Part shown: one piece after another, positions 1 through 64,000 of the stretch | How the letters are laid out: the number at the start of each line of letters is the position of its first letter | Numbering within the stretch: position 1 is the first letter of the stretch | From: Leifsonia williamsii | Lineage (GTDB): Bacteria > Actinomycetota > Actinomycetes > Actinomycetales > Microbacteriaceae | Reading direction: 5' to 3' | Length of the DNA: 64,000 bases | NCBI RefSeq assembly: GCF_030433685.1 | Contig: NZ_JAROCF010000001.1 | Location: 1 to 64,000, forward strand | Program-made: the position numbers and the translations under genes | The notes under the pieces: model-generated | Told to the model about the DNA's origin: nothing | What the model saw: only the letters and a program-made list of their open reading frames with translations | Databases searched by the model: none

Positions 1-49
1 CGTTCGACTGAAAATCGAAAGGTCACCGGATCGATGCCGGTCGGAGCCA
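1..49 (+). tRNA. tRNA-Phe (GAA), 5' part outside window
   Basis: The 3' half of a tRNA is visible. The anticodon stem is TTCGA (3-7) pairing with TCGAA (15-19) around the loop CTGAAAA, giving anticodon GAA at 10-12, so phenylalanine. A five-base variable loop follows. The T arm is ACCGG (25-29), loop ATCGATG, CCGGT (37-41), and the acceptor strand CGGAGCC ends at 48 with discriminator A49. CCA is not encoded. The 5' half lies before the window. Confidence 0.9.
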
Positions 50-57
50 CGGAAGAG

Positions 58-90
58 AACCCCCGGATCCGTTGCGGATGCCGGGGGTTT
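58..90 (+). terminator. Rho-independent terminator after tRNA-Phe
   Basis: AACCCCCGG (58-66) pairs with CCGGGGGTTT (81-90), with an inner ATCC/GGAT extension. The hairpin ends in a short T run a few bases after the tRNA and fits as its terminator. Confidence 0.8.
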
Positions 91-123
91 CTCGTTGCTG
101 CCCAGGTGTGGGCGAACGACGAA

Positions 124-154
124 GGCGGGTGCGGCCGCACCGGCCGCACCCGCC
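124..154 (-). terminator. Hairpin downstream of the nucleoside operon
   Basis: A perfect 13-bp stem, GGCGGGTGCGGCC (124-136) against its complement (142-154), has a 5-base loop. It lies 15 bases past the nucleoside hydrolase stop. There is no long T tract, so it may end or stabilise the minus-strand transcript. Confidence 0.55.
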
Positions 155-169
155 TCCACTCGTCACTCG

Positions 170-1171
170 TCAGGCCACGCCGTTGCCCACGGGGGCGATG
201 AGGCGGTCGGCGAACAGGCGGCTGACCGCGACGCCGTCGACCTCGAGTGCCACGTCCATGTTCGGCGGCAGCTTCTTCGGGTTGGTCCGGAGCATGTCCT
301 GCTTGCCGTTCGTGTTGTGGATGTACATCTCGAACTCGACCGGCGAGGCGTTGTACTCGGCCTCGATGTGCAGGGGGTAGGTCTGCATCAGCGTGCGGTC
401 GAAGGCGTGCATGACCGTCAGCGGGTCGTGCAGCCAGAGCGCCGTGTGGTCGGTGGGGATGCCGACGGCGGTGTAGATGAGCTTCTCCTGCGGCGGCCAC
501 AGGTCGAAGATCTTCGTCGCGAGCTTCGCCGTGGGGCTGTCGCTCGTGCGGATCCGCTCCAGGTCCTCGTCCAGCAGCGGGGCACCCAGGGTGACGTCGA
601 TCGGGATCAGGCTCATCGGCATGCCAGAGCGCAGCACGAGCTCGGCGGCGATCTTGTCGTTGTTGAAGTTGTACTCCTCGATCGGGGAGCGGCGGACGCC
701 CTTCTCGTCGACGATCGGCACGATGACGCCGGCCATCATGATGAGTTCCTTGATGTTGTCGACGACCTTCGGCTCCTTGATGATCGCGTGCGCGATGTTG
801 GAGACCGTGCCCAGGGTGACGACGGTGATCTCGCCCGGGTTGTTCATGATCGTCTCGATCATGAAGTCGACGGCGTGCTGCTCCTCGTACGCCGGCTCCT
901 CGCCCGGCTCGAGGATGCCGTCGCCTTCGAAGCCGAACATCAGGGCTTCGTCGCGCATCGGGACGCCGATGCCCTTGAACACCGGGATGTCGCTCCGGCC
1001 GGAGATCTCGAGGACCTTGGCCGCGATCTGGGCGCGCAGGTGGGTGTCGCCGTAGCAGGTGGTGACGCCTTCGACGATCAGCTCGGGGCTCTGGGCGGCG
1101 AACATCACGGCGACGGCGTCGTCGTAGTAGGTGCCGATGTCGGTGTCGAGGATGATTCGGGTCTGTGCCAT
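170..1171 (-). CDS. Nucleoside hydrolase, IUNH family
   Basis: This 333-residue protein should hydrolyse the N-glycosidic bond of nucleosides, releasing base and ribose in the cytoplasm. The N-terminal calcium-binding motif of the family is DTDIGTYYDDA (residues 9-19), the longer DTDIGTxxDD variant rather than DTDPGxDD. The C-terminal HDPL motif and the EYNFNNDKIAAE stretch also fit IUNH proteins. The usual Asp after GT in the long variant is Tyr here. It is the last gene of a minus-strand operon with a sugar/nucleoside ABC importer and a ribokinase, which supports nucleoside salvage. The start has the SD-like AAAGGAA about 10 bases upstream. Substrate preference (purine or pyrimidine) cannot be read from sequence. 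Confidence 0.88.
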   Translation of the reverse strand: MAQTRIILDTDIGTYYDDAVAVMFAAQSPELIVEGVTTCYGDTHLRAQIAAKVLEISGRSDIPVFKGIGVPMRDEALMFGFEGDGILEPGEEPAYEEQHAVDFMIETIMNNPGEITVVTLGTVSNIAHAIIKEPKVVDNIKELIMMAGVIVPIVDEKGVRRSPIEEYNFNNDKIAAELVLRSGMPMSLIPIDVTLGAPLLDEDLERIRTSDSPTAKLATKIFDLWPPQEKLIYTAVGIPTDHTALWLHDPLTVMHAFDRTLMQTYPLHIEAEYNASPVEFEMYIHNTNGKQDMLRTNPKKLPPNMDVALEVDGVAVSRLFADRLIAPVGNGVA

Positions 1172-1188
1172 GGGGGGTTCCTTTCGTT

Positions 1189-1290
1189 TCAGCGCAGGAT
1201 CAGGTTGAGGACGGTCGCGACGGCCAGCGCGGCGCAGAGGACTGCGCGGGCCGCGTTCTGGCCTCCGCGGAGGATGGTCGGAGGGTTCAT
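1189..1290 (-). CDS. 33-residue putative membrane peptide in transporter operon
   Basis: A short ORF fills the gap between the binding-protein gene and the nucleoside hydrolase. It starts with ATG only 5 bases after the binding-protein stop and ends 17 bases before the hydrolase start, just ahead of that gene's SD. The product begins MNPPTILRGGQNAARAV and has one hydrophobic helix (about residues 15-32) ending in Arg, so it would be a single-pass inner-membrane peptide. There is no clear SD, so expression would depend on reinitiation after the upstream stop. I recognise no family. It could be chance coding in GC-rich DNA, but its position and the helix make it worth listing. Confidence 0.45.
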   Translation of the reverse strand: MNPPTILRGGQNAARAVLCAALAVATVLNLILR

Positions 1291-1295
1291 CGGCG

Positions 1296-2327
1296 TCAGA
1301 AGTCGTACTGGTCGACGTTCTCGGAGTCGAACACGATCGGCTTGCCCGCCTGGACGATGCCGCCCTTCTCGACGGTGTACTCGCCGAGCTTGCCCGCGGT
1401 GAACGTGTCGCCCTCCTTGCCGGTGATCTCGCCCTTCTTAAGGGCCTCGATCGCGTAGGTGGCGACGCGGCCCATGTCGGCCGGGTCGAACAGGACGAAC
1501 TTCTTGATGGTGCCGTCCTTCAGGTACGCCTTGGTGGCGTTGGGCATGCCGATCCCGGTGAGCGCCACCTTGCCGGCGAACGAGGAGTTGCTGATGTAGC
1601 GCGCCGCCGAGGCCGTCCCGACCGTCGAGGTCGAGATGATGCCCTTGAGGTTGGGGTTCTTCTGCAGGGTGGCGGCAGTCTTGTCGAACGACTCCTGGTC
1701 GTCGTCGTTCCCGTAGAACTTCTCGACCACCTTGAGGCCGGGGTGGGAGTCGGCGACGTACTTCTCGATGCCGCTGATCCACGCCTTCTGGTTCTTCGCG
1801 TTCGGCGAGGCACCGAGGATCGCGAACTCGCCGTTCTCGCCGACCTGCTCGATCAGGAGGTCGACCATCGCCTTCGACAGGCTCATGTCCGGCACCGGCG
1901 ACACGAACAGGTCGCGGTACTCGGGCGCGACGTCCGAGTCGAAGGTCACGATCTTGGTGCCCGCCTGGCGGGCGGTCGACAGCGCCTGGCCGAGCGCGCT
2001 GGGGTCGCTGGCCGACAGGACGATGCCCGACTTGCCCTGCTGGGCGAGCGTGTTGATGAAGGGGGTCTGCGCGTCGGCGGCGCCCACCTGCGGGCCCACC
2101 TGCGTGTACGACCCGCCGAGGTCCTTGGTGGCCTCCTTCGCGCCCAGGCCGGCCTGGTCGAAGTACGGGTTGCCCAGCATCTTCGGCAGGTAGCCGATGC
2201 TGAGGTCGTCCGAGGACCCGGCGTCACCGGCAGAACCGGCGGCGCAGCCGCTCAGCGTCATGGCCGTCGCGGCCGCGATGGTCGCCAGGACGGCGGTCAA
2301 GCGTCTCTTCGTCGAGAATGTGCTCAT
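1296..2327 (-). CDS. Sugar/nucleoside ABC transporter substrate-binding lipoprotein
   Basis: This 343-residue periplasmic-binding-fold lipoprotein belongs to the ribose/rhamnose (RbsB/RhaS-like) type I class. It has a basic N-terminus, a hydrophobic stretch and the lipobox LSGC with Cys28 as the lipidated residue. The mature part has the typical alternating folds, with segments such as IVLSASDPSALGQAL and FDSDVAPEYRDL. It would sit outside the membrane and deliver ligand to the two permeases encoded just upstream. The gene lies between the permeases and the nucleoside hydrolase, so a nucleoside or pentose is the likely ligand. RhaS-like similarity also leaves rhamnose possible. Confidence 0.85.
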   Translation of the reverse strand: MSTFSTKRRLTAVLATIAAATAMTLSGCAAGSAGDAGSSDDLSIGYLPKMLGNPYFDQAGLGAKEATKDLGGSYTQVGPQVGAADAQTPFINTLAQQGKSGIVLSASDPSALGQALSTARQAGTKIVTFDSDVAPEYRDLFVSPVPDMSLSKAMVDLLIEQVGENGEFAILGASPNAKNQKAWISGIEKYVADSHPGLKVVEKFYGNDDDQESFDKTAATLQKNPNLKGIISTSTVGTASAARYISNSSFAGKVALTGIGMPNATKAYLKDGTIKKFVLFDPADMGRVATYAIEALKKGEITGKEGDTFTAGKLGEYTVEKGGIVQAGKPIVFDSENVDQYDF

Positions 2328-2342
2328 TTTCTTACTTGCCTT

Positions 2343-3416
2343 TCAGTGCAGGGACTCTGCCGGGCCAGTCGGCACGGCGTGGTGTCGTCGCGCAGAGGCG
2401 AACGTCTGTGCGGCCTGTGCGATGACAGGCGGGAGGACCACCGAGGCGACCAGGAGGCCGCCGACGGCGATGTTGATGGAGTCGTCGGAGCTGTTGAGGA
2501 AGCGCAGCGTGCTCTGCACGATGCCGATCAGCAGCACGCCGCCGATCACTCCGGCGATGCGTCCGCGGCCGCCGAAGATCGAGACGCCGCCGAGGACGAT
2601 GCCCGCGATCACCGCCAGCTCCAGTCCGGTCGCGTTGTCGCCGCGCGAGCTTCCGTAGCGGAAGGTGTAGAAGACCCCCGCGATGCCGGCGAGCAGCCCG
2701 CTCAGCAGGAAGAGGGTGAACTTCAGCCGCACCGTGCGGACGCCCGAGAAGCGCGCCGTGTCCGGGCCGCGTCCGACCGCGAAGACCGCTCGTCCGAACG
2801 GGGTCGCATGCAGGAGCGTCGCGAAGACGGCGATGGCGATGAGGACGAGCACCATGATCAGCGGGATGCCCGTACCCGGGATGTTGGAGTTGGCCAGCAG
2901 CTTCACCTGGACCGGGAAGTCGGTGACCGACTCCGTCCCGAGCATCCCGACGGCGATCCCCCGGAAGAGCGCGAGCGTTCCGATGGTGACCGCCAGGGAC
3001 GGGAGCCCGACGACCGCGACCAGGACGCCGTTCACCACGCCGACGACCGCGCCGCAGAGGATCGCGGCGGCGATGGCGACCGGCAGCGGCACCCCGTGGG
3101 CGAACAGCCAGCCCAGCATGACGTTGCTGATGCCGACCGCGCTCGCCACCGAGAGGTCGATCTCGCCGGAGACGAGCACCAGGGCGACCGGCAGCGCGCA
3201 GAGCAGGATCGGCGTGAGGTCGAGCAGGAGGTAGCTCAGCGTGAGCGGCGACGCGAAGTGCGGCACCGAGGTCACGGCGATGATCGCGACGATCGCGGTC
3301 ACGGCCCAGATCATGGTCTCGTGGGTGAGGATCGTCCGTCGCCACAGCGGCTCGCCGTGGGCCGGATAGACCCGCTTCCGCACGGCGACGGGCGGTGCGA
3401 TGCGTGTGTCAGTCAT
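2343..3416 (-). CDS. ABC transporter permease (RbsC/RhaQ-like)
   Basis: This 357-residue integral membrane permease of the branched-chain/ribose class has about 8-10 hydrophobic helices. Its C-terminal signature region is AVIAGIVLGGVSIFGGRGR, the conserved GG.S..GG.G block of RbsC-type permeases. An SD GGGAG lies 7 bases before the ATG, and the start overlaps the end of the preceding permease gene by 8 bases, indicating coupled translation. It pairs with the upstream permease to form a heterodimeric channel, as in RhaP/RhaQ systems. Confidence 0.88.
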   Translation of the reverse strand: MTDTRIAPPVAVRKRVYPAHGEPLWRRTILTHETMIWAVTAIVAIIAVTSVPHFASPLTLSYLLLDLTPILLCALPVALVLVSGEIDLSVASAVGISNVMLGWLFAHGVPLPVAIAAAILCGAVVGVVNGVLVAVVGLPSLAVTIGTLALFRGIAVGMLGTESVTDFPVQVKLLANSNIPGTGIPLIMVLVLIAIAVFATLLHATPFGRAVFAVGRGPDTARFSGVRTVRLKFTLFLLSGLLAGIAGVFYTFRYGSSRGDNATGLELAVIAGIVLGGVSIFGGRGRIAGVIGGVLLIGIVQSTLRFLNSSDDSINIAVGGLLVASVVLPPVIAQAAQTFASARRHHAVPTGPAESLH

Positions 3417-4440
3417 GTTCGTTCTCCCTGATCGCGGACAGGCGGCGACGACGTCGGAGCGCCAGAAGTCGGTCGAGCACGATGGCGCCGATGATGAGGA
3501 GGCCGACGACGGCCTGCTGCCAGAAGTCCGGGACGCCCATGATGGGGAGCGCCCGGTTGATGGTGATGAGCAGCACGGCGCCGATCGCGGCGCCCCAGAC
3601 GGTCCCCGAGCCGCCGAAGATGGCGACGCCCCCGAGGACGGCGGCGGCGACGGCGCTCAGCTCGAGGCCGCTGCCGGCCTGCGAGTCGACGGCGCCGTAG
3701 CGGGCCGCGTACATGAACCCGGCGAGGCCGGCGATCGCGCCGCTCGCGACGAAGACCAGGAAGACCCGGCGCTTGCCGCGCAGCCCCAGGAGCGTCGCCG
3801 CCTGCGGGTCCGATCCGATCGCGTAGAGCTCGCGGGCGGTTGGCCGCTTGTACATGTACCAGGCGACGACGACCACGAGCAGCACGGCGATGACGCTGAG
3901 GTTGGGCAGGGACAGGAACCCGCCGACGCCGAAGCGCAGGAAGTCGCCGGGCATCTTCGCGGCGCCGATCACCTTCCCGTCCGCCCAGAGGACGTTGATG
4001 CCCCGGAAGGCGTAGAGGGCGCCGAGGGTGACGACGAGGGCCGGGGCGCCGAGGACGGCGACGAAGAAGCCGTTGACCGCTCCGGCGACCGCGCCGAGGA
4101 GGACGGCCATCAGCGCCACGAGGATGGGCGGCGTACCGGGCTGGTTGGCGAGCGTGCTGGCCGAGAGCCAGGCGCCGAGACCGAGCACGGACCCCGACGA
4201 GAGGTCGATGTTCCTGGTGATCAGGACCACCGCCTGGCCGACCGCGAGCAGCACCAGCAGGGCCGGTGTCAGCAGCAGGTCGCGGACACCGTCGGCGCCG
4301 AACAGGAAGTGCGGGTTGGATGCCGTGGTCGCCGCGATCACGACGATCAGGGCGACGACGACGGCGGTCTCCCTGGACAGCGCGACCGCGCCGACCCGGC
4401 GCGCCCACGGCGCGCCGAGAGAGGGTTGTGTGATCGACAC
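3409..4440 (-). CDS. ABC transporter permease (RbsC/RhaP-like)
   Basis: This is the second membrane subunit of the importer, 343 residues from the GTG at 4440. That start has SD GGAG 7 bases upstream and lies directly after the ATPase stop (4442). An in-frame ATG at 4458 lacks an SD and would overlap the ATPase gene by 17 bases, so I prefer the GTG. It has multiple hydrophobic helices and the conserved AVAAAVLGGVAIFGGSGTV block near the C-terminus. It probably forms a heterodimer with the permease at 2343-3416. Confidence 0.87.
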   Translation of the reverse strand: MSITQPSLGAPWARRVGAVALSRETAVVVALIVVIAATTASNPHFLFGADGVRDLLLTPALLVLLAVGQAVVLITRNIDLSSGSVLGLGAWLSASTLANQPGTPPILVALMAVLLGAVAGAVNGFFVAVLGAPALVVTLGALYAFRGINVLWADGKVIGAAKMPGDFLRFGVGGFLSLPNLSVIAVLLVVVVAWYMYKRPTARELYAIGSDPQAATLLGLRGKRRVFLVFVASGAIAGLAGFMYAARYGAVDSQAGSGLELSAVAAAVLGGVAIFGGSGTVWGAAIGAVLLITINRALPIMGVPDFWQQAVVGLLIIGAIVLDRLLALRRRRRLSAIRENEHD

Positions 4441-4441
4441 G

Positions 4442-5971
4442 TCAGTTCTCCGTTCCATGTGTCGCGGCGTACATGACGGACTCCGCGTCCGCCGTCTCGT
4501 GGCCGAGCTCGGCGGTGATGCGCCCTTCGCGCATCACCAGCACCCGGTCCGCCATCCCGAGCACCTCGGGCAGGTCGGACGAGATCATGAGGATGCCGAC
4601 GCCCTGGCGGGTGAGGTCCGCGAGGATCTGGTGGACCTCCGCCTTCGTCCCGACATCGATCCCACGGGTGGGCTCGTCGACGATGAGCACCCGCGGGTTG
4701 GTCGCCAGCCACTTGGCCAGGACGATCTTCTGCTGGTTGCCGCCCGAGAGCGTCCCGGCCCGGGTGTCGAGAGCGCGTGCCTTGACCTGGAGCTTCGAGA
4801 ACCAGTCCGCCGAGACCCCCTCCTCCCGCGCGCTGCGGATCAGGCCGAACCGCGCGAGCGCCTTGCGGACGGCCAGGGCGGCGTTGCGGGCGAGTCCGAA
4901 CTCCAGGATCAGGCCCTGGCTCCGCCGGTCCTCCGGGACCAGGCCGAGGCCCATCTTGATGGCGGCGCCGACGTTCAACCGGGGCACCGCACGGCCCGAG
5001 AGGGTCACCTCGCCGGCGTCGTAGGCGTCGACGCCGAAGACAGCGCGGGCGACTTCGCTGCGCCCGGCGCCGACGAGACCGGCGAGGCCGACGATCTCAC
5101 CCTCGCGCACCTCGAAGTCGATGTCGTGGAAGGTGCCGAGGGAGGTCAGCCCGCGGACTTCGAGGAGCGTCTTCCCGCTCCGTCGCTCGCCGCGCGGGTA
5201 GAGGGAGTCGACGTCCCGTCCGACCATCTGCCGCACGACCTCCCGCTCGGAGGTGTCGGCGATGGCGGACGTCGCGACCCACGCGCCGTCCCGCATCACG
5301 GTGACCGTGTCGCAGAGATCCCACACCTCTTCGAAGCGGTGGGAGATGAACAGGATCGCGCAGCCCTCGTCGCGCAGGCTGCGGGCGATCGTGAAGAGGC
5401 GCTGGACCTCCGCCGGGCTCAGGGCCGCGGTCGGCTCGTCCATGATGAGGACGCGCGCGTTGATCGAGATGGCCTTGGCGATCTCGATCAGCTGCTGATC
5501 CGCGATGGACAGGCCGTCGGCGATCCGGTCGGGGTCGAGGTGCACGCCCAGGCGTGCGAAGAGGGCGCGCGCCTCCCGCCGCATGCGGCCGCGGTCGACG
5601 TTGCCCGATCGCGTGAGCGGCGTCTGCCCCATGAAGATGTTCTCCATCACGGAGAGGTCGGGAAGCAGCGTCGGCTCCTGATAGACGACGGCGATGCCGG
5701 CGCTCTTCGACTGCGCGGTGGAGTCGAAGACGACGGTCTCGCCGCCGAGGGACATGGTGCCATCGTCGGGCTGGTGCACGCCGGCGATGACCTTCACCAG
5801 GGTGGACTTGCCAGCGCCGTTCTCGCCCATCAGCGCGTGCACGGCCCCGGAGCGCAGCGTCAGCTCGCCGTCGCGGAGCGCCTGGACGGCGCCGAACGAC
5901 TTGGCCACCTGACGCAGCTCGAGCACCGCGGCCCCGCCGGGCAGTTCGGGTGTCAGTTCGTCGTTGAACAT
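4442..5971 (-). CDS. Sugar ABC transporter ATP-binding protein, two ABC domains (RbsA/RhaT-like)
   Basis: This 509-residue cytoplasmic ATPase contains two fused ABC domains, as in RbsA, MglA and RhaT. The first has Walker A GENGAGKST and signature LSIADQQ. The second has the degenerate Walker A GLVGAGRSE, normal for this class, and a full signature LSGGNQQ followed by VLIVDEPTRGID. It energises the two permeases encoded immediately downstream. SD-like GGAG lies 9 bases before the ATG, and the gene begins 12 bases after the LacI stop. Confidence 0.92.
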   Translation of the reverse strand: MFNDELTPELPGGAAVLELRQVAKSFGAVQALRDGELTLRSGAVHALMGENGAGKSTLVKVIAGVHQPDDGTMSLGGETVVFDSTAQSKSAGIAVVYQEPTLLPDLSVMENIFMGQTPLTRSGNVDRGRMRREARALFARLGVHLDPDRIADGLSIADQQLIEIAKAISINARVLIMDEPTAALSPAEVQRLFTIARSLRDEGCAILFISHRFEEVWDLCDTVTVMRDGAWVATSAIADTSEREVVRQMVGRDVDSLYPRGERRSGKTLLEVRGLTSLGTFHDIDFEVREGEIVGLAGLVGAGRSEVARAVFGVDAYDAGEVTLSGRAVPRLNVGAAIKMGLGLVPEDRRSQGLILEFGLARNAALAVRKALARFGLIRSAREEGVSADWFSKLQVKARALDTRAGTLSGGNQQKIVLAKWLATNPRVLIVDEPTRGIDVGTKAEVHQILADLTRQGVGILMISSDLPEVLGMADRVLVMREGRITAELGHETADAESVMYAATHGTEN

Positions 5972-5983
5972 GGGGAGGAGCTC

Positions 5984-6988
5984 CTACTCGTCCAGATCCG
6001 GATGGCAGCCGCAGGACTGCCCGATGGTGAGTTCGGCGGGGACCGCCCAGTGCAGCTCCGCCTGCTCGTCGGCGAACAGCCGGCGCAGGGCCGCTTGCGC
6101 GATCACCTTGCTCGGCTGCCGCACCGACGTGAGGGTGGGGCGCAGGACCGTGCCCTGCGTCGTGCCGTCGATGCTCGTCACGGCGAGCGCCTGGGGGACG
6201 GCGACGCCGTCGTACATGGCGGCGGCGATCACACCGCGCGCCTGGTCGTCGCTGGCGCAGAAGACGGCCTCCGTGTCGGGAGCGGTCTTCCGCAGCTCGG
6301 TCCATGCGTCGCGGCCGCCCTCGAAGGAGTACGGGTGGCGGAGGACCGCCGCCGGCTCGTGCCCCGCCGCCTCCATCGCGCGCCGGAAGCCCGTGAGGCG
6401 GTCGTCGCTGACGAAGGTGCTCTCGAGACCGGTCAGGCACGCGATCCTGGTGTGGCCATGGCCGACGAGGTGCCGGGTGGCGAGCTCTGCCGCCTCGGCG
6501 TGGTCGATGCTCACCGAGCGGATCTGCGCGGCCGGGTTCGGACGGTCGACGACGACGAGCGGGATGCCCGCGTCGACGGCCGGCTGGAGGGAGGCTCGTT
6601 TGCTCACGCCGATGAACACCATGCCGTCGACGCGGTGGCGGATGAAGCTCTGCACGTATTGGGACTCCCGGCGGCTGTTCTCGGCGGAGTTGCCGAGGAA
6701 AACCAGGCGGCCGAGCTTGGAGGCCTCCTCCTCGACGGCGAGCGCGAGCTCGGCGAAGAAGCTGTTCTCGATGTTCGGCACGATCATCCCGATGGTGTGC
6801 GTACCGCTGCCGGCGAGGGACTGCGCCATGGGATTCGGGCTGTAGCCCAGCTCTTCGATGGCCGCGAGCACGCGGGCACGGCGTTCGGGGCTGACGTTCT
6901 TGGGTCCGCCGTTGACGACGTAGCTCACCACGGCGACCGAGGTCCCGGCCAGGCGGGCGACGTCCTCACGGCTCACGGCCTTCTTCAC
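5984..6988 (-). CDS. LacI-family transcriptional regulator of the nucleoside operon
   Basis: This 334-residue LacI/GalR repressor starts at a GTG that overlaps the ribokinase stop (GTGA). The N-terminal helix-turn-helix is SREDVARLAGTSVAVVSYVV, followed by a hinge helix (GYSPNPMAQSL) and a periplasmic-binding-like ligand domain. It is encoded second in the operon, so it probably represses its own transcription at the palindrome 7919-7930. The C-terminal tail CGCHPDL contains two cysteines, a feature often seen in this regulator group. The likely inducer is a nucleoside, ribose or a phosphorylated derivative. Confidence 0.88.
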   Translation of the reverse strand: MKKAVSREDVARLAGTSVAVVSYVVNGGPKNVSPERRARVLAAIEELGYSPNPMAQSLAGSGTHTIGMIVPNIENSFFAELALAVEEEASKLGRLVFLGNSAENSRRESQYVQSFIRHRVDGMVFIGVSKRASLQPAVDAGIPLVVVDRPNPAAQIRSVSIDHAEAAELATRHLVGHGHTRIACLTGLESTFVSDDRLTGFRRAMEAAGHEPAAVLRHPYSFEGGRDAWTELRKTAPDTEAVFCASDDQARGVIAAAMYDGVAVPQALAVTSIDGTTQGTVLRPTLTSVRQPSKVIAQAALRRLFADEQAELHWAVPAELTIGQSCGCHPDLDE

Positions 6989-7890
6989 AGGACCACCTCC
7001 GCGAACGACGGGTAACCTTCGGCGGCGCCGGCGAAGCGGACGGACGCCGAGCCGGCACGCACGGCGTGCTCGACCGCGCGTCCCAGCGACTCCCCACGGG
7101 CGAGGTGGGCGGCCAGGACCCCGACGGTGGCGTCTCCGGCCCCGGTGGTGTCGACGATGTCGTCCACCCGCGGCGCGGGGACGTGAAGCACGTCGGCGCC
7201 CTCCGTGTACACCGCTCCTCGCGCGCCGAGCGTGACGACCACGCTCCGGACCCGCTCGCGCAGCTGCTTCGCCAGCTCGACGCCGTCCGTCTCGACGGTG
7301 TCGAGCAGCTGCGCCGCCTCGACCTCGTTGACGACCAGCGGGTCGGCCCAGCGGATCGCGCCGCCGATCGACGTGACAGGCGCGAGGTTCACGACCACCC
7401 TGGTGCCCAGGCGCCCGGCCGTGTCGATGACGAGGCCGGTCACCTCCGGGGGCAGCTCCCCCTGGACCACGACGACCTCCGCCCGCACGATGGCGTTCTC
7501 GAGCTCCGAGAGCGGGAGGTCGCCCGCGGCGTTCGCTCCGGAGTTCACCACGATGAAGTTCTCGCCGCTGACCTCCCGCACCACGAGCGCCGAGCCGGAC
7601 GGGACACCGGCGACCGCGATGACACCGGAGACATCGACCCCCAGCACCTGGAGCCGCTCGAGGATGCCGCGCGACTGCGCATCGTCGCCGATGAAGCCGA
7701 TCAGGGCGGACCGTGCGCCGGCACGGGCGGCGGCGACCGCCTGGTTGGCGCCCTTGCCGCCGACGCCCTGATTGAGCGAACGCGAGATCACGGTCTCGCC
7801 ACGGCGGGGAAGGATATCGACGCAGACCTGGTGGTCCAGATTGATGGATCCGATGGTCAAGACATCGACGGTGTCCGGAAGCGGCATCAT
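6985..7890 (-). CDS. rbsK: Ribokinase (PfkB family)
   Basis: This 301-residue sugar kinase phosphorylates ribose to ribose-5-phosphate, assuming the usual ribokinase activity. Family motifs are GSINLD near the N-terminus, GGKGANQAVAAARAG (substrate and first PfkB signature) and DTTGAGDATVG with the catalytic Asp near the C-terminus. The start is one of two adjacent ATGs (7890 or 7887). SD AGGAG at 7895-7899 is 4 bases from the first and 7 from the second, so either may be used. It is the first gene of the operon and fits with the nucleoside hydrolase, which releases ribose. Other PfkB sugars or nucleosides cannot be excluded. Confidence 0.82.
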   Translation of the reverse strand: MMPLPDTVDVLTIGSINLDHQVCVDILPRRGETVISRSLNQGVGGKGANQAVAAARAGARSALIGFIGDDAQSRGILERLQVLGVDVSGVIAVAGVPSGSALVVREVSGENFIVVNSGANAAGDLPLSELENAIVRAEVVVVQGELPPEVTGLVIDTAGRLGTRVVVNLAPVTSIGGAIRWADPLVVNEVEAAQLLDTVETDGVELAKQLRERVRSVVVTLGARGAVYTEGADVLHVPAPRVDDIVDTTGAGDATVGVLAAHLARGESLGRAVEHAVRAGSASVRFAGAAEGYPSFAEVVL

Positions 7891-7918
7891 TGCTCTCCTG
7901 AAGATTTCTACGCATTTG

Positions 7919-7930
7919 CTACGCGCGTAG
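7919..7930. promoter_or_regulatory. Palindromic LacI-type operator candidate
   Basis: CTACGCGCGTAG is a perfect 12-bp palindrome with a central CG, 29 bases upstream of the ribokinase start. A half-site TCTACGCA follows at 7908-7915. Position and symmetry fit a binding site for the LacI protein of the same operon. A small hairpin (7958-7976) lies further upstream. Confidence 0.55.
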
Positions 7931-8032
7931 ATGAGACGGTAGCAGCGGCCGAGCACGCCTCCCCCTCTCGGGGAGGGCAGGACATCCGCAAAGCGAACAT
8001 CGCGTCGGGATGGGCCGGAGCGTCAAAAGGAA

Positions 8033-8064
8033 AACCCCCGGTCGGTGTAGGAATCCGGGGGTTT
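8033..8064 (-). terminator. Rho-independent terminator of the oxygenase gene
   Basis: AACCCCCGG pairs with CCGGGGGTT around a 13-base loop, with A/T runs on both sides, 25 bases beyond the minus-strand oxygenase stop. The symmetric flanks could allow bidirectional use. Confidence 0.78.
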
Positions 8065-8088
8065 CGATGGGGTTGCGAGAACCTTCGG

Positions 8089-9105
8089 CTACGACGCCGC
8101 CGGCCGGCTCAGCAGATCGGCGTGGTGGATGGCCGCCACGTTCGGGTGCGCGCGCAGCCGGTACCGCAGGGCGTTGTCGCCGTAGGTCTCGAGGATCGGG
8201 CTGTTCGTCGGGTCGGACGAGAGCCCGCGCGCCTCGGCCTGCAGCTCGGCCGGCAGTTCGAGGCGCGGGACCGTGGAGTCCAGCGCCGGGTTGAAGAAGA
8301 AGGGGATCGAGATGCGGTCGGTCCCGATCCTCGGGGACTCGACGCGGTGCAGCGTCGCCTTCAGGTACCCGTCGGTCGCCAGCTCCAGCATCTCGCCGAT
8401 GTTGACCACGAACGCGCCGGGGATCGAGGGGGCGTCGATCCAGTCGCCCTCGTGCTCCACCTGCAGGCCGCCCTTGCCCGGCTCGACGAGCAGCAGGGTG
8501 AGCACGCCGCCGTCGCGGTGGGCGCCGACACCCTGCTGGGCGACGTCGTCGCTCGTGCCCGGGTAGCGCACGATCTTGATCAGCGAGAACGGGTGGTCGG
8601 CGAACGCCGCGTCGAACACGTCCGCCGGCGAGCCGAGCGCCACCGCCCAGGTGCGCAGCAGACGCAGGGCGAGCGCGCTCAGCTCTTGGCGCCAGCGCGT
8701 GATCGCCGCCTCCAGCTCCGGGAGCGCTTCCGGCCACAGGTTCGGGCCCTCCAGCCGCTGGAAGGCCGGGCCGCCGTCCACCGTCGCGCGCTCCTCGCCG
8801 ATGTCGATCTGCTCGCGCCAGTCGACGGCACCGTTCGTCAGCTCTTCGCCGGTGCGGGTGTAGCCGCGGAACTGGGGGCTGTGCACGTTCTCGATCGCCA
8901 GCTTGTCCGCCTCCGGCAGGGCGAAGAAGCGCCACGAGACGTCGAGCACCTCGTCGATCAGCTCCTGCGGGATGCCGTGACCGACGAGGTAGAAGAACCC
9001 GACGTCATGCGTGACCTGGCGCAGCTTCGCCCGGAACTCCGACGCGGCGGCCTCCCCCTGGTCGAGTTCGGAGATGTCGAGGATGGGAAGCGAATCGAGT
9101 GACAT
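8089..9105 (-). CDS. 2-oxoglutarate/Fe(II) dioxygenase, isopenicillin N synthase-like
   Basis: This 338-residue non-haem iron oxygenase starts at the ATG at 9105; the frame extends further upstream but that part is not family-like. The N-terminal DIOX_N segment contains GFFYLVGHGI. The iron facial triad is HRD in GAHRDGG plus the distal His in LHRVESP, and the 2-oxoglutarate-binding Arg/Ser lies in RISIPFF. Such proteins hydroxylate or otherwise oxidise small molecules; the substrate cannot be told. The gene is monocistronic, divergent from the arginase-like gene with 79 bases between starts, and ends in a good terminator. Confidence 0.88.
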   Translation of the reverse strand: MSLDSLPILDISELDQGEAAASEFRAKLRQVTHDVGFFYLVGHGIPQELIDEVLDVSWRFFALPEADKLAIENVHSPQFRGYTRTGEELTNGAVDWREQIDIGEERATVDGGPAFQRLEGPNLWPEALPELEAAITRWRQELSALALRLLRTWAVALGSPADVFDAAFADHPFSLIKIVRYPGTSDDVAQQGVGAHRDGGVLTLLLVEPGKGGLQVEHEGDWIDAPSIPGAFVVNIGEMLELATDGYLKATLHRVESPRIGTDRISIPFFFNPALDSTVPRLELPAELQAEARGLSSDPTNSPILETYGDNALRYRLRAHPNVAAIHHADLLSRPAAS

Positions 9106-9171
9106 GCGTCCATCGTCGCAAAGTGCTCGACGGATTTCCGCTGTGTTACCGACGGGCCATCGGCATCCGAC

Positions 9172-9177
9172 TAGGCT
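9172..9177 (+). promoter_or_regulatory. -10 element, leaderless start candidate
   Basis: TAGGCT fits the actinobacterial TAnnnT -10 hexamer and ends 7 bases before the ATG at 9185. No SD is present, so transcription may begin at or next to the start codon. A good -35 is not visible. Confidence 0.4.
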
Positions 9178-9184
9178 CCCCTCC

Positions 9185-10084
9185 ATGACGGGTCGGGTGC
9201 ACGTGATCGGCGCGGCCACCTCTGCCGGGGCGCACGGTCCCGGGCAGGAGCTGGCTCCTGCCGCCTTCCGCCGGTACGGCCTTCTCGCCGGGCTGGCGGA
9301 GTCCGGCCTGGAGGTCGTCGATCACGGCGACGTGGTGACGGCCACGATGCGGCCCGACCCTGGTCATTCCGGTGTGGCGGATGTGGATCGTGTCATCGAG
9401 GCCGCCCGCACCGTGTCGCGGAGCGTTCAGGAGGTGCTCGAGGCCGACCCCACCGGGCGGGTCCTCGTGCTCGGCGGTGACTGCACCATCCAACTCGGCG
9501 TGATCGCCGGGGCGAAGGCGGTGCAGGGCGACTCGGTCGCCCTGGCCTATATCGATCTGGACTGCGACCTCACCTCTCCCGCGAACGGCAACGGCATCGC
9601 CGACTGGATGGGCGTCACCCACCTGCTGGACGCACCCGACGCGTACCGGCCGCTGTCGGGCATCGACGGGAGGCCGCCGTTGCTGACGGCAGACCGGCTC
9701 CGGCTCATCGCCGCCGACCGCGCCACCCCGTATGAGCAGCGGCGGCTCGACGAGCTCGGTCTGATCCGTTACACCTCGGAGCAGGTCTCGGCGAGCACGA
9801 CGGACGTCGCCGCGGAGCTCGGCGCGTGGGCCGACGGCGTGGACCTGCTGTCGGTGCACGTGGACGTCGACGTGCTCGACCAGACCGCGTTCCTGATCGC
9901 CGAGGAGCAGCGCGACGTGCCGGGGCTGAGCCTGGCGACGCTCGATCGTCTGGTCTCGGCGCTCATGGCGCACCCGGCTGCTCGCGTCCTCACCATCACG
10001 GAGGTCAATCCCAGCCGCCCGCCGGACCCGGCAGCGGCGTTCGGCGCTCTCAACGACCTCGTGATCGCGGCGCTCGCCCGTTAG
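9185..10084 (+). CDS. Arginase/agmatinase-fold protein with altered metal ligands
   Basis: This 299-residue protein has the ureohydrolase fold. The three metal-binding motifs are recognisable but changed. GGDCT stands where arginases have GGDH, IDLDCD replaces the DAHxD motif, and SVHVDVDVLD keeps the usual SxDxDxxDP-like block apart from the proline. The Cys for His change is known in some actinobacterial relatives, but Asp in place of the DAH histidine is unusual. It may bind a different metal set, act on a non-guanidino substrate, or be inactive. The start has no SD, and a -10-like hexamer lies 7 bases upstream. It is divergent from the dioxygenase, which may share a pathway. Confidence 0.72.
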   Translation: MTGRVHVIGAATSAGAHGPGQELAPAAFRRYGLLAGLAESGLEVVDHGDVVTATMRPDPGHSGVADVDRVIEAARTVSRSVQEVLEADPTGRVLVLGGDCTIQLGVIAGAKAVQGDSVALAYIDLDCDLTSPANGNGIADWMGVTHLLDAPDAYRPLSGIDGRPPLLTADRLRLIAADRATPYEQRRLDELGLIRYTSEQVSASTTDVAAELGAWADGVDLLSVHVDVDVLDQTAFLIAEEQRDVPGLSLATLDRLVSALMAHPAARVLTITEVNPSRPPDPAAAFGALNDLVIAALAR

Positions 10085-10128
10085 ACAGGGCTCTCGCTCC
10101 CCCGCGGTTCCAGGATAACGGGGCACAC

Positions 10129-10148
10129 CCCTCTTGCAGCAAGACCCC
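10129..10148. promoter_or_regulatory. Candidate rifamycin-associated element (RAE) upstream of helR
   Basis: CTTGC-A-GCAAG (10133-10143) is a perfect inverted repeat 51 bases before the helR start. It matches the core of the RAE described upstream of rifamycin-responsive genes in actinobacteria; the right flank ACCC is close to the published GCCC, while the left flank CCCT differs. The TTGCAG inside it could serve as a -35, with CAGAAT (10159-10164) as a weak -10 at 19 bases. RAE identity rests on remembered consensus and on the neighbouring gene. Confidence 0.65.
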
Positions 10149-10193
10149 GGTGGTGGTCCAGAATCGTCAGGCTCTGCACGCCGGAAGGACCTG

Positions 10194-12512
10194 ATGACCG
10201 CTGCTCACCTGTATCCGTTCGCCCTCGACGCCCACCCCACCAAGGCCGATCCGGCCCTCGTCGGCGACGACGTGCGGCACTTCGCCCGGCTGGAGCGGAG
10301 CCTGTCGGCCGAGCTCGAGGCGCTGGAGCGGCGGCTCGCCGTCGTGCTCGCGACGGCCGCCGAGGGCCAGGACGCGTACGAGCGCGATCTCGAGGTGCGG
10401 CGCCTCACGCAGCGCGCGGGGCTGTTGCGCAGGTACGGGCCCGACCTGTGCATCGGTCGGCTGGTGAGCGAGCAGGGGACGCTGTACATCGGCCGCATCG
10501 GCGTGACCGACGACGATGGCGACCGGCTGCTCGTGGACTGGCGCACCCCCGCCGCCGAACCCTTCTTCGGTGCGACCCGGGCCGAACCGATGGGCGCGCG
10601 GTCGCGCCGCCGGTACCGGTGGACCGACCGCCGGATCACCGACTACTGGGACGAGGCCCTCACCGACGACGCGTCGGAGCCCACCGCGGCCCTGGACGAC
10701 CAGTCCGTGTTCATCGCCAGCCTCGGCGCTTCGCGGACCCGGCGGATGCGGGACGTGCTCGGCACCATCCAGGCCGACCAGGACAGGATCATCCGGGCGA
10801 GCGGGCGCGGCACCCTGGTGGTCGACGGCGGCCCCGGCACCGGCAAGACGGTCGTGGCGCTGCACCGCGCCGCGTACCTCCTGTACTCCGATCCGGTGCT
10901 GCAGAGCGGTCACGGCGGCGTCCTGTTCGTCGGGCCATCGCACGCCTATACCGACTACGTCGCTGACATCCTGCCCGGGCTGGGCGAGGAGGGCGTCCGC
11001 ACGTGCACGCTCGCCGACCTGGTGCCCGGTGGTGACGCGGCGGGCCCCGAGGCCGACGCGCGCGTCGCCGCTCTGAAGGGCGACGCCCGCATGCCCGGCG
11101 CCGTCGAAGCCGCGATCCGGCTGGCGGAGCGGCCGCCGCGCCGCCCGACGGTCATCGACACCGCCTGGGGCGAGGTGCGGATCGGGCAGCGGGAGTGGGC
11201 GGAGGCGCTGGGAGCGGCGGATCCGGCCGCGACGCACAACGACGCCCGCGGCGAGATCTGGAACGCGCTGCTCGACCTCGTCGTCGACGTCGTCGCCGCA
11301 CACCGCGGAGACGGCGGCGCGCGACGCGACGGGCCGTGGGGCGATGAGGGCTGGGGCGACGCCGGCTGGGGCGACGCCGGCTGGGGCGACGCCGGAGCGG
11401 GCTGGGAGAGCGAGGAGCGCCGGGGGTTCGACGACGAGGAGCAGTTCGACGCGTACGGCCTCGACCACGCGGACGCCGACGCCGACGCGATCCGGCGCGG
11501 CCTCACCGAGGACACCGAGCTGCGTCGCGAATTCGACACCGTGTGGCCGCTGCTCGACCCCGCCGCCGTCGTCCGCAGCCTGTGGACGTCACCGGACCTT
11601 CTGCTGCGCTGCGCATCGTGGCTGTCGCCCGAGCAGGTGGCCCTCCTCCAACGTCCGTCGTCCAGCTCCTGGACGCTGTCGGACCTCCCGCTGATCGACA
11701 CCGCCCTCCAGCGCGCGGGCGATCCGCAGCGGGAGGTGCGGCGCCGGCGGGCCGAAGCCGCCGCGGCCGCCGACCGCGCGGTCATGGACGACGTGGTGCA
11801 GAACCTCATCGCCGGCGACGACTCCGAGCTCAAGACGATGTCGATGCTCCGCGGCCAGGACCTCCGCGGGGTGCTGGACACGCTCTCCACCCCGGTGGCG
11901 TCGGGCACCGAGCTGCTGGCCGGGCCGTTCGCCCACATCGTCGTCGACGAGGCCCAGGAGCTGACGGCGGCGGAGTGGGGCATGCTCCTGCGTCGCGTCC
12001 CCTCCCGCAGCCTGACCGTGGTGGGCGACCGCGCGCAGGCCCGGCACGGCTTCCCCGAGACGTGGGAGGAGCGGCTCGCCGGTCTCGGGCTGACCGATGT
12101 GACGGTGGCGACCCTCTCGGTGAATTACCGGACGCCGGCGGCCGTCATGGCGGAGGCGGCTCCCGTCATCCGCGCCGTGCTGCCCGACGCCAACGTTCCG
12201 ACCTCGATCCGCGACAACGGCCTCCCGGTCCGACGCGCCGCCCGCTCCGAGCGCGACCGCATCCTGCGCGACTGGCTGGCGGAGCACGACGAGGGAACCG
12301 CCTGCGTGATCGGAGACGCCTCGTGCGCCGGCACCGAACGGGTCCGCTCCCTCAGCGCCGTCGAGGCGAAGGGACTCGAGTTCGACCTGGTGCTGCTGGC
12401 CGACGACTCCGGCCTCGACGGCCTGTCACGCGGTGCGATCGAGGCAGCGGTCAACCGGTATGTGGCCATGACGCGGACGACAGGGGAGCTGGTGCTCCTC
12501 GGTGATGGGTGA
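10194..12512 (+). CDS. helR: HelR-type RNA polymerase recycling ATPase (UvrD/HelD superfamily 1)
   Basis: This 772-residue SF1 motor protein starts at the ATG at 10194, with SD GGAAGG upstream. It has an N-terminal coiled-coil arm (ALERRLAVV region) and Walker A GGPGTGKT at about residues 211-218. The Walker B region is VVDEAQEL (about 583-590), with motif III VVGDRAQARHG and the C-terminal motifs AVEAKGLEFDLV and YVAMTRT. HelD/HelR proteins remove RNA polymerase from stalled complexes, and HelR also displaces rifamycins and confers tolerance. The RAE-like site upstream favours HelR over generic HelD. An acidic, Trp-rich repeat insert (residues 386-400) is peculiar. The gene is followed closely and convergently by a tetR gene. 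Confidence 0.85.
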   Translation: MTAAHLYPFALDAHPTKADPALVGDDVRHFARLERSLSAELEALERRLAVVLATAAEGQDAYERDLEVRRLTQRAGLLRRYGPDLCIGRLVSEQGTLYIGRIGVTDDDGDRLLVDWRTPAAEPFFGATRAEPMGARSRRRYRWTDRRITDYWDEALTDDASEPTAALDDQSVFIASLGASRTRRMRDVLGTIQADQDRIIRASGRGTLVVDGGPGTGKTVVALHRAAYLLYSDPVLQSGHGGVLFVGPSHAYTDYVADILPGLGEEGVRTCTLADLVPGGDAAGPEADARVAALKGDARMPGAVEAAIRLAERPPRRPTVIDTAWGEVRIGQREWAEALGAADPAATHNDARGEIWNALLDLVVDVVAAHRGDGGARRDGPWGDEGWGDAGWGDAGWGDAGAGWESEERRGFDDEEQFDAYGLDHADADADAIRRGLTEDTELRREFDTVWPLLDPAAVVRSLWTSPDLLLRCASWLSPEQVALLQRPSSSSWTLSDLPLIDTALQRAGDPQREVRRRRAEAAAAADRAVMDDVVQNLIAGDDSELKTMSMLRGQDLRGVLDTLSTPVASGTELLAGPFAHIVVDEAQELTAAEWGMLLRRVPSRSLTVVGDRAQARHGFPETWEERLAGLGLTDVTVATLSVNYRTPAAVMAEAAPVIRAVLPDANVPTSIRDNGLPVRRAARSERDRILRDWLAEHDEGTACVIGDASCAGTERVRSLSAVEAKGLEFDLVLLADDSGLDGLSRGAIEAAVNRYVAMTRTTGELVLLGDG
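11349..11393 (+). repeat. Three perfect 15-bp tandem repeats inside helR
   Basis: The unit GGCTGGGGCGACGCC occurs three times in a row and encodes GWGDA three times (residues 386-400). A degenerate copy (PWGDE) precedes it. The repeat is in frame, so copy number can vary without breaking the gene; it lengthens an acidic linker between the ATPase lobes. Confidence 0.9.
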
Positions 12513-12535
12513 GCCCGAGAGGTGCTCGTCGACGG

Positions 12536-13156
12536 CTACCGGCGCTCCTCCGCGTCGCCCGCGATCAGCGTCCCCGTCATGACCCGCGCCGCCCGGCGGG
12601 CCGCGGCGATCACGGCCTCGTCGGGTGCGTCCGTGGCGGCGGCCGCCTGCACCGCCGCATTGATCGACAGGAGCGCCATACGGAGCAGGACGACCGTCTC
12701 CGGGGTGCGCTCAGGGAGGTGGTGGCTCAGGTCGTCGGCGAGCCGCGACAGGCCGGCGCCGACGCGGGGCTCCTCGCCCTTCGGGGTCGATCCGGCCAGC
12801 AGGAGCGGGTTCGCGGCGAGGAAGCGGATGCCCTGCAGCTTCTCGGCGGTGAAGGAGTCGACCCACCGCAGCACCGCGTCGGTGATCAGGGTCGGCGAGG
12901 GCGGTTGCTCCCCCACCCAGGCGAGGAGCTCCTCCACCTCGTCTCCGCGCTGATCGAGGAGCGATTGGACGATCGCCTCCTTGCCGTCGAAGTAGTAGTA
13001 CAGCGATGCCTTGTTGATGCCGACCTCGTCGGCGATCTGCCGCAGGGAGGTCGCCTCGTAGCCCTGCTCGGTGAACAGCCGCAATGCCACCCGCTGCGCC
13101 GCCTCGCGGGTTTGCGCCCCGCGATTGCGTGCGGCGGACTCCTGTCGCTCGCTCAT
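12536..13156 (-). CDS. TetR-family transcriptional regulator
   Basis: This 206-residue TetR regulator has the N-terminal DNA-binding domain ALRLFTEQGYEATSLRQIA...GINKASLYYYF, with the helix-turn-helix at about residues 35-60. A variable ligand-binding domain follows. It is divergent from the SRPBCC gene with 82 bases between starts, and that space holds inverted repeats over both promoters, so it probably represses both genes. Its own -10-like TAGAGT (13163-13168) lies 6 bases before the ATG, suggesting a leaderless mRNA, although GAGGG also lies close to the start. Its 3' end is 24 bases from helR. The ligand is unknown. Confidence 0.87.
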   Translation of the reverse strand: MSERQESAARNRGAQTREAAQRVALRLFTEQGYEATSLRQIADEVGINKASLYYYFDGKEAIVQSLLDQRGDEVEELLAWVGEQPPSPTLITDAVLRWVDSFTAEKLQGIRFLAANPLLLAGSTPKGEEPRVGAGLSRLADDLSHHLPERTPETVVLLRMALLSINAAVQAAAATDAPDEAVIAAARRAARVMTGTLIAGDAEERR

Positions 13157-13165
13157 GCCCTCACT

Positions 13166-13209
13166 CTACCTACCCGGCGGTAGACAATCTACCTATCGGT
13201 AGGTAGATT
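13166..13209. promoter_or_regulatory. TetR operator and divergent promoters
   Basis: AATCTACCT (13186-13194) and AGGTAGATT (13201-13209) form a perfect 9-bp inverted repeat around ATCGGT. A second, shorter one is CTACC (13166-13170) with GGTAG (13179-13183). The rightward promoter is TAGACA (13181-13186), 17 bases, TAGATT (13204-13209), so the long repeat covers its spacer and -10. The leftward promoter is TAGATT (13191-13186), 17 bases, TAGAGT (13168-13163). Binding would block both. Confidence 0.7.
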
Positions 13210-13238
13210 GAGGCGACACGCGAGGAAAGGCGACGTCC

Positions 13239-13688
13239 ATGGCCGAATACACCGTCATCCGGGAGTACCCGTATCCGATCGAGGAGGTGTGGGCCGTCCT
13301 GACCGAGCCGGAGCAGGTCGCACGGTGGACGACGACCGGGCAGGGCGGCCGGCCGGAGGGCTTCGCCGCCGTGCCGGGAACGAGCTTCCGGTTCGTCGGC
13401 AAGCCCACGATGGGCTGGGCCGGGGTGGTCTACTGCGAAGTGATCTCCGTCGACGGTCCGCGCTCGCTGCACTACACGTGGAGCGGCGACGAGGACTCCG
13501 ACGATGTCACCGACGTGACCTACCTGCTCGAGGAGACGCCGGAAGGGACGCGGTTCACCTGGCACCACACGGGCTTCACGGGCGTGGGCGGCTTCGCGAT
13601 GTCGAAGCTGCTCGGCAGCGTCCGGAAGAAGATGCTCACCGAGGGCGTGCCTCCGGTGCTGGAGGCGTACCACCGGGCAGCGCGCTGA
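13239..13688 (+). CDS. SRPBCC (AHSA1-like) domain protein
   Basis: This 149-residue START-like protein of the activator of Hsp90 ATPase homologue group begins with the characteristic REYPYPIEEVWAVLTEPEQ and contains the hydrophobic-pocket pattern ending ...RFTWHHTGF. Such proteins bind small hydrophobic ligands and often accompany a TetR or ArsR regulator. Here the divergent tetR gene and shared operator suggest ligand-dependent induction. The last 53 bases overlap, in opposite orientation, the end of the metallo-hydrolase gene. No catalytic residues can be named. Confidence 0.82.
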   Translation: MAEYTVIREYPYPIEEVWAVLTEPEQVARWTTTGQGGRPEGFAAVPGTSFRFVGKPTMGWAGVVYCEVISVDGPRSLHYTWSGDEDSDDVTDVTYLLEETPEGTRFTWHHTGFTGVGGFAMSKLLGSVRKKMLTEGVPPVLEAYHRAAR

Positions 13689-14487
13689 TGCTCCACGACC
13701 CCAGCGGAGCCGCCCGCAGCACGGCGGCGATGCCCGCCTGCTCGAAGGCGCGGCGCGTGTCCTCCGCTCCGTAGGCGAAGTGCTCCCAGCCGTCCTGGTG
13801 GGCGACGACGACGTGGGGCGCGCCCAGGATCTCCGCGGCGGCGGCCAGGCGGTCGGGGGTGAAGGTGAGCGGGCGGTCGTCGTAGCGGTTCGGGACGTGC
13901 GCGCCGCCGCCGTTGAGGAGCGCGACGTCGATCCGCGGGAACCGGCGCACGACCTCCACCACCGCGGAGAGGGAGGCGTTGTCGCCGCCCACGTAGACCG
14001 TCGGGCCACCGGGGGCCTCGATGACGAAGCCGTCGACCTCGCAGGTGACGTAGCCCTCGGGGGTCACCTCGTCGGCGGGGCCGTGCAGCGCCGGGGTGGC
14101 CGTGATCGTGAGGCCGGCGGCGTGCGCGACGCTCTCCCAGCGGGCGAGGCCCCGGGCGTTGGGACGTCCGAGGTCCGCCGCACCGCTCGGCGTGGTGAGC
14201 ACGAGCGGCGCGGCCAGGGCCAGGTCGCGTCCGCTGTCGTCGAGGTTGTCCGGGTGCTGGGTGTGGCTCACGAGCAGGACGTCGATCGGGCCGAGCGCCG
14301 ACGCCGGGAGGGTCGGGCCGGCCGTCTTCCGGAGGTAGCCGTGGTCGCCGGGCGGGTCGAACGTGGGGTCGACGAGGATGCGCACGCCGTGGATGTCGAT
14401 GACCGTCGTGGGGCCGCCGATGACGCCGACGCCGACGCCGAAGGGAAGGCGGTCCGCGCCGATGGTGCCGGGGTTCGTGGTCGTCAT
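13636..14487 (-). CDS. Metallo-beta-lactamase-fold hydrolase, variant metal motif
   Basis: This 283-residue protein resembles UlaG-like members of the MBL superfamily. Segments include VRILVDPTFDP (strand leading to the metal site), the motif VSHTQHPDNLDD in place of the canonical HxHxDH, then ALHGPADE and YVGGDNASL. The altered motif HxxHPDN is shared by a recognisable subgroup annotated only as MBL-fold hydrolases. The preferred start is the ATG at 14487; the frame is open upstream but looks unlike protein. A -10-like CATGCT lies 6 bases before it, so this too could be leaderless. Substrate unknown. Its end overlaps the SRPBCC gene convergently. Confidence 0.78.
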   Translation of the reverse strand: MTTTNPGTIGADRLPFGVGVGVIGGPTTVIDIHGVRILVDPTFDPPGDHGYLRKTAGPTLPASALGPIDVLLVSHTQHPDNLDDSGRDLALAAPLVLTTPSGAADLGRPNARGLARWESVAHAAGLTITATPALHGPADEVTPEGYVTCEVDGFVIEAPGGPTVYVGGDNASLSAVVEVVRRFPRIDVALLNGGGAHVPNRYDDRPLTFTPDRLAAAAEILGAPHVVVAHQDGWEHFAYGAEDTRRAFEQAGIAAVLRAAPLGSWSISALPGGTPPAPEARPR

Positions 14488-14533
14488 GACGTCAGCATGC
14501 CACGGCGGGCACACTCTGTCGGCGGTCAGCCCG

Positions 14534-16546
14534 TCACTCCACGATCAGCGCCACCCCCTGCGGCCCCAGCTCCAGCCCCGTGGCCGACGCGCCGGTGAGG
14601 AGGTCCGTGCCCGGCAGGTCGAGCGTCACCGGGCTCGGCGAGTGGTTGATCGCGGCGAGCACGTCTCCGCGCTGCACCAGCTCGACTCCGGCGATGGACG
14701 GGCGGCGCTCGACGGACGCGGCCGTCAGGACCGCGTCGAGGAGGCGCGCCAGCGGCTCCGGGTCCAGGCGGGTGGCGATGTACCAGGCAGAGCCCTCGCC
14801 GTGGGAGCGACGGGTGATCGCCGGGTGTCCGGACAGGGGGCCGTGGTCGAACACGGCCTCCACCTCCGCGGCCTCCGCCCGCACGTACTCGGCCCACTGC
14901 GCAGCGGACGCGGCCCCGCCGATCACGTCACCGCGCACGGCCACCGCGGGCGGCTCACCGCCGCCGGTCGCGGCAAGATCCGGTGCGGCCGGCGGCGCGA
15001 ACTCCTCGATCCAGACGCCCAGCGTGTCGCGCAGCGGGCCGAGGTAGCCGCCCGTGCGGACGTGGAGGTGCGGGTCGAGCACGCCGGTCAGGAATCCGAC
15101 CACGAGGGTGCCGCCGTCGCGGGCGAAGCGGTCGAGGGCCTCCAGAGCCGGGTCGCCGGCGACGAAGAGCGTCGGGGCGACGACGGCGCGGTAGCCGGTG
15201 AGGTCGCCGCCCGCCCGGACGAAGTCCACCGTGACGCCCGCGGCGGCGAGCGCCGCGTACCAGGAGAACACCTCCTCCAGGTAGCTCGTCCTCGCCGGTG
15301 ACGCCTCCTGCTCGACGGCCCACCAGGAGTCCCAGTCGAAGACGATGGCGACCTGCGCCGGGACCCGGGCGCCGAGCAGGCCGGGCCGGGTCGAGAGGGC
15401 GCGCAGCTCGCCGCCGAGCTGCTCGACCTCGCGGAAGACGCGGGTGTCGGTCCCGCCGTGCGGCACCATGCCCGAGTGGAACTTCTCGGCCCCCGCGACC
15501 GCCTGGCGCCACTGGAAGAACAGGATGCCGTCGGCGCCGCGGGCGATGCTCTGGTACGACCACGCGCGCATCTGGCCGGGCAGCTTGGCGGCGTTGCGCT
15601 CCCGCCAGTTGACCGCTCCCGGCGACTGCTCCATCAGCAGCCAGGGCGCTCCGCCGCCGAGCGAGCGCATGAGGTCGCGCTGCATCGCGGCGTACACCGG
15701 CGAGCGCGGGTCTGCGGGGTCGGGGTAGGAGTCGTCGGACACGACATCCACCTCTTGCGCCCACGCCCAGTAGTCGGCCGGCTTGAAGAACCCCATGAAG
15801 TTCGTCGTCACCGGCACGCTCGACCGTGACCGGATGATCGCCTTCTCCATCCGGAAGCAGTCGAGCAGCTCGTCGGAGCTGAACCGATCGAAGTCGAGCA
15901 GCTGGGTCGGGTTGCGGAAGGTCGGTGCGGCGCGCGGCGGCAGGACCTCGTCGAACGAGTCGTAGTGCTGCGACCAGAACGCCGTGCCCCAGGCGTCGTT
16001 GAGCGCGTCGACGGTCGTGTACTTCGCCTCCAACCAGCGCCGGAAGGCCGCCGCCGAGGCGTCGCAGTAGCAGTGGCTCACGTGGCAGCCGTACTCGTTG
16101 TTGATGTGCCAGAGCTCGAGGACGGGATGGTCGGCGTAGCGCTCGACGATCGCCTCCACCAGCCGGGCGGCGTAGCGGCGGTACACGGGCGAGCTGGGGC
16201 AGTACGCCTGGCGGCTGCCCGACGAGAGGGTGACGCCCTCCGCGGTGACGGGCAGCACCTCCGGGTGGGCGATGGCGAGCCACGGCGGCGGGGAGGCGGT
16301 CGCCGTCGCCAGGTCGACGCGCACGCCGCCGGCGTGCAGCAGGTCGAGCACCTCGTCGAGCCAGGCGAAGTCGAACTCGCCCTCGCGCGGCTCGATCCGC
16401 GCCCAGGAGAAGATGCCGACCGACACCAGGTTCACCCCGGCCCGGTTCATCAGCTCGACGTCGTTGCGCCACACCTCGGGCGCCCACTGCTCGGGGTTGT
16501 AGTCGCCGCCGTATGCGAAGCCGCCGGCCAGCACTGCGCCGGTCAC
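14534..16546 (-). CDS. Beta-galactosidase, GH42 (second copy in operon)
   Basis: This 670-residue retaining glycosidase of family GH42 hydrolyses terminal beta-galactosides. The acid/base Glu is in HINNEYG (about residue 150) and the nucleophile Glu in LLMEQSPG (about 305). The order is the TIM barrel, the trimerisation domain (VAIVFDWDSWWAVEQ) and a C-terminal beta domain. There is no signal peptide, so it acts in the cytoplasm on imported sugar. The start overlaps the permease stop (GTGA at 16546); a second GTG at 16534 sits 11 bases after AAGGAG and may be the real start. It is the last gene of the galactoside operon and differs clearly from the copy at 19879-21978. Confidence 0.9.
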   Translation of the reverse strand: MTGAVLAGGFAYGGDYNPEQWAPEVWRNDVELMNRAGVNLVSVGIFSWARIEPREGEFDFAWLDEVLDLLHAGGVRVDLATATASPPPWLAIAHPEVLPVTAEGVTLSSGSRQAYCPSSPVYRRYAARLVEAIVERYADHPVLELWHINNEYGCHVSHCYCDASAAAFRRWLEAKYTTVDALNDAWGTAFWSQHYDSFDEVLPPRAAPTFRNPTQLLDFDRFSSDELLDCFRMEKAIIRSRSSVPVTTNFMGFFKPADYWAWAQEVDVVSDDSYPDPADPRSPVYAAMQRDLMRSLGGGAPWLLMEQSPGAVNWRERNAAKLPGQMRAWSYQSIARGADGILFFQWRQAVAGAEKFHSGMVPHGGTDTRVFREVEQLGGELRALSTRPGLLGARVPAQVAIVFDWDSWWAVEQEASPARTSYLEEVFSWYAALAAAGVTVDFVRAGGDLTGYRAVVAPTLFVAGDPALEALDRFARDGGTLVVGFLTGVLDPHLHVRTGGYLGPLRDTLGVWIEEFAPPAAPDLAATGGGEPPAVAVRGDVIGGAASAAQWAEYVRAEAAEVEAVFDHGPLSGHPAITRRSHGEGSAWYIATRLDPEPLARLLDAVLTAASVERRPSIAGVELVQRGDVLAAINHSPSPVTLDLPGTDLLTGASATGLELGPQGVALIVE

Positions 16547-17478
16547 TCCTTCACGCTCCCGCTCGCGAGACCGGTCGTCCAGTACCGCTGGAGGAAGAGG
16601 AACGCGATGACCAGCGGGATGATCGAGACCAGGGAGCCGGTGATGACCACCGAGAACAGCGCCTGCGAGCCTCCACCCGCCGCACTGGTCGCCTGCTGCT
16701 GGGCGAGGCCGACGGTCAGCGGGTACAGGTCGGAGCTGTTGAGCATGATCAGCGGGAGGAAGTAGTTGTTCCACGTGCCGACCAGCGCGAACAGGAACAC
16801 GGTGACGATGCCGGGCGCGAGGAGGCGGAGGCCGATCTGCCAGAAGATGCGGAACTCCCCCGCTCCGTCGACCCTGCCCGCCTCGATCATCGAGTCGGGG
16901 ATGGCGTCGGCGGCGTAGACCCGCATGAGGAACACGCCGAAGGGGCTGACCAGCGACGGCACGATCACGGCCGCCGGGGTGTTCGTGATGCCGAGCTGGC
17001 TGAACATCAGATAGGTCGGCAGCGCGAGAGCGGTCAGCGGGATCATGATGGCGCCCAGCACGACGCTGAACATGAGGATCGCACCCGGGAAGCGGTACTT
17101 GGCGAACGCGTATCCCGCCATCGTCGCCAGCAGCGAGGCGCCCACCGCGCTCACGAGCGCGTACACGAGCGTGTTGATCGCCCAGTGGGTGTAGATGCCG
17201 TTCTGCGCGGTGAAGACGGCGCCGATGTTCGAGAACAGCTCGAAGGTGTGCCCGAAGGCGAAGCCGAACGTCGTGAACAGGTCGGCGTTGCTCTTGGTGG
17301 AGGCGATGAACAGCCAGACGATCGGCAGCACGAAGTAGAGGGCGCAGATCCACAGCAGCACGGTGAGGAGCGTGCTGCGCCGGGTCTCGCGGTTGTACGC
17401 CTTCACCCTGCCGCCCGCGCGGTCTCTCGGCGCGGGGGCCGTGCCGGGAAGCCCGGCACGCGTCGCGGTCTCAGTCAT
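16543..17478 (-). CDS. Carbohydrate ABC transporter permease (MalG/LacG-like)
   Basis: This 311-residue membrane protein has six helices. The EAA loop near DSMIEAGRVDGAGEFRIFWQ is the site that docks on the ATPase. It belongs to the CUT1 (MalG) type and pairs with the permease encoded just upstream, whose stop it overlaps by 8 bases. No ATPase gene lies in the operon, so a shared MsiK-type ATPase encoded elsewhere is expected. It imports an oligosaccharide, probably a beta-galactoside given the two GH42 genes. Confidence 0.9.
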   Translation of the reverse strand: MTETATRAGLPGTAPAPRDRAGGRVKAYNRETRRSTLLTVLLWICALYFVLPIVWLFIASTKSNADLFTTFGFAFGHTFELFSNIGAVFTAQNGIYTHWAINTLVYALVSAVGASLLATMAGYAFAKYRFPGAILMFSVVLGAIMIPLTALALPTYLMFSQLGITNTPAAVIVPSLVSPFGVFLMRVYAADAIPDSMIEAGRVDGAGEFRIFWQIGLRLLAPGIVTVFLFALVGTWNNYFLPLIMLNSSDLYPLTVGLAQQQATSAAGGGSQALFSVVITGSLVSIIPLVIAFLFLQRYWTTGLASGSVKE

Positions 17479-18421
17479 TGCGCGCCTCCTTGCGCTGGGT
17501 GGACAGCTGGACGACGTACGAGACGACGGCGATCACGATCCCGAGGAGGAAGGCGATGGCCGCCGCGTAGTTGACGTCCTGGTTCGTGAACGCGAGGTTG
17601 TACGCGTAGTAGTTCGGCGTGTAGCCGTTGTCGATCACGTTGGGCGCGATCGCGTGCAGCAGGCTCGGCTCGTTGAAGAGCTGGAAGGTGCCGATGATCG
17701 AGAAGATGACGGTCAGGATGATCGCGGGCCGGATGCCGGGGATCTTGATGCTCCACGCCACCCGCCACTGGCTGGCGCCGTCGATCTCCGCCGCCTCGAA
17801 CAGCTCGGTCGGGATCGACCGCAGCGCGGCGTACATGATGATCATGTTGTAGCCGACGAAGGCCCAGGTGACGATGTTCATCATCGACCCCAGCATGTTC
17901 TGCGCGTTCAGGAGGTCGGGGGCCGCGAGCCCGACGGCGCGGAAGGTCTGCGCGATGGGGCCGAAGTCGTTGCCGTACAGATATCCCCACATCAGCGTCG
18001 CGACGACGCCGGGGACGGCGAACGGCAGGAAGATCAGCAGCCGCAGCGCGATGGAGCCGCGCACGCGCCCGCTGTCGAGCGCGAGCGCGAAGAACAGCGA
18101 GAGCGCGAGCATGATCGGCACCTGGATGACGAGGAACAGCGCCATCCGGCCGAGTCCGGCGAGGAAGTCGGGGTCGGTGAAGGCGCGCACGTAGTTGGCG
18201 AACCACGCGAATGTCTGGCCGCCGATGAGCTGCGTCGTGAACAGGCTGAGATAGCCCGAGTAGAACAGCGGCAGGAGCAGCATCAGGACGAAGACGAGCA
18301 TGAAGGGCGCCACGAACAGGTACGCGGCGCGGTTGAGCCGCCTCTGCGTGGCGCTGCGCCGGGGGCGCTGACTCGCGGCCTCCCGCGCGCGCACCCGGCC
18401 GGGTGCGGCGGACTGGGTCAT
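17471..18421 (-). CDS. Carbohydrate ABC transporter permease (MalF/LacF-like)
   Basis: This 316-residue CUT1-family permease has a cytoplasmic basic N-terminus, six helices and the EAA loop TELFEAAEIDGASQWRVAW. It forms a heterodimer with the MalG-like subunit encoded next. It starts at an ATG at 18421 with SD GGGAG nearby. A strong hairpin (18454-18485) lies between it and the binding-protein gene upstream. Confidence 0.9.
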   Translation of the reverse strand: MTQSAAPGRVRAREAASQRPRRSATQRRLNRAAYLFVAPFMLVFVLMLLLPLFYSGYLSLFTTQLIGGQTFAWFANYVRAFTDPDFLAGLGRMALFLVIQVPIMLALSLFFALALDSGRVRGSIALRLLIFLPFAVPGVVATLMWGYLYGNDFGPIAQTFRAVGLAAPDLLNAQNMLGSMMNIVTWAFVGYNMIIMYAALRSIPTELFEAAEIDGASQWRVAWSIKIPGIRPAIILTVIFSIIGTFQLFNEPSLLHAIAPNVIDNGYTPNYYAYNLAFTNQDVNYAAAIAFLLGIVIAVVSYVVQLSTQRKEARND

Positions 18422-18453
18422 GATGAACTCCCTTGTTCGATCGGGGGCGCCCA

Positions 18454-18485
18454 GGCGGCGGCGGGAGTCGCCTCCCGCCGCCGCC
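18454..18485 (-). terminator. Intercistronic hairpin between binding protein and permease genes
   Basis: A perfect 14-bp GC stem, GGCGGCGGCGGGAG (18454-18467) with its complement (18472-18485), carries a 4-base loop. It has no T run. In ABC operons such a hairpin typically slows 3' decay or partially terminates, so more binding protein than permease is made. Confidence 0.6.
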
Positions 18486-18490
18486 CCGCG

Positions 18491-19849
18491 CTACTTGTTG
18501 ACGGAGAAGCCCTGCTGCGTGCCGTACTTCACGAGCGCCTGCTGCCAGGCGTCGAGCCCGGCCGAGAGGTCGCCCTTGGCCGAGAGCGCCTTGCCGACGG
18601 TCTCCGTGTAGCTCGAGTACGCGTAGTCCATGTAGGGCAGCCACTCGAACTTGGTGTCGACCGTGGTGGAGATGCCGGCGAACAGCTCGTTGACCTTCTG
18701 GCCTCCGTAGAACGGCGCCTGCTGGTCGACGAACTGCGGGTCCTTCAGCGTGGCCGTGGAGGTCGGGAACAGGAACTGCTTGTTCGCGAACATCAGCGTC
18801 GACTCCGCGTCGTTGTTGATGAACTTGGCCAGCTCGTACGCGGCGATCGGGTTCTTCGTCGTCTTCAGCACGGCGTCGGACGAGCCGCCCCAGTTGCCGG
18901 AGGCGGGCTTGGCGCCCGGCGTCTGCGGCAGCTCGGCGGCCCGCCAGAGGCCGGAGGTCTTCGCCGCCGTGCCCTGCAGGAACACCGGCGCCCAGGCCGC
19001 GGTCAGCCAGCCGGCGTACTTGCCGTTGGCGAGGCCCTGGTACCAGCTGTCGGTGAAGTCGGGGTCGGTGGAGACGTAGCCCTTCTGCACGAGGTCCTGC
19101 CAGTATGCGGCGACCTTCTTGGCCTCCGCGCTGTTGACGTCGACCGTCACGCCCTTCTTGCCGTCGTAGCCGAACGGCTTGACGCCGGCCTGCCACAGCA
19201 GCCCGAGCATCTGGCCGGCCTGGCCGGAGGCGAGGTTGGACATGAAGACGCCCGTCTTCTCCTTCACCGTCTTGGCGTCGGCCGCGTACTCGTCCCACGT
19301 CTTCGGCGGGGTGGTGACCCCGGCCTTGGCGAGGATGTCCTCCCGGTACAGGTTGCCCATGGGGCCCGAGTCCTGCGGGATGGCGTAGACGGCGTCGCCC
19401 TGCTTGACCTGGTTCCAGACCCACGGCACGTACTGGTCGCCGAGGTCGGACGCGCCGTAGGGGGCGAGGTTCAGGAGGCTGTCGGTGACGGTGAACGACG
19501 AGATGTACTGGAACTCGACCTGCGCGACGTCCGGGGCGCCCTTGCCCGCCTTCAGCGCGGTGCGCAGCTTCTGGTAGTGCGGAGCGCCCTGGCCGACGTT
19601 CTCGACGTTGACCTTGATCGCGGGGTACTTCTTCTCGAAGAGCGCCACCTCGTTCTTGATGTCGGGGACCCACGTCCAGAAGGTGAGGGTGGTCGGCGTC
19701 TTCATCGCCTTATCGATGTCGGCCTGCGAGACCGGCTTGGTGTCGCCGGTGGAGCCTCCTCCGCCTCCGGTGCAGCCGGTGAGTGCGAGTGCGACGGCCA
19801 GAAGGCCGGTACCCAGCGCCACTGCTGTTCTCGGAGCTTTCTTCCTCAT
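18491..19849 (-). CDS. Extracellular sugar-binding lipoprotein (CUT1)
   Basis: This 452-residue solute-binding protein of the MalE-like family 1 starts at an ATG at 19849. Its lipoprotein signal ends LALTGC with Cys26 as the lipidated residue, followed by a Gly-rich linker. Family features include LTFWTWVPDIKNEVALFEKK at the N-terminus of the mature protein and YELAKFINNDAEST. It lies between two beta-galactosidase genes and the permeases, so galacto-oligosaccharides or lactose-like sugars are likely ligands. Aromatic residues throughout (SWYQG, NWGG) fit carbohydrate stacking. Confidence 0.9.
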   Translation of the reverse strand: MRKKAPRTAVALGTGLLAVALALTGCTGGGGGSTGDTKPVSQADIDKAMKTPTTLTFWTWVPDIKNEVALFEKKYPAIKVNVENVGQGAPHYQKLRTALKAGKGAPDVAQVEFQYISSFTVTDSLLNLAPYGASDLGDQYVPWVWNQVKQGDAVYAIPQDSGPMGNLYREDILAKAGVTTPPKTWDEYAADAKTVKEKTGVFMSNLASGQAGQMLGLLWQAGVKPFGYDGKKGVTVDVNSAEAKKVAAYWQDLVQKGYVSTDPDFTDSWYQGLANGKYAGWLTAAWAPVFLQGTAAKTSGLWRAAELPQTPGAKPASGNWGGSSDAVLKTTKNPIAAYELAKFINNDAESTLMFANKQFLFPTSTATLKDPQFVDQQAPFYGGQKVNELFAGISTTVDTKFEWLPYMDYAYSSYTETVGKALSAKGDLSAGLDAWQQALVKYGTQQGFSVNK

Positions 19850-19878
19850 GATCGTTCTCTTTCTCTTGGTGTTCCTTC

Positions 19879-21978
19879 TCACGCGTGTGAGTCGGCGACC
19901 TCGAACACGGCGACGCCGCGCGGTTCGAGGGAGTAGGTGGAGCCGGCGGCGAACCGCTCGCCGGTCTCGACGTGCACGGCGTCGGCGGGCACCGTGACCA
20001 CGTGCTCGGCGGCGGACCAGTTGTGGAGGAAGACGAGCCTCCCGGCGCTGGTCCGTCCCGTGCTGACGGTCACCGGGCGGTCGGTGCGCCAGGTCGCCGC
20101 TGCGGTGTCGGGCACGAGCCAGCGCGCGAGGCTGCGCGCGAACGGCTCGTTGGGGACGGTGCCGACGTAGGTGACCCGGCCCGCGCCGAAGGCGGCGGTG
20201 GTGACGGCGGCCTCCGCACCGAGCTCGGTCGGCCGGTAGGAGACGACGGTCTCGGCGCCCTCGGGGTGCAGCACGTCGACCCAGGCGGTGGCCTGCGAGC
20301 CGGGCTCCAGCGCGAAGCCCCCGGCGGCGGTCACGTCGAGCGGCTCGGCCAGGTTGCTGTACTCGTCGTACCAGACACCCGCGGCGTCGTGCAGCCGGTC
20401 GGGCGCGACGCCCCTCCTGGCCCGGGCGAGCTCGTCGCCGTAGCCGGTGCGGATGCCGAGGACGAGGTGGCCGCCGGCCTCCGCGTAGGCGCGCAGGGCG
20501 TCGAGCACCGCGTCGTCGGCGACGTACTCCGCCGCCGCGACCAGCACGGGGTACCGCTTTACGAGGTCGACGGCCGAATGCTCGACGAACTGGCGGGTGT
20601 GCTGCACGCGGACCTGCGCGCCCGCCTCGCTGAAGCCGCGGTAGAAGGCGTCGACGATCCGGGCGTAGGAGCGCCGGTCGGCCTCCCCCTCGTCCGTGGC
20701 GAGCGGCGGGTAGAACTCGAACGACCACGTGGTGTCGGTCGAGTGCAGCATCAGCACGTCGGCGTCCGGCTCGAACCCGTCGAGCGCGCTGCCGAGGCGC
20801 TTGAGGCTCGCGCCCAGCTCGGCCACCTCCCGATAGATCCGGCCGGGCACCTGGCTGTGCGGCAGCACGCCGCCCCAGTACGTCTCCACACCGAAGTGGA
20901 GGGTGTGCCAGTGCCAGTACTCGACCATCCGGGAGCCGCGGGCGACGAGCGCCAGCGCCGCCTGCTTGATCTGGCCGGGGTACGGCGGCTGGTTCTGCCA
21001 GGGGCCGCCGATCGACTGCGCGTTGGTCTCGGTGACGAGGAAGCGCTCCTGGCGCGACGAGTAGGCGCGGTCGGCCCACTGGAGGAGCGCCCAGGGCCCG
21101 GTGTGCCACCAGTCGGCGCGGCGCGGGAGGTCGACGTCGGCCGAGAGGCCGTCCTGCATCAGGTAATACGGGTTGCCGGCCGTGATGTCGAGGGAGGCCG
21201 CGAGCTGGTCGTCCGAGATCTGCGGCCGGGAGTACGAGATGCACGTCGTGACGAACTGGTCGTCGCGGGCGTACTCGCGCACGATGCCGGCCTGCCACGC
21301 GATCAGATCGGTCGCCTGCTCGCCCTGGAAGCGCCTCCACTCCAGCTGGTACTGCGGCATCAGGTTGCCGCCCGGCCGCCACAGCTCGCTCCACTCGGCG
21401 ATGCGGTGCGACCAGTAGACGAGTCCCCACTCCTCATTGAGGCGCTCGACCGTGCCGTAGCGGCGGCGGAGCCAGGCGACGAAGGCCTGGAAGGTGCTCT
21501 CGTTGTGCGGCAGGTTGTTGCCGGGCTCGTTGTCGACCTGGTAGCCGATCACGGCCGGGTGGTCGGCGTAGCGGACGACGACCTTGCGGATGATCCGCTC
21601 GGCGTACCAGCGGTAGACCGGAACGGACTGGTCCATCTCCTGCCGGGCGCCCCAGCCGTGCGCGTGCCCCTGGGCGTCGACCGACGCGATCTCGGGGTGG
21701 AGGGTCTGCAGCCATGGCGGGATCGCGTAGGTCGGCGTGCCGAGGATGACCGCGATGCCCCGCTCGTGCGCCGCGTCGAGCACCGGCTGCAGCCAGTCGA
21801 GGTCGAACTCGCCGTTGCGCGGCTCCCACGTCGACCACACCGACTCGCCGACGCGGATGACGGTGAACCCGGCCTCCACCATGAGGTCGAGGTCGCGCTC
21901 GAGCGTCCCCTCCTCCTGGTACTCCGCGTAGTAGGCGGCTCCGAAGAGCACACCGGGGAACGTGGGGTTCAGCGTCAT
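19879..21978 (-). CDS. Beta-galactosidase, GH42 (first gene of operon)
   Basis: This 699-residue GH42 enzyme has acid/base Glu in QVDNEPGN (about residue 149) and nucleophile Glu in LVTETNAQS (about residue 314). The barrel is followed by the trimerisation domain and a C-terminal beta domain. It lacks a signal peptide, so it works inside the cell. It is the first structural gene behind the operator 22033-22048 and promoter 22063-22091. It differs from the second GH42 in the operon, suggesting different linkage or chain-length preference. The frame upstream of MTLNPTFPG is not protein-like. Confidence 0.92.
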   Translation of the reverse strand: MTLNPTFPGVLFGAAYYAEYQEEGTLERDLDLMVEAGFTVIRVGESVWSTWEPRNGEFDLDWLQPVLDAAHERGIAVILGTPTYAIPPWLQTLHPEIASVDAQGHAHGWGARQEMDQSVPVYRWYAERIIRKVVVRYADHPAVIGYQVDNEPGNNLPHNESTFQAFVAWLRRRYGTVERLNEEWGLVYWSHRIAEWSELWRPGGNLMPQYQLEWRRFQGEQATDLIAWQAGIVREYARDDQFVTTCISYSRPQISDDQLAASLDITAGNPYYLMQDGLSADVDLPRRADWWHTGPWALLQWADRAYSSRQERFLVTETNAQSIGGPWQNQPPYPGQIKQAALALVARGSRMVEYWHWHTLHFGVETYWGGVLPHSQVPGRIYREVAELGASLKRLGSALDGFEPDADVLMLHSTDTTWSFEFYPPLATDEGEADRRSYARIVDAFYRGFSEAGAQVRVQHTRQFVEHSAVDLVKRYPVLVAAAEYVADDAVLDALRAYAEAGGHLVLGIRTGYGDELARARRGVAPDRLHDAAGVWYDEYSNLAEPLDVTAAGGFALEPGSQATAWVDVLHPEGAETVVSYRPTELGAEAAVTTAAFGAGRVTYVGTVPNEPFARSLARWLVPDTAAATWRTDRPVTVSTGRTSAGRLVFLHNWSAAEHVVTVPADAVHVETGERFAAGSTYSLEPRGVAVFEVADSHA

Positions 21979-22032
21979 CGTCGACCTTCCGCATCATTGC
22001 GCCGTGTCGTCGACGGGTCTCCGCCAGCGCGG

Positions 22033-22048
22033 ATGTTGTCGACAACAT
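22033..22048. promoter_or_regulatory. Perfect 16-bp LacI-type operator
   Basis: ATGTTGTCGACAACAT is a perfect palindrome with central CG, the usual form of a LacI/GalR operator. It lies about 55 bases upstream of the GH42 start and just downstream of the promoter, where binding would block transcription. The gene for the cognate LacI protein lies directly upstream. Confidence 0.8.
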
Positions 22049-22062
22049 TTTGAGTTGTGAGC

Positions 22063-22091
22063 AGAATACACAGCGCCGACCCCGCCCACAA
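22063..22091 (-). promoter_or_regulatory. Promoter of the galactoside operon
   Basis: On the minus strand a -35 TTGTGG (22091-22086), a 17-base spacer and a -10 TATTCT (22068-22063) give a good sigma-70-type promoter. The expected start, near 22056, is a few bases upstream of the operator. The leader would be about 78 bases. Confidence 0.65.
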
Positions 22092-22132
22092 CAGTCGTGA
22101 CGCGACCGTTACCGGAAGGGTCCGGGGACGGC

Positions 22133-23137
22133 CTAGCGGGAGGCGTCGGCCGGCTGGGCGACGGCGGTCGACCCGCGCGCGACGAGCTCTGGCAGGTGGT
22201 AGCGGGGCACCTCGCCGATGTCGCCGCCCTCGATCTTGGCGATCAGCATGTTCATCAGGTACGCGCCCTCCCCCTCGAAGTCGAGGCGGATGGTCGACAG
22301 CGGCGGGAGGTGGAAGCGCGACTCCGGCGCATCGTCCATGCCGATCACGCTGACCTCGTCCGGCACCCGGATGCCGCGCTCCGCGAGGCCGTAGATCAGA
22401 CCGATCGCCATGCTGTCGTTGGCCAACGCGACGGCGGTCGCCTCCGCGGGCAGCTCGGCGGCGGCCCGGTAGCCCGACCCGGCCGACCAGTCGCCCTCGT
22501 ACTCCCAGACCACCTGCAGGCCGCGTTCGGCCGCGACCTCCACGAAGCCCTGGCGGCGCTGGTTCGCCGCGATCCACACGGGAGGGCCGCTGACGTAGGC
22601 GACGCGCCGGTGGCCGAGCTCGGCCAGGTGCTCGGCGGCGAGCCGCCCCGGCAGCGCGCGCGGGTTGAGGCTGGTGGACGAGAGCCCCTCCGCCGAGTCC
22701 ATGGCGATCGGGATGTCGAGCCCGCGGCTCTCGATCGCCGCGCGCACGACGTGCGTCTGCGCGGTCGCGAACACCCCGGCGATCTGGTGCTCCATGATCA
22801 CGTTGAGCGCCTCGTCCACCGATTCGCCGTCCTCGCCGTTCATGGAGGCGATGTCGAGCACGTAGCCGCGGGTGCGCGCGGCGGTCGTTGCTCCGGCGAC
22901 GATGCGGCCGGGGCCCGACAGCTCCATGCGGTGCGCCAGGATGCCGATGCGGTTGGACTGCCGCGACCGCAACCAGCGCGCGGCGCCGTTGGGGCGGTAG
23001 TTCAGCTCGTCGAGCGCCGCCTGCACCTTCTCGCGGGTCGTCGGCCGGATCCCCTCGAACCCGTTGAGATACCGCGTCACCGTCTGGTGCGACACGCCCG
23101 CGAGGCGAGCCACGTCGTAGATGGTGGCGCGCTTCAT
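22133..23137 (-). CDS. LacI-family regulator of the galactoside operon
   Basis: This 334-residue LacI/GalR protein begins MKRATIYDVARLAGVSHQTV, a canonical helix-turn-helix, with hinge NYRPNGAARWLRS and a periplasmic-binding-like effector domain. It is encoded just upstream of the GH42-ABC operon on the same strand and most likely binds the palindrome 22033-22048; a galactoside is the probable inducer. The start (23137) lacks an SD, but TAGACT (23150-23145) sits 7 bases upstream, so the message may be leaderless. The longer open frame upstream is not family-like. Confidence 0.9.
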   Translation of the reverse strand: MKRATIYDVARLAGVSHQTVTRYLNGFEGIRPTTREKVQAALDELNYRPNGAARWLRSRQSNRIGILAHRMELSGPGRIVAGATTAARTRGYVLDIASMNGEDGESVDEALNVIMEHQIAGVFATAQTHVVRAAIESRGLDIPIAMDSAEGLSSTSLNPRALPGRLAAEHLAELGHRRVAYVSGPPVWIAANQRRQGFVEVAAERGLQVVWEYEGDWSAGSGYRAAAELPAEATAVALANDSMAIGLIYGLAERGIRVPDEVSVIGMDDAPESRFHLPPLSTIRLDFEGEGAYLMNMLIAKIEGGDIGEVPRYHLPELVARGSTAVAQPADASR

Positions 23138-23147
23138 GTGACGCAGT

Positions 23148-23777
23148 CTAGCCACAGGCCGCGGGCAGGCGGCCGCCGCCCTCCCCCGATCGCCGGCCGA
23201 GCACGGCCGAGCCGCTGTACGGGCCTCCCGGCCCCTCGGCGAACCGGAGCACATTGCGGCCGCCGGCGGTATCGAGCCGGTACCGACCGGCCGCGAACGG
23301 GTCGTAGCCGTCCACCGGCAGCGGGCCGGCGCACGGCGGGACGTAGTGGAAGCGCCAGCCGTCCCCCTCCAGGAGCCGGATGCTGCGGTGATGCCACGTC
23401 GTCGTCATGACGACCACCCGGTGGCCCGGCACATCGAGCGGACGGTACGCGTTCACCGTGGTGAACGCGGCGGCGACCAGCAGGACATACCCGACGGGGA
23501 ACGCCGCCAGGAGCAGCAGGGTGGAGAGCACCCGCGCGATCACGCGCAGCACACGCCAGGGGATGCGGTGGGCCAGAACCGCTACCTGCACGAGCGCGAC
23601 GAAGCCGCAGGCCGCGGCGGCGAGCACGAGGAGCATGCCCGCCTGGATCGCGTCCGGGGCGCCCGCCGGGCCGATCAGCAGGACGTCCGGGCCGGCCGTG
23701 CACAGGCCCACGCCAGCGGCCGCAAGCGTGACGGCGAGCGCGGCGGGCGTCCAGGGCAGCAAGGTGGAGGCGCGCAT
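23148..23777 (-). CDS. Hypothetical membrane protein
   Basis: This 209-residue protein has no recognised family. About four hydrophobic segments fill residues 10-125, for example LLVLAAAACGFVALVQVAVLA and a leucine-rich helix. A soluble C-terminal part contains WRFHYVPPCAG and repeated Gly/Arg. The chosen start is MRASTLLPW at 23777; the frame is open 12 codons further. It ends 10 bases before the LacI start, so the LacI -10 overlaps its stop codon. Confidence 0.6.
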   Translation of the reverse strand: MRASTLLPWTPAALAVTLAAAGVGLCTAGPDVLLIGPAGAPDAIQAGMLLVLAAAACGFVALVQVAVLAHRIPWRVLRVIARVLSTLLLLAAFPVGYVLLVAAAFTTVNAYRPLDVPGHRVVVMTTTWHHRSIRLLEGDGWRFHYVPPCAGPLPVDGYDPFAAGRYRLDTAGGRNVLRFAEGPGGPYSGSAVLGRRSGEGGGRLPAACG

Positions 23778-23923
23778 CCCGCCACTCTCCCGGCCGGTGG
23801 GTCGCGGGGGCATCGGGCGCGAGAGGGAGAGGGGTCGGTCGGAAGGAGGGATCTCCGCCGCGTACCCGCTGTACAGTGCCGCCCGGGGGTATCGATGAAC
23901 AACTGCAGCCAGGGCGGAGCGTC

Positions 23924-24310
23924 GTGACGTTCTTCACGCAGGAGCCGGAGCCGCGCGGTGGCCCGCAGGAGGCATCGGCGGCGGAGGGACGCCGCTCGGC
24001 CGTGCACGGCTTCGGCGCGGTGGGTCTCGTGGCGCTCCCGATCATCCTGATGGTCGCGTACGTGCTGGCGGCGTTCCAGGGCTGGCAGGCGACCGATGCC
24101 GAGCAGGCCGCCGTCGATCAGAAGGCGTTCCCCCTCCTGATCACCGCGGGCGTCGTCATGGGCGTCAGCGCCGTGACGGTCGTCGTGCTCCGCGCGGGTG
24201 TGCGCGGGCGGTTCGCCGGGGGCACCGCGTGGGTCGTGCTCGCCGTGCTCTCGGCTCCGATCGCCGCGTACCTCGTGTTCGCCGGGTTCGCGAGCCTCGA
24301 CCGGGGGTGA
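23924..24310 (+). CDS. Hypothetical membrane protein, three helices
   Basis: This 128-residue protein starts at a GTG at 23924 with SD GGAG 4 bases upstream. The N-terminus is acidic and proline-rich (TQEPEPRGGPQ). Three hydrophobic helices follow: AVGLVALPIILMVAYVLAAF, LLITAGVVMGVSAVTVVVL and WVVLAVLSAPIAAYLVF. No family is recognised. It is divergent from the neighbouring membrane-protein gene and converges on the gene at 24329. Confidence 0.6.
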   Translation: MTFFTQEPEPRGGPQEASAAEGRRSAVHGFGAVGLVALPIILMVAYVLAAFQGWQATDAEQAAVDQKAFPLLITAGVVMGVSAVTVVVLRAGVRGRFAGGTAWVVLAVLSAPIAAYLVFAGFASLDRG

Positions 24311-24328
24311 GGCGCTGAGCCGTCGGGT

Positions 24329-24646
24329 CTAACCGACGGTGTCGGCCGGCACGCCCTCCTCCGCGTCGGCCGTCGCCAGCGCTCCCGTCTCGGACTCGGG
24401 GCGGCGCAGGACCATCCAGCCGTCACCGGGGCGCAGCGTCAGCTCGCCGTCGAAGCCGGGCGCGTGGGCGAAGAACGTCGCGCCTCCCGCTCGTCCGGCC
24501 GGGCCGCCGAAGACGGCCAGCAGCTCCTCACCCGCGGGAGACCGCAGGACGTACGCGCGCTTGGGGGCCAACGTTGCCCAGTCCTCGACGCTGTCGACCA
24601 CCTGCTCGCCCGAACCGACGACCTCCGCACCCACGGCCACCCTCAT
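24329..24646 (-). CDS. Hypothetical small protein
   Basis: A 105-residue product from the ATG at 24646 (SD-like GGAG two bases away); a GTG at 24667 would add seven residues. The sequence contains VVDSVEDWATLAPKR and LTLRPGDGWMVLRRPE and looks like a small beta-rich soluble protein. I recognise no family and see no catalytic motif. Codon use matches its neighbours, so it may be real, but the evidence is coding potential only. Confidence 0.4.
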   Translation of the reverse strand: MRVAVGAEVVGSGEQVVDSVEDWATLAPKRAYVLRSPAGEELLAVFGGPAGRAGGATFFAHAPGFDGELTLRPGDGWMVLRRPESETGALATADAEEGVPADTVG

Positions 24647-24768
24647 CTCTCCGCTGCCGACAAACACGGCCGGGACGCAGCGGCATGCGGGCGCATGCGG
24701 AGCGGTCGGCCGACCCCACTGTCCGCCCGTTCTGCGGCGAGCGCAACGGGCTCATGCGCGGCCGGGTC

Positions 24769-25197
24769 TCAGCGGGGAGCGCGCGCCACCACCCGGAACT
24801 CCTCCAGCACCAGCTCGGTCGCGGCGGTCGCCTCCGGCCAGACCGACAGGTGGGCGTCGCGCCAGGCGGCCACCGTGTCGAGGCCCTCGCCCTCGGCGTG
24901 CGCGTGGTGGGCGTCGACGTCGTCGAAGCTGCGGAGGCGGACGCGGGTCACCTCGATGATCGCGATCGCCGCATCGGCGGAGTCGACCAGCCGGTAGAGC
25001 GCTCCGACGGTGGGGAGGGGCTCCTGCTCGGCCGCGTAGTCCGCCAGGAGCGAGGTGGTGGCCGTCTTGACGCCGGTGAGGATGCGGCGCGTGAGGTCGT
25101 CGCGCTCGGGGCCCGGGCGGCCGATGGTGGAGGCGGGGAGGCTGCGCGCCCGCTGCGCGAAGTCCAGCGCGGCGGAGGCTGGTCCGGGGCGGGTCAT
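24769..25197 (-). CDS. ASCH domain protein
   Basis: This 142-residue protein begins at MTRPGPASA (25197). It has the ASCH signature region ILTGVKTATTSLL, where the G-x-K-T-A-T motif lines the RNA- or nucleobase-binding cleft, then VGALYRLVDSADAAIAIIEVTRV. The conserved C-terminal ELVLEEFRVV completes the fold. ASCH proteins are linked to RNA binding or to N4-acetylcytidine amidohydrolase activity (YqfB type); which applies here is not known. It stands alone between unrelated genes. Confidence 0.78.
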   Translation of the reverse strand: MTRPGPASAALDFAQRARSLPASTIGRPGPERDDLTRRILTGVKTATTSLLADYAAEQEPLPTVGALYRLVDSADAAIAIIEVTRVRLRSFDDVDAHHAHAEGEGLDTVAAWRDAHLSVWPEATAATELVLEEFRVVARAPR

Positions 25198-25305
25198 GCA
25201 TCCGAGCCTAGGGGCGGGCAACGGTCCGGGCCCTGGGCCGATTCATGAAGACCATCCGGCGCATCCACAGGCTCCGTAAGAATCGGCAAAGAATACGGGG
25301 ACATC

Positions 25306-26694
25306 GTGGGTCTCATGGATCAGACGCTCACGCTCCCCGTGCCGGCCCGCCGCGCGCGACGCGGCTCCACGGCGGTGCGGCTGCGGCGCGGTGCGCTGGC
25401 GGTCAGGGCGGCGCTCGTCCTCGGCGTCGTCGGGGTGCTCGCGATGTGGTGGCTGAGCGTGCCCGTCGGGTTCGGCGCGACGCCCGCGAACGCCGCCACC
25501 TCGGTCGGCGAGCTGAGCGGGATGGCCGGCGCGTTCCTCGTCTGCGCCCAGGTGCTGCTGATCGCCCGCGTGCCGTGGTTCGAGCGGGCGGTCGGGCTCG
25601 ACCGGCTCGTGTCGTGGCACCGGTCTCTCGGGGCGTCGGTGCTGTTCCTGGTGATCGCACATGTCGTCTTCATCGTCATCGGCGGCGAGCTCGCCGACCG
25701 CAACCCGCCGTGGACCGAGTTCGTCACGGTGCTGCAGACGTACCCCGACATGATCACGGCGCTCGTCGGCACGATCGCGTTCCTCGCCGTGGGACTGAGC
25801 AGCGCCCGGCTGGTCCGGCGGAGGCTGTCGTACGAGGTCTGGTACTGGCTGCACGTCACCACCTACGCTGCGATCTTCCTCACCTTCTTCCACCAGCTGA
25901 GCGGCGGCGCGCACTTCGTCTCCGACCCGGTGAACCGCGTCCTGTGGATCGCCCTGTACCTGGGCACCGCGGCGGCCGTGCTGACCTGGCGGTTCCTCCT
26001 CCCCGGCCTCGACGCCTGGCGCGGACGGATGCGCGTCGCCGCGGTCGTGCCCGAGGGCCACGGCATGACGAGCGTCTGGCTCACCGGGCCGCACGTCGAG
26101 CGGATGGACGTGCGGGCAGGCAACTTCCTCCTCTTCCGCTTCCTGCGCTGGGGGCACCTCGGCACCGCGCACCCGTACTCGGTCTCGGCGGTGCCGCGCG
26201 ACGGCTCCCTGCGGATCACGGTGGGTGCGCTCGGGGACCACTCGGGGAGGCTGCCCCTGCTGCGGCCGGGCACGCTCGTGTTCGCCGAAGGGCCGTTCGG
26301 GCACTTCACCGCCGACACGGCGAGCCGTCCGCGCATCCTGCTCGTCGCGGGCGGTGCGGGGATCGGGCCGATCCGCGCCCTCGCCGAGGAGCTGGCGTCG
26401 CGCGGCGCCCAGCCCGTCGTCCTCTACCGCGTCAGCGGCCGCGAGCAGCTCGCCCTGCTGGGGGAGCTGCAGGCCATGCCGGGCGTCGCCGTCGTGCCGC
26501 TGGTCGGCCGCCGAGCCGACCTGGGCTTCGACCCGCTCGGTCCCGGCTCCCTCAGCCGCATCATCCCCGACCTCCACGACTGGGAGGCGTTCATCTGCGG
26601 CCCAGAGGGCATGGCCTCGCAGGTCGAGCGCTCGCTGCGGGAGCTGCGGATGCCGAAGCGCTACATCCACCGAGAAGAACTGAGCATGTCATGA
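25306..26694 (+). CDS. Ferric-reductase-like transmembrane flavocytochrome
   Basis: This 462-residue oxidoreductase joins a six-helix haem-binding ferric reductase domain to a cytoplasmic FAD/NAD(P) module. The membrane part has candidate haem ligands in LVSWHRSLGA, IAHVVFIV and WYWLHVTTYA. The FAD motif is HPYSVSA, and the nucleotide-binding motifs are GGAGIGPIRAL and CGPEGM. It would pass electrons from NAD(P)H across the membrane, in this context to the FMN-binding protein encoded next. The GTG start has SD GGGG four to six bases before; an ATG at 25315 is an alternative. The ATGA overlap with the next gene shows coupling. Confidence 0.88.
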   Translation: MGLMDQTLTLPVPARRARRGSTAVRLRRGALAVRAALVLGVVGVLAMWWLSVPVGFGATPANAATSVGELSGMAGAFLVCAQVLLIARVPWFERAVGLDRLVSWHRSLGASVLFLVIAHVVFIVIGGELADRNPPWTEFVTVLQTYPDMITALVGTIAFLAVGLSSARLVRRRLSYEVWYWLHVTTYAAIFLTFFHQLSGGAHFVSDPVNRVLWIALYLGTAAAVLTWRFLLPGLDAWRGRMRVAAVVPEGHGMTSVWLTGPHVERMDVRAGNFLLFRFLRWGHLGTAHPYSVSAVPRDGSLRITVGALGDHSGRLPLLRPGTLVFAEGPFGHFTADTASRPRILLVAGGAGIGPIRALAEELASRGAQPVVLYRVSGREQLALLGELQAMPGVAVVPLVGRRADLGFDPLGPGSLSRIIPDLHDWEAFICGPEGMASQVERSLRELRMPKRYIHREELSMS

Positions 26695-27224
26695 ACAACC
26701 GATCCTGGCGCGGAACCGTCCTCTTCACCGTGATCCTCGTGGTCATGGGAGCGACGGTCGGGCTGAAGCTGTACGGCGTGGGGCAGGAGGCGGTCAGCGC
26801 GCCGACGTCGATCACGTCGACCCCGGCGGCGGGCACGACGGGCGGTGCGACCGGCGGCTCGACCGGCGGCTCGACGCAGGCGGCGCCGTCGACCGGCTCC
26901 GGCTCGTCGACCTCGTCCGGCTCCGGCTCGGGCTCCGGGACGAGCTCCACCGGCACCAGGACCATCACCGGCTCGGCCGTGCAGACACGCTACGGCGCCG
27001 TGCAGGTGCAGCTCACGCTCTCGGGCGGCACGATCACGGCCGTCGACACCCTCCAGGCGCCCGACGGGAACGGTCGCGACATCGCCATCAACCAGGACGC
27101 GCTGCCCATCCTGCAGCAGGAGGTGCTCCAGTCGCAGTCCGCGGACATCGACACCGTCTCGGGCGCCACCTACACGTCCGAGGGCTACAAGCAGTCGGTC
27201 CAGTCGGCGCTCGACCAGCGGTGA
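26691..27224 (+). CDS. Membrane-anchored extracytoplasmic FMN-binding protein
   Basis: This 177-residue protein has one N-terminal membrane helix (LFTVILVVMGATVG), a long Gly/Ser/Thr linker (about residues 43-90) and an FMN-binding domain. DTVSGAT (154-160) matches the Dxx(S/T)GAT flavinylation motif, in which Thr160 would receive FMN from an ApbE transferase. It probably takes electrons from the flavocytochrome encoded upstream and acts outside the membrane. No apbE gene lies in the window, so it must be elsewhere. Terminal acceptor unknown. Confidence 0.85.
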   Translation: MNNRSWRGTVLFTVILVVMGATVGLKLYGVGQEAVSAPTSITSTPAAGTTGGATGGSTGGSTQAAPSTGSGSSTSSGSGSGSGTSSTGTRTITGSAVQTRYGAVQVQLTLSGGTITAVDTLQAPDGNGRDIAINQDALPILQQEVLQSQSADIDTVSGATYTSEGYKQSVQSALDQR

Positions 27225-27244
27225 GGCCGCCGGAACCCCCGACC

Positions 27245-27250
27245 TATACT
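27245..27250 (+). promoter_or_regulatory. -10 element of the response regulator, leaderless start
   Basis: TATACT is a near-perfect -10 hexamer and ends 6 bases before the ATG at 27257. That spacing places the transcription start at the initiation codon. No SD is present. Confidence 0.6.
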
Positions 27251-27256
27251 GCGCAG

Positions 27257-27925
27257 ATGGACGAGACCCGGCGGGTGCTCATCGCGGAGGACGACAGCCG
27301 TCTCGCCGCGATGCTCGCGTCGCTGCTGCGCTCCGAGGGCTTCGAGCCGGAGGTGGCCGCCGACGGGCAGCGGGCGCTGCACCGGGGGCTCACCGGCGAT
27401 TTCGACGTGCTGGTCCTCGACCGCGGCCTTCCCGCGGTCGAGGGGCTGAGCGTGCTGCGCGGCCTCCGTGACAGCGGGGTGACGACGCCGGTCCTCGTGC
27501 TGTCAGCGCTCGGCACGGCGCCCGACCGCGTCGACGGGCTCAACGCGGGGGCCGAGGACTACCTGGCGAAGCCGTTCGACATCGACGAGCTCGTGGCGCG
27601 GGTGCGTGCGCTCACGCGCCGCGCCTCCGCCACCGTGCCGACGGTGCGTTTCCCCGGCGGCAGGCTCGACCCCGACAGCCGCACGGTCACGCTCGACGAC
27701 GGGTCGAAGACGCTGCTCTCGGAGCGGGAGTCCGCGCTGCTGGAGCGGCTGGCCCGGCGGCCAGGACAGGTCTTCTCGCGTGCGGTCCTGCTGGACGAGG
27801 TGTTCGCGGACGCCGACGACCCGGGGGTGGTCGACACCTACGTGCACCACCTGCGCAAGAAGTTCGGGCGCGCGCTGATCGAGACCGTGCGCGGGCTGGG
27901 CTACCGGATGGGCGCGCTGCCGTGA
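27257..27925 (+). CDS. OmpR-family response regulator
   Basis: This 222-residue two-component regulator has a receiver domain with acidic pair EDD near residue 12, phospho-acceptor Asp55 in LDRGLP and the KPF lysine, then a winged-helix DNA-binding domain (VDTYVHHLRKKFG...VRGLGYRMG). It is co-transcribed with the kinase gene, which it overlaps by GTGA. Adjacent flavocytochrome genes suggest redox or metal-linked control. Its start lies 6 bases after a TATACT hexamer, so it may be translated without a leader. Confidence 0.9.
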   Translation: MDETRRVLIAEDDSRLAAMLASLLRSEGFEPEVAADGQRALHRGLTGDFDVLVLDRGLPAVEGLSVLRGLRDSGVTTPVLVLSALGTAPDRVDGLNAGAEDYLAKPFDIDELVARVRALTRRASATVPTVRFPGGRLDPDSRTVTLDDGSKTLLSERESALLERLARRPGQVFSRAVLLDEVFADADDPGVVDTYVHHLRKKFGRALIETVRGLGYRMGALP

Positions 27926-29151
27926 CGGGCGGTACGGCCGGCGATCCCCCCGACCGCGAGCTGCGCTCCGCCTCCCGCCGGCTCGCCACCCAGTTCGCGG
28001 TCATCATCCTCGGGCTGGTCGTCGCGCTCGGCGTCGTCGTGTACGTGGTCGTCGCGGCCGGTCAGGCCGAGGCCGCGCAACGGGTGCTCGCCGACGCGTC
28101 GATGGTGGACTCGCCACACGATGCGCCGCGCAACCTCCTCGTCACCGTGGTGACGCCCGACGGGGTGCAGAGCTCTCCCGGCCTGCCGGACGGGCTGCCC
28201 GACCGGCAGGCCATCGAGCAGGTCATGGAGCACGGCGGGACGCGGTCGAGCACTGTGGAGGCCGGCGGCGAGCGCTACCTCACCGAGACCGACGTGCGGC
28301 ACGGCCGGGTGGTGCAGATCTCGTACGGGCTCGGCGAGCAGGAGGAGGAGCTCGAGCGCCTCCTCGTCGCCCTCGTCGCCTCCGGCGTCATCGCGACGGT
28401 CGCGGCGGCGGGCATCGGCCTGCTGCTGGCCCGGCGCGCCATCCGCCCGCTCGCGGACGCGCTCGCCCTGCAGCGCCGCTTCGTGGCGGACGCCGGGCAC
28501 GAGCTGCGCACGCCCCTCACGCTGCTCAGCACCCGTGCCCAGCTGCTCCGCCGCCATGTCGCCGGCAGCGACACGGCCGGAGGGGACGAGGAGGTGCGCT
28601 CCGGGCTCGACGAGATCGTCGACGACAGCCGGGCGCTCACCGAGATCGTGCAGGATCTGCTGACGGTCGCCGACCCGCGGCAGACCGCCGAGGTCGAGGG
28701 CGTCGACCTGGCCGCGCTCGCCCAGGCGGTCGCCCGCTCGGCGGCGGGGAAGGCGGAGGAGCGCGGGCTGCGCATCCAAATCGACGGCGCGCGCGAGGCG
28801 GTCGTCACCGGCGCCCCGGTGTCACTGCGGCGCATGATCGTCGCCCTGGTCGACAACGCGCTGGACCACGCGGCGACCGACATCGCGCTGCGCCTGAGCG
28901 AGGAGCGCGACGAGGTCGTGCTGAGCGTCACCGACGACGGACCGGGCTTCTCCCCCGGCGTGGAGGCCACGGCCTTCGAGCGGTTCGCCTCGGTGCGCGA
29001 CCCGCAACAGGCCGACGGTCGCGCGCGGCACTACGGTTTGGGCCTCGCGCTCGTGGCGGAGGTCGTCGCCCGCCACCAGGGAACCGTCTCGGCGGCCAAC
29101 GCGGAGCCGGGCGGCGCCGTGGTCACGGTGCGGTTGCCTCGTCGTCGGTGA
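27922..29151 (+). CDS. Sensor histidine kinase
   Basis: This 409-residue sensor has a first helix at about residues 22-48 and an extracytoplasmic sensing segment of about 90 residues. A second helix follows (ASGVIATVAAAGIGLLLA), then the H box ADAGHELRTPL with His193. The ATP-binding part shows N, G1 and G2 boxes (VDNALDHA, DDGPGFSP, GLGLALV). The GTG start overlaps the regulator stop. Its last 29 bases overlap the convergent ATPase gene. The signal is unknown; the neighbouring redox pair suggests a redox or metal cue. Confidence 0.9.
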   Translation: MTGGTAGDPPDRELRSASRRLATQFAVIILGLVVALGVVVYVVVAAGQAEAAQRVLADASMVDSPHDAPRNLLVTVVTPDGVQSSPGLPDGLPDRQAIEQVMEHGGTRSSTVEAGGERYLTETDVRHGRVVQISYGLGEQEEELERLLVALVASGVIATVAAAGIGLLLARRAIRPLADALALQRRFVADAGHELRTPLTLLSTRAQLLRRHVAGSDTAGGDEEVRSGLDEIVDDSRALTEIVQDLLTVADPRQTAEVEGVDLAALAQAVARSAAGKAEERGLRIQIDGAREAVVTGAPVSLRRMIVALVDNALDHAATDIALRLSEERDEVVLSVTDDGPGFSPGVEATAFERFASVRDPQQADGRARHYGLGLALVAEVVARHQGTVSAANAEPGGAVVTVRLPRRR

Positions 29152-31003
29152 AGGGCTTCGGCCGCATGGGCGGCGCCTCCCCCGGCCCCGCCCGCGCCGC
29201 GCGCAACGCCGCCAGGATCGTCGCCAGGTCCACCACCTCCTGCAGCAGCGCCCCGACGACCGCCGGGATCAGCCCGAACGTCGCGATCACCATCAGCACG
29301 ACCGACGCCGCGATGCCGAGCCAGATGCTCTGCAGGGCGATGGAGACGGTGCGACGGCCGATGACGACGGCGTCGGCGACGCGGGCGACGGCGTCCACCA
29401 GCAGCACCACGTCGGCGGACTCGCTCGCCGCGGTCGCGCCCTTGGCGCCCATCGCGACGCCGACGTCGGCGCTCGCCAGCACCGGCGCGTCGTTGACGCC
29501 GTCGCCCACCATGATGACGGGGCGCTCGGTGATGGAGGAGACGCGCTCCACCTTGTCGGCGGGCAGGCACTCGGCCTGGAAGCGGGTGATGCCGAGCTCG
29601 CCGGCCACGCTCGCGGCGGTCTCGGCGGCGTCGCCGGTCAGCAGCTCGATGTCGCCGATGCCCAGCTCCCGCAGCCGCCGGATCGTGCCGGGAGCGTCGG
29701 GACGCGGCGGGTCCCGCTCGATGATGGTGCCGCCGAAGGCGCCGTCCACCGCCACGTAGATCGCCAGCTCGCCGGCGGCGAACGGCTGACGCTCGACGTC
29801 GGGTGCGAACGAGCGCACGAAGCGGAACTTCCCGACGGCCACCTCGCGGCCGCCCACCCTGGCAACCACTCCGTCGGTCGCGCGCTCCTCGGCGTCGGTC
29901 ACCGGCCGCAGGGCGAGCCCGCGCTCCGCGGCGGCGGCCACGACGGAGGCGGCGAGCACGTGCGACGAGTACTGCTCGGCGCTCGCGGTCAGCGCCAGCA
30001 GCTCGTCCGCCTCCATCCCCGCGGCCGGGCGCACCTCGCGCAGCACCGGGCGGCCGGTGGTGAGGGTCCCTGTCTTGTCGAAGACGGCCGTGCGGGCGGA
30101 GGCGAGCCCCTCGAACACGGTGCCGTTGCGGACGATGATGCCCGAGCGGGCCGCCCGGCTCATCCCGCCGATGAACGCCACCGGCGCCGCGATCAGCAGC
30201 GGGCACGGCGTGGCGAGCACGAGCACCTCGGCGAACCGCACCGGGTCTCCGCTCACGAACCAGGCCGTGCCGGCCAGCAGCAGCGAGAACACGGTGAACG
30301 GCACGGCGAACCGGTCGGCGAGCCGCACCACCTTCGCCTTGCTCTGCGACGCCTGCGCGACCAGTGCGACGATCTGCTGGTACTGGCTGTCCGCGGCGAG
30401 CGCGGTCGCCCGCACTCGCACCGCCTCCGTGCCGTTCAGGCTCCCGCTCAGCACGGTGTCGCCCGCGGCCTTCTCGACGGGGAGGCTCTCGCCCGTGATC
30501 GAGGAGACGTCGAAGGCGGCGTCCGCCGACACGAGCTCCGCGTCGACGGGGACCACCTCGGGGGGGCGGACCAGCAGGAGGTCGCCGACCCGCACCTCCT
30601 GGATCGGCACGTCGACGACCGTGTCGCCGTCGTAGCGGTGCGCCGAGCGCGGGTCCCTGGTGAGGAGGGCGTCGAGCTCGCGCCGCGCCCGCCGGTTCGC
30701 GTAGTCCTCCAGCGCCTCCCCGCCGCTCAGCATCAGCACGACGATGAGGGAGGCTGCGATCTCGCCCACGAGCACGGTCGCGACGATCGCGACGATCGCG
30801 AGCAGGTCGACGCCGACACGGCCGGCCCGCAGCTCCCGGACCATCCGGACCGTGTAGCCGAGCGCAACCGCGAGCGCGTACGCGCCGCCGATCCACGCCG
30901 CTGCTTCCCACTGGCCGGCCAGGGCGAGGATCGCGCAGACCAGTCCGACGACGACGGTCAGCGACACGACGCGGTAGCGGAGCACCAGGCGGGCGACGCG
31001 CAT
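29123..31003 (-). CDS. P1B-type heavy-metal ATPase with TPC motif
   Basis: This 626-residue membrane ATPase lacks N-terminal metal-binding domains. It has actuator ITGES, membrane ion motif ATPCPLL (about residue 265), phosphorylation motif DKTGT (about 307) and hinge MVGDGVNDAP. TPC in place of CPC or SPC puts it near the P1B-5 group, for which nickel or iron has been proposed. The His-Pro pair typical of P1B nucleotide domains (usually SEHP) reads SSHVLA here, an unusual change. The start has SD GGAGG 4 bases before the ATG. It converges on the histidine kinase and is probably expressed alone. Confidence 0.85.
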   Translation of the reverse strand: MRVARLVLRYRVVSLTVVVGLVCAILALAGQWEAAAWIGGAYALAVALGYTVRMVRELRAGRVGVDLLAIVAIVATVLVGEIAASLIVVLMLSGGEALEDYANRRARRELDALLTRDPRSAHRYDGDTVVDVPIQEVRVGDLLLVRPPEVVPVDAELVSADAAFDVSSITGESLPVEKAAGDTVLSGSLNGTEAVRVRATALAADSQYQQIVALVAQASQSKAKVVRLADRFAVPFTVFSLLLAGTAWFVSGDPVRFAEVLVLATPCPLLIAAPVAFIGGMSRAARSGIIVRNGTVFEGLASARTAVFDKTGTLTTGRPVLREVRPAAGMEADELLALTASAEQYSSHVLAASVVAAAAERGLALRPVTDAEERATDGVVARVGGREVAVGKFRFVRSFAPDVERQPFAAGELAIYVAVDGAFGGTIIERDPPRPDAPGTIRRLRELGIGDIELLTGDAAETAASVAGELGITRFQAECLPADKVERVSSITERPVIMVGDGVNDAPVLASADVGVAMGAKGATAASESADVVLLVDAVARVADAVVIGRRTVSIALQSIWLGIAASVVLMVIATFGLIPAVVGALLQEVVDLATILAALRAARAGPGEAPPMRPKPFTDDEATAP

Positions 31004-31105
31004 ACGGCCTCCCCCCTCCGGCTGCGCGGACCCTCGCGAGGATAGTCGCCGGCGCGGCGCGGGGATAGACCGGCCCGGCGCTACCGTGGGTGCTACCGCC
31101 CGCCG

Positions 31106-31279
31106 CTATCGCCCGCCGACGTTCAGCCCGCCGAACGGGAGCGCGCGGAACGCGTCGATCGTCGCCAGGTTCTTCGCGAGGCGGCGACGCCGTCGCGCGT
31201 CGCGCAGCTCCGCCTTCAGCCGGAGGATCGTGTCATCCTCGCGGGCCACCGCCGCGCCGGGGAGCTCGATGTCAGACAT
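31106..31279 (-). CDS. Small hypothetical protein, 57 residues
   Basis: A short soluble product from the ATG at 31279 with SD AAGGAA upstream. The middle is highly basic and probably helical (LKAELRDARRRRRLAKNL), and the C-terminus is LPFGGLNVGGR. No family is recognised. It could be a nucleic-acid-binding or stabilising small protein. The SD and the helical pattern make it more likely than chance. Confidence 0.5.
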   Translation of the reverse strand: MSDIELPGAAVAREDDTILRLKAELRDARRRRRLAKNLATIDAFRALPFGGLNVGGR

Positions 31280-31437
31280 GTCGGTTCCTTCCCTCACGCG
31301 CGGCGCCGGAAACGTGCCACGCTGACCAGTGGTCGTCGCCGACCCGCCCGTTTCGACATTCCGCCCAGGCCGTGTCGAGATCGCAGGCTCGGCTCCGACC
31401 TGGGGGTGACGCTCACGAGCGGGAGGGAGCAGCGGAC

Positions 31438-32697
31438 ATGCCGACGGACGACACGATCTTCGACGCGAACGTGCGCGCGGTGATCCCGCTGGTCACCGCC
31501 GCCCTCGTGTCGCGCTACGGCGACTTCGCCGACTGCGAGGACGCGGTGCAGGAGGCTCTGCTCGAGGCCGCGGTGACCTGGCCGCGCGAGGGGCGTCCGC
31601 GAGACGTGCGCGGCTGGCTGCTCACGGCCGCCCGCCGCCGTTACATCGACGTCGTGCGGTCGAATGTCGCCCGGCGGGCGCGCGAGGAGCGCGATGCGGC
31701 CCTCGAGGTGCGCGACACCGACGAACGCGACAGGGAGGTGCGCGACACCGACGACTCCCTCGGGCTGCTCGTGCTGTGCTGCCACCCGGCGCTGCAGCCT
31801 CCCGCGCAGGTCGCGCTGACCCTGCGAGCGGTGTGCGGGCTGAGCACCGCGCAGATCGCCGCCGCGTTCTATGTGGGCGAGGCGACCATGGCCCAGCGGA
31901 TCACGCGGGGCAAGCGCGCCATCGACGCAGCGGGGAGGCGGTTCGGCCTTCCCGGAGCACGGGAGGTCGCGGAGCGGTCCCCCGCGGTACGCACCGCGCT
32001 CTACCTCATGTTCAACGAGGGGTACGCGCCGACCGACGGCGCCTCTGCGGTGCACGCCGAGCTGGTCGCCGAGGCGATCCGGCTCACCCGGCTGCTGCAC
32101 ACGGCTGCGCCCGGCGACGCGGAGACGACGGCGCTGCTGGCCCTCATGCTCCTGACCGACGCGCGCACCGGCGCCCGCGCCGACGACGACGGCGGGCTGA
32201 TCGCGCTGCCCGTCCAGGACCGGAGCCGCTGGGACCGGGCCGAGCTCGCCGAGGGCCGCCGCCTGGCCGCCGCCGCCCTCGCTTCCGGCCCCGCGACGCC
32301 CCTGGTCATCCAGACCGCGATCGCCGCCGTGCATGCCGCGGCGGACGACGCCGACGCCACCGACTGGCGGCAGATCCTCGCCCTCTACGACGCGCTCGTC
32401 CGCGTCGACCCCGGCCCGGCGCCGCGGCTCGGGCGGGTTGTCGCCGTCGGCATGGTGAGCGGTCCGCTCGCCGGGCTGGCGGAGCTGGGCGAGCTGGAGG
32501 CGGACGAGCGGCTCGCGGGCAGCCACCGCCTCCCCTCGGTCAGAGCCGCGCTGCTGGAGCGTGCGGGCGCACTGGACGCCGCCCGCGACGCGTACGCCAC
32601 GGCCCGCGACCGCACCACGAACGACGCGGAGCGCCGCTGGCTCTCCGCCCAGGTCGAGCGGCTGTCACCGCCCGACGGACCCACCCCCACCGCCTGA
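31438..32697 (+). CDS. ECF42-type RNA polymerase sigma factor
   Basis: This 419-residue protein has sigma2 (YGDFADCEDAVQEALLEA) and sigma4 (LSTAQIAAAFYVGEATMAQRI) regions, followed by a C-terminal TPR-like extension of about 230 residues with AVRTALYLMFNEGYAPT. That layout is typical of group ECF42, which has no anti-sigma gene and is instead encoded next to DGPF proteins, as here. The extension is thought to control activity. The start is the ATG at 31438, with GGGAGGG upstream. It may control the DGPF gene and its own promoter. Confidence 0.9.
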   Translation: MPTDDTIFDANVRAVIPLVTAALVSRYGDFADCEDAVQEALLEAAVTWPREGRPRDVRGWLLTAARRRYIDVVRSNVARRAREERDAALEVRDTDERDREVRDTDDSLGLLVLCCHPALQPPAQVALTLRAVCGLSTAQIAAAFYVGEATMAQRITRGKRAIDAAGRRFGLPGAREVAERSPAVRTALYLMFNEGYAPTDGASAVHAELVAEAIRLTRLLHTAAPGDAETTALLALMLLTDARTGARADDDGGLIALPVQDRSRWDRAELAEGRRLAAAALASGPATPLVIQTAIAAVHAAADDADATDWRQILALYDALVRVDPGPAPRLGRVVAVGMVSGPLAGLAELGELEADERLAGSHRLPSVRAALLERAGALDAARDAYATARDRTTNDAERRWLSAQVERLSPPDGPTPTA

Positions 32698-32729
32698 GAA
32701 GGCCCCACCGCAGGAGAAGGAGAACGACC

Positions 32730-33128
32730 ATGACCGACACCACCAACCAGTACCTGCTGCTCTACCTGACGGCGCCCGACGGCGAGCCGTGGAGCGAGGC
32801 CGACGACGACATCGCGGACTGGCTCGCCGCCGGCGAGGCTGCGGGCGCGCTGATCTTCGGCGAACGCGTGAAGGAGATGGCGGACGCGCGCATGGTCGCG
32901 AAGCGCTCCGGGCAGGTCGCCGTGACCGACGGGCCCTTCGCGGAGTTCAAGGAGTGGTTCGCCGGCTTCGACCTGATCAACGCCGCCGACCTGGACGCCG
33001 CCGTGGAGATCGGCTCCCGGCACCCCTGCGCCCGCTACGGCAAGGTGCTCGTCCTGCCTCTGATGGACCCGGTCACCTCGAACGAACTGCTCGAGGCGAC
33101 CATCCGGGCGCGCAGCGCGGCGGTTTAG
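32730..33128 (+). CDS. DGPF-domain (YCII-related) protein
   Basis: This 132-residue protein of the YCII-related/DGPF family carries the motif VTDGPFAEFKEW at about residues 67-78. It lies 32 bases after the ECF42 gene with a strong SD (AGGAGAAGGAG). The link to ECF42 is conserved in actinobacteria and other phyla; the biochemical role is not established. It probably belongs to the sigma factor's regulon or signalling path. Confidence 0.88.
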   Translation: MTDTTNQYLLLYLTAPDGEPWSEADDDIADWLAAGEAAGALIFGERVKEMADARMVAKRSGQVAVTDGPFAEFKEWFAGFDLINAADLDAAVEIGSRHPCARYGKVLVLPLMDPVTSNELLEATIRARSAAV

Positions 33129-33131
33129 GGC

Positions 33132-33184
33132 GCCGGGCGCAAGCCCGGCCCGGCCGCATCCTGATCCTGGATGCGGCCGGGCCG
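33132..33184. terminator. Overlapping hairpins between convergent genes
   Basis: A 7-bp stem closed by GCAA, GCCGGGC/GCCCGGC (33132-33149), overlaps a perfect 16-bp stem, CGGCCCGGCCGCATCC (33146-33161) with its complement (33169-33184). The two share four bases, so they exclude each other. They lie between convergent genes, so they probably end transcription in both directions. Confidence 0.65.
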
Positions 33185-33188
33185 TCGC

Positions 33189-36100
33189 TCAGTTGAGCGG
33201 GCGGCGGCGCAGCATCAGCAGCGTCCCCACGGCGAGCGCTCCCAGGGCGAGGATGCCGACGCCCCACGCGATGGTCGAACCCGTCCGAGCCAGGCCGGTC
33301 GGGTCTGCCGGATCGCCCTGGCCGGCCGGATCGCCCGGCCCTGCCGCAGTGACCACGTCGTCGATGGTCGCCGTCGACGGGTCGGAGGACACGTCGCTCC
33401 CGGACGGGGTGCCGGAGAAGGCCGTCGCCGTGTTCGTCAGCGGCTTCCCGTCGAGGTCGGCCGCCACGACCGTGTACGGCGCGGAGCAGGTCGCGGTCTG
33501 CCCCGGCAGCAGCGTGCCGAGCGAGCAGTCGAGGACCGGAGCCGTGCCGCGGCCGGAGAACGCGCCCTCCTTCACGCCGACCTTCGTGGCCGTCGTGTTG
33601 CCGGTGTTCGTGACCGTGAAGCTGTAGGTCACGACCTGCCCGGCCGCGGCGAGCTGCTTCGTGTCGGAGGTCTTCAGCAGCGCCAGCGAGGGCTTCGACG
33701 GCTCCGGCACGGTGACCGACGACGACGGCGGCGCCAGCGGGTCGGTGCCGGCGGGCCCGACACCCGTCGCCGCGGCCGTGTTCGTGACCGAGGCGGCGTC
33801 GATGTCCGCCTGCGTCACCGTGTACACGGTCGAGCAGATCAGCTGCGCACCGGGCGCGAGCGGATCGGCCGACGCACAGACCGGAGCGTCGAGCGTTCCC
33901 GTGCCGGTGAAGTGGCCCTCCTGAACCGCCGGGTCGGTGACCGTGACGTTGCCGGTGTTCGTGATCACGAACGTGTAGGTGATCTGCTGCCCGGCGACGA
34001 AGTCCGCCGGGGCCGACGGCGACGCCGACTTCACCAGCGACAGGGCCGGCTTGCGCTCGATCGACACGGTCGCTGTGGACGGGTCGGAGGTCACCGTCGC
34101 GACGCCCGCTGTCGCCGTGGCGACGGCGGTGTTGGTCACCGTCCCCGCATCGACGTCGGCCTGCGTCACCCGGTAGGTGAGCTCGCACGAGCGGTCGGCG
34201 CCGGGAGCGAGCGGGGCGCTGCCGCAGCCGGGCACGGCGATCCCACCGGTTCCCGAGAACCCGGTCTCGGCGACGGCCAGCGCGGTCAGGGTCACGTTGC
34301 CCGTGTTGGTGACATGGAAGGTGTAGGTCACCGCATCACCGGCGGAGGCGGCCGAGCCGGGGTCCACGGTCTTCTCCAGCGTGAGGGCCGGGGTCTGAAC
34401 GGCGGCGACGGTAACCGTGGACGGGTCGGAGACGACGCCCGCGCCTGTGGCGGTCCGGCCGGATGCGGTCGCCGTGTTGACGATGCTTCCGCGGTCGAGG
34501 TCCGCCTGCGTGGTCTCGTATCCGGCCGAGCAGGTCACGACGTCACCGGGGGCGATGTCACCCGTGGGGCAGTCGATCGCGCCCAGAGCGGCGGAGCCGG
34601 TGAAGTCGCCCTCCGTCACAGCCACGTCGCTGAGCGCGACGTTACCGATGTTCGTGACCGCGAACGAGAACGTGATCGCGGTGCCCACAGCCGTGAACGA
34701 CGCGAGGTCCGCCGTCTTCTCGACCGAGATGCCTGGCGCCGCGTTGACCGTCACGGTGGCGGTCGACTTCGCCGAGGTCACGCCGGCGTCGTTCGGGTCG
34801 ACGCCGGTGGCCTCCGCCGTGTTGACGATGCTGCCGGAGTTCATGTCGGCCTGGGTCACCGTGTAGGTCGCCGTGCAGTCGACCTCCTGCCCGGGGACGA
34901 GCGTGGTGGTCGGACAGGTCGTCACGGGCGTCCCACCCGTGCCCGAGAACGCCGTCTCGGAAGCGGCCACGTCGTGGACGGTGACGTTGCCGGTGTTGCG
35001 GATCGCGAAGGTGTACGTGATCGTTTCACCGGTCGCATTCACGTAGGCGGTGCCGGCCGTCTTGGTGAGCGTCAGCTTCGAGACCGCCTCCTGCGGCGTG
35101 GTGGCCGTCGAGTCTTCCGCCGTGACCGGGCCGGTCGACGCGTTTCCCGTGGCGTTCGCGGTGTTCGACAGCGAACCGGAGTCGACGTCCGCCTGGGTCA
35201 GCGTGTACGTCGACGTGCAGGTGAACTGTGCGGCCGGATCGAGGGCGGTCGCCGGGCACGAGATCGCCGACGGGATGCCCGTTCCCGTGAACGTCTTCTC
35301 GTTCACCGCAATGCCGGTCACCGGGATGTTGCCCGTGTTCGACACGACGTAGCTGTACGTGATCAGCTGCCCCGCGTTGTAGGCCGCCGAGGAGGACGGC
35401 GTCGCGGACTTCACGATCGCCAAGCCCGCGACCTGGTTCACCGTGACGGTGGCAGTGGAGTCGGCCGAGGCGACCGTGACGCCGGCCGGGGTCTTGGCGC
35501 TCGCCGCCGCCGTATTCACGACGGAGCCGGCGGTCAGGTCGGCCTGCGTGATCGGATACGACGCCGTGCAGTCGATGGAGGCGCCGGGTGCCAGCGCGTC
35601 CGGCGGGCAGGTGATCGAGGACAGAGCGCCGGAGCCGCTGAAGGACTTCTCGGTGATGCCCAGGGTCTTCAGGGTCAGGTTGCCCGTGTTCGTCGCGGTG
35701 AAGGTGTAGGTCACGACGTCACCGACCGAGTCCACCGTGTCGGGGGTGGCCGACTTGGTGAGGCCGAGGGCGCCGTTCTGCGTGGCCGTCACGGTGACGA
35801 CCCCGCTGCTGTTGCTCAGGCCGGGACCGCTCGGCGGGTCCGCCGTCGCCGTCGCCTGGTCCGAGATGCGCCCGTGGTCGAGGTCCGCCTGCGTCGTCAC
35901 GTACCGGGCCGTGAACGTGGCGGACTGCCCGGGCACGAGGGTCGTCACGGCGCCGGAGCAGGTGGCTGCCGGGCTGCTCAGCGCCGAACACGTCGCCGCC
36001 GGGGCGATGCTCGAGGGTGCTGCGTCGGTGAGCGCGTCGGCGACCCGAACGTTCGCCAGCGTGACGGCCGTGTTGTTGGTGACCGTGAAGGTGTAAGTGA

Positions 36101-38993
36101 TCGCCTGGCCGACGGCGTCGACCGTCGTGCGGTCGGCGGTCTTCGTGACGGCGGGCTGGGCGCTCTGCGCCTGCAGATCGGTCACGGAGGACTCGGCCCC
36201 GGTGCCGACCAGGGCGTCGCCCGCCGTCGCGTTGGTGCCGACGGTGTTCTTGGCGACCTGTCCGGCGACGACCACCGGGGTGGACACCGTGTAGGTGGCG
36301 GCGAAGACGGTGCCGACGGTGACGCGACCGGCATAGGAGAACTTCAGCGCCGTGGTCTTCGACAGCGGCGACGGGGCGGTGGCGGACCAGTCGTCGACGC
36401 AGCCGGGGTTCGTCGCGAGGACCTCAGGCCGGCAGGGGTTGACGGCCTGCGAGTATGCCACCGAGAGGCCGGACGGCAGCGTGCCCACACCGGTCAGCGT
36501 GACCGGGAACTGCGAGCCGCGCGCCGTGGTCTGGGAGGCCAGCGTGTCACCGACCCGCGGGAGCAGGTCGTACATGACCGGGTTGTCGAGCGTCGCCTCG
36601 CCGCTGTTCTTGAACGACACCGTATAGGTGGCGGCGCCTCCGGCGTTGCTGACGTGCCCCGGGTTGCCGATTCCGACCGGGGACGGGTCGAGGTTGCCCT
36701 GCACGGTCTTGTCGACGGTGAAGCCGGCCCGGATGGGAGCGATCTTCAGCGGAGCGGACTCGCCGCAGTAGTTCCCGGCGGTCGGGGCGCCGTTCGCGCG
36801 CAGGTCGGTGCTGGACCACGGGTTGAGCGGTGCGGCCGAGATGCTCGCCGTCCGCGCGTTGTTCAGGTAGCACTGCGTGATCGGAGCGCCATAACCGATG
36901 GTGACGTCGCTCTGATAGGTGCCCGCGCAGCCCGCCTCGAGAGTGAGGCTGACGAAGGACGCCGACGTGATCCGGTACAGACCGCCGAGCGTCGCCGTGC
37001 CGGCGGGGATGACGTACCGCACGAGGGTGCGGCCCGTCCCGTTGTGGTCCTGGGTGAGCGTTGGGGCGATCGCGGGGGTCGTGGACGGCCGGACGCCCTG
37101 GCTGAGCGGGTTGAGCGCGTTCAGCGTGAACGTCGTCGTCGGGGCGTTCACCGCCGTCGCACCGACCGGGGCCAGGTAGTCGATGTAGATGGCCTGCGAC
37201 GGCGCGGTCGGGATCTCGATCCGGCTGCCGCTGTAGGTGTTCGTTCCGGTGAGCGTGACGTTCGCGGCGCAGGTGGTCCCGACCTGAGTGGTGTTGAGCG
37301 CCGGGAAGACGAGGGCGCCGTTGCCGGCCGGACGCGCCGTCACGAGTTCCACGCGCGACGCGGTCTGCGTCGCGACGAGCGGGGTCGACGAGCCGACGGC
37401 GTACGGCGTCGAGCTCACCGTGTTCTTGATCTCCGAGGGCGTCTGCGCAGACGGCGACGCGTAGCCGAACAGCCGGAGGGTGATGTTCGCCGCCGAGTTG
37501 GAGCCCTCTCCGGCGAAGGCCGGGATGTTCACTTGCGCCACGGCCGGTGTGGTCGGGATCACCCACCCCTTGCCGGTCGTGTACGGCACCGTGCCGGTCG
37601 AACCGTCGGTGTAGACCAGCGTGATCGCGTCGGCGGCCGTGACCGGGAAGTTGAAGGGCGTCAGAAGGGTCGGGATGTAGGCCGGGGCCGTGCAGTACGT
37701 GCCGACGGCGTTGGAGGAGTACACACCTCCGGAGAGGTTGGTCAGACACGGCATCGGGTCCTTGATGTCGAACATGACGCCGCCGTTCGTCGGACCACCG
37801 ACGCTGCCCGCGAGGATGTCGAAGTAGGTCGACTGGCCCGTGCCGTCCCAGTCGCCGGGGTAGGTGTATGGCGGGGTGGAGCCGTCGGTGAATTTGTACT
37901 GCCCGAGGTTCCCGAGCGTGCTCGTGGCGACGTTCTTGCCGACCACGGTCGCCGCGGCGATCACGGTCGAGCACTGCGACGGGTTCGTGGCCGAGCCGGG
38001 GACACCGTCCAGGTAGGTCCACGTCGACGTCGACGTGATGCAGACCTTGCTGCCGACGGCGTCCGGCACGCCGTTGGTGGCCGCGTTCCCGGTCACGACG
38101 AAGACGATCCGGCTGGTGACGCCGCAGGAGGCTCCCGTCGGGTCCGAGTACCGGATCACGCGGGTGGCGGGGTCGTACACCACCGTGCCGGGGAGGTTCG
38201 ACGAGCTCAGCGAGTACGTCTGGTAGTCGAAGCCGGCCGGAAGGGTGGCCGCGAGCTCGATGGTGGACGTGCCGAGGTCTCCCTGCGGTGCGGTGGTGTT
38301 CGCGGCGCAGTTGAACACCATCGTGTAGTTGAACGGGTTGCCCTGGATGACCTGGCCGGGGATCTGGATGGACTGCGTGATGTTGTGGGCGGCGGCCGCG
38401 GTCAACGTGACGGGCGCGGAGGTCGCGGACGCGGAGTTGGTGCTCGAGAGCGTGGCTGCGATCGACGCCGACGCGTTGTTCAGCGTCTGGAAGTCGGGCG
38501 GGGTCACCGTGAAGGTGCAGGTGGCCGTACCGGTGCTGAGGGTGCCGAGACTGAACGACACCCGGCCGGCCACCGACTTGTTCACCGCCGGACAGGTGCC
38601 CGTCTTGACCCACGAGGAGAAGTCCGTGTTCGTGCCGTTGCCGGTGACGGTCGTCGTCGGGATCGTGGCGACGGAGTCGGCGCAGCTTCCGGCGGCGTTG
38701 CTGCACGAGTACGTCAGCGTGTAGGTGACGGCCACTCCGCTGTTGACGGTCGGCGTCGTCGGCGACGTCTGGGTGACCGAGACGGTCATGTCGGCCGCCA
38801 GCGCGGGCGTCGGCGACGCGACCGCCACGAGCGCCACGGCCAGCGCGGCGACGAACCCCGCGACCCCGAGCCGCCGGCCGAGCGCACGGATCGAGAACCC
38901 CTCTCGGTCGTCTCGATGCCGCTTCTTCCGACCGCCTACGCCTTCGGCCACGTCCTGCCCCTCCACTCCCGGTGACGCGGCGGTCGTGGCCAT
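33189..38993 (-). CDS. Giant wall-anchored repeat protein with LARTG sorting motif
   Basis: This 1934-residue surface protein has a long signal peptide (basic stretch KKRHRDDR, hydrophobic core VAGFVAALAVALVAVA, cleavage near PALAAD). A large N-terminal region of about 900 residues contains mainly Thr/Ser-rich beta structure. About eight DUF11-like, Ig-like repeats of roughly 115 residues follow, each with a KTA/KS-type start, TYTFxVTNTGN and a TQAD...NTAxAxG end. The C-terminus has LARTG, a hydrophobic helix and an RRRPLN tail, the class E sortase pattern (LAxTG). It is the last gene behind a LuxR regulator and a membrane-protein gene. Likely role: adhesion or wall surface structure. Confidence 0.88.
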   Translation of the reverse strand: MATTAASPGVEGQDVAEGVGGRKKRHRDDREGFSIRALGRRLGVAGFVAALAVALVAVASPTPALAADMTVSVTQTSPTTPTVNSGVAVTYTLTYSCSNAAGSCADSVATIPTTTVTGNGTNTDFSSWVKTGTCPAVNKSVAGRVSFSLGTLSTGTATCTFTVTPPDFQTLNNASASIAATLSSTNSASATSAPVTLTAAAAHNITQSIQIPGQVIQGNPFNYTMVFNCAANTTAPQGDLGTSTIELAATLPAGFDYQTYSLSSSNLPGTVVYDPATRVIRYSDPTGASCGVTSRIVFVVTGNAATNGVPDAVGSKVCITSTSTWTYLDGVPGSATNPSQCSTVIAAATVVGKNVATSTLGNLGQYKFTDGSTPPYTYPGDWDGTGQSTYFDILAGSVGGPTNGGVMFDIKDPMPCLTNLSGGVYSSNAVGTYCTAPAYIPTLLTPFNFPVTAADAITLVYTDGSTGTVPYTTGKGWVIPTTPAVAQVNIPAFAGEGSNSAANITLRLFGYASPSAQTPSEIKNTVSSTPYAVGSSTPLVATQTASRVELVTARPAGNGALVFPALNTTQVGTTCAANVTLTGTNTYSGSRIEIPTAPSQAIYIDYLAPVGATAVNAPTTTFTLNALNPLSQGVRPSTTPAIAPTLTQDHNGTGRTLVRYVIPAGTATLGGLYRITSASFVSLTLEAGCAGTYQSDVTIGYGAPITQCYLNNARTASISAAPLNPWSSTDLRANGAPTAGNYCGESAPLKIAPIRAGFTVDKTVQGNLDPSPVGIGNPGHVSNAGGAATYTVSFKNSGEATLDNPVMYDLLPRVGDTLASQTTARGSQFPVTLTGVGTLPSGLSVAYSQAVNPCRPEVLATNPGCVDDWSATAPSPLSKTTALKFSYAGRVTVGTVFAATYTVSTPVVVAGQVAKNTVGTNATAGDALVGTGAESSVTDLQAQSAQPAVTKTADRTTVDAVGQAITYTFTVTNNTAVTLANVRVADALTDAAPSSIAPAATCSALSSPAATCSGAVTTLVPGQSATFTARYVTTQADLDHGRISDQATATADPPSGPGLSNSSGVVTVTATQNGALGLTKSATPDTVDSVGDVVTYTFTATNTGNLTLKTLGITEKSFSGSGALSSITCPPDALAPGASIDCTASYPITQADLTAGSVVNTAAASAKTPAGVTVASADSTATVTVNQVAGLAIVKSATPSSSAAYNAGQLITYSYVVSNTGNIPVTGIAVNEKTFTGTGIPSAISCPATALDPAAQFTCTSTYTLTQADVDSGSLSNTANATGNASTGPVTAEDSTATTPQEAVSKLTLTKTAGTAYVNATGETITYTFAIRNTGNVTVHDVAASETAFSGTGGTPVTTCPTTTLVPGQEVDCTATYTVTQADMNSGSIVNTAEATGVDPNDAGVTSAKSTATVTVNAAPGISVEKTADLASFTAVGTAITFSFAVTNIGNVALSDVAVTEGDFTGSAALGAIDCPTGDIAPGDVVTCSAGYETTQADLDRGSIVNTATASGRTATGAGVVSDPSTVTVAAVQTPALTLEKTVDPGSAASAGDAVTYTFHVTNTGNVTLTALAVAETGFSGTGGIAVPGCGSAPLAPGADRSCELTYRVTQADVDAGTVTNTAVATATAGVATVTSDPSTATVSIERKPALSLVKSASPSAPADFVAGQQITYTFVITNTGNVTVTDPAVQEGHFTGTGTLDAPVCASADPLAPGAQLICSTVYTVTQADIDAASVTNTAAATGVGPAGTDPLAPPSSSVTVPEPSKPSLALLKTSDTKQLAAAGQVVTYSFTVTNTGNTTATKVGVKEGAFSGRGTAPVLDCSLGTLLPGQTATCSAPYTVVAADLDGKPLTNTATAFSGTPSGSDVSSDPSTATIDDVVTAAGPGDPAGQGDPADPTGLARTGSTIAWGVGILALGALAVGTLLMLRRRPLN
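33380..36160 (-). repeat. Eight consecutive DUF11-like domain repeats
   Basis: Internal repeats of about 345 bp encode Ig-like domains with shared markers (VTNTGN, TQADxxxGSxxNTA). Seven are close to full consensus and the first is divergent. Identity is at protein rather than DNA level, so recent slippage is not obvious. Confidence 0.85.
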
Positions 38994-39096
38994 ACCACGC
39001 CCCCGCTCAGCGAAACGCTATCGACGGGAGGATGACGGCCGTCCGGTTTTCACCCCGCGCTCACCCTGGCCGCACCACCCCCTTTCGGGGCACGGC

Positions 39097-40710
39097 TCAG
39101 TCGTGCTCGGGGAGCAGGTGCCGCTCGCGGGCGACGGCGACGGCGTCCTCGCGATTGGAGACGCCGAGCTTGCGGTAGACGCTGCGCAGCTGCGTCTTGA
39201 CCGTGTTCACCGACACCACCTGCACCGCCGCGATCTCGGACACCGAGCCCGTGCGCACCAGCCCCCTCAGCACCGCCAGTTCGCGATCGCTGAGCAGCGC
39301 CTCCGGCTCGACGTCGCGCAGCAGGAACCGGTCGGGGAGGTCCGCGGTCACCCGCGTGTACCCCTGCGCCGCGAGCGTCCCCGCAACCCGGTCGACGTCG
39401 GCGGGTGGCAGCAGCGCGAGCGGCAACCGCAGTTGGGTGCGCTCGAGCAGGGCGCCCAGCCGCTGGATCACCCCGTCCCGGCGCGGGGTGGGCGAGATGC
39501 GCAGGAGCACGGCCGACTCGATGGCCGCTGCTTCGGCGGCGTCGCGCAGCGAGAGGTGCTCGCTCCTCAGCGTCCGCAGCTCGTCCAGGGCGGTGCCGGT
39601 CTGCCCGAGGGCCAGGGCGACGCGGGCGCGCTGGATCTGCGCCCCGGGCCCGGGCGGGATGTCGCGCTGGGCCACGGCGAGCGCGGCGTCCGGGTCGCCG
39701 AGGGCGAGCAGCAGCAGCGACCGCGTGCGCGCCAGGTCGGAGCGCGCCCGGGTCGAGCGCCCCTCGGCGGCGCGGAAGTCCGCGAACTCGTCGAGGGTCG
39801 CCAGACCCGCGGCCGGGTCGCCATCGACGAGCTCGATCGCTGCGGCGACGCGGGCGATCGTCGTCCAGTGCTCGTTGGCGTGCCGGCCGGAGGTCATGGC
39901 GAGCAGCGAATCAAGCTCGGCACGCGCTGTCGCCGCGTCGAAGCCTTCGAGAGCGGCGACCGCCTCCGCGACCCGGTAGAGGGTGCCCGAGTAGCCGTTG
40001 CGCTGCTGGTCGGTCCACGGGCCCGTCCGCGCGTACGCGAGGTGCTCGCGGGCGTGCGGGAGGTCGCCGCGCAGGGCCAGGACGCCGGCGAGCAGGGCGA
40101 GCGCGCCCATTCCGTTGGAGGGTGGCGTCGGCGACGCCTCCGCCAACCCGCGTGCCGCCGCCTCCATCGCCGTCTCGGGATCGCCCGCGTACAGCAGCGA
40201 GACGCCGAGGACGGCGTAGATGCGCGGGAGGTCGCTGATCGAGCCGCTGTCCTCGTCGCTCAGCGCTTCCAGGTGGCCCAGCGCGGCGTGGGCGGCCGCC
40301 GCCGAGGACGCGGTGCGCCCGAGCAGGCGGAAGGCGGCGGACTCGCTGGTGCGGATGAGGACGCGGTCGACCGGATCGAGGCTCGTGTTCCGCATCGAGC
40401 GCGCGCTGCGGACCGCCATGAGGAAGTAGCGCAGCGCCCGGATGCGATGGAAGCGCAGCTTGTTGTACGCGATCCCGAGCTCCATCGCGAGGAGCGGGTT
40501 GGCCCGCAGCACGCCGGCCGGCGCCTTCTCGAGCACCGCGCGTGTGAGCTCGCTGTCGGCGGCGGCCAGCTCGAACCAACCGGCACGGACCACGGCCGTC
40601 GCCGCCGCCCAGTCCCGGCCGTCGACGGCGGCCCGGAGGGCGTCGAGGTGCACGCTGCCGCCGCCCTCGACGAGCCCATCGGCCGGTGCCGGCTCGGTCG
40701 CGTCGGTCAC
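39097..40710 (-). CDS. LuxR-family transcriptional regulator with TPR-like sensor
   Basis: This 537-residue protein has a helical repeat N-terminal and central region and a C-terminal LuxR helix-turn-helix (LLSDRELAVLRGLVRTG...VNTVKTQLRSVYRKLGVSNR). The large ATPase domain of MalT/LAL regulators is absent, so this is a shortened form. The start is GTG, overlapping the upstream gene's stop (GTGA at 40710-40707). It lies 103 bases upstream of the giant surface protein on the same strand and may control it. The signal is unknown. Confidence 0.82.
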   Translation of the reverse strand: MTDATEPAPADGLVEGGGSVHLDALRAAVDGRDWAAATAVVRAGWFELAAADSELTRAVLEKAPAGVLRANPLLAMELGIAYNKLRFHRIRALRYFLMAVRSARSMRNTSLDPVDRVLIRTSESAAFRLLGRTASSAAAAHAALGHLEALSDEDSGSISDLPRIYAVLGVSLLYAGDPETAMEAAARGLAEASPTPPSNGMGALALLAGVLALRGDLPHAREHLAYARTGPWTDQQRNGYSGTLYRVAEAVAALEGFDAATARAELDSLLAMTSGRHANEHWTTIARVAAAIELVDGDPAAGLATLDEFADFRAAEGRSTRARSDLARTRSLLLLALGDPDAALAVAQRDIPPGPGAQIQRARVALALGQTGTALDELRTLRSEHLSLRDAAEAAAIESAVLLRISPTPRRDGVIQRLGALLERTQLRLPLALLPPADVDRVAGTLAAQGYTRVTADLPDRFLLRDVEPEALLSDRELAVLRGLVRTGSVSEIAAVQVVSVNTVKTQLRSVYRKLGVSNREDAVAVARERHLLPEHD

Positions 40711-41285
40711 CGCCGCTGCGGTCCGAAGCGGTGCAGGGCGTCGGCGGCGAGACCCGCGAGAGCCGACGCGGCCAGCTGCCCGACCAGGCGACCGGCGAGA
40801 ACGGCTGCGAGGAAGAGCGGGAGGCCCCGGTTGACCGGCGAGAACACCGGCAGCGAGACGATGAACAGGACCAGCGCCGAGACGGCTGCGGCGATGGTGA
40901 ACACCCACCGGTCGCGATCGGCGAGCCACGGCGCCCGGGCGAGAGCCCACGCGACCGCGTCGTAGGCCGCGCCGCCGGCGACGAACGGGACGACGATCAG
41001 CAGCCCGATCGGGCTGATCGGCGCCGAGAGCACGCCCGCCAGGCAGCCGGCCGCCGTGGCCGCCCACGGCAGCCCGAGCAGGCGCCGGGCGAGGAACGGG
41101 AGGAAGCTGTAGCCTCCCGCGACCACCGCGTACAGCGGAGCCGAGAACGCCGCGGCGGCGGCACTGAACGGAGAGAAGGCCAGCACGATCAGCGCGCTTC
41201 CTGCGCCCGCCGCCACGAGCGTGAACAGCACCCGGAGGAGCGGCAGGCGCCGGTCCCCGGCCGTGGCGGACTGGTGCAGAGTCAT
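40707..41285 (-). CDS. Membrane protein resembling an ECF-transporter S component
   Basis: This 192-residue protein starts at ATG 41285 with SD AGGGG 8 bases upstream. It has about five to six helices, including LPLLRVLFTLVAAGAG and PISPIGLLIVVPFVAGG, and a charged C-terminus. Size and hydrophobicity fit YkoE/ThiT-like S components that bind a vitamin for energy-coupling transport, but I see no diagnostic ligand motif, so the call is tentative. It is coupled to the LuxR-type gene by GTGA. Three repeats precede its start. Confidence 0.45.
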   Translation of the reverse strand: MTLHQSATAGDRRLPLLRVLFTLVAAGAGSALIVLAFSPFSAAAAAFSAPLYAVVAGGYSFLPFLARRLLGLPWAATAAGCLAGVLSAPISPIGLLIVVPFVAGGAAYDAVAWALARAPWLADRDRWVFTIAAAVSALVLFIVSLPVFSPVNRGLPLFLAAVLAGRLVGQLAASALAGLAADALHRFGPQRR

Positions 41286-41305
41286 GGCGATACCCCTAGT
41301 GCGAG

Positions 41306-41347
41306 CGGTCAGGTGTTGCAGACGGTCAGGAGGTGCGAGCGGTCGGG
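41306..41347. promoter_or_regulatory. Three CGGTCRGG repeats spaced by 17 bp
   Basis: CGGTCAGG occurs at 41306-41313 and 41323-41330, and CGGTCGGG at 41340-41347, exactly 17 bp apart. They lie 20-62 bases upstream of the membrane-protein start, within a longer duplicated GTGCGAGCGGTC (41299-41310 and 41333-41344). They look like tandem regulator sites, or a repeated leader. Confidence 0.5.
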
Positions 41348-41469
41348 CCGCGCGCGCGTTCGGGTGATTCACATCTTGGCACGCATGAGAAAACGGAAGC
41401 AATGACGCCCCTCCTGCCCGGACCCTCCTGGTGTTCGCTACGCTCCGCTCAAGGAGCGAGGGGGATGCG

Positions 41470-42543
41470 ATGACGACCGAGGACGACACGACTCCGGCAC
41501 GCAGGACCCGCACCTGGCGCACGCTGATCGCGGTCGCCGCCGTGCTCATCCTGGTCGCGGGAGGGATGATCGCGGGCGTCGTCGGGACGCTTCTGCTCGC
41601 CGCGCCCCGCGGCAGCTGCGACGCGGCGGCGGTCGCCGACCGGGTGCTGCCGACGATCGTGACCGTGCAGGTGCGCGGCGACGGCGGGTCGGGCAACGGC
41701 AGCGGGCAGATCATCGACGGCGACGGGCACGTCCTCACCAACAACCATGTGATCGCGCCCGGGTCGACACCGGTGGCGCTCGTGGTGCGGCTGAGCGACG
41801 GCGAGGAGCTGCCCGCAACGCTCGTCGGTCGTGACCCCAAGACCGACCTCGCGGTGCTGAAGGTGACGAGCGAGGAGTCGCTCCCCGTCATCCGGACCGG
41901 CGACTCCGGCTCGCTCTCGGTCGGCCAGCCGGTCGTCGCGCTCGGGGCGCCGCTGGGACTGTCCAGCACGGTCACCGCCGGAATCGTCAGCGCGCTCGGC
42001 CGCACGGTTCCGGTGCCGAGCAACGACGCCACGAACGCGGTGCTCGCCGGCGCCATCCAGACCGACGCCTCCATCAACCCGGGCAACTCGGGCGGCGCCC
42101 TCGTGGACTGCGACGGCCGGCTCGTCGGCGTGAACACCGCCATCGCGACCGTTCCGAGCGGCGGCGGCCAGTCGAGCAGTGGCAGCGTCGGCATCGGCTT
42201 CGCCGTCCCGGTCGCTCAGGCGCTGCCGATCGCGCGCGAGCTCATCGAGCACGGGAGGGTCGACCACCCGAGCGCCGGTGTCTCGGTCACGCCGATCCCG
42301 CCGTCGGTGGCCGCCGCCTTCGGCATCACCGACGGGCTCTTCGTGCAGTCGGTCGCGTCCGGCGGCCCGGCGGACGAGGCCGGCATCCGGGCGGGCGACA
42401 TCCTGACGAGCGTGAACGGGCGCCCCGCGACCAGCGTCGACGCGCTGACCGCGGTGCAGGTGACGAGCAGTGCCGGCGACACGGTCGACGTGGAGTACCT
42501 GCGCGGCGGGGCGAAGCACACGGCGACGGTGACGCTGCGCTGA
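41470..42543 (+). CDS. HtrA/DegP-like serine protease with PDZ domain
   Basis: This 357-residue membrane-anchored protease has one N-terminal helix (about residues 18-40) and a trypsin-like domain with catalytic His93 (TNNHVI), Asp126 (KTDLAVL) and Ser207 (GNSGGAL). A C-terminal PDZ domain contains GPADEAGIRAGDILTSVNG. It acts outside the membrane on misfolded or regulatory proteins. The start is ATG 41470, with GGAGCGAGGGGG as SD. It is divergent from the S-component-like gene and independent of the next gene. Confidence 0.92.
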   Translation: MTTEDDTTPARRTRTWRTLIAVAAVLILVAGGMIAGVVGTLLLAAPRGSCDAAAVADRVLPTIVTVQVRGDGGSGNGSGQIIDGDGHVLTNNHVIAPGSTPVALVVRLSDGEELPATLVGRDPKTDLAVLKVTSEESLPVIRTGDSGSLSVGQPVVALGAPLGLSSTVTAGIVSALGRTVPVPSNDATNAVLAGAIQTDASINPGNSGGALVDCDGRLVGVNTAIATVPSGGGQSSSGSVGIGFAVPVAQALPIARELIEHGRVDHPSAGVSVTPIPPSVAAAFGITDGLFVQSVASGGPADEAGIRAGDILTSVNGRPATSVDALTAVQVTSSAGDTVDVEYLRGGAKHTATVTLR

Positions 42544-42616
42544 GGAGGAGGCGGCGCTGAGGTCGTCAGCCGGCTTACTATCGAGGTAGGCTGACGGAGG
42601 CGGAAGGAGCCCCAGT

Positions 42617-43342
42617 ATGCTGCGCGTCCTCAGGAACGTCGTCGTCGCGATCGTCGCGGTCGTCGCGCTGGTCGTCGTGGGCTTCCTCGCCTGGGCGTCG
42701 ACGCCGATGATGGGCGACCGCGCAGCTGCGCTGACGGTCTGGCGCAACCCCGCCGTCCAGATCGAGGACGCGGGCGACGCCGTCGTCCTGACGCCCGCCG
42801 AGGGCGCCTCCGGCACCGGGCTGGTCTTCGTGCCCGGCGCACTGGTCGACCCGTACGCCTACCTGTCCACGCTCTCGGGTGCGGTGGAGGAGGCCGGCCT
42901 CACGGTGATCATCACCAAGCCGACCCTCAACCTGGCCTTCTTCGACCAGCGGCCGCTCAGCGCCTTCACCGCCCATGCCCCGGAGGTGCGCGACTGGTAC
43001 GTCGGCGGCCACTCGCTGGGCGGGGTCCGGGCCTGCCAGCTGGCCCACTCCGCCGACGTGAAGGGACTCATCCTGTTCGGCTCGTACTGCGCGACCGACG
43101 TGAGCCGGACGCCGCTGCGGGTCCTGTCGATCGGCGGCGAGCGCGACGGCCTGAGCACGCCGCAGAAGATCGCCGCCGCACGGCACCTGCTGCCGGCCGA
43201 CGCGCGGCTCGTGGAGGTGCCCGGCATGAACCACGCGCAGTTCGGTGCCTACGGGCCGCAGCCGGGCGACCGTACGCCGACCATCGACGACACGCAGGCG
43301 CGGGCCGCGATCACGCAAGCGCTGGTCGGATTCCTCGGCTGA
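42617..43342 (+). CDS. Alpha/beta hydrolase, membrane-anchored
   Basis: This 241-residue protein has an N-terminal helix (VVVAIVAVVALVVVGFLA) and an alpha/beta hydrolase domain. Nucleophile Ser133 lies in GGHSLGG, the acid candidate in GERDGLST and the His in GMNHAQFG. It resembles the dienelactone hydrolase-like group that occurs as single-pass secreted enzymes. SD AAGGAG lies 8 bases before the ATG. A 7-bp inverted repeat, GTCAGCC/GGCTGAC (42565-42595), lies between it and the protease gene. Substrate unknown. Confidence 0.82.
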   Translation: MLRVLRNVVVAIVAVVALVVVGFLAWASTPMMGDRAAALTVWRNPAVQIEDAGDAVVLTPAEGASGTGLVFVPGALVDPYAYLSTLSGAVEEAGLTVIITKPTLNLAFFDQRPLSAFTAHAPEVRDWYVGGHSLGGVRACQLAHSADVKGLILFGSYCATDVSRTPLRVLSIGGERDGLSTPQKIAAARHLLPADARLVEVPGMNHAQFGAYGPQPGDRTPTIDDTQARAAITQALVGFLG

Positions 43343-43397
43343 CCCGGCCGGGCGAGGCATGGACCGGCCCGATGACACGCAGCCCGAATCCCGGTCC

Positions 43398-43427
43398 TTG
43401 ACGCCCGATTCCGCACGGCGCTAGCTT
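43398..43427 (+). promoter_or_regulatory. Promoter of arcDA
   Basis: TTGACG (43398-43403), an 18-base spacer and TAGCTT (43422-43427) form a good promoter 33 bases before the arcD start. The gap to the preceding gene is 117 bases. Confidence 0.65.
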
Positions 43428-43459
43428 GGCGACGCCGGTCGCGGAGGGGGTTCGCAGAC

Positions 43460-44899
43460 ATGTCGGTCGCCGAGAAGACGCAGAGCAGTACCGCCAAGCT
43501 GTCCATGCTGACGATGGCCGGGATGGTCGTCGGCTCGATGGTCGGCGCGGGCATCTTCACCCTGCCCGGCCGGTTCGCGCAGGAGACCGGGGTCCTCGGC
43601 GCCCTGATCGCGTGGTCGGTCGCCGGGTTCGGCATGCTGATGCTGGCCTTCGTGTTCCAGCTCCTCGCGAACCGCAAGCCCGAGCTCGACGCGGGGGTGT
43701 ACGCGTATGCCAAGGCCGGGTTCGGGCAGTACCTCGGGTTCTTCTCCGCCTTCGGCTACTGGGCGAGCGCGGCGATGGGGCTGGTGTTCTACTGGGTCTT
43801 CATCATGTCGACCATCGGGGCGGTCGTCCCGGCGCTCGGCGACGGCGACACCCTCCTGGCGATCGGCATCTCGTCGGTCGGACTGTGGGGGTTCTTCCTG
43901 CTGATCCGGCGGGGCCTCCAGCAGGCGGCGGTCATCAACCGCATCGTCACGGTGGCCAAGCTGGTCCCGATCGTGGTCTTCGTGCTGCTCGCGCTGTTCG
44001 CGCTCAAGCCCGAGGTATTCGCCGAGAACTGGGCCGGCGCCTCGTACGCCGGGCCGCTGTTCGACCAGATCACCGGGACGATGCTGGTCACGGTCTTCGT
44101 CTTCCTCGGCGTCGAGGGCGCGAGCGTCTACTCCCGGCACGCCCGCCGCCGGCAGGACGTCGGCACGGCGACCATCCTCGGCTTCCTCAGCGTGTTCGCC
44201 GTGTTCGCCTCGGTCACGATCGTCTCGTACGGGGTGCTGCCGATGGGCGAGATCGCGCAGCTGCGCCAGCCGTCGATGGGCGGGGTGCTGGAGGCGGCCG
44301 TCGGCCCCTGGGGCGCCTGGCTGGTGAGCATCGGCCTCATCGTCTCGGTGCTCGGGGCCTACCTCGCCTGGTCGCTGATGGCCGCCGAGGTGCTGTTCGT
44401 GGCGGCCAAGGACGAGGACATGCCGCGGTTCCTCGCCCGCTCCAACACGGCAGACGTGCCGGGGCCCGCGCTGCTGATGACCGCGATCTTCGTGCAGGTG
44501 ATCCTCGTCGTCACCTACTTCTCGCAAGACGCCCTGAACTTCGCGCTCGATCTGACGAGCGCGCTGACCCTCATCCCGTTCTTCCTCGTCGCCTGCTACG
44601 CGCTCAAGCTCGTGACGACGAGAGAGACCTATCGGGAGAGCCCGAAGGGGTGGATGCGCGACCTCGTCGTCGCCGTGCTCGCGACCCTCTACACCGCGTT
44701 CCTGCTCTACGCGGCCGGGCTCCGGTTCGTCCTGGTGTCGCTGATCATCTATGCGCCGGCGACCATCCTCTTCGTCATGGCCAGACGCGAACAGGGCAGG
44801 AGGCTGTTCTCGGGCCGAGAGCTCGTCATCCTCGCCGTCTCGATCGCGGGCGCGGTCCTCGGGATCGTCGCCCTGGCGGTCGGCTGGATCACGATCTGA
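43460..44899 (+). CDS. arcD: Arginine/ornithine (basic amino acid) antiporter
   Basis: This 479-residue APC-superfamily transporter has about 12-13 helices. It opens with [21 protein letters not shown], the glycine-rich first helix of the basic amino acid antiporter group, and contains [15 protein letters not shown], a conserved ArcD-like block. It probably exchanges arginine for ornithine or citrulline. The deiminase gene follows 26 bases later, so the two form an operon behind promoter 43398-43427. No arcB or arcC follows, so the exchanged product could be citrulline rather than ornithine. Confidence 0.88.
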
Positions 44900-44924
44900 C
44901 CGCATCCCATGGGAAGGAAGTCAC

Positions 44925-46205
44925 GTGTCTGATGCAACCGCGCCCCACGGCGTCCACTCCGAGGTCGGGCAGCTGCGCAAGGTCCTCGTCTGCTCGCCGG
45001 GCCTCGCGCATCACCGGCTGACGCCGACCAACTCCGACGAGCTGCTGTTCGACGACGTGATGTGGGTCGACAACGCCGTCCGCGACCACGCCGCCTTCGT
45101 CGGCGACCTGCGCTCGCGCGGCGTGGAGGTGGTGGAGCTGCACGAGGCCCTCGCCGAGACCGTGGCGACCGCGGAGGCGCGCGACTGGCTGCTCGACCGC
45201 AAGCTCCAGCCGTCGCTCGTCGGGCCGGGGCTCGTCGAACCGACGCGGGAGTACCTGGAGACGCTCACGCCGGCCGAGCTGGCGCGGTTCCTGATCGGGG
45301 GCCTGTCGGCGCGCGACCTGCCCGAGCAGTACGGCAACGACCATCTCGCCCTGGCGCAGGACTCGACGGGAGGGTGGGAGTACCTGATGCCGCCCCTCCC
45401 CAACACCCTCTACACCCGCGATACGACCTGCTGGATCTATGGCGGCGTCACGCTGAACCCGCTGTACTGGCCGGCGCGACACGACGAGACGCTGCTCATG
45501 AAGGCCGTCTACCGGTTCCACCCCGGGTTCGCCGGCTCGACCGTGTGGTGGGGCGACCCGGAGGAGGATCAGGGCCGCGCCACCCTCGAGGGCGGCGACG
45601 TGATGCCGGTGGGCAACGGCGTCGTGCTGATCGGGATGAGCGAGCGCACCTCGCGCCAGGCGATCACGCAGCTCGCCGCAGCACTGTTCGACCAGGGCGC
45701 GGCCGAGCGGGTCATCGTCGCGGCGATGCCCCGGCTGCGCTCCGCCATGCACCTCGACACCGTCTTTACGTTCGCCGACCGGGACATCGTCACGCTGTAC
45801 CCGCGCATCATGGACCAGGTGCGCACGTTCACGCTCCGGCCCTCCGACCACGCGTCCTCCGACCATGCGTCCCCCGGCCGGACGCCCGTAGTGGCGGTCA
45901 TCGACGAGGGGCAGCGCGCGTTCGTCGACGTCGTCGCGTCGGCGCTCGGGCTGGACCGCCTTCGGGTGATCGAGACGGCGGGCGACAACTACGAGTCCGA
46001 GCGGCAGCAGTGGGACAGCGGCAACAACGCCGTGGCCCTGCGCCCCGGCGTCGTCTACACGTACGACCGCAACACCGCGACCAACGCGCTGCTGGAGAAG
46101 GCCGGCGTCGAGGTGATCCCGATCGTCGGCGCGGAGCTCGGCCGCGGCCGCGGCGGCGGGCACTGCATGACGTGCCCGATCGCGCGTGACGCGGTCGACT
46201 ACTGA
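44925..46205 (+). CDS. arcA: Arginine deiminase
   Basis: This 426-residue enzyme converts arginine to citrulline and ammonia. It begins at GTG 44925 with SD GGAAGGAAG. The catalytic residues of the guanidino-group modifying family are visible: Cys414 in GGGHCMTCP, His in MHLDTVFT, Asp in LEGGDVMP and the N-terminal FDD. An insertion [11 protein letters not shown] (about residues 307-317) duplicates SDHAS and is not in the usual family core. Role: ATP or pH homeostasis; only the first step of the ADI pathway is encoded here. Confidence 0.95.
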
Positions 46206-46232
46206 GCACGCGGCACGGAGTGACGCCGGGGA

Positions 46233-46272
46233 TCCGTTAGGAATCCCGCCCGGGCCGTATGGATTCCGTTAG
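46233..46272. promoter_or_regulatory. Direct repeats upstream of kdp, KdpE-site candidates
   Basis: TCCGTTAG occurs at 46233-46240 and 46265-46272, 32 bases apart (about three helical turns), with GAT before each. They lie 105-145 bases upstream of the first kdp start. Spacing suits tandem KdpE binding. No confident -35/-10 was found between 46206 and 46376, and no clear riboswitch fold is visible in this leader. Confidence 0.45.
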
Positions 46273-46376
46273 CACCCGCTGAGGGGCCTCCGCACCGGTG
46301 TTGGATCGGGCATTGCGCCTGTGGGCGTGCGGCCGCCGACCGGCGGGCGCCATCCCTCCTGACTGGAGTGTCTCTC

Positions 46377-46460
46377 GTGCTTGACGTCGTCTACGTACTG
46401 GGCGTGATCGCCCTGTTCGTGATCTTCGGCCTGGTCGGCAGGGCGGTGGAGAAGCTGTGA
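46377..46460 (+). CDS. 27-residue membrane peptide upstream of kdpF
   Basis: A GTG-initiated ORF with SD GGAG 8 bases upstream encodes [20 protein letters not shown] plus GRAVEKL. It is a single-helix peptide with a basic C-terminal tail. Its last codons, GGAGAAG (Glu-Lys), also form the SD for kdpF, and its stop overlaps the kdpF GTG. Similar short ORFs ending in -EKL or -ERL occur before kdpF in other bacteria from memory, but they are usually not annotated. Possibly an accessory subunit of the Kdp complex, or a translational coupler. Confidence 0.65.
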
Positions 46461-46546
46461 TCGTCTTCGAGCTGATCGCCGCCGCCCTCGCCGTGGCCGC
46501 CCTGTTCTATCTGGTGGTCGCCCTCGTGAAGCCGGAGAAGTTCTGA
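46457..46546 (+). CDS. kdpF: Potassium-transporting ATPase subunit KdpF
   Basis: This 29-residue single-helix peptide, [20 protein letters not shown] then VALVKPEKF, has the standard KdpF length and the conserved KPE-F C-terminus. KdpF stabilises the KdpFABC complex through lipid-like packing near KdpA. GTG start overlaps the upstream peptide's stop, and its stop overlaps the kdpA ATG (TGATG). GGAGAAG within its last codons forms the kdpA SD. Confidence 0.93.
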
Positions 46547-48219
46547 TGACCTGGTTGTTCGCGATCGCGGCCCTGCTCACGGTCGCCCTCGTCCTCGCGG
46601 TGCTGTACCGCCCGCTCGGCGACTACATGGCCTGGATCTACACGTCGCGGAAGGACTGGCGCGTCGAGCGCGGCATCTACCGCCTCATCGGCGTCGACCC
46701 CCGCTCCGAGCAGACCTGGCAGGCCTACCTGCGCAGCGTGCTCGTCTTCTCCGCCGTCGGCCTGCTGCTCCTCTACGGGCTGCAGCGGCTGCAGCAGTGG
46801 CTGCCGTACTCGCTCGGCCTCCCGGCCCCGTCGGAGGACCTCTCGTTCAACACGGCCGCCTCCTTCGTCGGCAACACCAACTGGCAGTCGTACTCGCCGG
46901 AGCAGACGCTCGGCTACACCGTGCAGTTCGCCGGGCTCGCCGTGCAGAACTTCGTCTCGGCGGCCGTCGGCCTGGCGGTCGCCATCGCCCTGGTGCGCGG
47001 GTTCGCCTCCCGCCGGTCCGGCACCATCGGCAACTTCTGGGTCGACCTGATCCGCGGCTCCCTGCGCCTGCTGCTGCCGATCGCGGTGATCGGCGCGATC
47101 GTGCTCCTCGCGGGCGGGGTCATCCAGAACCTCAACGGGTTCACCGACGTGACGACGCTGAGCGGCGCCACGCAGTCGATCCCCGGCGGCCCGGTCGCGT
47201 CGCAGGAGGCGATCAAGCTGCTCGGCACCAACGGAGGCGGCTTCTTCAACGCCAACTCGGCGCACCCGTTCGAGAACCCCACCGCGTGGACCAACGTGGT
47301 GGAGGTCCTGCTCATGCTGGTCATCCCGTTCGCCCTCCCGCGCACCTTCGGCCGCATGGTCGGCAGCAACAAGCAGGGGTACGCGATCCTCAGCGTGATG
47401 GGCATCCTCTACGTCGCCTCGTTCGCGATCCTCACCGCCCTCGAGACCGCCGGTCGCGGCACCGCCCCCGAGCTGGCCGGCGCGGCGCTGGAGGGCAAGG
47501 AGGACCGCTTCGGCATCCTCGGCTCGACGCTGTTCTCGACCACCAGCACCGGAACCTCCACGGGCGCGGTCAACGCGATGCACGACTCGTTCACGGCCCT
47601 CGGCGGGATGCTGCCGATGCTGAACATGATGCTCGGCGAAGTCTCGCCCGGCGGCGTCGGCTCGGGCCTGTACGCGATCCTCGTGCTCGCCGTGATCGCC
47701 GTCTTCATCGCCGGGCTGCTGATCGGCCGCACCCCGGAGTACCTGGGCAAGAGGATCGGCCCGCGCGAGATCAAGCTGGCCGGCCTCTACATCCTGGTGA
47801 TGCCCGCGACGGTGCTGATCGGGACGGCGCTCAGCTTCGTCCTCCCCGGCGTCCGCGAGAGCGTGGAGAAGACCTCCATCCTCAACCCGGGCGTGCACGG
47901 GATGTCGGAGGTGCTCTACGCCTTCACCTCGGCGGCCAACAACAACGGCTCGGCGTTCGCCGGCCTGACCGCGAACACCCCGTGGATGAACACCGCGCTC
48001 GGCGTGGCCATCCTCGTCGGCCGGTTCGTGCCGATCGTGTTCGTGCTCGCGCTGGCCGGATCGCTCGCGGCGCAGGACAAGGTGCCCGCCAACGCGGGCA
48101 CGCTGCCCACGCACCGCCCGCAGTTCGTCGGCCTGCTCACCACGGTCACCGTCCTCGTGACCGCCCTCACCTTCTTCCCCGTTCTCACGCTGGGTCCCCT
48201 GGCGGAAGGGCTGCAGTAA
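46546..48219 (+). CDS. kdpA: Potassium-transporting ATPase subunit A
   Basis: This 557-residue channel-like subunit has about ten helices and binds and translocates potassium in the KdpFABC pump. The selectivity-filter-like segments include [34 protein letters not shown] and the [11 protein letters not shown] loop, all typical of KdpA. The start overlaps the kdpF stop. The complete operon kdpFABC is followed by kdpDE, the usual order in actinobacteria. Confidence 0.97.
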
Positions 48220-48221
48220 CG

Positions 48222-50393
48222 ATGTCCATCACCACCACCGCAACGACACCCGCGCCCGCGGGCCACGAGCCGCACGGCCCCGCGCCGCGGACACCCGCCG
48301 GCGCGTTCTCCTGGAGCCAGATCGTGCAGGCGCTCCCCGGCACGTTCCGCAAGCTCGACCCGCGCCTGCAGTGGCGCAACCCGGTCATGTTCGTGGTCTG
48401 GGTCGGCGCCGTGCTCACCACCGCACTGGCCGTGGCCGAGCCGTTCCTCGGCGGCCCGGCGGAGTCCGGCGGCACCGTCGTGCCCTGGTCGTTCACCGGG
48501 GCCATCGCGATCTGGCTCTGGCTGACGGTCCTGTTCGCCAACCTGGCCGAGGCCGTGGCCGAGGGGCGCGGCAAGGCGCAGGCCGACACGCTCCGCAAGA
48601 CGCGCACGAGCACGACCGCGCACCGGGTCGCCGACTATGACGCCTCCGTCGATCCGTCCGCCGAGCGGGCCGTGATGGAGGACGTCTCGTCCGCCGACCT
48701 GCGCCTCGGCGACACGGTCGTCGTGGCCGCCGGCGACCTGATCCCCGGCGACGGCGACATCGTCTGGGGGATCGCCTCGGTCGACGAGTCGGCCATCACC
48801 GGCGAGTCGGCTCCGGTCATCCGGGAGTCAGGAGGCGACCGCAGCGCCGTCACCGGCGGCACCCGCGTGCTCTCGGACCGCATCGTCGTGCGCATCACGT
48901 CGAAGCCGGGCGAGACCTTCGTCGACCGGATGATCGCGCTCGTCGAGGGCGCCGCCCGGCAGAAGACGCCCAACGAGATCGCGCTGTCGATCCTCCTCGC
49001 CGCCCTGACCATCGTCTTCGTGGTGGTGGCGCTCACCCTGAACCCGATCGCGTCGTACGCCGCGAAGCCGGTGAGCATCGCGGTACTGGTCGCCCTGCTG
49101 GTGTGCCTGATCCCGACGACCATCGGCGCCCTCCTGAGCGCCATCGGCATCGCCGGCATGGACCGGCTGGTGCAGCGCAACGTGCTGGCGATGTCCGGCC
49201 GGGCCGTGGAGGCCGCGGGCGACGTCACCACGCTGCTGCTCGACAAGACCGGCACGATCACCTACGGCAACCGCCGGGCGAGCGCCTTCGTGCGGCTCGG
49301 CGGGGTGCAGGAGCAGGAGCTGATCCGCGCCGCCGCGCTGTCGTCGCTCGCCGACCCGACGCCGGAGGGCACCTCGATCGTGGAGCTCGCCGTGCGCGAG
49401 GGCGTCGACGTCGGGACCACCGCCCCCGGCGAGATCGTGCCCTTCACCGCCCAGACCCGCATGTCGGGGCTCGACCTGCCGGACGGCACGCAGATCCGCA
49501 AGGGCGCCGGCTCGGCGGTCATCGCCTGGCTGGAGGCCGACGGCACGCGCCTCGCCTCGAGCCTGGTGGCGGAGCTGGAGGAGCACACCGAGCACATCTC
49601 GCAGAGCGGCGGCACTCCGCTCGTCGTCGCCAGGAAGAGCGCCGACGGCACGGGCGAGGTCCTCGGCGTCGTCCACCTCAAGGACGTCGTCAAGGAGGGG
49701 CTCGCCGAGCGCTTCGCCGAGCTGCGCGCCATGGGCATCCGCACCGTGATGATCACCGGCGACAACCCGCTCACCGCGCAGGCCATCGCGAAGGAGGCCG
49801 GCGTCGACGACTTCCTCGCGGAGGCCACCCCCGAGCAGAAGCTCGCCTACATCCGCACGGAGCAGGAGGGCGGCAACCTCGTCGCGATGACCGGTGACGG
49901 CACGAACGACGCCCCCGCGCTCGCGCAGGCGGACGTCGGCGTGGCGATGAACTCGGGCACCTCGGCGGCGAAGGAGGCCGGCAACATGGTCGACCTCGAC
50001 TCCGACCCGACGAAGCTCATCGACATCGTCCGGATCGGCAAGCAGCTGCTGATCACCCGCGGAGCGCTCACCACCTTCTCGATCGCGAACGACGTGGCGA
50101 AGTACTTCGCCATCATCCCGGCCATGTTCATGGGGGTCTTCCCCGGGCTGTCGGTGCTCAACATCATGGGCCTGCACTCCCCCGCCTCCGCGGTGCTGTC
50201 GGCCGTGATCTTCAACGCGATCGTGATCGTGCTGCTCGTCCCGCTCGCGCTGCGCGGCGTCCGCTACCGGGCCGCCAACGCCTCCGCCACCCTCAGCCGC
50301 AACCTCCTGGTCTACGGCGTCGGCGGCATCATCGCCCCCTTCATCGGGATCTGGCTGATCGACCTGGTCGTCCGCCTCATCCCCGGATTCTGA
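48222..50393 (+). CDS. kdpB: Potassium-transporting ATPase subunit B
   Basis: This 723-residue P-type ATPase subunit provides ATP hydrolysis for the pump. It shows ITGES (about residues 192-196), phosphorylation Asp341 in DKTGT, and [10 protein letters not shown] (about residue 560). The start is ATG 48222, 2 bases after the kdpA stop, with an Ala/Pro-rich N-terminal extension; the upstream open frame is not protein-like. Seven hydrophobic helices are visible. It closely follows the conventional KdpB architecture. Confidence 0.97.
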
Positions 50394-50411
50394 GCTCAGG
50401 AGCCGTACGCA

Positions 50412-51026
50412 ATGAACACCACAACCCGCTCCACCGGCCGCCTCACCTGGGTCGCGATCCGCTCGATGGTCCTGCTGACCCTCGTGCTGGGCGTCGGCTA
50501 CATGCTCGTGATCACGGCCGTCGGCCAGCTCGCGCTGCCCTGGCAGGCGAACGGCTCGACCGTGAAGGACGAGGCCGGCCAGGTGGTCGGCTCCGCCCTG
50601 ATCGGGCAGTCCTTCTCCGACGGGGACGGCAAGCCGCTGCCGCAGTTCTTCCAGCCGCGCCCGTCCGCCGCCGGCGACGGGTACGACGGGAAGGCCTCCT
50701 CCGGCTCCAACCTCGGCCCCGAGAACCCGGACCTGATCGCGGCGATCCGCGAGCGCAAGGCGGCCGTCGCCTCCTTCAACGGCGTCGCCGAGAGCGCGGT
50801 CCCCGCGGACGCGGTGACCGCCTCCGGCTCGGGCCTCGACCCCCACATCAGCCCCGCGTACGCCGAGCTGCAGGTGCGCCGGGTCGCCGAGGCCCGCGAT
50901 CTCTCCGAGGCGTCGGTGCGCACGCTCGTCGCCGAGCACACCCAGGGTCGCGACGTCGGGTACCTCGGCGAGCCGACCGTGAACGTGCTGCAGCTCAACC
51001 TCGCGCTCGAGAAGCTGAAGGGCTGA
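50412..51026 (+). CDS. kdpC: Potassium-transporting ATPase subunit C
   Basis: This 204-residue single-pass subunit has an N-terminal helix (MVLLTLVLGVGYMLVITAVGQ) and a soluble extracytoplasmic domain with GSALIGQSF, the FFQPRPSAAGDGYDG block and SGSGLDPHISP, all conserved in KdpC. It stabilises the A-B interface. It starts 18 bases after kdpB, with AGGAG before the ATG, and ends two bases before kdpD. Confidence 0.96.
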   Translation: MNTTTRSTGRLTWVAIRSMVLLTLVLGVGYMLVITAVGQLALPWQANGSTVKDEAGQVVGSALIGQSFSDGDGKPLPQFFQPRPSAAGDGYDGKASSGSNLGPENPDLIAAIRERKAAVASFNGVAESAVPADAVTASGSGLDPHISPAYAELQVRRVAEARDLSEASVRTLVAEHTQGRDVGYLGEPTVNVLQLNLALEKLKG

Positions 51027-51028
51027 CC

Positions 51029-53563
51029 ATGACCCACCGCGGGCGGCTCCGGGTGCTGCTCGGCGCCGCCCCGGGCGTCGGCAAGACCTACACGATGCTC
51101 GAGGAGGGCAAGAGGCTGGCCGGCGAGGGCACGGACGTCGTCGTCGCGATCGTGGAGACCCACGGTCGCGCGGCGACGGCCGCCATGACGGCCGGGCTCG
51201 AGATCGTGCCGCGGCGGTCGCTCTCGCACCGGGACGTGGAGCTCGACGAGCTCGACCTCGACGCCGTGCTGCGGCGAGCGCCGACGATCGCGCTGGTCGA
51301 CGAGCTCGCCCACACGAACGCCCCCGGCTCGCGCAACCAGAAGCGCTGGCGGGACGTGGAGGAGCTGCTCGCCGCGGGCATCCACGTCATATCGACCGTC
51401 AACATCCAGCACATCGAGTCGCTGAACGACGTGGTCGAGCAGATCACGGGGGTCCCGCAGCGCGAGACGATCCCCGACGAGGTGCTCCGGGCCGCCGACC
51501 AGGTCGAGGTGATCGACCTGGCCCCGCAGGCGCTGCGCGATCGCCTCTCGGGCGGTTTCGTCTATCCGGCCGAACGGATCGACGCCGCGCTCTCCAACTA
51601 CTTCCGCCTCGGCAACCTCACCGCGCTGCGCGAGCTGGCACTGCTCTGGCTCGCCGACGAGGTCGACCAGGCCCTGCGCGACTACCGCACCGAGCACGGC
51701 ATCGACAGCACCTGGGAGGCGCGCGAGCGCGTCGTCGTCACCCTGACCGGCGGGCAGGAGGGCGAGACCCTGCTGCGCCGCGGCGCCCGGATCGCCGCCC
51801 GCTCCTCCGGCGGTGAGCTGCTCGCCGTGCACGTCACGAGCCAGGACGGCCTGCGCGCCATCGACCCGGCCGCCCTCGCCCAGCAGCGCTCGCTGGTGGA
51901 GCAGCTCGGCGGCACCTTCCACCAGGTGGTCGGGACCGATATCCCGGAGGCCCTGGTCGCCTTCGCCCGCTCGGTCAACGCCACCCAGCTCGTCATCGGC
52001 GTCTCGCGGCGCAGCCGGCTCGCCGCCCTCCTCACCGGTCCGGGGATCGGCGCGACCGTCATCCGGGAGGCCGGCAACATCGACGTGCACATCGTCAACC
52101 ACGACGCCGCGGGCGGCCGGTTCGCGCTCCCGCGCATCGGCGGGGCGCTGACCCTGCGACGCCGGCTGAGCGGCTTCCTGCTGGCGCTGCTCGCCGGCCC
52201 GCTGCTCACGTGGCTGCTGGTGACCTTCCGCTCGGCCGACTCGATCACCAGCGACGTGCTCGCCTACCAGCTGCTCGTCGTGGTCGTCGCCCTGGTCGGC
52301 GGCATCTGGCCCGCCCTGTTCGCGGCCGTGCTCTCGGGGCTGACCCTCGACTTCTTCTTCGTGGAGCCGTACAACACCATCACGATCAGCCGGCCCCTCC
52401 ACCTCGTCGCCATCGGCCTCTACGTCGTCAACGCGGTCCTCGTCAGCGTCATCGTCGACACGTCCGCCCGCAAGACCCGCGCGGCCCAGCGCTCGGCGGC
52501 GGAGGCGGAACTGCTGCAGACGATCGCGGGCAGCGTGCTCCGCGGGCAGGGCGCCGTGCAGGCCCTGGTCGAGCGGACCAGGGAGGCGTTCGCGCTGCCC
52601 GGCGTACGGCTCGTCCGCGGCGACACCGTGCTCGCGACGAGCGGCGAGGGGCTCCCGGACGACCGGCACACCGCCCTCCCCGTCGGCGAGCATGCCGTGC
52701 TGGAGCTGCACGGCCCGGACCTGCCCGCCTCGGAGCGGAGGCTGCTCGCCGTCATCGTCGCGCAGCTCCGCGCGGCGCTCGAGCACAGCGACCTGCAGGA
52801 GGCCGCGGACGAGGCCCTGCCGCTCGCCGCCTCCGACCGGATCAGGACCGCCCTGCTCTCGGCTCTCAGCCACGACCTGCGACGCCCACTAGCGGCCGCG
52901 GCAGCCGCCGTCGGCGGGCTGCGCACCGCCGGCGCCCACCTCGACGAGCGCGACCGGGAGGAGCTGCTCGCCACCGCGCACGAGAGCCTCCGCACCCTCA
53001 CCGGGCTCGTCACCGACCTGCTCGACGTCAGCCGGCTGCAGGCCGGCGTCCTCGCCGTCTCGCCCGTCCCCGTCGACGTCGCCGACACCATCGCGCCCGC
53101 CCTCGACGAGCTCGCCCTCGGGCCGGATGCGGTCGAGCTGCACGTCGGCGACGACCTCCCTCCCGCGCTCGCCGACCCCGGCCTCCTGCAGCGCGTCGTC
53201 GTCAACCTGCTCGCGAACGCCGTGCGGCACAGTCCGGAGGGCCGGCCGGTGCGGCTCAGCGCCAGCACCTTCGCGGGCAGAGTGGAGTTGCGGGTCGTCG
53301 ACCACGGCCCCGGCATCCCGCCCGAGCGCCGCGACGACGTGTTCGTGCCGTTCCAGCGGCTCGGCGACACCGACAACACGACCGGCCTCGGCCTCGGGCT
53401 CGCGCTCTCCAAGGGGTTCGTGGAGGGGATGAGCGGCACGCTCTCGCCCGAGGACACCCCCGGCGGCGGGCTCACCATGGTGGTGTCGCTGCCGGCGGCG
53501 CCCGCTGAACGCGCCTCCACCCCCACCCCCGCCGCCACCACCGACCGGGAGGACGCCCGATGA
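51029..53563 (+). CDS. kdpD: Osmosensitive potassium sensor kinase KdpD
   Basis: This 844-residue sensor has the KdpD N-terminal domain with Walker A GAAPGVGKTYT, a USP-like domain (ERVVVTLTGGQEGETLLRRG), four closely spaced helices (about residues 375-480), a GAF-like segment and a kinase core. The H box is SALSHDLRRPLAA with His615; Arg replaces the usual Thr of HDLRTPL. ATP-binding boxes NAVRHSP, DHGPGIP and GLGLGLALSKG are intact. It senses potassium limitation and phosphorylates KdpE, whose start it overlaps by ATGA. Confidence 0.96.
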   Translation: MTHRGRLRVLLGAAPGVGKTYTMLEEGKRLAGEGTDVVVAIVETHGRAATAAMTAGLEIVPRRSLSHRDVELDELDLDAVLRRAPTIALVDELAHTNAPGSRNQKRWRDVEELLAAGIHVISTVNIQHIESLNDVVEQITGVPQRETIPDEVLRAADQVEVIDLAPQALRDRLSGGFVYPAERIDAALSNYFRLGNLTALRELALLWLADEVDQALRDYRTEHGIDSTWEARERVVVTLTGGQEGETLLRRGARIAARSSGGELLAVHVTSQDGLRAIDPAALAQQRSLVEQLGGTFHQVVGTDIPEALVAFARSVNATQLVIGVSRRSRLAALLTGPGIGATVIREAGNIDVHIVNHDAAGGRFALPRIGGALTLRRRLSGFLLALLAGPLLTWLLVTFRSADSITSDVLAYQLLVVVVALVGGIWPALFAAVLSGLTLDFFFVEPYNTITISRPLHLVAIGLYVVNAVLVSVIVDTSARKTRAAQRSAAEAELLQTIAGSVLRGQGAVQALVERTREAFALPGVRLVRGDTVLATSGEGLPDDRHTALPVGEHAVLELHGPDLPASERRLLAVIVAQLRAALEHSDLQEAADEALPLAASDRIRTALLSALSHDLRRPLAAAAAAVGGLRTAGAHLDERDREELLATAHESLRTLTGLVTDLLDVSRLQAGVLAVSPVPVDVADTIAPALDELALGPDAVELHVGDDLPPALADPGLLQRVVVNLLANAVRHSPEGRPVRLSASTFAGRVELRVVDHGPGIPPERRDDVFVPFQRLGDTDNTTGLGLGLALSKGFVEGMSGTLSPEDTPGGGLTMVVSLPAAPAERASTPTPAATTDREDAR

Positions 53564-54264
53564 AGGTCCTGATCGCTGACGACGACCCCCAGCTGCTGCG
53601 CGCCCTGCGCATCACGCTCGGGGCGAAGGGCTACGACATCCTTCACGCCGCCGACGGCGCCGAGGCGGTCTCGGTGGCGGTCGACCACCACCCCGACCTC
53701 TACCTGCTCGACCTCGGGATGCCGCAGCTCGACGGCATCCAGGTCATCCACGCGATCCGCGGCTGGTCGGACGCGCCCATCCTCGTCGTCTCCGGCCGCA
53801 CGAGCGCCGGCGACAAGGTCGACGCGCTCGACGCCGGAGCCGACGACTACATGACCAAGCCGTTCGCCATCGAGGAGCTGTTCGCCCGCATCCGGGCGCT
53901 CACCCGCCGCACGACGCACCACGACGTCGACACCGTGGTCGCGCTGGGCGACGTGACGATCGACCTCGGCGCGCGCGCCGTCACCCGCACGACGCCGGAG
54001 GGGTCGACCCACGTCCGCCTGACGCCCACCGAGTGGCAGGTGCTGGAGGTGCTCCTCCGCAACCCCGGCCGCCTGGTGAGCCGCCAGACCATGCTGACCA
54101 CGATCTGGGGCTCGGAGCACGTCAGCGACTCGGGCTACCTGCGGCTCTACGTCTCACAGCTGCGGAAGAAGCTGGAGGCCGACCCGGCCCACCCGCGCCA
54201 CCTCCTCACCGAGCCGGGCATGGGCTACCGGCTGGAGCTGGACGCCGAGGAGCCCGCGGGCTAG
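53560..54264 (+). CDS. kdpE: KDP operon response regulator KdpE
   Basis: This 234-residue OmpR-family regulator has receiver acidic residues (IADDDPQ), phospho-acceptor Asp51 in LLDLGMP, the KPF motif and a C-terminal winged helix with LVSRQTMLTTIWG. It activates kdpFABC when phosphorylated, perhaps at the direct repeats 46233-46272. The ATG overlaps the kdpD stop. Its stop overlaps by four bases the convergent gene at 54261. Confidence 0.95.
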   Translation: MKVLIADDDPQLLRALRITLGAKGYDILHAADGAEAVSVAVDHHPDLYLLDLGMPQLDGIQVIHAIRGWSDAPILVVSGRTSAGDKVDALDAGADDYMTKPFAIEELFARIRALTRRTTHHDVDTVVALGDVTIDLGARAVTRTTPEGSTHVRLTPTEWQVLEVLLRNPGRLVSRQTMLTTIWGSEHVSDSGYLRLYVSQLRKKLEADPAHPRHLLTEPGMGYRLELDAEEPAG

Positions 54265-54836
54265 CGGGGCACGCGGCGCAGCGACTCCTGCTCGGGCACG
54301 GAGTCGTAGAGCAGCCCCCACTCGCGCTCGTACCCGACCGGGTCGAGGTCGCCCGCGGCGCGCCGATCCTCCAGCTCGCGGAACCGGCCGATCACCTCCC
54401 GCACCCGCACCGGGTCGCCGTAGACGGCGTCCTCGTACGCGGTGCGGTAGAAGACGGCCGTCACCGTTCGCGACCGCGCCCGCAGCCCGGCCGTACGGCG
54501 GTGCAGCGCCCAGCACGACGCGATGTAGCAGGCGACGGCCAGGAACCCGGCGAGCACCGGAGGCACATGGTCGGCGGCGACGGCCATCCCGAAGACCCCG
54601 ATCACCGCGCCGGCGAACGGCCACCACCGGCCGGCATGCAACAGCCGGCGCTCGGCCGTGGTCACGCCCGGCGGGTACACAGTGACGGTGATGCGCCGCC
54701 ACACCGTGGGAGACGCGGGGGCGTGCTCCACGGCGCCCCAGCGGAGCGAGCCCTCGGTCAGACGCCTCAACAGTTCGCGCACGACTCCATCGTGTGCCGC
54801 CGACCGCCGGGCGATCCCACCCCTGACGGAACGCAT
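54261..54836 (-). CDS. Hypothetical membrane-associated protein
   Basis: A 191-residue protein with a probable pair of helices (WPFAGAVIGVFGMAVAADHV and PVLAGFLAVACYIASC) at about residues 70-110. A C-terminal soluble segment carries VIGRFRELEDRRAAGDLDP. The N-terminal start is uncertain; ATG at 54836 is the first. It converges on kdpE with a 4-base overlap. I cannot assign a family, although the helix pair plus a conserved-looking YEDAVYGDPVRV segment suggests a conserved actinobacterial protein. Confidence 0.55.
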   Translation of the reverse strand: MRSVRGGIARRSAAHDGVVRELLRRLTEGSLRWGAVEHAPASPTVWRRITVTVYPPGVTTAERRLLHAGRWWPFAGAVIGVFGMAVAADHVPPVLAGFLAVACYIASCWALHRRTAGLRARSRTVTAVFYRTAYEDAVYGDPVRVREVIGRFRELEDRRAAGDLDPVGYEREWGLLYDSVPEQESLRRVPR

Positions 54837-54975
54837 ACGCGTCTGCGCGATCTCCTGACGCTTCCCCTACGCCACGCGGGCCGACCGTAAGGGTTCCGTG
54901 TTTTTCCGGGCGGCCGCCGCATGGGTCTCGTCAGGGCCGCCCCTCCGCCGCCTTCGCTCGCGTAGACCGGAGCGC

Positions 54976-55485
54976 ATGACCCTGACACGCATCCTCCCCA
55001 CCCTGCGCCGCACCCTCCCCGAGCCCCTCCACCCGGCGCACTGGCCAGCCCACACCCGCGCGACCGTCGACGACGTGGTGGTGGCCGGCGTCTCGATGAT
55101 CCGGCTGGCCGCGTGGTGCGGAACGCCGTGCCTGCACACCGACGAGACGCTCTCGGTGATCGTCACCCGCGTCCAGCACCTCGAGCGCCGCGCCGACGGC
55201 TCCCTCGCGCTGTGGTTCGACGCGGACGTGTCGACGGTCGACGCCGACATGGAGCAGGCGCGGCTCGTCGGCCGCCTCACCGTCGCGCCGGCCCGGCGGG
55301 TGCTGGTCGGGGGTGGGGAGGTCGAGCTGCCCGGCGACCTCGTCGTCGGCGACCTGGTGGTGATTCCGGCGCGGTCGATGGTGACGCTGCACGAAGTGGA
55401 CCCGCGGCGGCGGGGGGCGGCGGGTGCGGCGTCGGAGGGAGGCCCGGCGTCGGCGGACGAGTGGAGCGGGCGCTGCGGGCGGTGA
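54976..55485 (+). CDS. Hypothetical protein
   Basis: A 169-residue product from ATG 54976 with GGAG 3 bases upstream. Features are CGTPCLHTDETLSVIVTRVQ, with two cysteines close together, a middle part that looks beta-rich, and a low-complexity Gly/Ala C-terminus. The N-terminus is basic and Pro-rich (RRTLPEPLHPAHWPAH). No family recognised. It converges on jetC, with 43 bases between ends. It is not a JetD-type protein: it is too short and lacks that family's toprim-like motifs. Confidence 0.55.
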   Translation: MTLTRILPTLRRTLPEPLHPAHWPAHTRATVDDVVVAGVSMIRLAAWCGTPCLHTDETLSVIVTRVQHLERRADGSLALWFDADVSTVDADMEQARLVGRLTVAPARRVLVGGGEVELPGDLVVGDLVVIPARSMVTLHEVDPRRRGAAGAASEGGPASADEWSGRCGR

Positions 55486-55528
55486 GCCCGACGCGTCCGG
55501 TCCTCCCGCCCCGCCGCCGCTCGATGCC

Positions 55529-58500
55529 CTAGGCCACCGCGCCCTCGTCCACCCCCACCTTCGCCTTCGCCCACGACCGCCCGCGCGTGTCCTTCAGGAT
55601 CGTGTACTCCACGTCCACGTGCGGTTCGATCGCGCTGTACTTGTCGTTCGGGGCGCCGATGACGAGCTGGAAGCCGAGGCCGCGCCAGGCGCCGATGGCG
55701 CGCTTGGTGAAGTGGGCGTCCGCCTTGATCAGCGCCTCGTCCATGAAGACCGGGGCGTAGCGGGGGCGCTCGGCGCCGGCGTCGCCGAGCTGGTAGCGCA
55801 GGGCCGCTCCGACGATGAAGGCGATCAGCTCCTGGGACTCGCCGCCCGACTTCTCGCCGATGTGGTCGTAGAGGGCCACGTGCTGCTTCGTCGTCGCCTC
55901 CACCCGCTCGGCGCTGACCCGGACGTGGTTGCGCACGTCCACCAGCTCGGCGAAGTCGGGGGCGGAGCGGCGGAGGTGGCCGATCAGGCGGGACATGCGG
56001 CGGTAGGCCTGCTCGCGCTCCTCCTCCGTCGACGCGGCCTCGATGAGGGCGCGCACGTCGCGCAGCTCGCGGCGGAACCGCTTGCGGGCGTCCGACTGGT
56101 TCTCGCGCGTGGCGATCTGCAGGCGGTGGCCGTCGTCGTAGAACGGCAGGTCCTGCATGATCCGGTTGATCGGCTCGATGCGCTCCCTGATCTCGCGCAG
56201 CGACCGCGAAAGGGTCGAGTCGAGGTTGGTGAGGTCATTGCCCGAGAGCTTCAGGAGGCTGCCCCTCCACTCCTCCTCCAGCTCGTGGAGGCCGCTGGTC
56301 TCGAGCGCGACGAGCATGCGCTCGAAGTCGTCCACCGACGTGTCGGGGTCGGCCAGCAGGTTCGGGTTCTCCCAGCGGTCGAGGAAGGTTCGCATCACGC
56401 GCGCCATGCTCTCTCGGAGGTCCTCGTGGGCGTCCCGCGCAGCCCGGCTGTCCTCCGCCAAGCGCTGGGCGGCCATCCCGAGCGCCGCGTCGAAGCGGGT
56501 GAGGAGGGCGGAGGCGCCGAGCGACTCCCGCCCGCCGTCCAGGGTGAAGCGCTCGTCGAGGTACGCGGCCTGGTCGGCGGTCAGCGCGCGGCCGGCGTCC
56601 TCGGCGTCGTCGATGATCGACTGCGCCGCGTCGACGTCGTCGGAGATGCCGGCCCACTGCTGCTCCAGGCGGTCGTGCTCGCCCTGGTCGCGGCCGACCT
56701 GGTTCTGCAGGTCGGCGGCCTTCGCGCGCAGCTCGGCGATGCGCTCCTTCAGGCGGCCGATCTCCGGGTTGCTGCCGGTGACCTCCGCCTCCAGCGCCGC
56801 CCAGCGGTCGCGGTCGGCCTCGGCGGCGTCGACGTCGACCTGCTCCCAGGTCAGCTCGGCGACCCTCCCGGACGCGGCCCGGCGGTCCTCGAAGGAGGCG
56901 TACGCGGTGTCGGCGTCGGCCAGCGACGACTGCGCCGCCGCGAGGCGTGCGCGCGCCCGGTCGAGCTGCTCGTCGAGCTCGCGCAGCCGCCGTCCGCTGG
57001 AGAAGCCGAGCACGTTGAGCCGGCCGTGTCCGCCGTGCGCGCCGCGGCTGCCCTGCGAGATCTGCCCGGCGATGGTGACGGCCATGCGGTGGAGGGACAG
57101 GTCGGCCGGGTCGTCGACGCAGACGAAGCCGAACCGCTCCTCCAGCCGCTGCCGCAGCCAGCCGGTGAACGGCGACTCCCGGTAGTCGAGGCGCCCGGGG
57201 AGGGTCAGCGGGTCGCTTGCGCCTCCCGCCTCCAGGCCCGCCTGTACGCCCTCGTAGCGCAGCCGCTCCGGCGTGCGCACGGCATCGACGGCGGCGCGGA
57301 ACCGGCTGAGGTGGGCGGCATCGATCAGCAGGGTGGTGGCGAACCCGCCGAGGGCGAGGTTGAACGCCTCGCGCCACGGCTCGAACTCGGTCCGCACCTC
57401 CACCAGCTCGCCGACGAACGGCAGCTCGTCCGGCGACAGCCCGGCGGCCTCGGCGAGCAGCAGCCGCGACTCGTGCAGCCGGCGCGGGATGCTGCCCGTG
57501 TGCAGCTCGGCGCTGCGGCGCTCGCCCTCCAGCTCGGCGACCTCGGCCTCCGCCGCCCGCTGCGCGGAAACGGCCTCGGTGTACGTCGCCAGCACGGCGC
57601 GGCGGGTGTCGGCGTCGGCCCGGCCGGCGGTCGCCCCGGCGATCAGGCCGTCGAAGTCGGCGCGGCTGCCGACCTCGGCGCCGAGCACCTGAAGGTCGGC
57701 GTCCAGCCGCTCGCGGTTCTGCCGCACGGTCGTCAGGCGCGCCTCGGCGGCACGCAGCTCGCGCTGAGCGGTCTCGAGCCGGTCGCCGCCGGAGGCGCGC
57801 AGCACGTCGGCGAGCCCCTCGCGCTCGACCTCCGCGGCCTCGGCGAGGGCCGCCTTCTCGCGCAGGGCCGCGTCGAGGGCGCGCGTGCGGTCGCGGACCT
57901 CGGACTCGACGGCGCGCAGCAGCTCCAGTCGGCGCTGCGCACGCCACAGCGACACCAGCGACGACGGGTCGGCCGGCACGCCCAGCTCGTCGATCAGCCG
58001 CATGCGCTCGGCCGCCGACGCCATCCGCTCGCGCAGGCCGCGGATCGGTTCCAGCGCGGCGACCTGCTGCTTGGCCTCCAGCATCCGCAGGCGGGTGCCC
58101 TCGAGCTCGTCGAAGTGCGCGACGACGGCGTCGGCCGTCGTCATCGTCTCCGGCTCCTCCAGCACGAGCCGCTTGTAGAGGTCGTCGACCGTGGTGATCT
58201 GCTGGCCCGCCTGGATGCGCGCGAGCAGGCTCATGGCCTTGGCGCCCGCCCCCGCCGCGCCGATGCCGAGCACCGCGTGCAGCCGGGCCGAGAACTCGCG
58301 GTCGGTGCCGATCGGGCCGAGGCCGGCGGCGCGCAGGGACGCGTCGGTGAAGCGCTGCGTCGCCGCCGCCTGCAGCGCAGCGAGGTCGAGCGGGCCGTCG
58401 ACGGTCGCCCGCACCCGCACGGTGTCCTCGAGGATGCGCGCGGCGGCCGGGATGTACCAGGCGCGGACCGCGGTGAACCGCGACCCGTCGTGGTCGAGCC

Positions 58501-58891
58501 AGGTCATCGCCACGGCGGTCCAGGTGTCCTCGCCGTCGCCGCGGAGCACCCGCACCTTCGTGCCCTCCTCGGTGCGGGTCTCGTCGAGCTTTCCGCGGCC
58601 GTAGGAGAGGATGTTGCGCTGCTCGTCACCGCGCGGGCGCCCGGTAACTCCCCCGTTGGAGGCGCCGTTGAAGGGGGTCGTGTGCGGCATCATGAGCGCG
58701 ATGTACGCGTCCATCAGGGTCGACTTGCCCGACCCGGAGCCGCCGCAGAGCAGGGTGGCTCCGGGCGAGAAGCGCACGCGGTGGGCGCCGTCGTAGCCGC
58801 CCCAGTTCACCAGCTGGAGGTCCTCGGCGAGCCACTGCTGGCCCCGGGAGGCGGCGGGGATCAGCCCGAAGAGGGTGTCGAGCATCGTCAC
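55529..58891 (-). CDS. jetC: JetC/MksB-type SMC-like ATPase (Wadjet)
   Basis: This SMC-like ATPase of about 1120 residues has Walker [11 protein letters not shown] (about residues 49-58) and long coiled coils on both sides of a globular hinge (about residues 500-600). Near the C-terminus come the ABC signature SGGESQ and Walker [13 protein letters not shown]. In Wadjet and MksB complexes it dimerises, holds DNA in a loop and extrudes it. The start is GTG 58891, overlapping the jetB stop, or ATG 58885. It is the last of jetA-jetB-jetC; the nuclease gene jetD, normally next, is missing (next gene is convergent). Confidence 0.88.
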
Positions 58892-59640
58892 AGGGCAGCG
58901 TCCTCCTCGGCGGGGGCGGTCTCGGCGTCGGCGGTCTCGGCGTCGGCGGTCTCGGCGCCGGTCTCGTCGTCCTCGTCCTGCACGGTCTGGTCGCGCAGCC
59001 ACTCGCGCAGCTCGAGCAGGCGCTCGGCGCTCAGCACCACCTCCACGAGCGGGCTGATCCGGTAGCGGCCGGCCGACTCCTCGGTGACGATGCCGTCGCG
59101 CGCCAGCCGCTCCAGCGCCTTGCGCACCGCCTTCTGCCGCCGGGAGGTGCCGCCGTCGTGATCGGCGAAGTAGCTGAGCACGGTCTGCTCGATGTCCTCG
59201 ACGTCGACCCGCACCGACGGCTCGCCCGCCGCCGACTCGCGCTGGTACACCGTGCGCAGGTGGACGAGGACCAGCGTCTCCGACCGGGTGTACGGCACAT
59301 CGCGGAGCAGGATCGGCACCTCCACCTCGTCGGAGCGCACCTGCTGCTTGTACGCGAGCCCGCGGCCGTGGTCGATCACCAGGCGCACGTAGAGGTCGTT
59401 GAGCCGCGACTCGATCACCTGCTGGTGGTCGAGCAGCACCGTCCATTCCTGCCGGTTGCGCTCGGCTGCGAGGAAGCGGCGCTGGAGAAGGTGCACCAGC
59501 ACGCGCCGTACCTCCGGGTCGAGCACGCCGCGGTCGCCGGGGAACAGCTCGTCGGGGTCGTCCTCCATCGCGACGGGCTCGATGAAGGGGGCGTCGGCGC
59601 CCACCTCATCCGGCTCCTTCAGCGTCACGGTGTCAGTCAT
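58888..59640 (-). CDS. jetB: JetB/MksE-type winged-helix subunit (DUF4194)
   Basis: This 250-residue protein matches the DUF4194/MukE-like class, the kite subunit bridging kleisin and ATPase. Visible features are [20 protein letters not shown] near the N-terminus and a winged-helix segment [19 protein letters not shown]. The C-terminus is an acidic repeat, [18 protein letters not shown]. It overlaps jetA by 8 bases and jetC by 4, showing a tightly coupled operon. The acidic tail is not part of the family core. Confidence 0.85.
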
Positions 59641-61105
59641 GGTCGTGCTCCCTCATGGTGCGGGCGGTCACCGCGCCGAACGCGAACCGCCTGGACGTGC
59701 CGTCGGGTCGCAGCGCCTCGACGACGGAGACGCGTTCGCTCTCCGTCATGCCGTTGCGGTGCGCGATCTCCAGCAGGCCGAGCAGGTCGACCGGCCGCCT
59801 CGTCTCGTCGTCGGCGCCCTCGAACGCGTCTCCCAGGTCGAACTCGTCGCCGAGCCCTGCGACGTACGCCTCCAGCTCGGCGTACCGCGGGCCGCCCCAG
59901 GCGCGGGTGTCGTCGCCGACGAACTCGACGTCGGCGGGGTCGTCGGTCAGCGGCGCCGGCCGCCCCGGCGCGCGCAGGTCGCTCACCGACTGCCGCAGGT
60001 GGCGGATCGCGGCGTTCGGGAGGCTGCGCACCGGCGTCACCGGCGCGTCCGGCGACGACGTGCTGGTCCAGGCCTGCAACCCGGCGATCACATCCCGCAG
60101 CAGCTCGTCCACCTGCCGATCGCGCACCGGGTCGTGCGTCTTTACCTGCCCGGTGATCACGTGGGAGGCGCGGCGCTGCGCGGTCAGCACCTCCTGCACC
60201 CCCAGCTCGATGCGCCGGGCGACCGCCTGCAGCTCGTCGCGCTGGGCGGCGTCCATGAGGCGCGAGAACGGCAGGGCGAGCAGGTCGTGCAACTGCTCGG
60301 TGAGCGCGTCGATGCGTTCCGGGTCGCCGATCAGGCGCAGCGCGCCCGCGAAGGCCCGACCCTCGGCCGTGGCCTGCATGACGTGCTGGCCGCGCTCCAG
60401 GTACTCGCGCAGCACCTCGCCGGTCGGCCGCACGTCCCGGCGCAGGTCGGCGACCACGTCCCGCTGCATCGCCTTGATCGACTCGGCGACGCGGGTGAAG
60501 TCGGCGGGCAGCTCGCGGGCGAGGTGGAGGATGTTCTCGGCCTCCTCCAGCAGCTCCTCGTCGTCGGCGGGCTCGGCGAAGCCGTCCTCCAGGCGCGCGA
60601 TCTCGGCGTCGAGAGCCTCGCGCTCCTGGCGCAGCCGGGCGAGCCGGCGGGCGGGGTCGACCTCGGCGTCGCCCGCGAGGCGCTCGACGGCCTCCAGCAG
60701 TGTGCGCACGCGCGAGTTGGAGACGCGGGCCCGGCCGCCGCCGGTGCGCCCGGTGATCTCGAGGGCGCCGACGGCGTGCGCCGAGAGCCGGTACACCTCG
60801 GTGTCGCCCTCGATCTGCGGCAGCAGCCAGCCCGCCCGCACCCACTCGCGGCAGATGTCGCGGGCGGAGCCGGAGGGCAGCCTCCGCTCGTCCTCGTCGT
60901 ACCCGGCCGCGCGCAGCTCGTCGAGCACCTCGCCCAGCTCGGCGTGCGCGTCCGCGACCGCGACGGCCGGCCGGTCGGCGGTGAAGAGGAGGGAGAGCAC
61001 GGCGACCACGAACGGCGCGGACCGCCGGTGCAGCAGGTGCAGGGTCGGGGTCTTGAACGCGTTCACGGAGCGCACGTACGCCGCCTCCGCGCGCGTATTC
61101 GTCAT
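59633..61105 (-). CDS. jetA: JetA/MksF-type kleisin (DUF3375)
   Basis: This 490-residue protein of the DUF3375 family is the MukF-like kleisin of Wadjet. The N-terminal winged helix contains [20 protein letters not shown], and a helical middle segment ([21 protein letters not shown]) plus a C-terminal winged helix follow. The start is ATG 61105; TATCGT (61117-61112) lies 6 bases upstream with no SD, so the transcript may be leaderless. It is first in jetABC. Confidence 0.86.
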
Positions 61106-61111
61106 GAGTTC

Positions 61112-61117
61112 ACGATA
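61112..61117 (-). promoter_or_regulatory. -10 element of jetABC, leaderless start
   Basis: TATCGT on the minus strand ends 6 bases before the jetA ATG, with no SD between. That distance puts the transcription start at the start codon. The -35 region is unclear. Confidence 0.45.
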
Positions 61118-61153
61118 ACCGGCGCGGCAGGGGGCTCCGGACGCTGCACGGGG

Positions 61154-61786
61154 TCAGGACTCGGCGCTCAGCGCGATCGTCCCGATCCCGAGCGCGGCGA
61201 GGATGCCGGCGGAGACGCGCTCCAGCCACGTCGTGACGGCGGGGCGCTTCAACCACGCCACCGCGCGCCCCGCGAGCAGCGCCACCGCGACGAGGTAGGC
61301 CGACCCGACCAGCGCGTCGATCGCTCCCAGCAGCAGGGTGCTCGGGATGGCGGAGCCGTCGTGCGGGACGAACTGCGGCGCGACCGCGAGGAAGAACAGG
61401 CCGACCTTCGGGTTCGTGAGCGTCGACAGCGCCCCGGCGAGGAACCCGGAGCGCAGGGAGGTGCGACGCACCTCCAGGTCGACGGCGTCGGCGGCCGTGT
61501 GCTTGCGGCTCGCCAGGAACGCGGCGACGCCGAGGTAGACCAGGTACAGGCCGCCCACGATCTTGAGCACGCGGTAAATCTCTGCCGACTGCTCCAGCAG
61601 AGCGGCCAGACCGAACGCCACCGCAACGGCCCACACCATCGAGCCGAGGGCGGAGCCCGCCGCGGCCGCCATCCCGGCGCCCGGTCGCGACAGGCTGAAG
61701 CGCAGCACGAGGAACGTGTCGGGGCCCGGCGTGATGGCGAGCACGAGGCACAGGCCGGCGAAGGCGAGCAGGCTGGCGGCGGTCAT
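61154..61786 (-). CDS. LysE-family amino acid exporter
   Basis: This 210-residue exporter of the LysE/RhtB superfamily has six helices and the family start LAITPGPDTFLVLRFSLSRP, followed by TNPKVGLFFLAVAPQFV. It probably exports an amino acid or analogue. It lies behind the Lrp gene, overlapping it by ATGA, so the pair is translationally coupled and Lrp probably controls it. The substrate is not predictable. Confidence 0.88.
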   Translation of the reverse strand: MTAASLLAFAGLCLVLAITPGPDTFLVLRFSLSRPGAGMAAAAGSALGSMVWAVAVAFGLAALLEQSAEIYRVLKIVGGLYLVYLGVAAFLASRKHTAADAVDLEVRRTSLRSGFLAGALSTLTNPKVGLFFLAVAPQFVPHDGSAIPSTLLLGAIDALVGSAYLVAVALLAGRAVAWLKRPAVTTWLERVSAGILAALGIGTIALSAES

Positions 61787-62253
61787 GCGGACAAGTATGC
61801 CGCGACCGGGACCGCTCCCTCCGCCTTCAACCGCTTCATGACGAGCGTCGATGTGAGCCGCTGGACGCCGGGGAGCCGGCCCAGCGTGCCGTCGTAGAGC
61901 CGCTGGTACGCGGCGAGGTCGGGCGTGAGCACGCGGAGCATGTAGTCCGGGTCGCCGAAGAGGCGCTCGGCGGCGACGATCTCGGGGATGGCGACCACGG
62001 CCTCCTCGAACGCCTCGATCGTCTCCAGGTCGGTGCGGCCGATGGTCGCGAACACGACCGCCTCGAAGCCGAGGCCGACCGCCTCCGGCGACAGCACCGC
62101 GCGGTAGCCGACGATGGCGCCGTCGCGCTCGAGCTCGCGCACCCGGCGGTGGCAGGCGGAGAGGCTGAGGCCGATGCGCGCGGCGAGATCGGTGACCGTC
62201 AGCCGGCCGTCCGCCTGGAGTTGCGCAAGGATCTCCCGGTCGAGTGCATCCAC
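61783..62253 (-). CDS. Lrp/AsnC-family regulator
   Basis: This 156-residue regulator begins VDALDREILAQLQADGRLTV (GTG 62253), with the Lrp helix-turn-helix LAARIGLSLSACHRRVREL and a C-terminal RAM ligand domain (VFATIGRTDLETIEAFEEAV). It would sense an amino acid and regulate its coupled LysE gene and perhaps the divergent LysE at 62352. The longer frame upstream of the GTG is not family-like. An SD is not obvious; AAGAAT lies 7 bases before the start. Confidence 0.88.
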   Translation of the reverse strand: MDALDREILAQLQADGRLTVTDLAARIGLSLSACHRRVRELERDGAIVGYRAVLSPEAVGLGFEAVVFATIGRTDLETIEAFEEAVVAIPEIVAAERLFGDPDYMLRVLTPDLAAYQRLYDGTLGRLPGVQRLTSTLVMKRLKAEGAVPVAAYLSA

Positions 62254-62351
62254 GCGAGCGATTCTTCCACGTGTTCGGCCGGTCGGCGCAGAACTTCGGA
62301 GCACATTCGGCGCCGTTTCCCGTAGCTTCTTCGACGAAAGGAGGCCGCACC

Positions 62352-62978
62352 GTGGATCCCGCCCTCGTCGCCCAGTTCTGGACCATCGGCCTGCTGCTCG
62401 TGCTCACGCCCGGCGCCGACTGGGCGTACGCCATCGCGGCGGGCGTGCAGACCCGCAACGTGGCCCCCTCGATCCTCGGGATGCTCGCCGGATACACGCT
62501 CGTGGTCTCGGCCGTCGCACTCGGCGCCGGCGCTCTGGTGACGCGCATCCCGGGTGCGCTGATGGCGCTGACCGTGATCGGCGGCGCCTACCTCATCTGG
62601 CTCGGCATCCGCACCCTGACCAGCCCGGCCGGGCCGATCACCGCGGGCGACGCGACGATCGACGGCGTGCCACTGAAGCGCTTCCTCCGCGGCGCGGGGG
62701 TGAGCGGGATCAACCCGAAGGGGCTCCTGCTGCTGCTCGCGCTCCTCCCCCAGTTCACGACCCCGCACGCGCTGCCGCCGACGCTGCAGATGTTCGGCCT
62801 GGGCGCCATCCACCTGATCAACTGCGCGGTCGTGTACTCGATCGTGGCGGTGCTCGCCAAGCGCCTCCTGCGCTCCCGGCCCCGCGCCGCCTTCTACGTG
62901 ACGAAGGCGGCGGGTGTCGCGATGGTCGGGATCGGGCTGGCGCTGCTCGCGGAGCGGGTGGCGGAGGCGGTGGGGTGA
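62352..62978 (+). CDS. LysE-family exporter (divergent)
   Basis: This 208-residue RhtB/LysE-type exporter starts at GTG 62352 with a full SD, AAAGGAGG (62337-62344). Family pattern: LLLVLTPGADWAYAIAAGVQ at the start and GINPKGLLLLLALLPQF in the middle, with six helices. It is divergent from the Lrp gene, with 98 bases between starts, and would be a natural Lrp target. It differs from the exporter at 61154, so the two may export different amino acids. Confidence 0.86.
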   Translation: MDPALVAQFWTIGLLLVLTPGADWAYAIAAGVQTRNVAPSILGMLAGYTLVVSAVALGAGALVTRIPGALMALTVIGGAYLIWLGIRTLTSPAGPITAGDATIDGVPLKRFLRGAGVSGINPKGLLLLLALLPQFTTPHALPPTLQMFGLGAIHLINCAVVYSIVAVLAKRLLRSRPRAAFYVTKAAGVAMVGIGLALLAERVAEAVG

Positions 62979-62991
62979 CGGCTTACATTAT

Positions 62992-63020
62992 TTGATACGT
63001 GTAATTTCACACGTTACACT
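62992..63020 (+). promoter_or_regulatory. Strong promoter with inverted repeat in the spacer
   Basis: TTGATA (62992-62997), a 17-base spacer and TACACT (63015-63020) form the best sigma-70-type promoter in the window. The spacer contains ACGTGT (62997-63002), AATTTC, ACACGT (63009-63014), a perfect 6-bp inverted repeat, so a regulator could bind between the boxes. It drives the lipoprotein gene at 63066. Confidence 0.75.
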
Positions 63021-63065
63021 CGCGATGCTCGTCGAGACAGGCGAGAACACCACAGGAGGTGCATC

Positions 63066-63491
63066 GTGGGCCGGAAATCACAACCATCGGGTTGGTCGGC
63101 AGTCCTGGCAGCAGCAGTTCTACTGGCATCAGGGGCGGTCGCTGGTTGCTCGCAGCAGTATTCGTCTCCGATCGGGCAGTGCTCGCCCAACTACACCCTT
63201 ACCAATCCCCACGGACGATTCGCCATCCAACAGGCGGGAAGGAATCAGTCGGTACAGTGGGGCGTCTATCCGAGCGCCGACATCCAGGCGCGCGCCCGAC
63301 GTTACAAGCTCGACGTCTACGTCGGGTCCCGCCGTGTCGACTCGAAGACCCAGGCCTATGCCCCGCACGGTTCGATCTCCCAACGAGATGTCAGCGGCAA
63401 GAACGGGCAGATCGTGAAGATCAGCGGAACCGTCAGCGACGCAGCGAGCAATATTCTCTACCTGACCGTGCAATGCCACCTTGCCCGCTAG
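63066..63491 (+). CDS. Secreted lipoprotein of unknown function
   Basis: This 141-residue protein starts at GTG 63066 with SD AGGAGG. A signal peptide (WSAVLAAAVLLASGA) ends in lipobox AVAGC with Cys28. The mature part has CSPNYTL, a Tyr/Ser-rich stretch and a paired cysteine near the end (VQCHLAR), so a disulfide with Cys39 is possible. No family is recognised. GC content is lower than elsewhere, and the promoter is strong. It precedes an unknown cytoplasmic gene by 16 bases. Confidence 0.65.
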   Translation: MGRKSQPSGWSAVLAAAVLLASGAVAGCSQQYSSPIGQCSPNYTLTNPHGRFAIQQAGRNQSVQWGVYPSADIQARARRYKLDVYVGSRRVDSKTQAYAPHGSISQRDVSGKNGQIVKISGTVSDAASNILYLTVQCHLAR

Positions 63492-63507
63492 CCGATAGGA
63501 CGTAGTC

Positions 63508-63939
63508 ATGGTTGATGGCTTCACCGCAGCGGAACTGGTCGAAATCAGATCTCTGGTCCTCGCGGATGTTGCGACCTCGGGAGTCGCTCTTGGCGAATTC
63601 ACCCTGTTCGACGGGCGAAGCAGCGCGGGCACCTCCCCGGATGCTTACCGCGTGATCGAGGGGGACATCGGCCCTACGGATGATCTTTTCGCACAGGTGG
63701 ACGGGCACTGGATGCGGATTGCCGCCGACACGGTTCCCGATGCGGCCTCGATGGTCCTCGCGCAGCTGCAGGACGACATCATCGACGCGCTCGGCCGCGG
63801 TTGGCCGGAGATCGTCGATGCGAACAACCGCTTCGAGGGAGTCGCTGTGGCCAGAGGCGAATCTGCCGGCGAGCCCGCGGGCTGGTATGTGAACACCCGG
63901 CGGCTGTGCGCGATCGGTCGACTCGCTCGTCACCAGTGA
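63508..63939 (+). CDS. Hypothetical protein
   Basis: This 143-residue protein begins with ATG 63508 after SD AGGA. It is acidic and soluble, with VDGFTAAELVEIRSLVLADV at the N-terminus and a central GDIGPTDDLFAQVDGHWMRI. No transmembrane helix or signal peptide is seen and no family is recognised. It follows the lipoprotein gene with 16 bases between, so they are probably one transcript. The low-GC pair may have been acquired recently. The remaining 61 bases of the window hold nothing recognisable. Confidence 0.6.
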   Translation: MVDGFTAAELVEIRSLVLADVATSGVALGEFTLFDGRSSAGTSPDAYRVIEGDIGPTDDLFAQVDGHWMRIAADTVPDAASMVLAQLQDDIIDALGRGWPEIVDANNRFEGVAVARGESAGEPAGWYVNTRRLCAIGRLARHQ

Positions 63940-64000
63940 CCCTCATCACTTCGACCGGCCGGCCGCCCGCAACGGCTGCCAGCGCAGCCTCGGTATTGCT

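Follow-up and report, generated by a model that had tools for sequence, protein, structure and literature searches.

An intact type I Wadjet core in the window

The window analyzed here is a 64,000-nucleotide stretch of the Leifsonia williamsii genome. It contains a type I Wadjet core, intact and with overlapping genes, in the order jetA-jetB-jetC, and the extent given for it in a preliminary description made from the sequence (55529 to 61105) was right (Table 1). The best PADLOC models were JetA1 for JetA (PDLC00464; E 9.3e-215), JetB1 for JetB (PDLC00473; E 7.6e-113), and JetC1 for JetC (PDLC00517; E 0). In Pfam, JetA matched DUF3375 (E 4.1e-110), JetB matched DUF4194 (E 2e-39) and MksE (E 4.7e-9), and JetC matched AAA_29 and SbcC_Walker_B, both SbcC/Rad50-type ATPase models. 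By sequence, the three proteins also matched the solved chains of JetA (8q72_E; E 4.3e-19), JetB (8as8_C; E 1.2e-7), and JetC (8dk2_C; E 1.8e-35). The label "kleisin" for JetA is taken from the literature (PMC10586767). The end of jetA overlaps the start of jetB by 8 bases, and jetB overlaps jetC by 4 bases if the GTG start of jetC is used; together with the PADLOC assignments, these overlaps bear out the earlier claim that the DUF3375, DUF4194, and SMC genes are tightly coupled. All three ATPase motifs (Walker A, the signature, and Walker B) could be read in jetC, as had also been described. Among 163 JetC sequences, the Walker A pattern was found in 162, the exception being cut by a contig end, and both the SGG[EQ] signature and a lax Walker B pattern were found in all 163.

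Table 1. Features of the jetABC locus in the window
Feature	Position	Strand	Description
jetA	59633..61105	-	490 aa; kleisin-type subunit, DUF3375
jetB	58888..59640	-	250 aa; KITE-type subunit, DUF4194
jetC	55529..58891	-	SMC-family ATPase, 1120 aa from GTG; alternative ATG at 58885
JetC Walker A	58718..58744	-	
JetC signature motif	55832..55852	-	KSGGESQ
JetC Walker B	55730..55753	-	PVFMDEAL
Gap	55486..55528		43 bases from jetC stop to end of convergent gene; position of jetD in relatives
Convergent gene	54898..55485	+	195 aa; unmatched in Pfam and PADLOC; outside the system

JetD is absent from the locus and from the genome

According to the preliminary description, jetD is normally encoded directly after jetC but is missing here. 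The first part is true of JetD-bearing relatives, in which 32 of 33 JetD genes begin no more than about 350 bp from the JetC match, the remaining one lying at 2.6 kb (L190). In the window, jetC stops at 55529 and the plus-strand gene that comes next stops at 55485, leaving no room for jetD between them. When 11 JetD proteins of relatives were compared with the window by tblastn, nothing was found at an E value of 1e-3, and 34 JetD queries, one of which (L179) is possibly out of frame, detected no remnant in the 2.5 kb after jetC at an E value of 0.01. The HMM search of the whole genome proposed earlier was run with JetD_C (PF09983) and DUF3322 (PF11795), and neither model had a match in the genome (3.89 Mb, 99.99% complete, 2 contigs); Corynebacterium glutamicum, the positive control, was matched in both searches. 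Thus, jetD is missing after jetC, and a JetD encoded elsewhere in the genome, another possibility that had been raised, is excluded within the sensitivity of these two Pfam models.

The next gene had been called convergent and unrelated, and our data agree. Of 28 genomes in the genus, 14 have relatives of it, the present one included. Among nine genus-mate loci examined, they adjoin a DUF6611 gene in four, and in none do they lie beside jetC or jetA (within 3.5 kb).

The JetD-less state is common and recurrent

The JetD-less state is common and recurrent, a point that the preliminary description had missed. A JetD_C match was missing in 86 of 171 JetA-positive genomes sampled from the same order, and the same Pfam models found JetD in 89 of the 396 genomes of the order sample. 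JetD was also lacking in 11 of the 13 JetA-bearing genomes of the genus and in 116 of the 150 JetC tree rows for which the state was known. In this tree, comprising 163 proteins, the JetD state changes at least 13 times. For the loci named here by L-numbers, the sequence covered about 10 kb on each side. L010 was counted as JetD-less despite a weak JetD-like tblastn match downstream of jetC, at a distance of about 1.1 kb (E 0.005; 29.6% over 125 aa). The close relative L002 carries a broken JetD, which points to loss. Two sister species of one genus, L091 with jetD and L095 without it, have JetC proteins that are 95% identical, and what separates their loci is a clean 1.16-kb segment that contains jetD. 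Losses account for at least part of the 13 changes. Some genomes (for example, G213 and G385) carry JetD away from JetA.

The JetB N-terminal peptide

JetD contacts an IFDR motif at the N terminus of JetB (PMC10586767). A distinct peptide, F[IV]..ME, precedes DUF4194 in window-type JetB proteins, both JetD-less (80 of 81) and JetD-bearing (14 of 14); in other JetB types it was found in 1 of 19 JetD-bearing and 10 of 34 JetD-less proteins. Its presence does not follow that of JetD, and its candidacy as a JetD docking motif was dropped.

The core without JetD is under purifying selection

The median dN/dS values in JetD-less pairs were 0.104 for JetA (219 pairs), 0.084 for JetB (219 pairs), and 0.122 for JetC (233 pairs), compared with 0.095, 0.107, and 0.182, respectively, in JetD-bearing pairs (34 pairs), the JetD-less pairs being on average closer relatives, which affects dN/dS. 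For JetA, the median was thus slightly higher in the JetD-less pairs. In 9 of 10 hand-picked sister contrasts, the JetD-less JetC branch was at most 1.12 times as long as that of the JetD-bearing sister; the remaining contrast showed faster JetC evolution without JetD (ratio of 1.68). The JetD-less core is thus under purifying selection and is not decaying.

Genomic setting

Some JetD-less sets look domesticated, lying beside leuS or having jetA, jetB, and jetC scattered. In one family, JetC was intact and 75 to 95% identical in all 18 queried genomes, 16 of which had no JetD_C match, and jetA and jetC were 14 to 77 kb apart or on different contigs. The window's subclade occupies differing sites, like an accessory cassette and unlike a housekeeping condensin: only 45 of 1,993 pairs (60 to 80% JetC identity) shared a neighbor family within about 5 kb, and 4 of 136 pairs did so for JetD-bearing cassettes. 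The stable chromosomal position of a housekeeping condensin was thus not found in the window's subclade; it was found elsewhere, in JetD-less groups chosen in part for that trait. Judged by JetC profile scores, the window's JetC type is the sole one of its kind among the 13 JetA-bearing genomes of the genus. A tblastn search of plasmid and phage collections with JetC gave matches in 14 plasmid records and in 1 phage record, each below 60% identity, and no close plasmid or phage carrier was found in these collections.

The window neighbors scanned (6, 8, 9, and 9 proteins, in overlapping sets) function in transport, regulation, and metabolism, with no evident defense island. Weak PADLOC hits in the window look like shared domains: a partial GajB-type helicase at 10194 to 12512, a reverse-transcriptase-associated protease model on a trypsin-like protein at 41431 to 42543, and CARF/Csa3-type models on an AsnC helix-turn-helix. 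A substitute nuclease next door was also considered and dropped, since the most widespread neighbor clusters reflect local lineages (a conserved site in the genus, and leuS, present in 12 loci from a single family) and not a partner gene.

What a core without its nuclease may do

The cutting part has been lost here and in many relatives while the motor genes stayed intact; therefore, the retained core probably has a job that involves no cutting. We consider it rather likely that the operon is a type I Wadjet core minus JetD that has been kept working as an MksBEF-like loop extruder and handles DNA uncut. JetA, JetB, and JetC would form the known ATP-driven SMC complex, which would load on DNA and extrude loops. 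Without JetD, the cycle would end without cleavage, and the complex might then hold or reorganize the DNA, either the chromosome or other replicons; we infer that DNA handling, rather than some other activity, is its work. It could act alongside the resident Smc-ScpAB as an accessory condensin, and because the genome has its own ScpA (C1:1874603-1875265), JetABC is not the only condensin. The MksBEF of Pseudomonas aeruginosa provides a precedent for a nuclease-free core (PMC10586767). The JetD-bearing complex of C. glutamicum has been reported to have no role in chromosome organization (PMC7083940), so that such a role would have to be gained here. An intact core that is selected after a recurrent loss, in a genome without JetD, upholds the earlier proposal of a nuclease-free complex. 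The MksFEB-like role suggested for it is the best supported of the suggested options, given purifying selection and domesticated-looking relatives, while the chromosome role itself is drawn from comparison.

A tentative alternative, which we think unlikely though worth weighing, is defense without a nuclease. JetABC would recognize small circular DNA through its complete extrusion and restrain it uncut, by compacting it, blocking its expression, or impairing its segregation, in a manner resembling the silencing of viral circles by Smc5/6. Such silencing has been described (PMC10586767), the core is under purifying selection, and the behavior of the window's subclade resembles that of an accessory cassette, its type standing alone among the 13 JetA-bearing genomes of the genus. 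However, suppression of plasmid transformation in Bacillus subtilis needed all four subunits (PMC10586767), and the scanned surroundings of the window operon do not resemble a defense island. We regard as speculative the proposition that window-type JetABC is a self-standing, horizontally moving, nuclease-independent form of immunity or replicon control in which the SMC motor senses small circular DNA by extrusion and silences it uncut, a bacterial equivalent of Smc5/6 restriction that arose many times through JetD loss.

Cooperation with another nuclease encoded elsewhere in the genome seems quite improbable. Genomes such as G213 and G385 make action in trans conceivable in principle, but the present genome has no JetD, and no recurring neighbor family of jetABC was seen across the window's subclade; the idea that the complex recruits another nuclease therefore found no support at the locus. 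It is highly improbable that the operon is a decaying remnant in which jetD was lost first and jetABC will follow: the patchy distribution and the JetD of L002, caught in mid-decay, would fit, but dN/dS is 0.08 to 0.12 in JetD-less pairs, 162 of 163 JetC sequences retain intact ATPase motifs, the sister contrasts reveal no general acceleration following loss, and JetC is intact throughout the mostly JetD-less family described above. An artifact, either an assembly gap or a divergent jetD of the kind that, as a remote relative, can escape Pfam models, is hardly credible given a nearly complete assembly, a gene that follows the operon at once, the success of the same models in C. glutamicum and across the order, and the clean difference between L091 and L095.

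How SMC complexes move between defense and chromosome care has yet to be answered (PMC10586767), and the sister loci L091 and L095 make the question testable. If the core has been retained for a task without cutting, Wadjet motors must be useful beyond plasmid cleavage, and tools that score JetABC alone as Wadjet may call a defense that is absent.

Comparison with known systems

With type I Wadjet (JetABCD, also named MksBEFG or EptABCD), the window operon shares the JetA1, JetB1, and JetC1 models, the gene order, the overlapping genes, and the matches to solved chains; a DUF3375 JetA, a DUF4194 JetB, and a JetC ATPase with its three motifs are all present. It differs in that the JetD nuclease (DUF3322/DUF2220, Toprim), the effector that defines the defense, is absent from both operon and genome, and we therefore file it as a JetABC derivative and not as a Wadjet system. 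For Paenarthrobacter lasiusi S21, Table 6 of PMC11719660 lists, in addition to a complete type I system, one "Wadjet" whose sole components are JetA, JetB, and JetC; the missing JetD carries no comment there. Smc-ScpAB has the same general architecture of SMC, kleisin, and KITE subunits (PMC10512200) but is a separate system, represented in this genome by its own ScpA. P. aeruginosa MksBEF is, like the window operon, an SMC core of the JetABC kind without JetD (MksG), and the window's JetB also matches the Pfam model MksE. In contrast to MksBEF, the window operon is an Actinomycete type I JetABC, and most of the losses seen in this study lie on separate branches within the Actinomycete type I group.

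An intact jetABC operon and no detectable JetD

The three SMC-complex genes of the window lie on one strand with overlapping ends (table). Their products matched solved chains with E values of 4.3e-19 (JetA), 1.2e-7 (JetB) and 1.8e-35 (JetC), and JetC contains a Walker A motif (GGSGSGKST), a signature motif (KSGGESQ) and a Walker B motif (PVFMDEAL). The preliminary description of three coupled genes with intact ATPase motifs was therefore borne out, as was its statement that the next gene is convergent, the end of this gene lying 44 bases from that of jetC.

Coordinates of the features discussed
Feature	Positions	Strand	Description
jetA	61105-59633	minus	490 aa; PADLOC JetA1, E 9.3e-215; Pfam DUF3375
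jetB	59640-58888	minus	250 aa; PADLOC JetB1, E 7.6e-113; Pfam DUF4194
jetC	58891-55529	minus	1120 aa from GTG; PADLOC JetC1, E 0; Pfam Walker regions, SbcC/Rad50-type ATPase
kdp genes	46546-54264		Potassium transport; KdpA by Pfam, the genes after it presumably further Kdp components
Repeat protein	33189-38993		1934 aa; DUF7507 (eight stretches) and repeated DUF11; a probable large surface protein
JetD pseudogene, Microbacterium helvum	L002:13357-14273		Follows an intact JetABC
Integrase-like ORF, second contig	L228:5495-6811		Tyrosine-integrase-like, by sequence reading

The reported absence of jetD from the locus agreed with a tblastn search, in which 11 JetD proteins from relatives gave no match in the window. 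The HMM search of the whole genome that had been proposed was carried out with JetD_C (PF09983) and DUF3322 (PF11795); neither model matched in this genome (3,889,869 bases in 2 contigs, 99.99% complete), and both matched in the Corynebacterium glutamicum control. A single JetA is encoded, together with ScpA from the ordinary condensin. The second contig (C2, 42,351 bases; L225, L227 and L228) is phage-like as judged by PHROGs, with tape measure, tail and endolysin matches in three of the five proteins tested. Judged from its sequence, C2 begins with the 3' end of a tRNA and contains the integrase-like ORF, so that it could be a temperate phage that has excised.

Distribution of JetD-less loci

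In the genus, JetA was found in 13 of 28 genomes and JetD_C in two (G008 and G010), both JetA-positive, leaving 11 of the 13 without it. The order sample (396 genomes) had 171 genomes with JetA, 89 with JetD_C, 85 with both and 86 with JetA alone; among the 150 JetA places listed, JetD_C lay within 9 kb in 71 and not in 79. At the phylum level, JetA occurred in 10 of 296 genomes, three of which (G000, G459 and G471) lacked JetD_C; three of the 10 (G000, G081 and G032) also belong to the order sample. When the best 80 of 152 confirmed JetC loci, all from named genomes, were examined with at most 10 kb of flanking sequence either side, JetD was present in 11, and except for a broken copy in M. 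helvum (L002), all of these were among the 17 most distant loci (57 to 59% JetC identity to the window). At one related locus, L190, JetD does not directly adjoin jetC but lies about 2.6 kb 3' of it.

Evidence pointing to repeated loss of JetD

A JetC tree (FastTree) was built from 163 proteins; JetD was absent for 116 of these, present for 33, broken for 1 and unscored for 13 because less than 2.5 kb was available 3' of jetC. At least 13 changes in JetD presence were needed on this tree, which has several long branches, and 13 were forced by well-supported branches alone. The window's clade has 37 rows (34 without JetD, 1 broken, 2 unscored), and the clade enclosing it has 74 (64 without, 2 with, 1 broken, 7 unscored).

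The tree alone cannot separate gain from loss of JetD, and the direction was judged from three other observations. First, JetD proteins from the region of the tree around the window group in a single clade (99/99), to which L084 is sister (100/99), and JetC from these loci shows the same grouping, an agreement at clade level only, as the inner branch order is not settled. Outside that clade the two trees partly disagree: the JetD sequences place L091 with L189 and L190, and the JetC sequences do not. Second, the first 224 residues of the M. helvum JetD run up to a stop, the last 70 are in another frame, and about 77 model positions between them are absent. This gap is in the C-terminal half, where we take the Toprim domain to sit. 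Third, between L091 and L095, two loci of the window's genus with 95% identical JetC, a 1,158-base segment with jetD in the former corresponds to 30 bases in the latter, a difference that we infer to be a loss of jetD. Together, these observations point to JetD having been lost, many times.

Selection on the core without JetD

Median dN/dS values were obtained from 290 close pairs, which are non-independent. For JetD-less pairs, which are on average closer relatives and take in L002 and rows of unscored JetD state, they were 0.104 for JetA (n=219), 0.084 for JetB (n=219) and 0.122 for JetC (n=233). For the 34 JetD-bearing pairs, they were 0.095, 0.107 and 0.182, respectively, and 0.230 for JetD itself; JetC gave 0.18 to 0.20 in 23 mixed pairs. 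JetC tip depth without JetD, divided by that with JetD, was 0.42 to 1.12 in nine of ten hand-picked sister contrasts and 1.68 in the other. The JetC signature and a lax Walker B pattern were found in 163/163 sequences, and Walker A was found in 162, the exception (L061) being cut by a contig end. By these sequence measures, the JetABC core without JetD is not decaying. In window-type JetB, an F[IV]..ME peptide N-terminal to the DUF4194 domain is kept with or without JetD.

Two genomic settings

Some JetD-less sets look domesticated. The end of leuS adjoins a JetD-less jetABC in 12 loci that span five genera within a single family (L148, L151, L152, L155, L156, L158, L159, L161, L162, L165, L168 and L171); three of the 12 neighbour genes were checked, all matching leucyl-tRNA synthetase, and three of the genomes (G129, G213 and G392) have JetD elsewhere. 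Another JetABC type occupies a conserved site in 11 genomes of the window's genus, 10 of them without JetD. Neighbours were shared in 55/55 pairs at this site and in 66/66 pairs of the leuS group, the latter value being built in since the group was chosen by neighbour sharing itself. In f12, a family of the order sample, the operon is split (L205-L224): jetB lies 1.7 to 11 kb after jetA in 15 of 20 loci, jetC is inside the 20 kb examined in four, and neither is found there in five. JetC was nevertheless intact and 75 to 95% identical in all 18 genomes queried, at 14 to 77 kb from jetA or on a different contig. JetD_C had no match in 16 of the 18, with a weak fragment in G282 and a far-off match in G385. 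This scattered but conserved, mostly JetD-less JetABC is likely domesticated.

In the window's subclade, only 45 of 1,993 pairs at 60 to 80% JetC identity had a neighbour family in common within about 5 kb, resembling the JetD-rich group, with 4 of 136 pairs at all identities. According to profile scores, the window's JetABC type is the sole example among the JetA-bearing genomes of the genus. With so few shared neighbours and a lone type, the JetD-less core of this subclade behaves as an accessory cassette, probably a transferred one. No evident defence island was found among the scanned neighbours of the operon, which include a permease, a trypsin-like protease, DUF6611 and members of the KdpA, LysE and AsnC families.

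Possible function and comparison with known systems

According to the available text of PMC12647877 and PMC10586767, JetABC in known systems works as a DNA-extruding dimeric SMC motor, with JetD switched on once a small circle has been fully extruded. Since the motor could still load, extrude and release DNA when JetD is missing, with no cutting, the window operon most likely encodes a nuclease-free loop extruder that organises or restrains DNA.

The open-licence literature, preprints excluded, yielded no survey dealing with type I loci that lack JetD. Table 6 of PMC11719660 has one system with JetA, JetB and JetC only, which receives no comment in the accessible part of that article. The idea of JetD loss is already in print for Pseudomonas aeruginosa, and wording for such a loss occurred in one paper of the literature searched, the review PMC10586767. 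New here are the recurrence of the JetD-less state, the evidence on selection and the distinction of two lifestyles.

A serious rival is that window-type JetABC restrains foreign circles without a nuclease. In the available text of PMC7083940, the JetD-bearing C. glutamicum complex is reported to limit plasmids and to have no role in chromosome organisation, and no fixed chromosomal site is seen for the window's subclade; both points speak against a simple transfer of a P. aeruginosa-type role and so lend weight to this rival. The named JetD-less precedent for a nuclease-free loop extruder is MksBEF of P. aeruginosa (PMC10586767).
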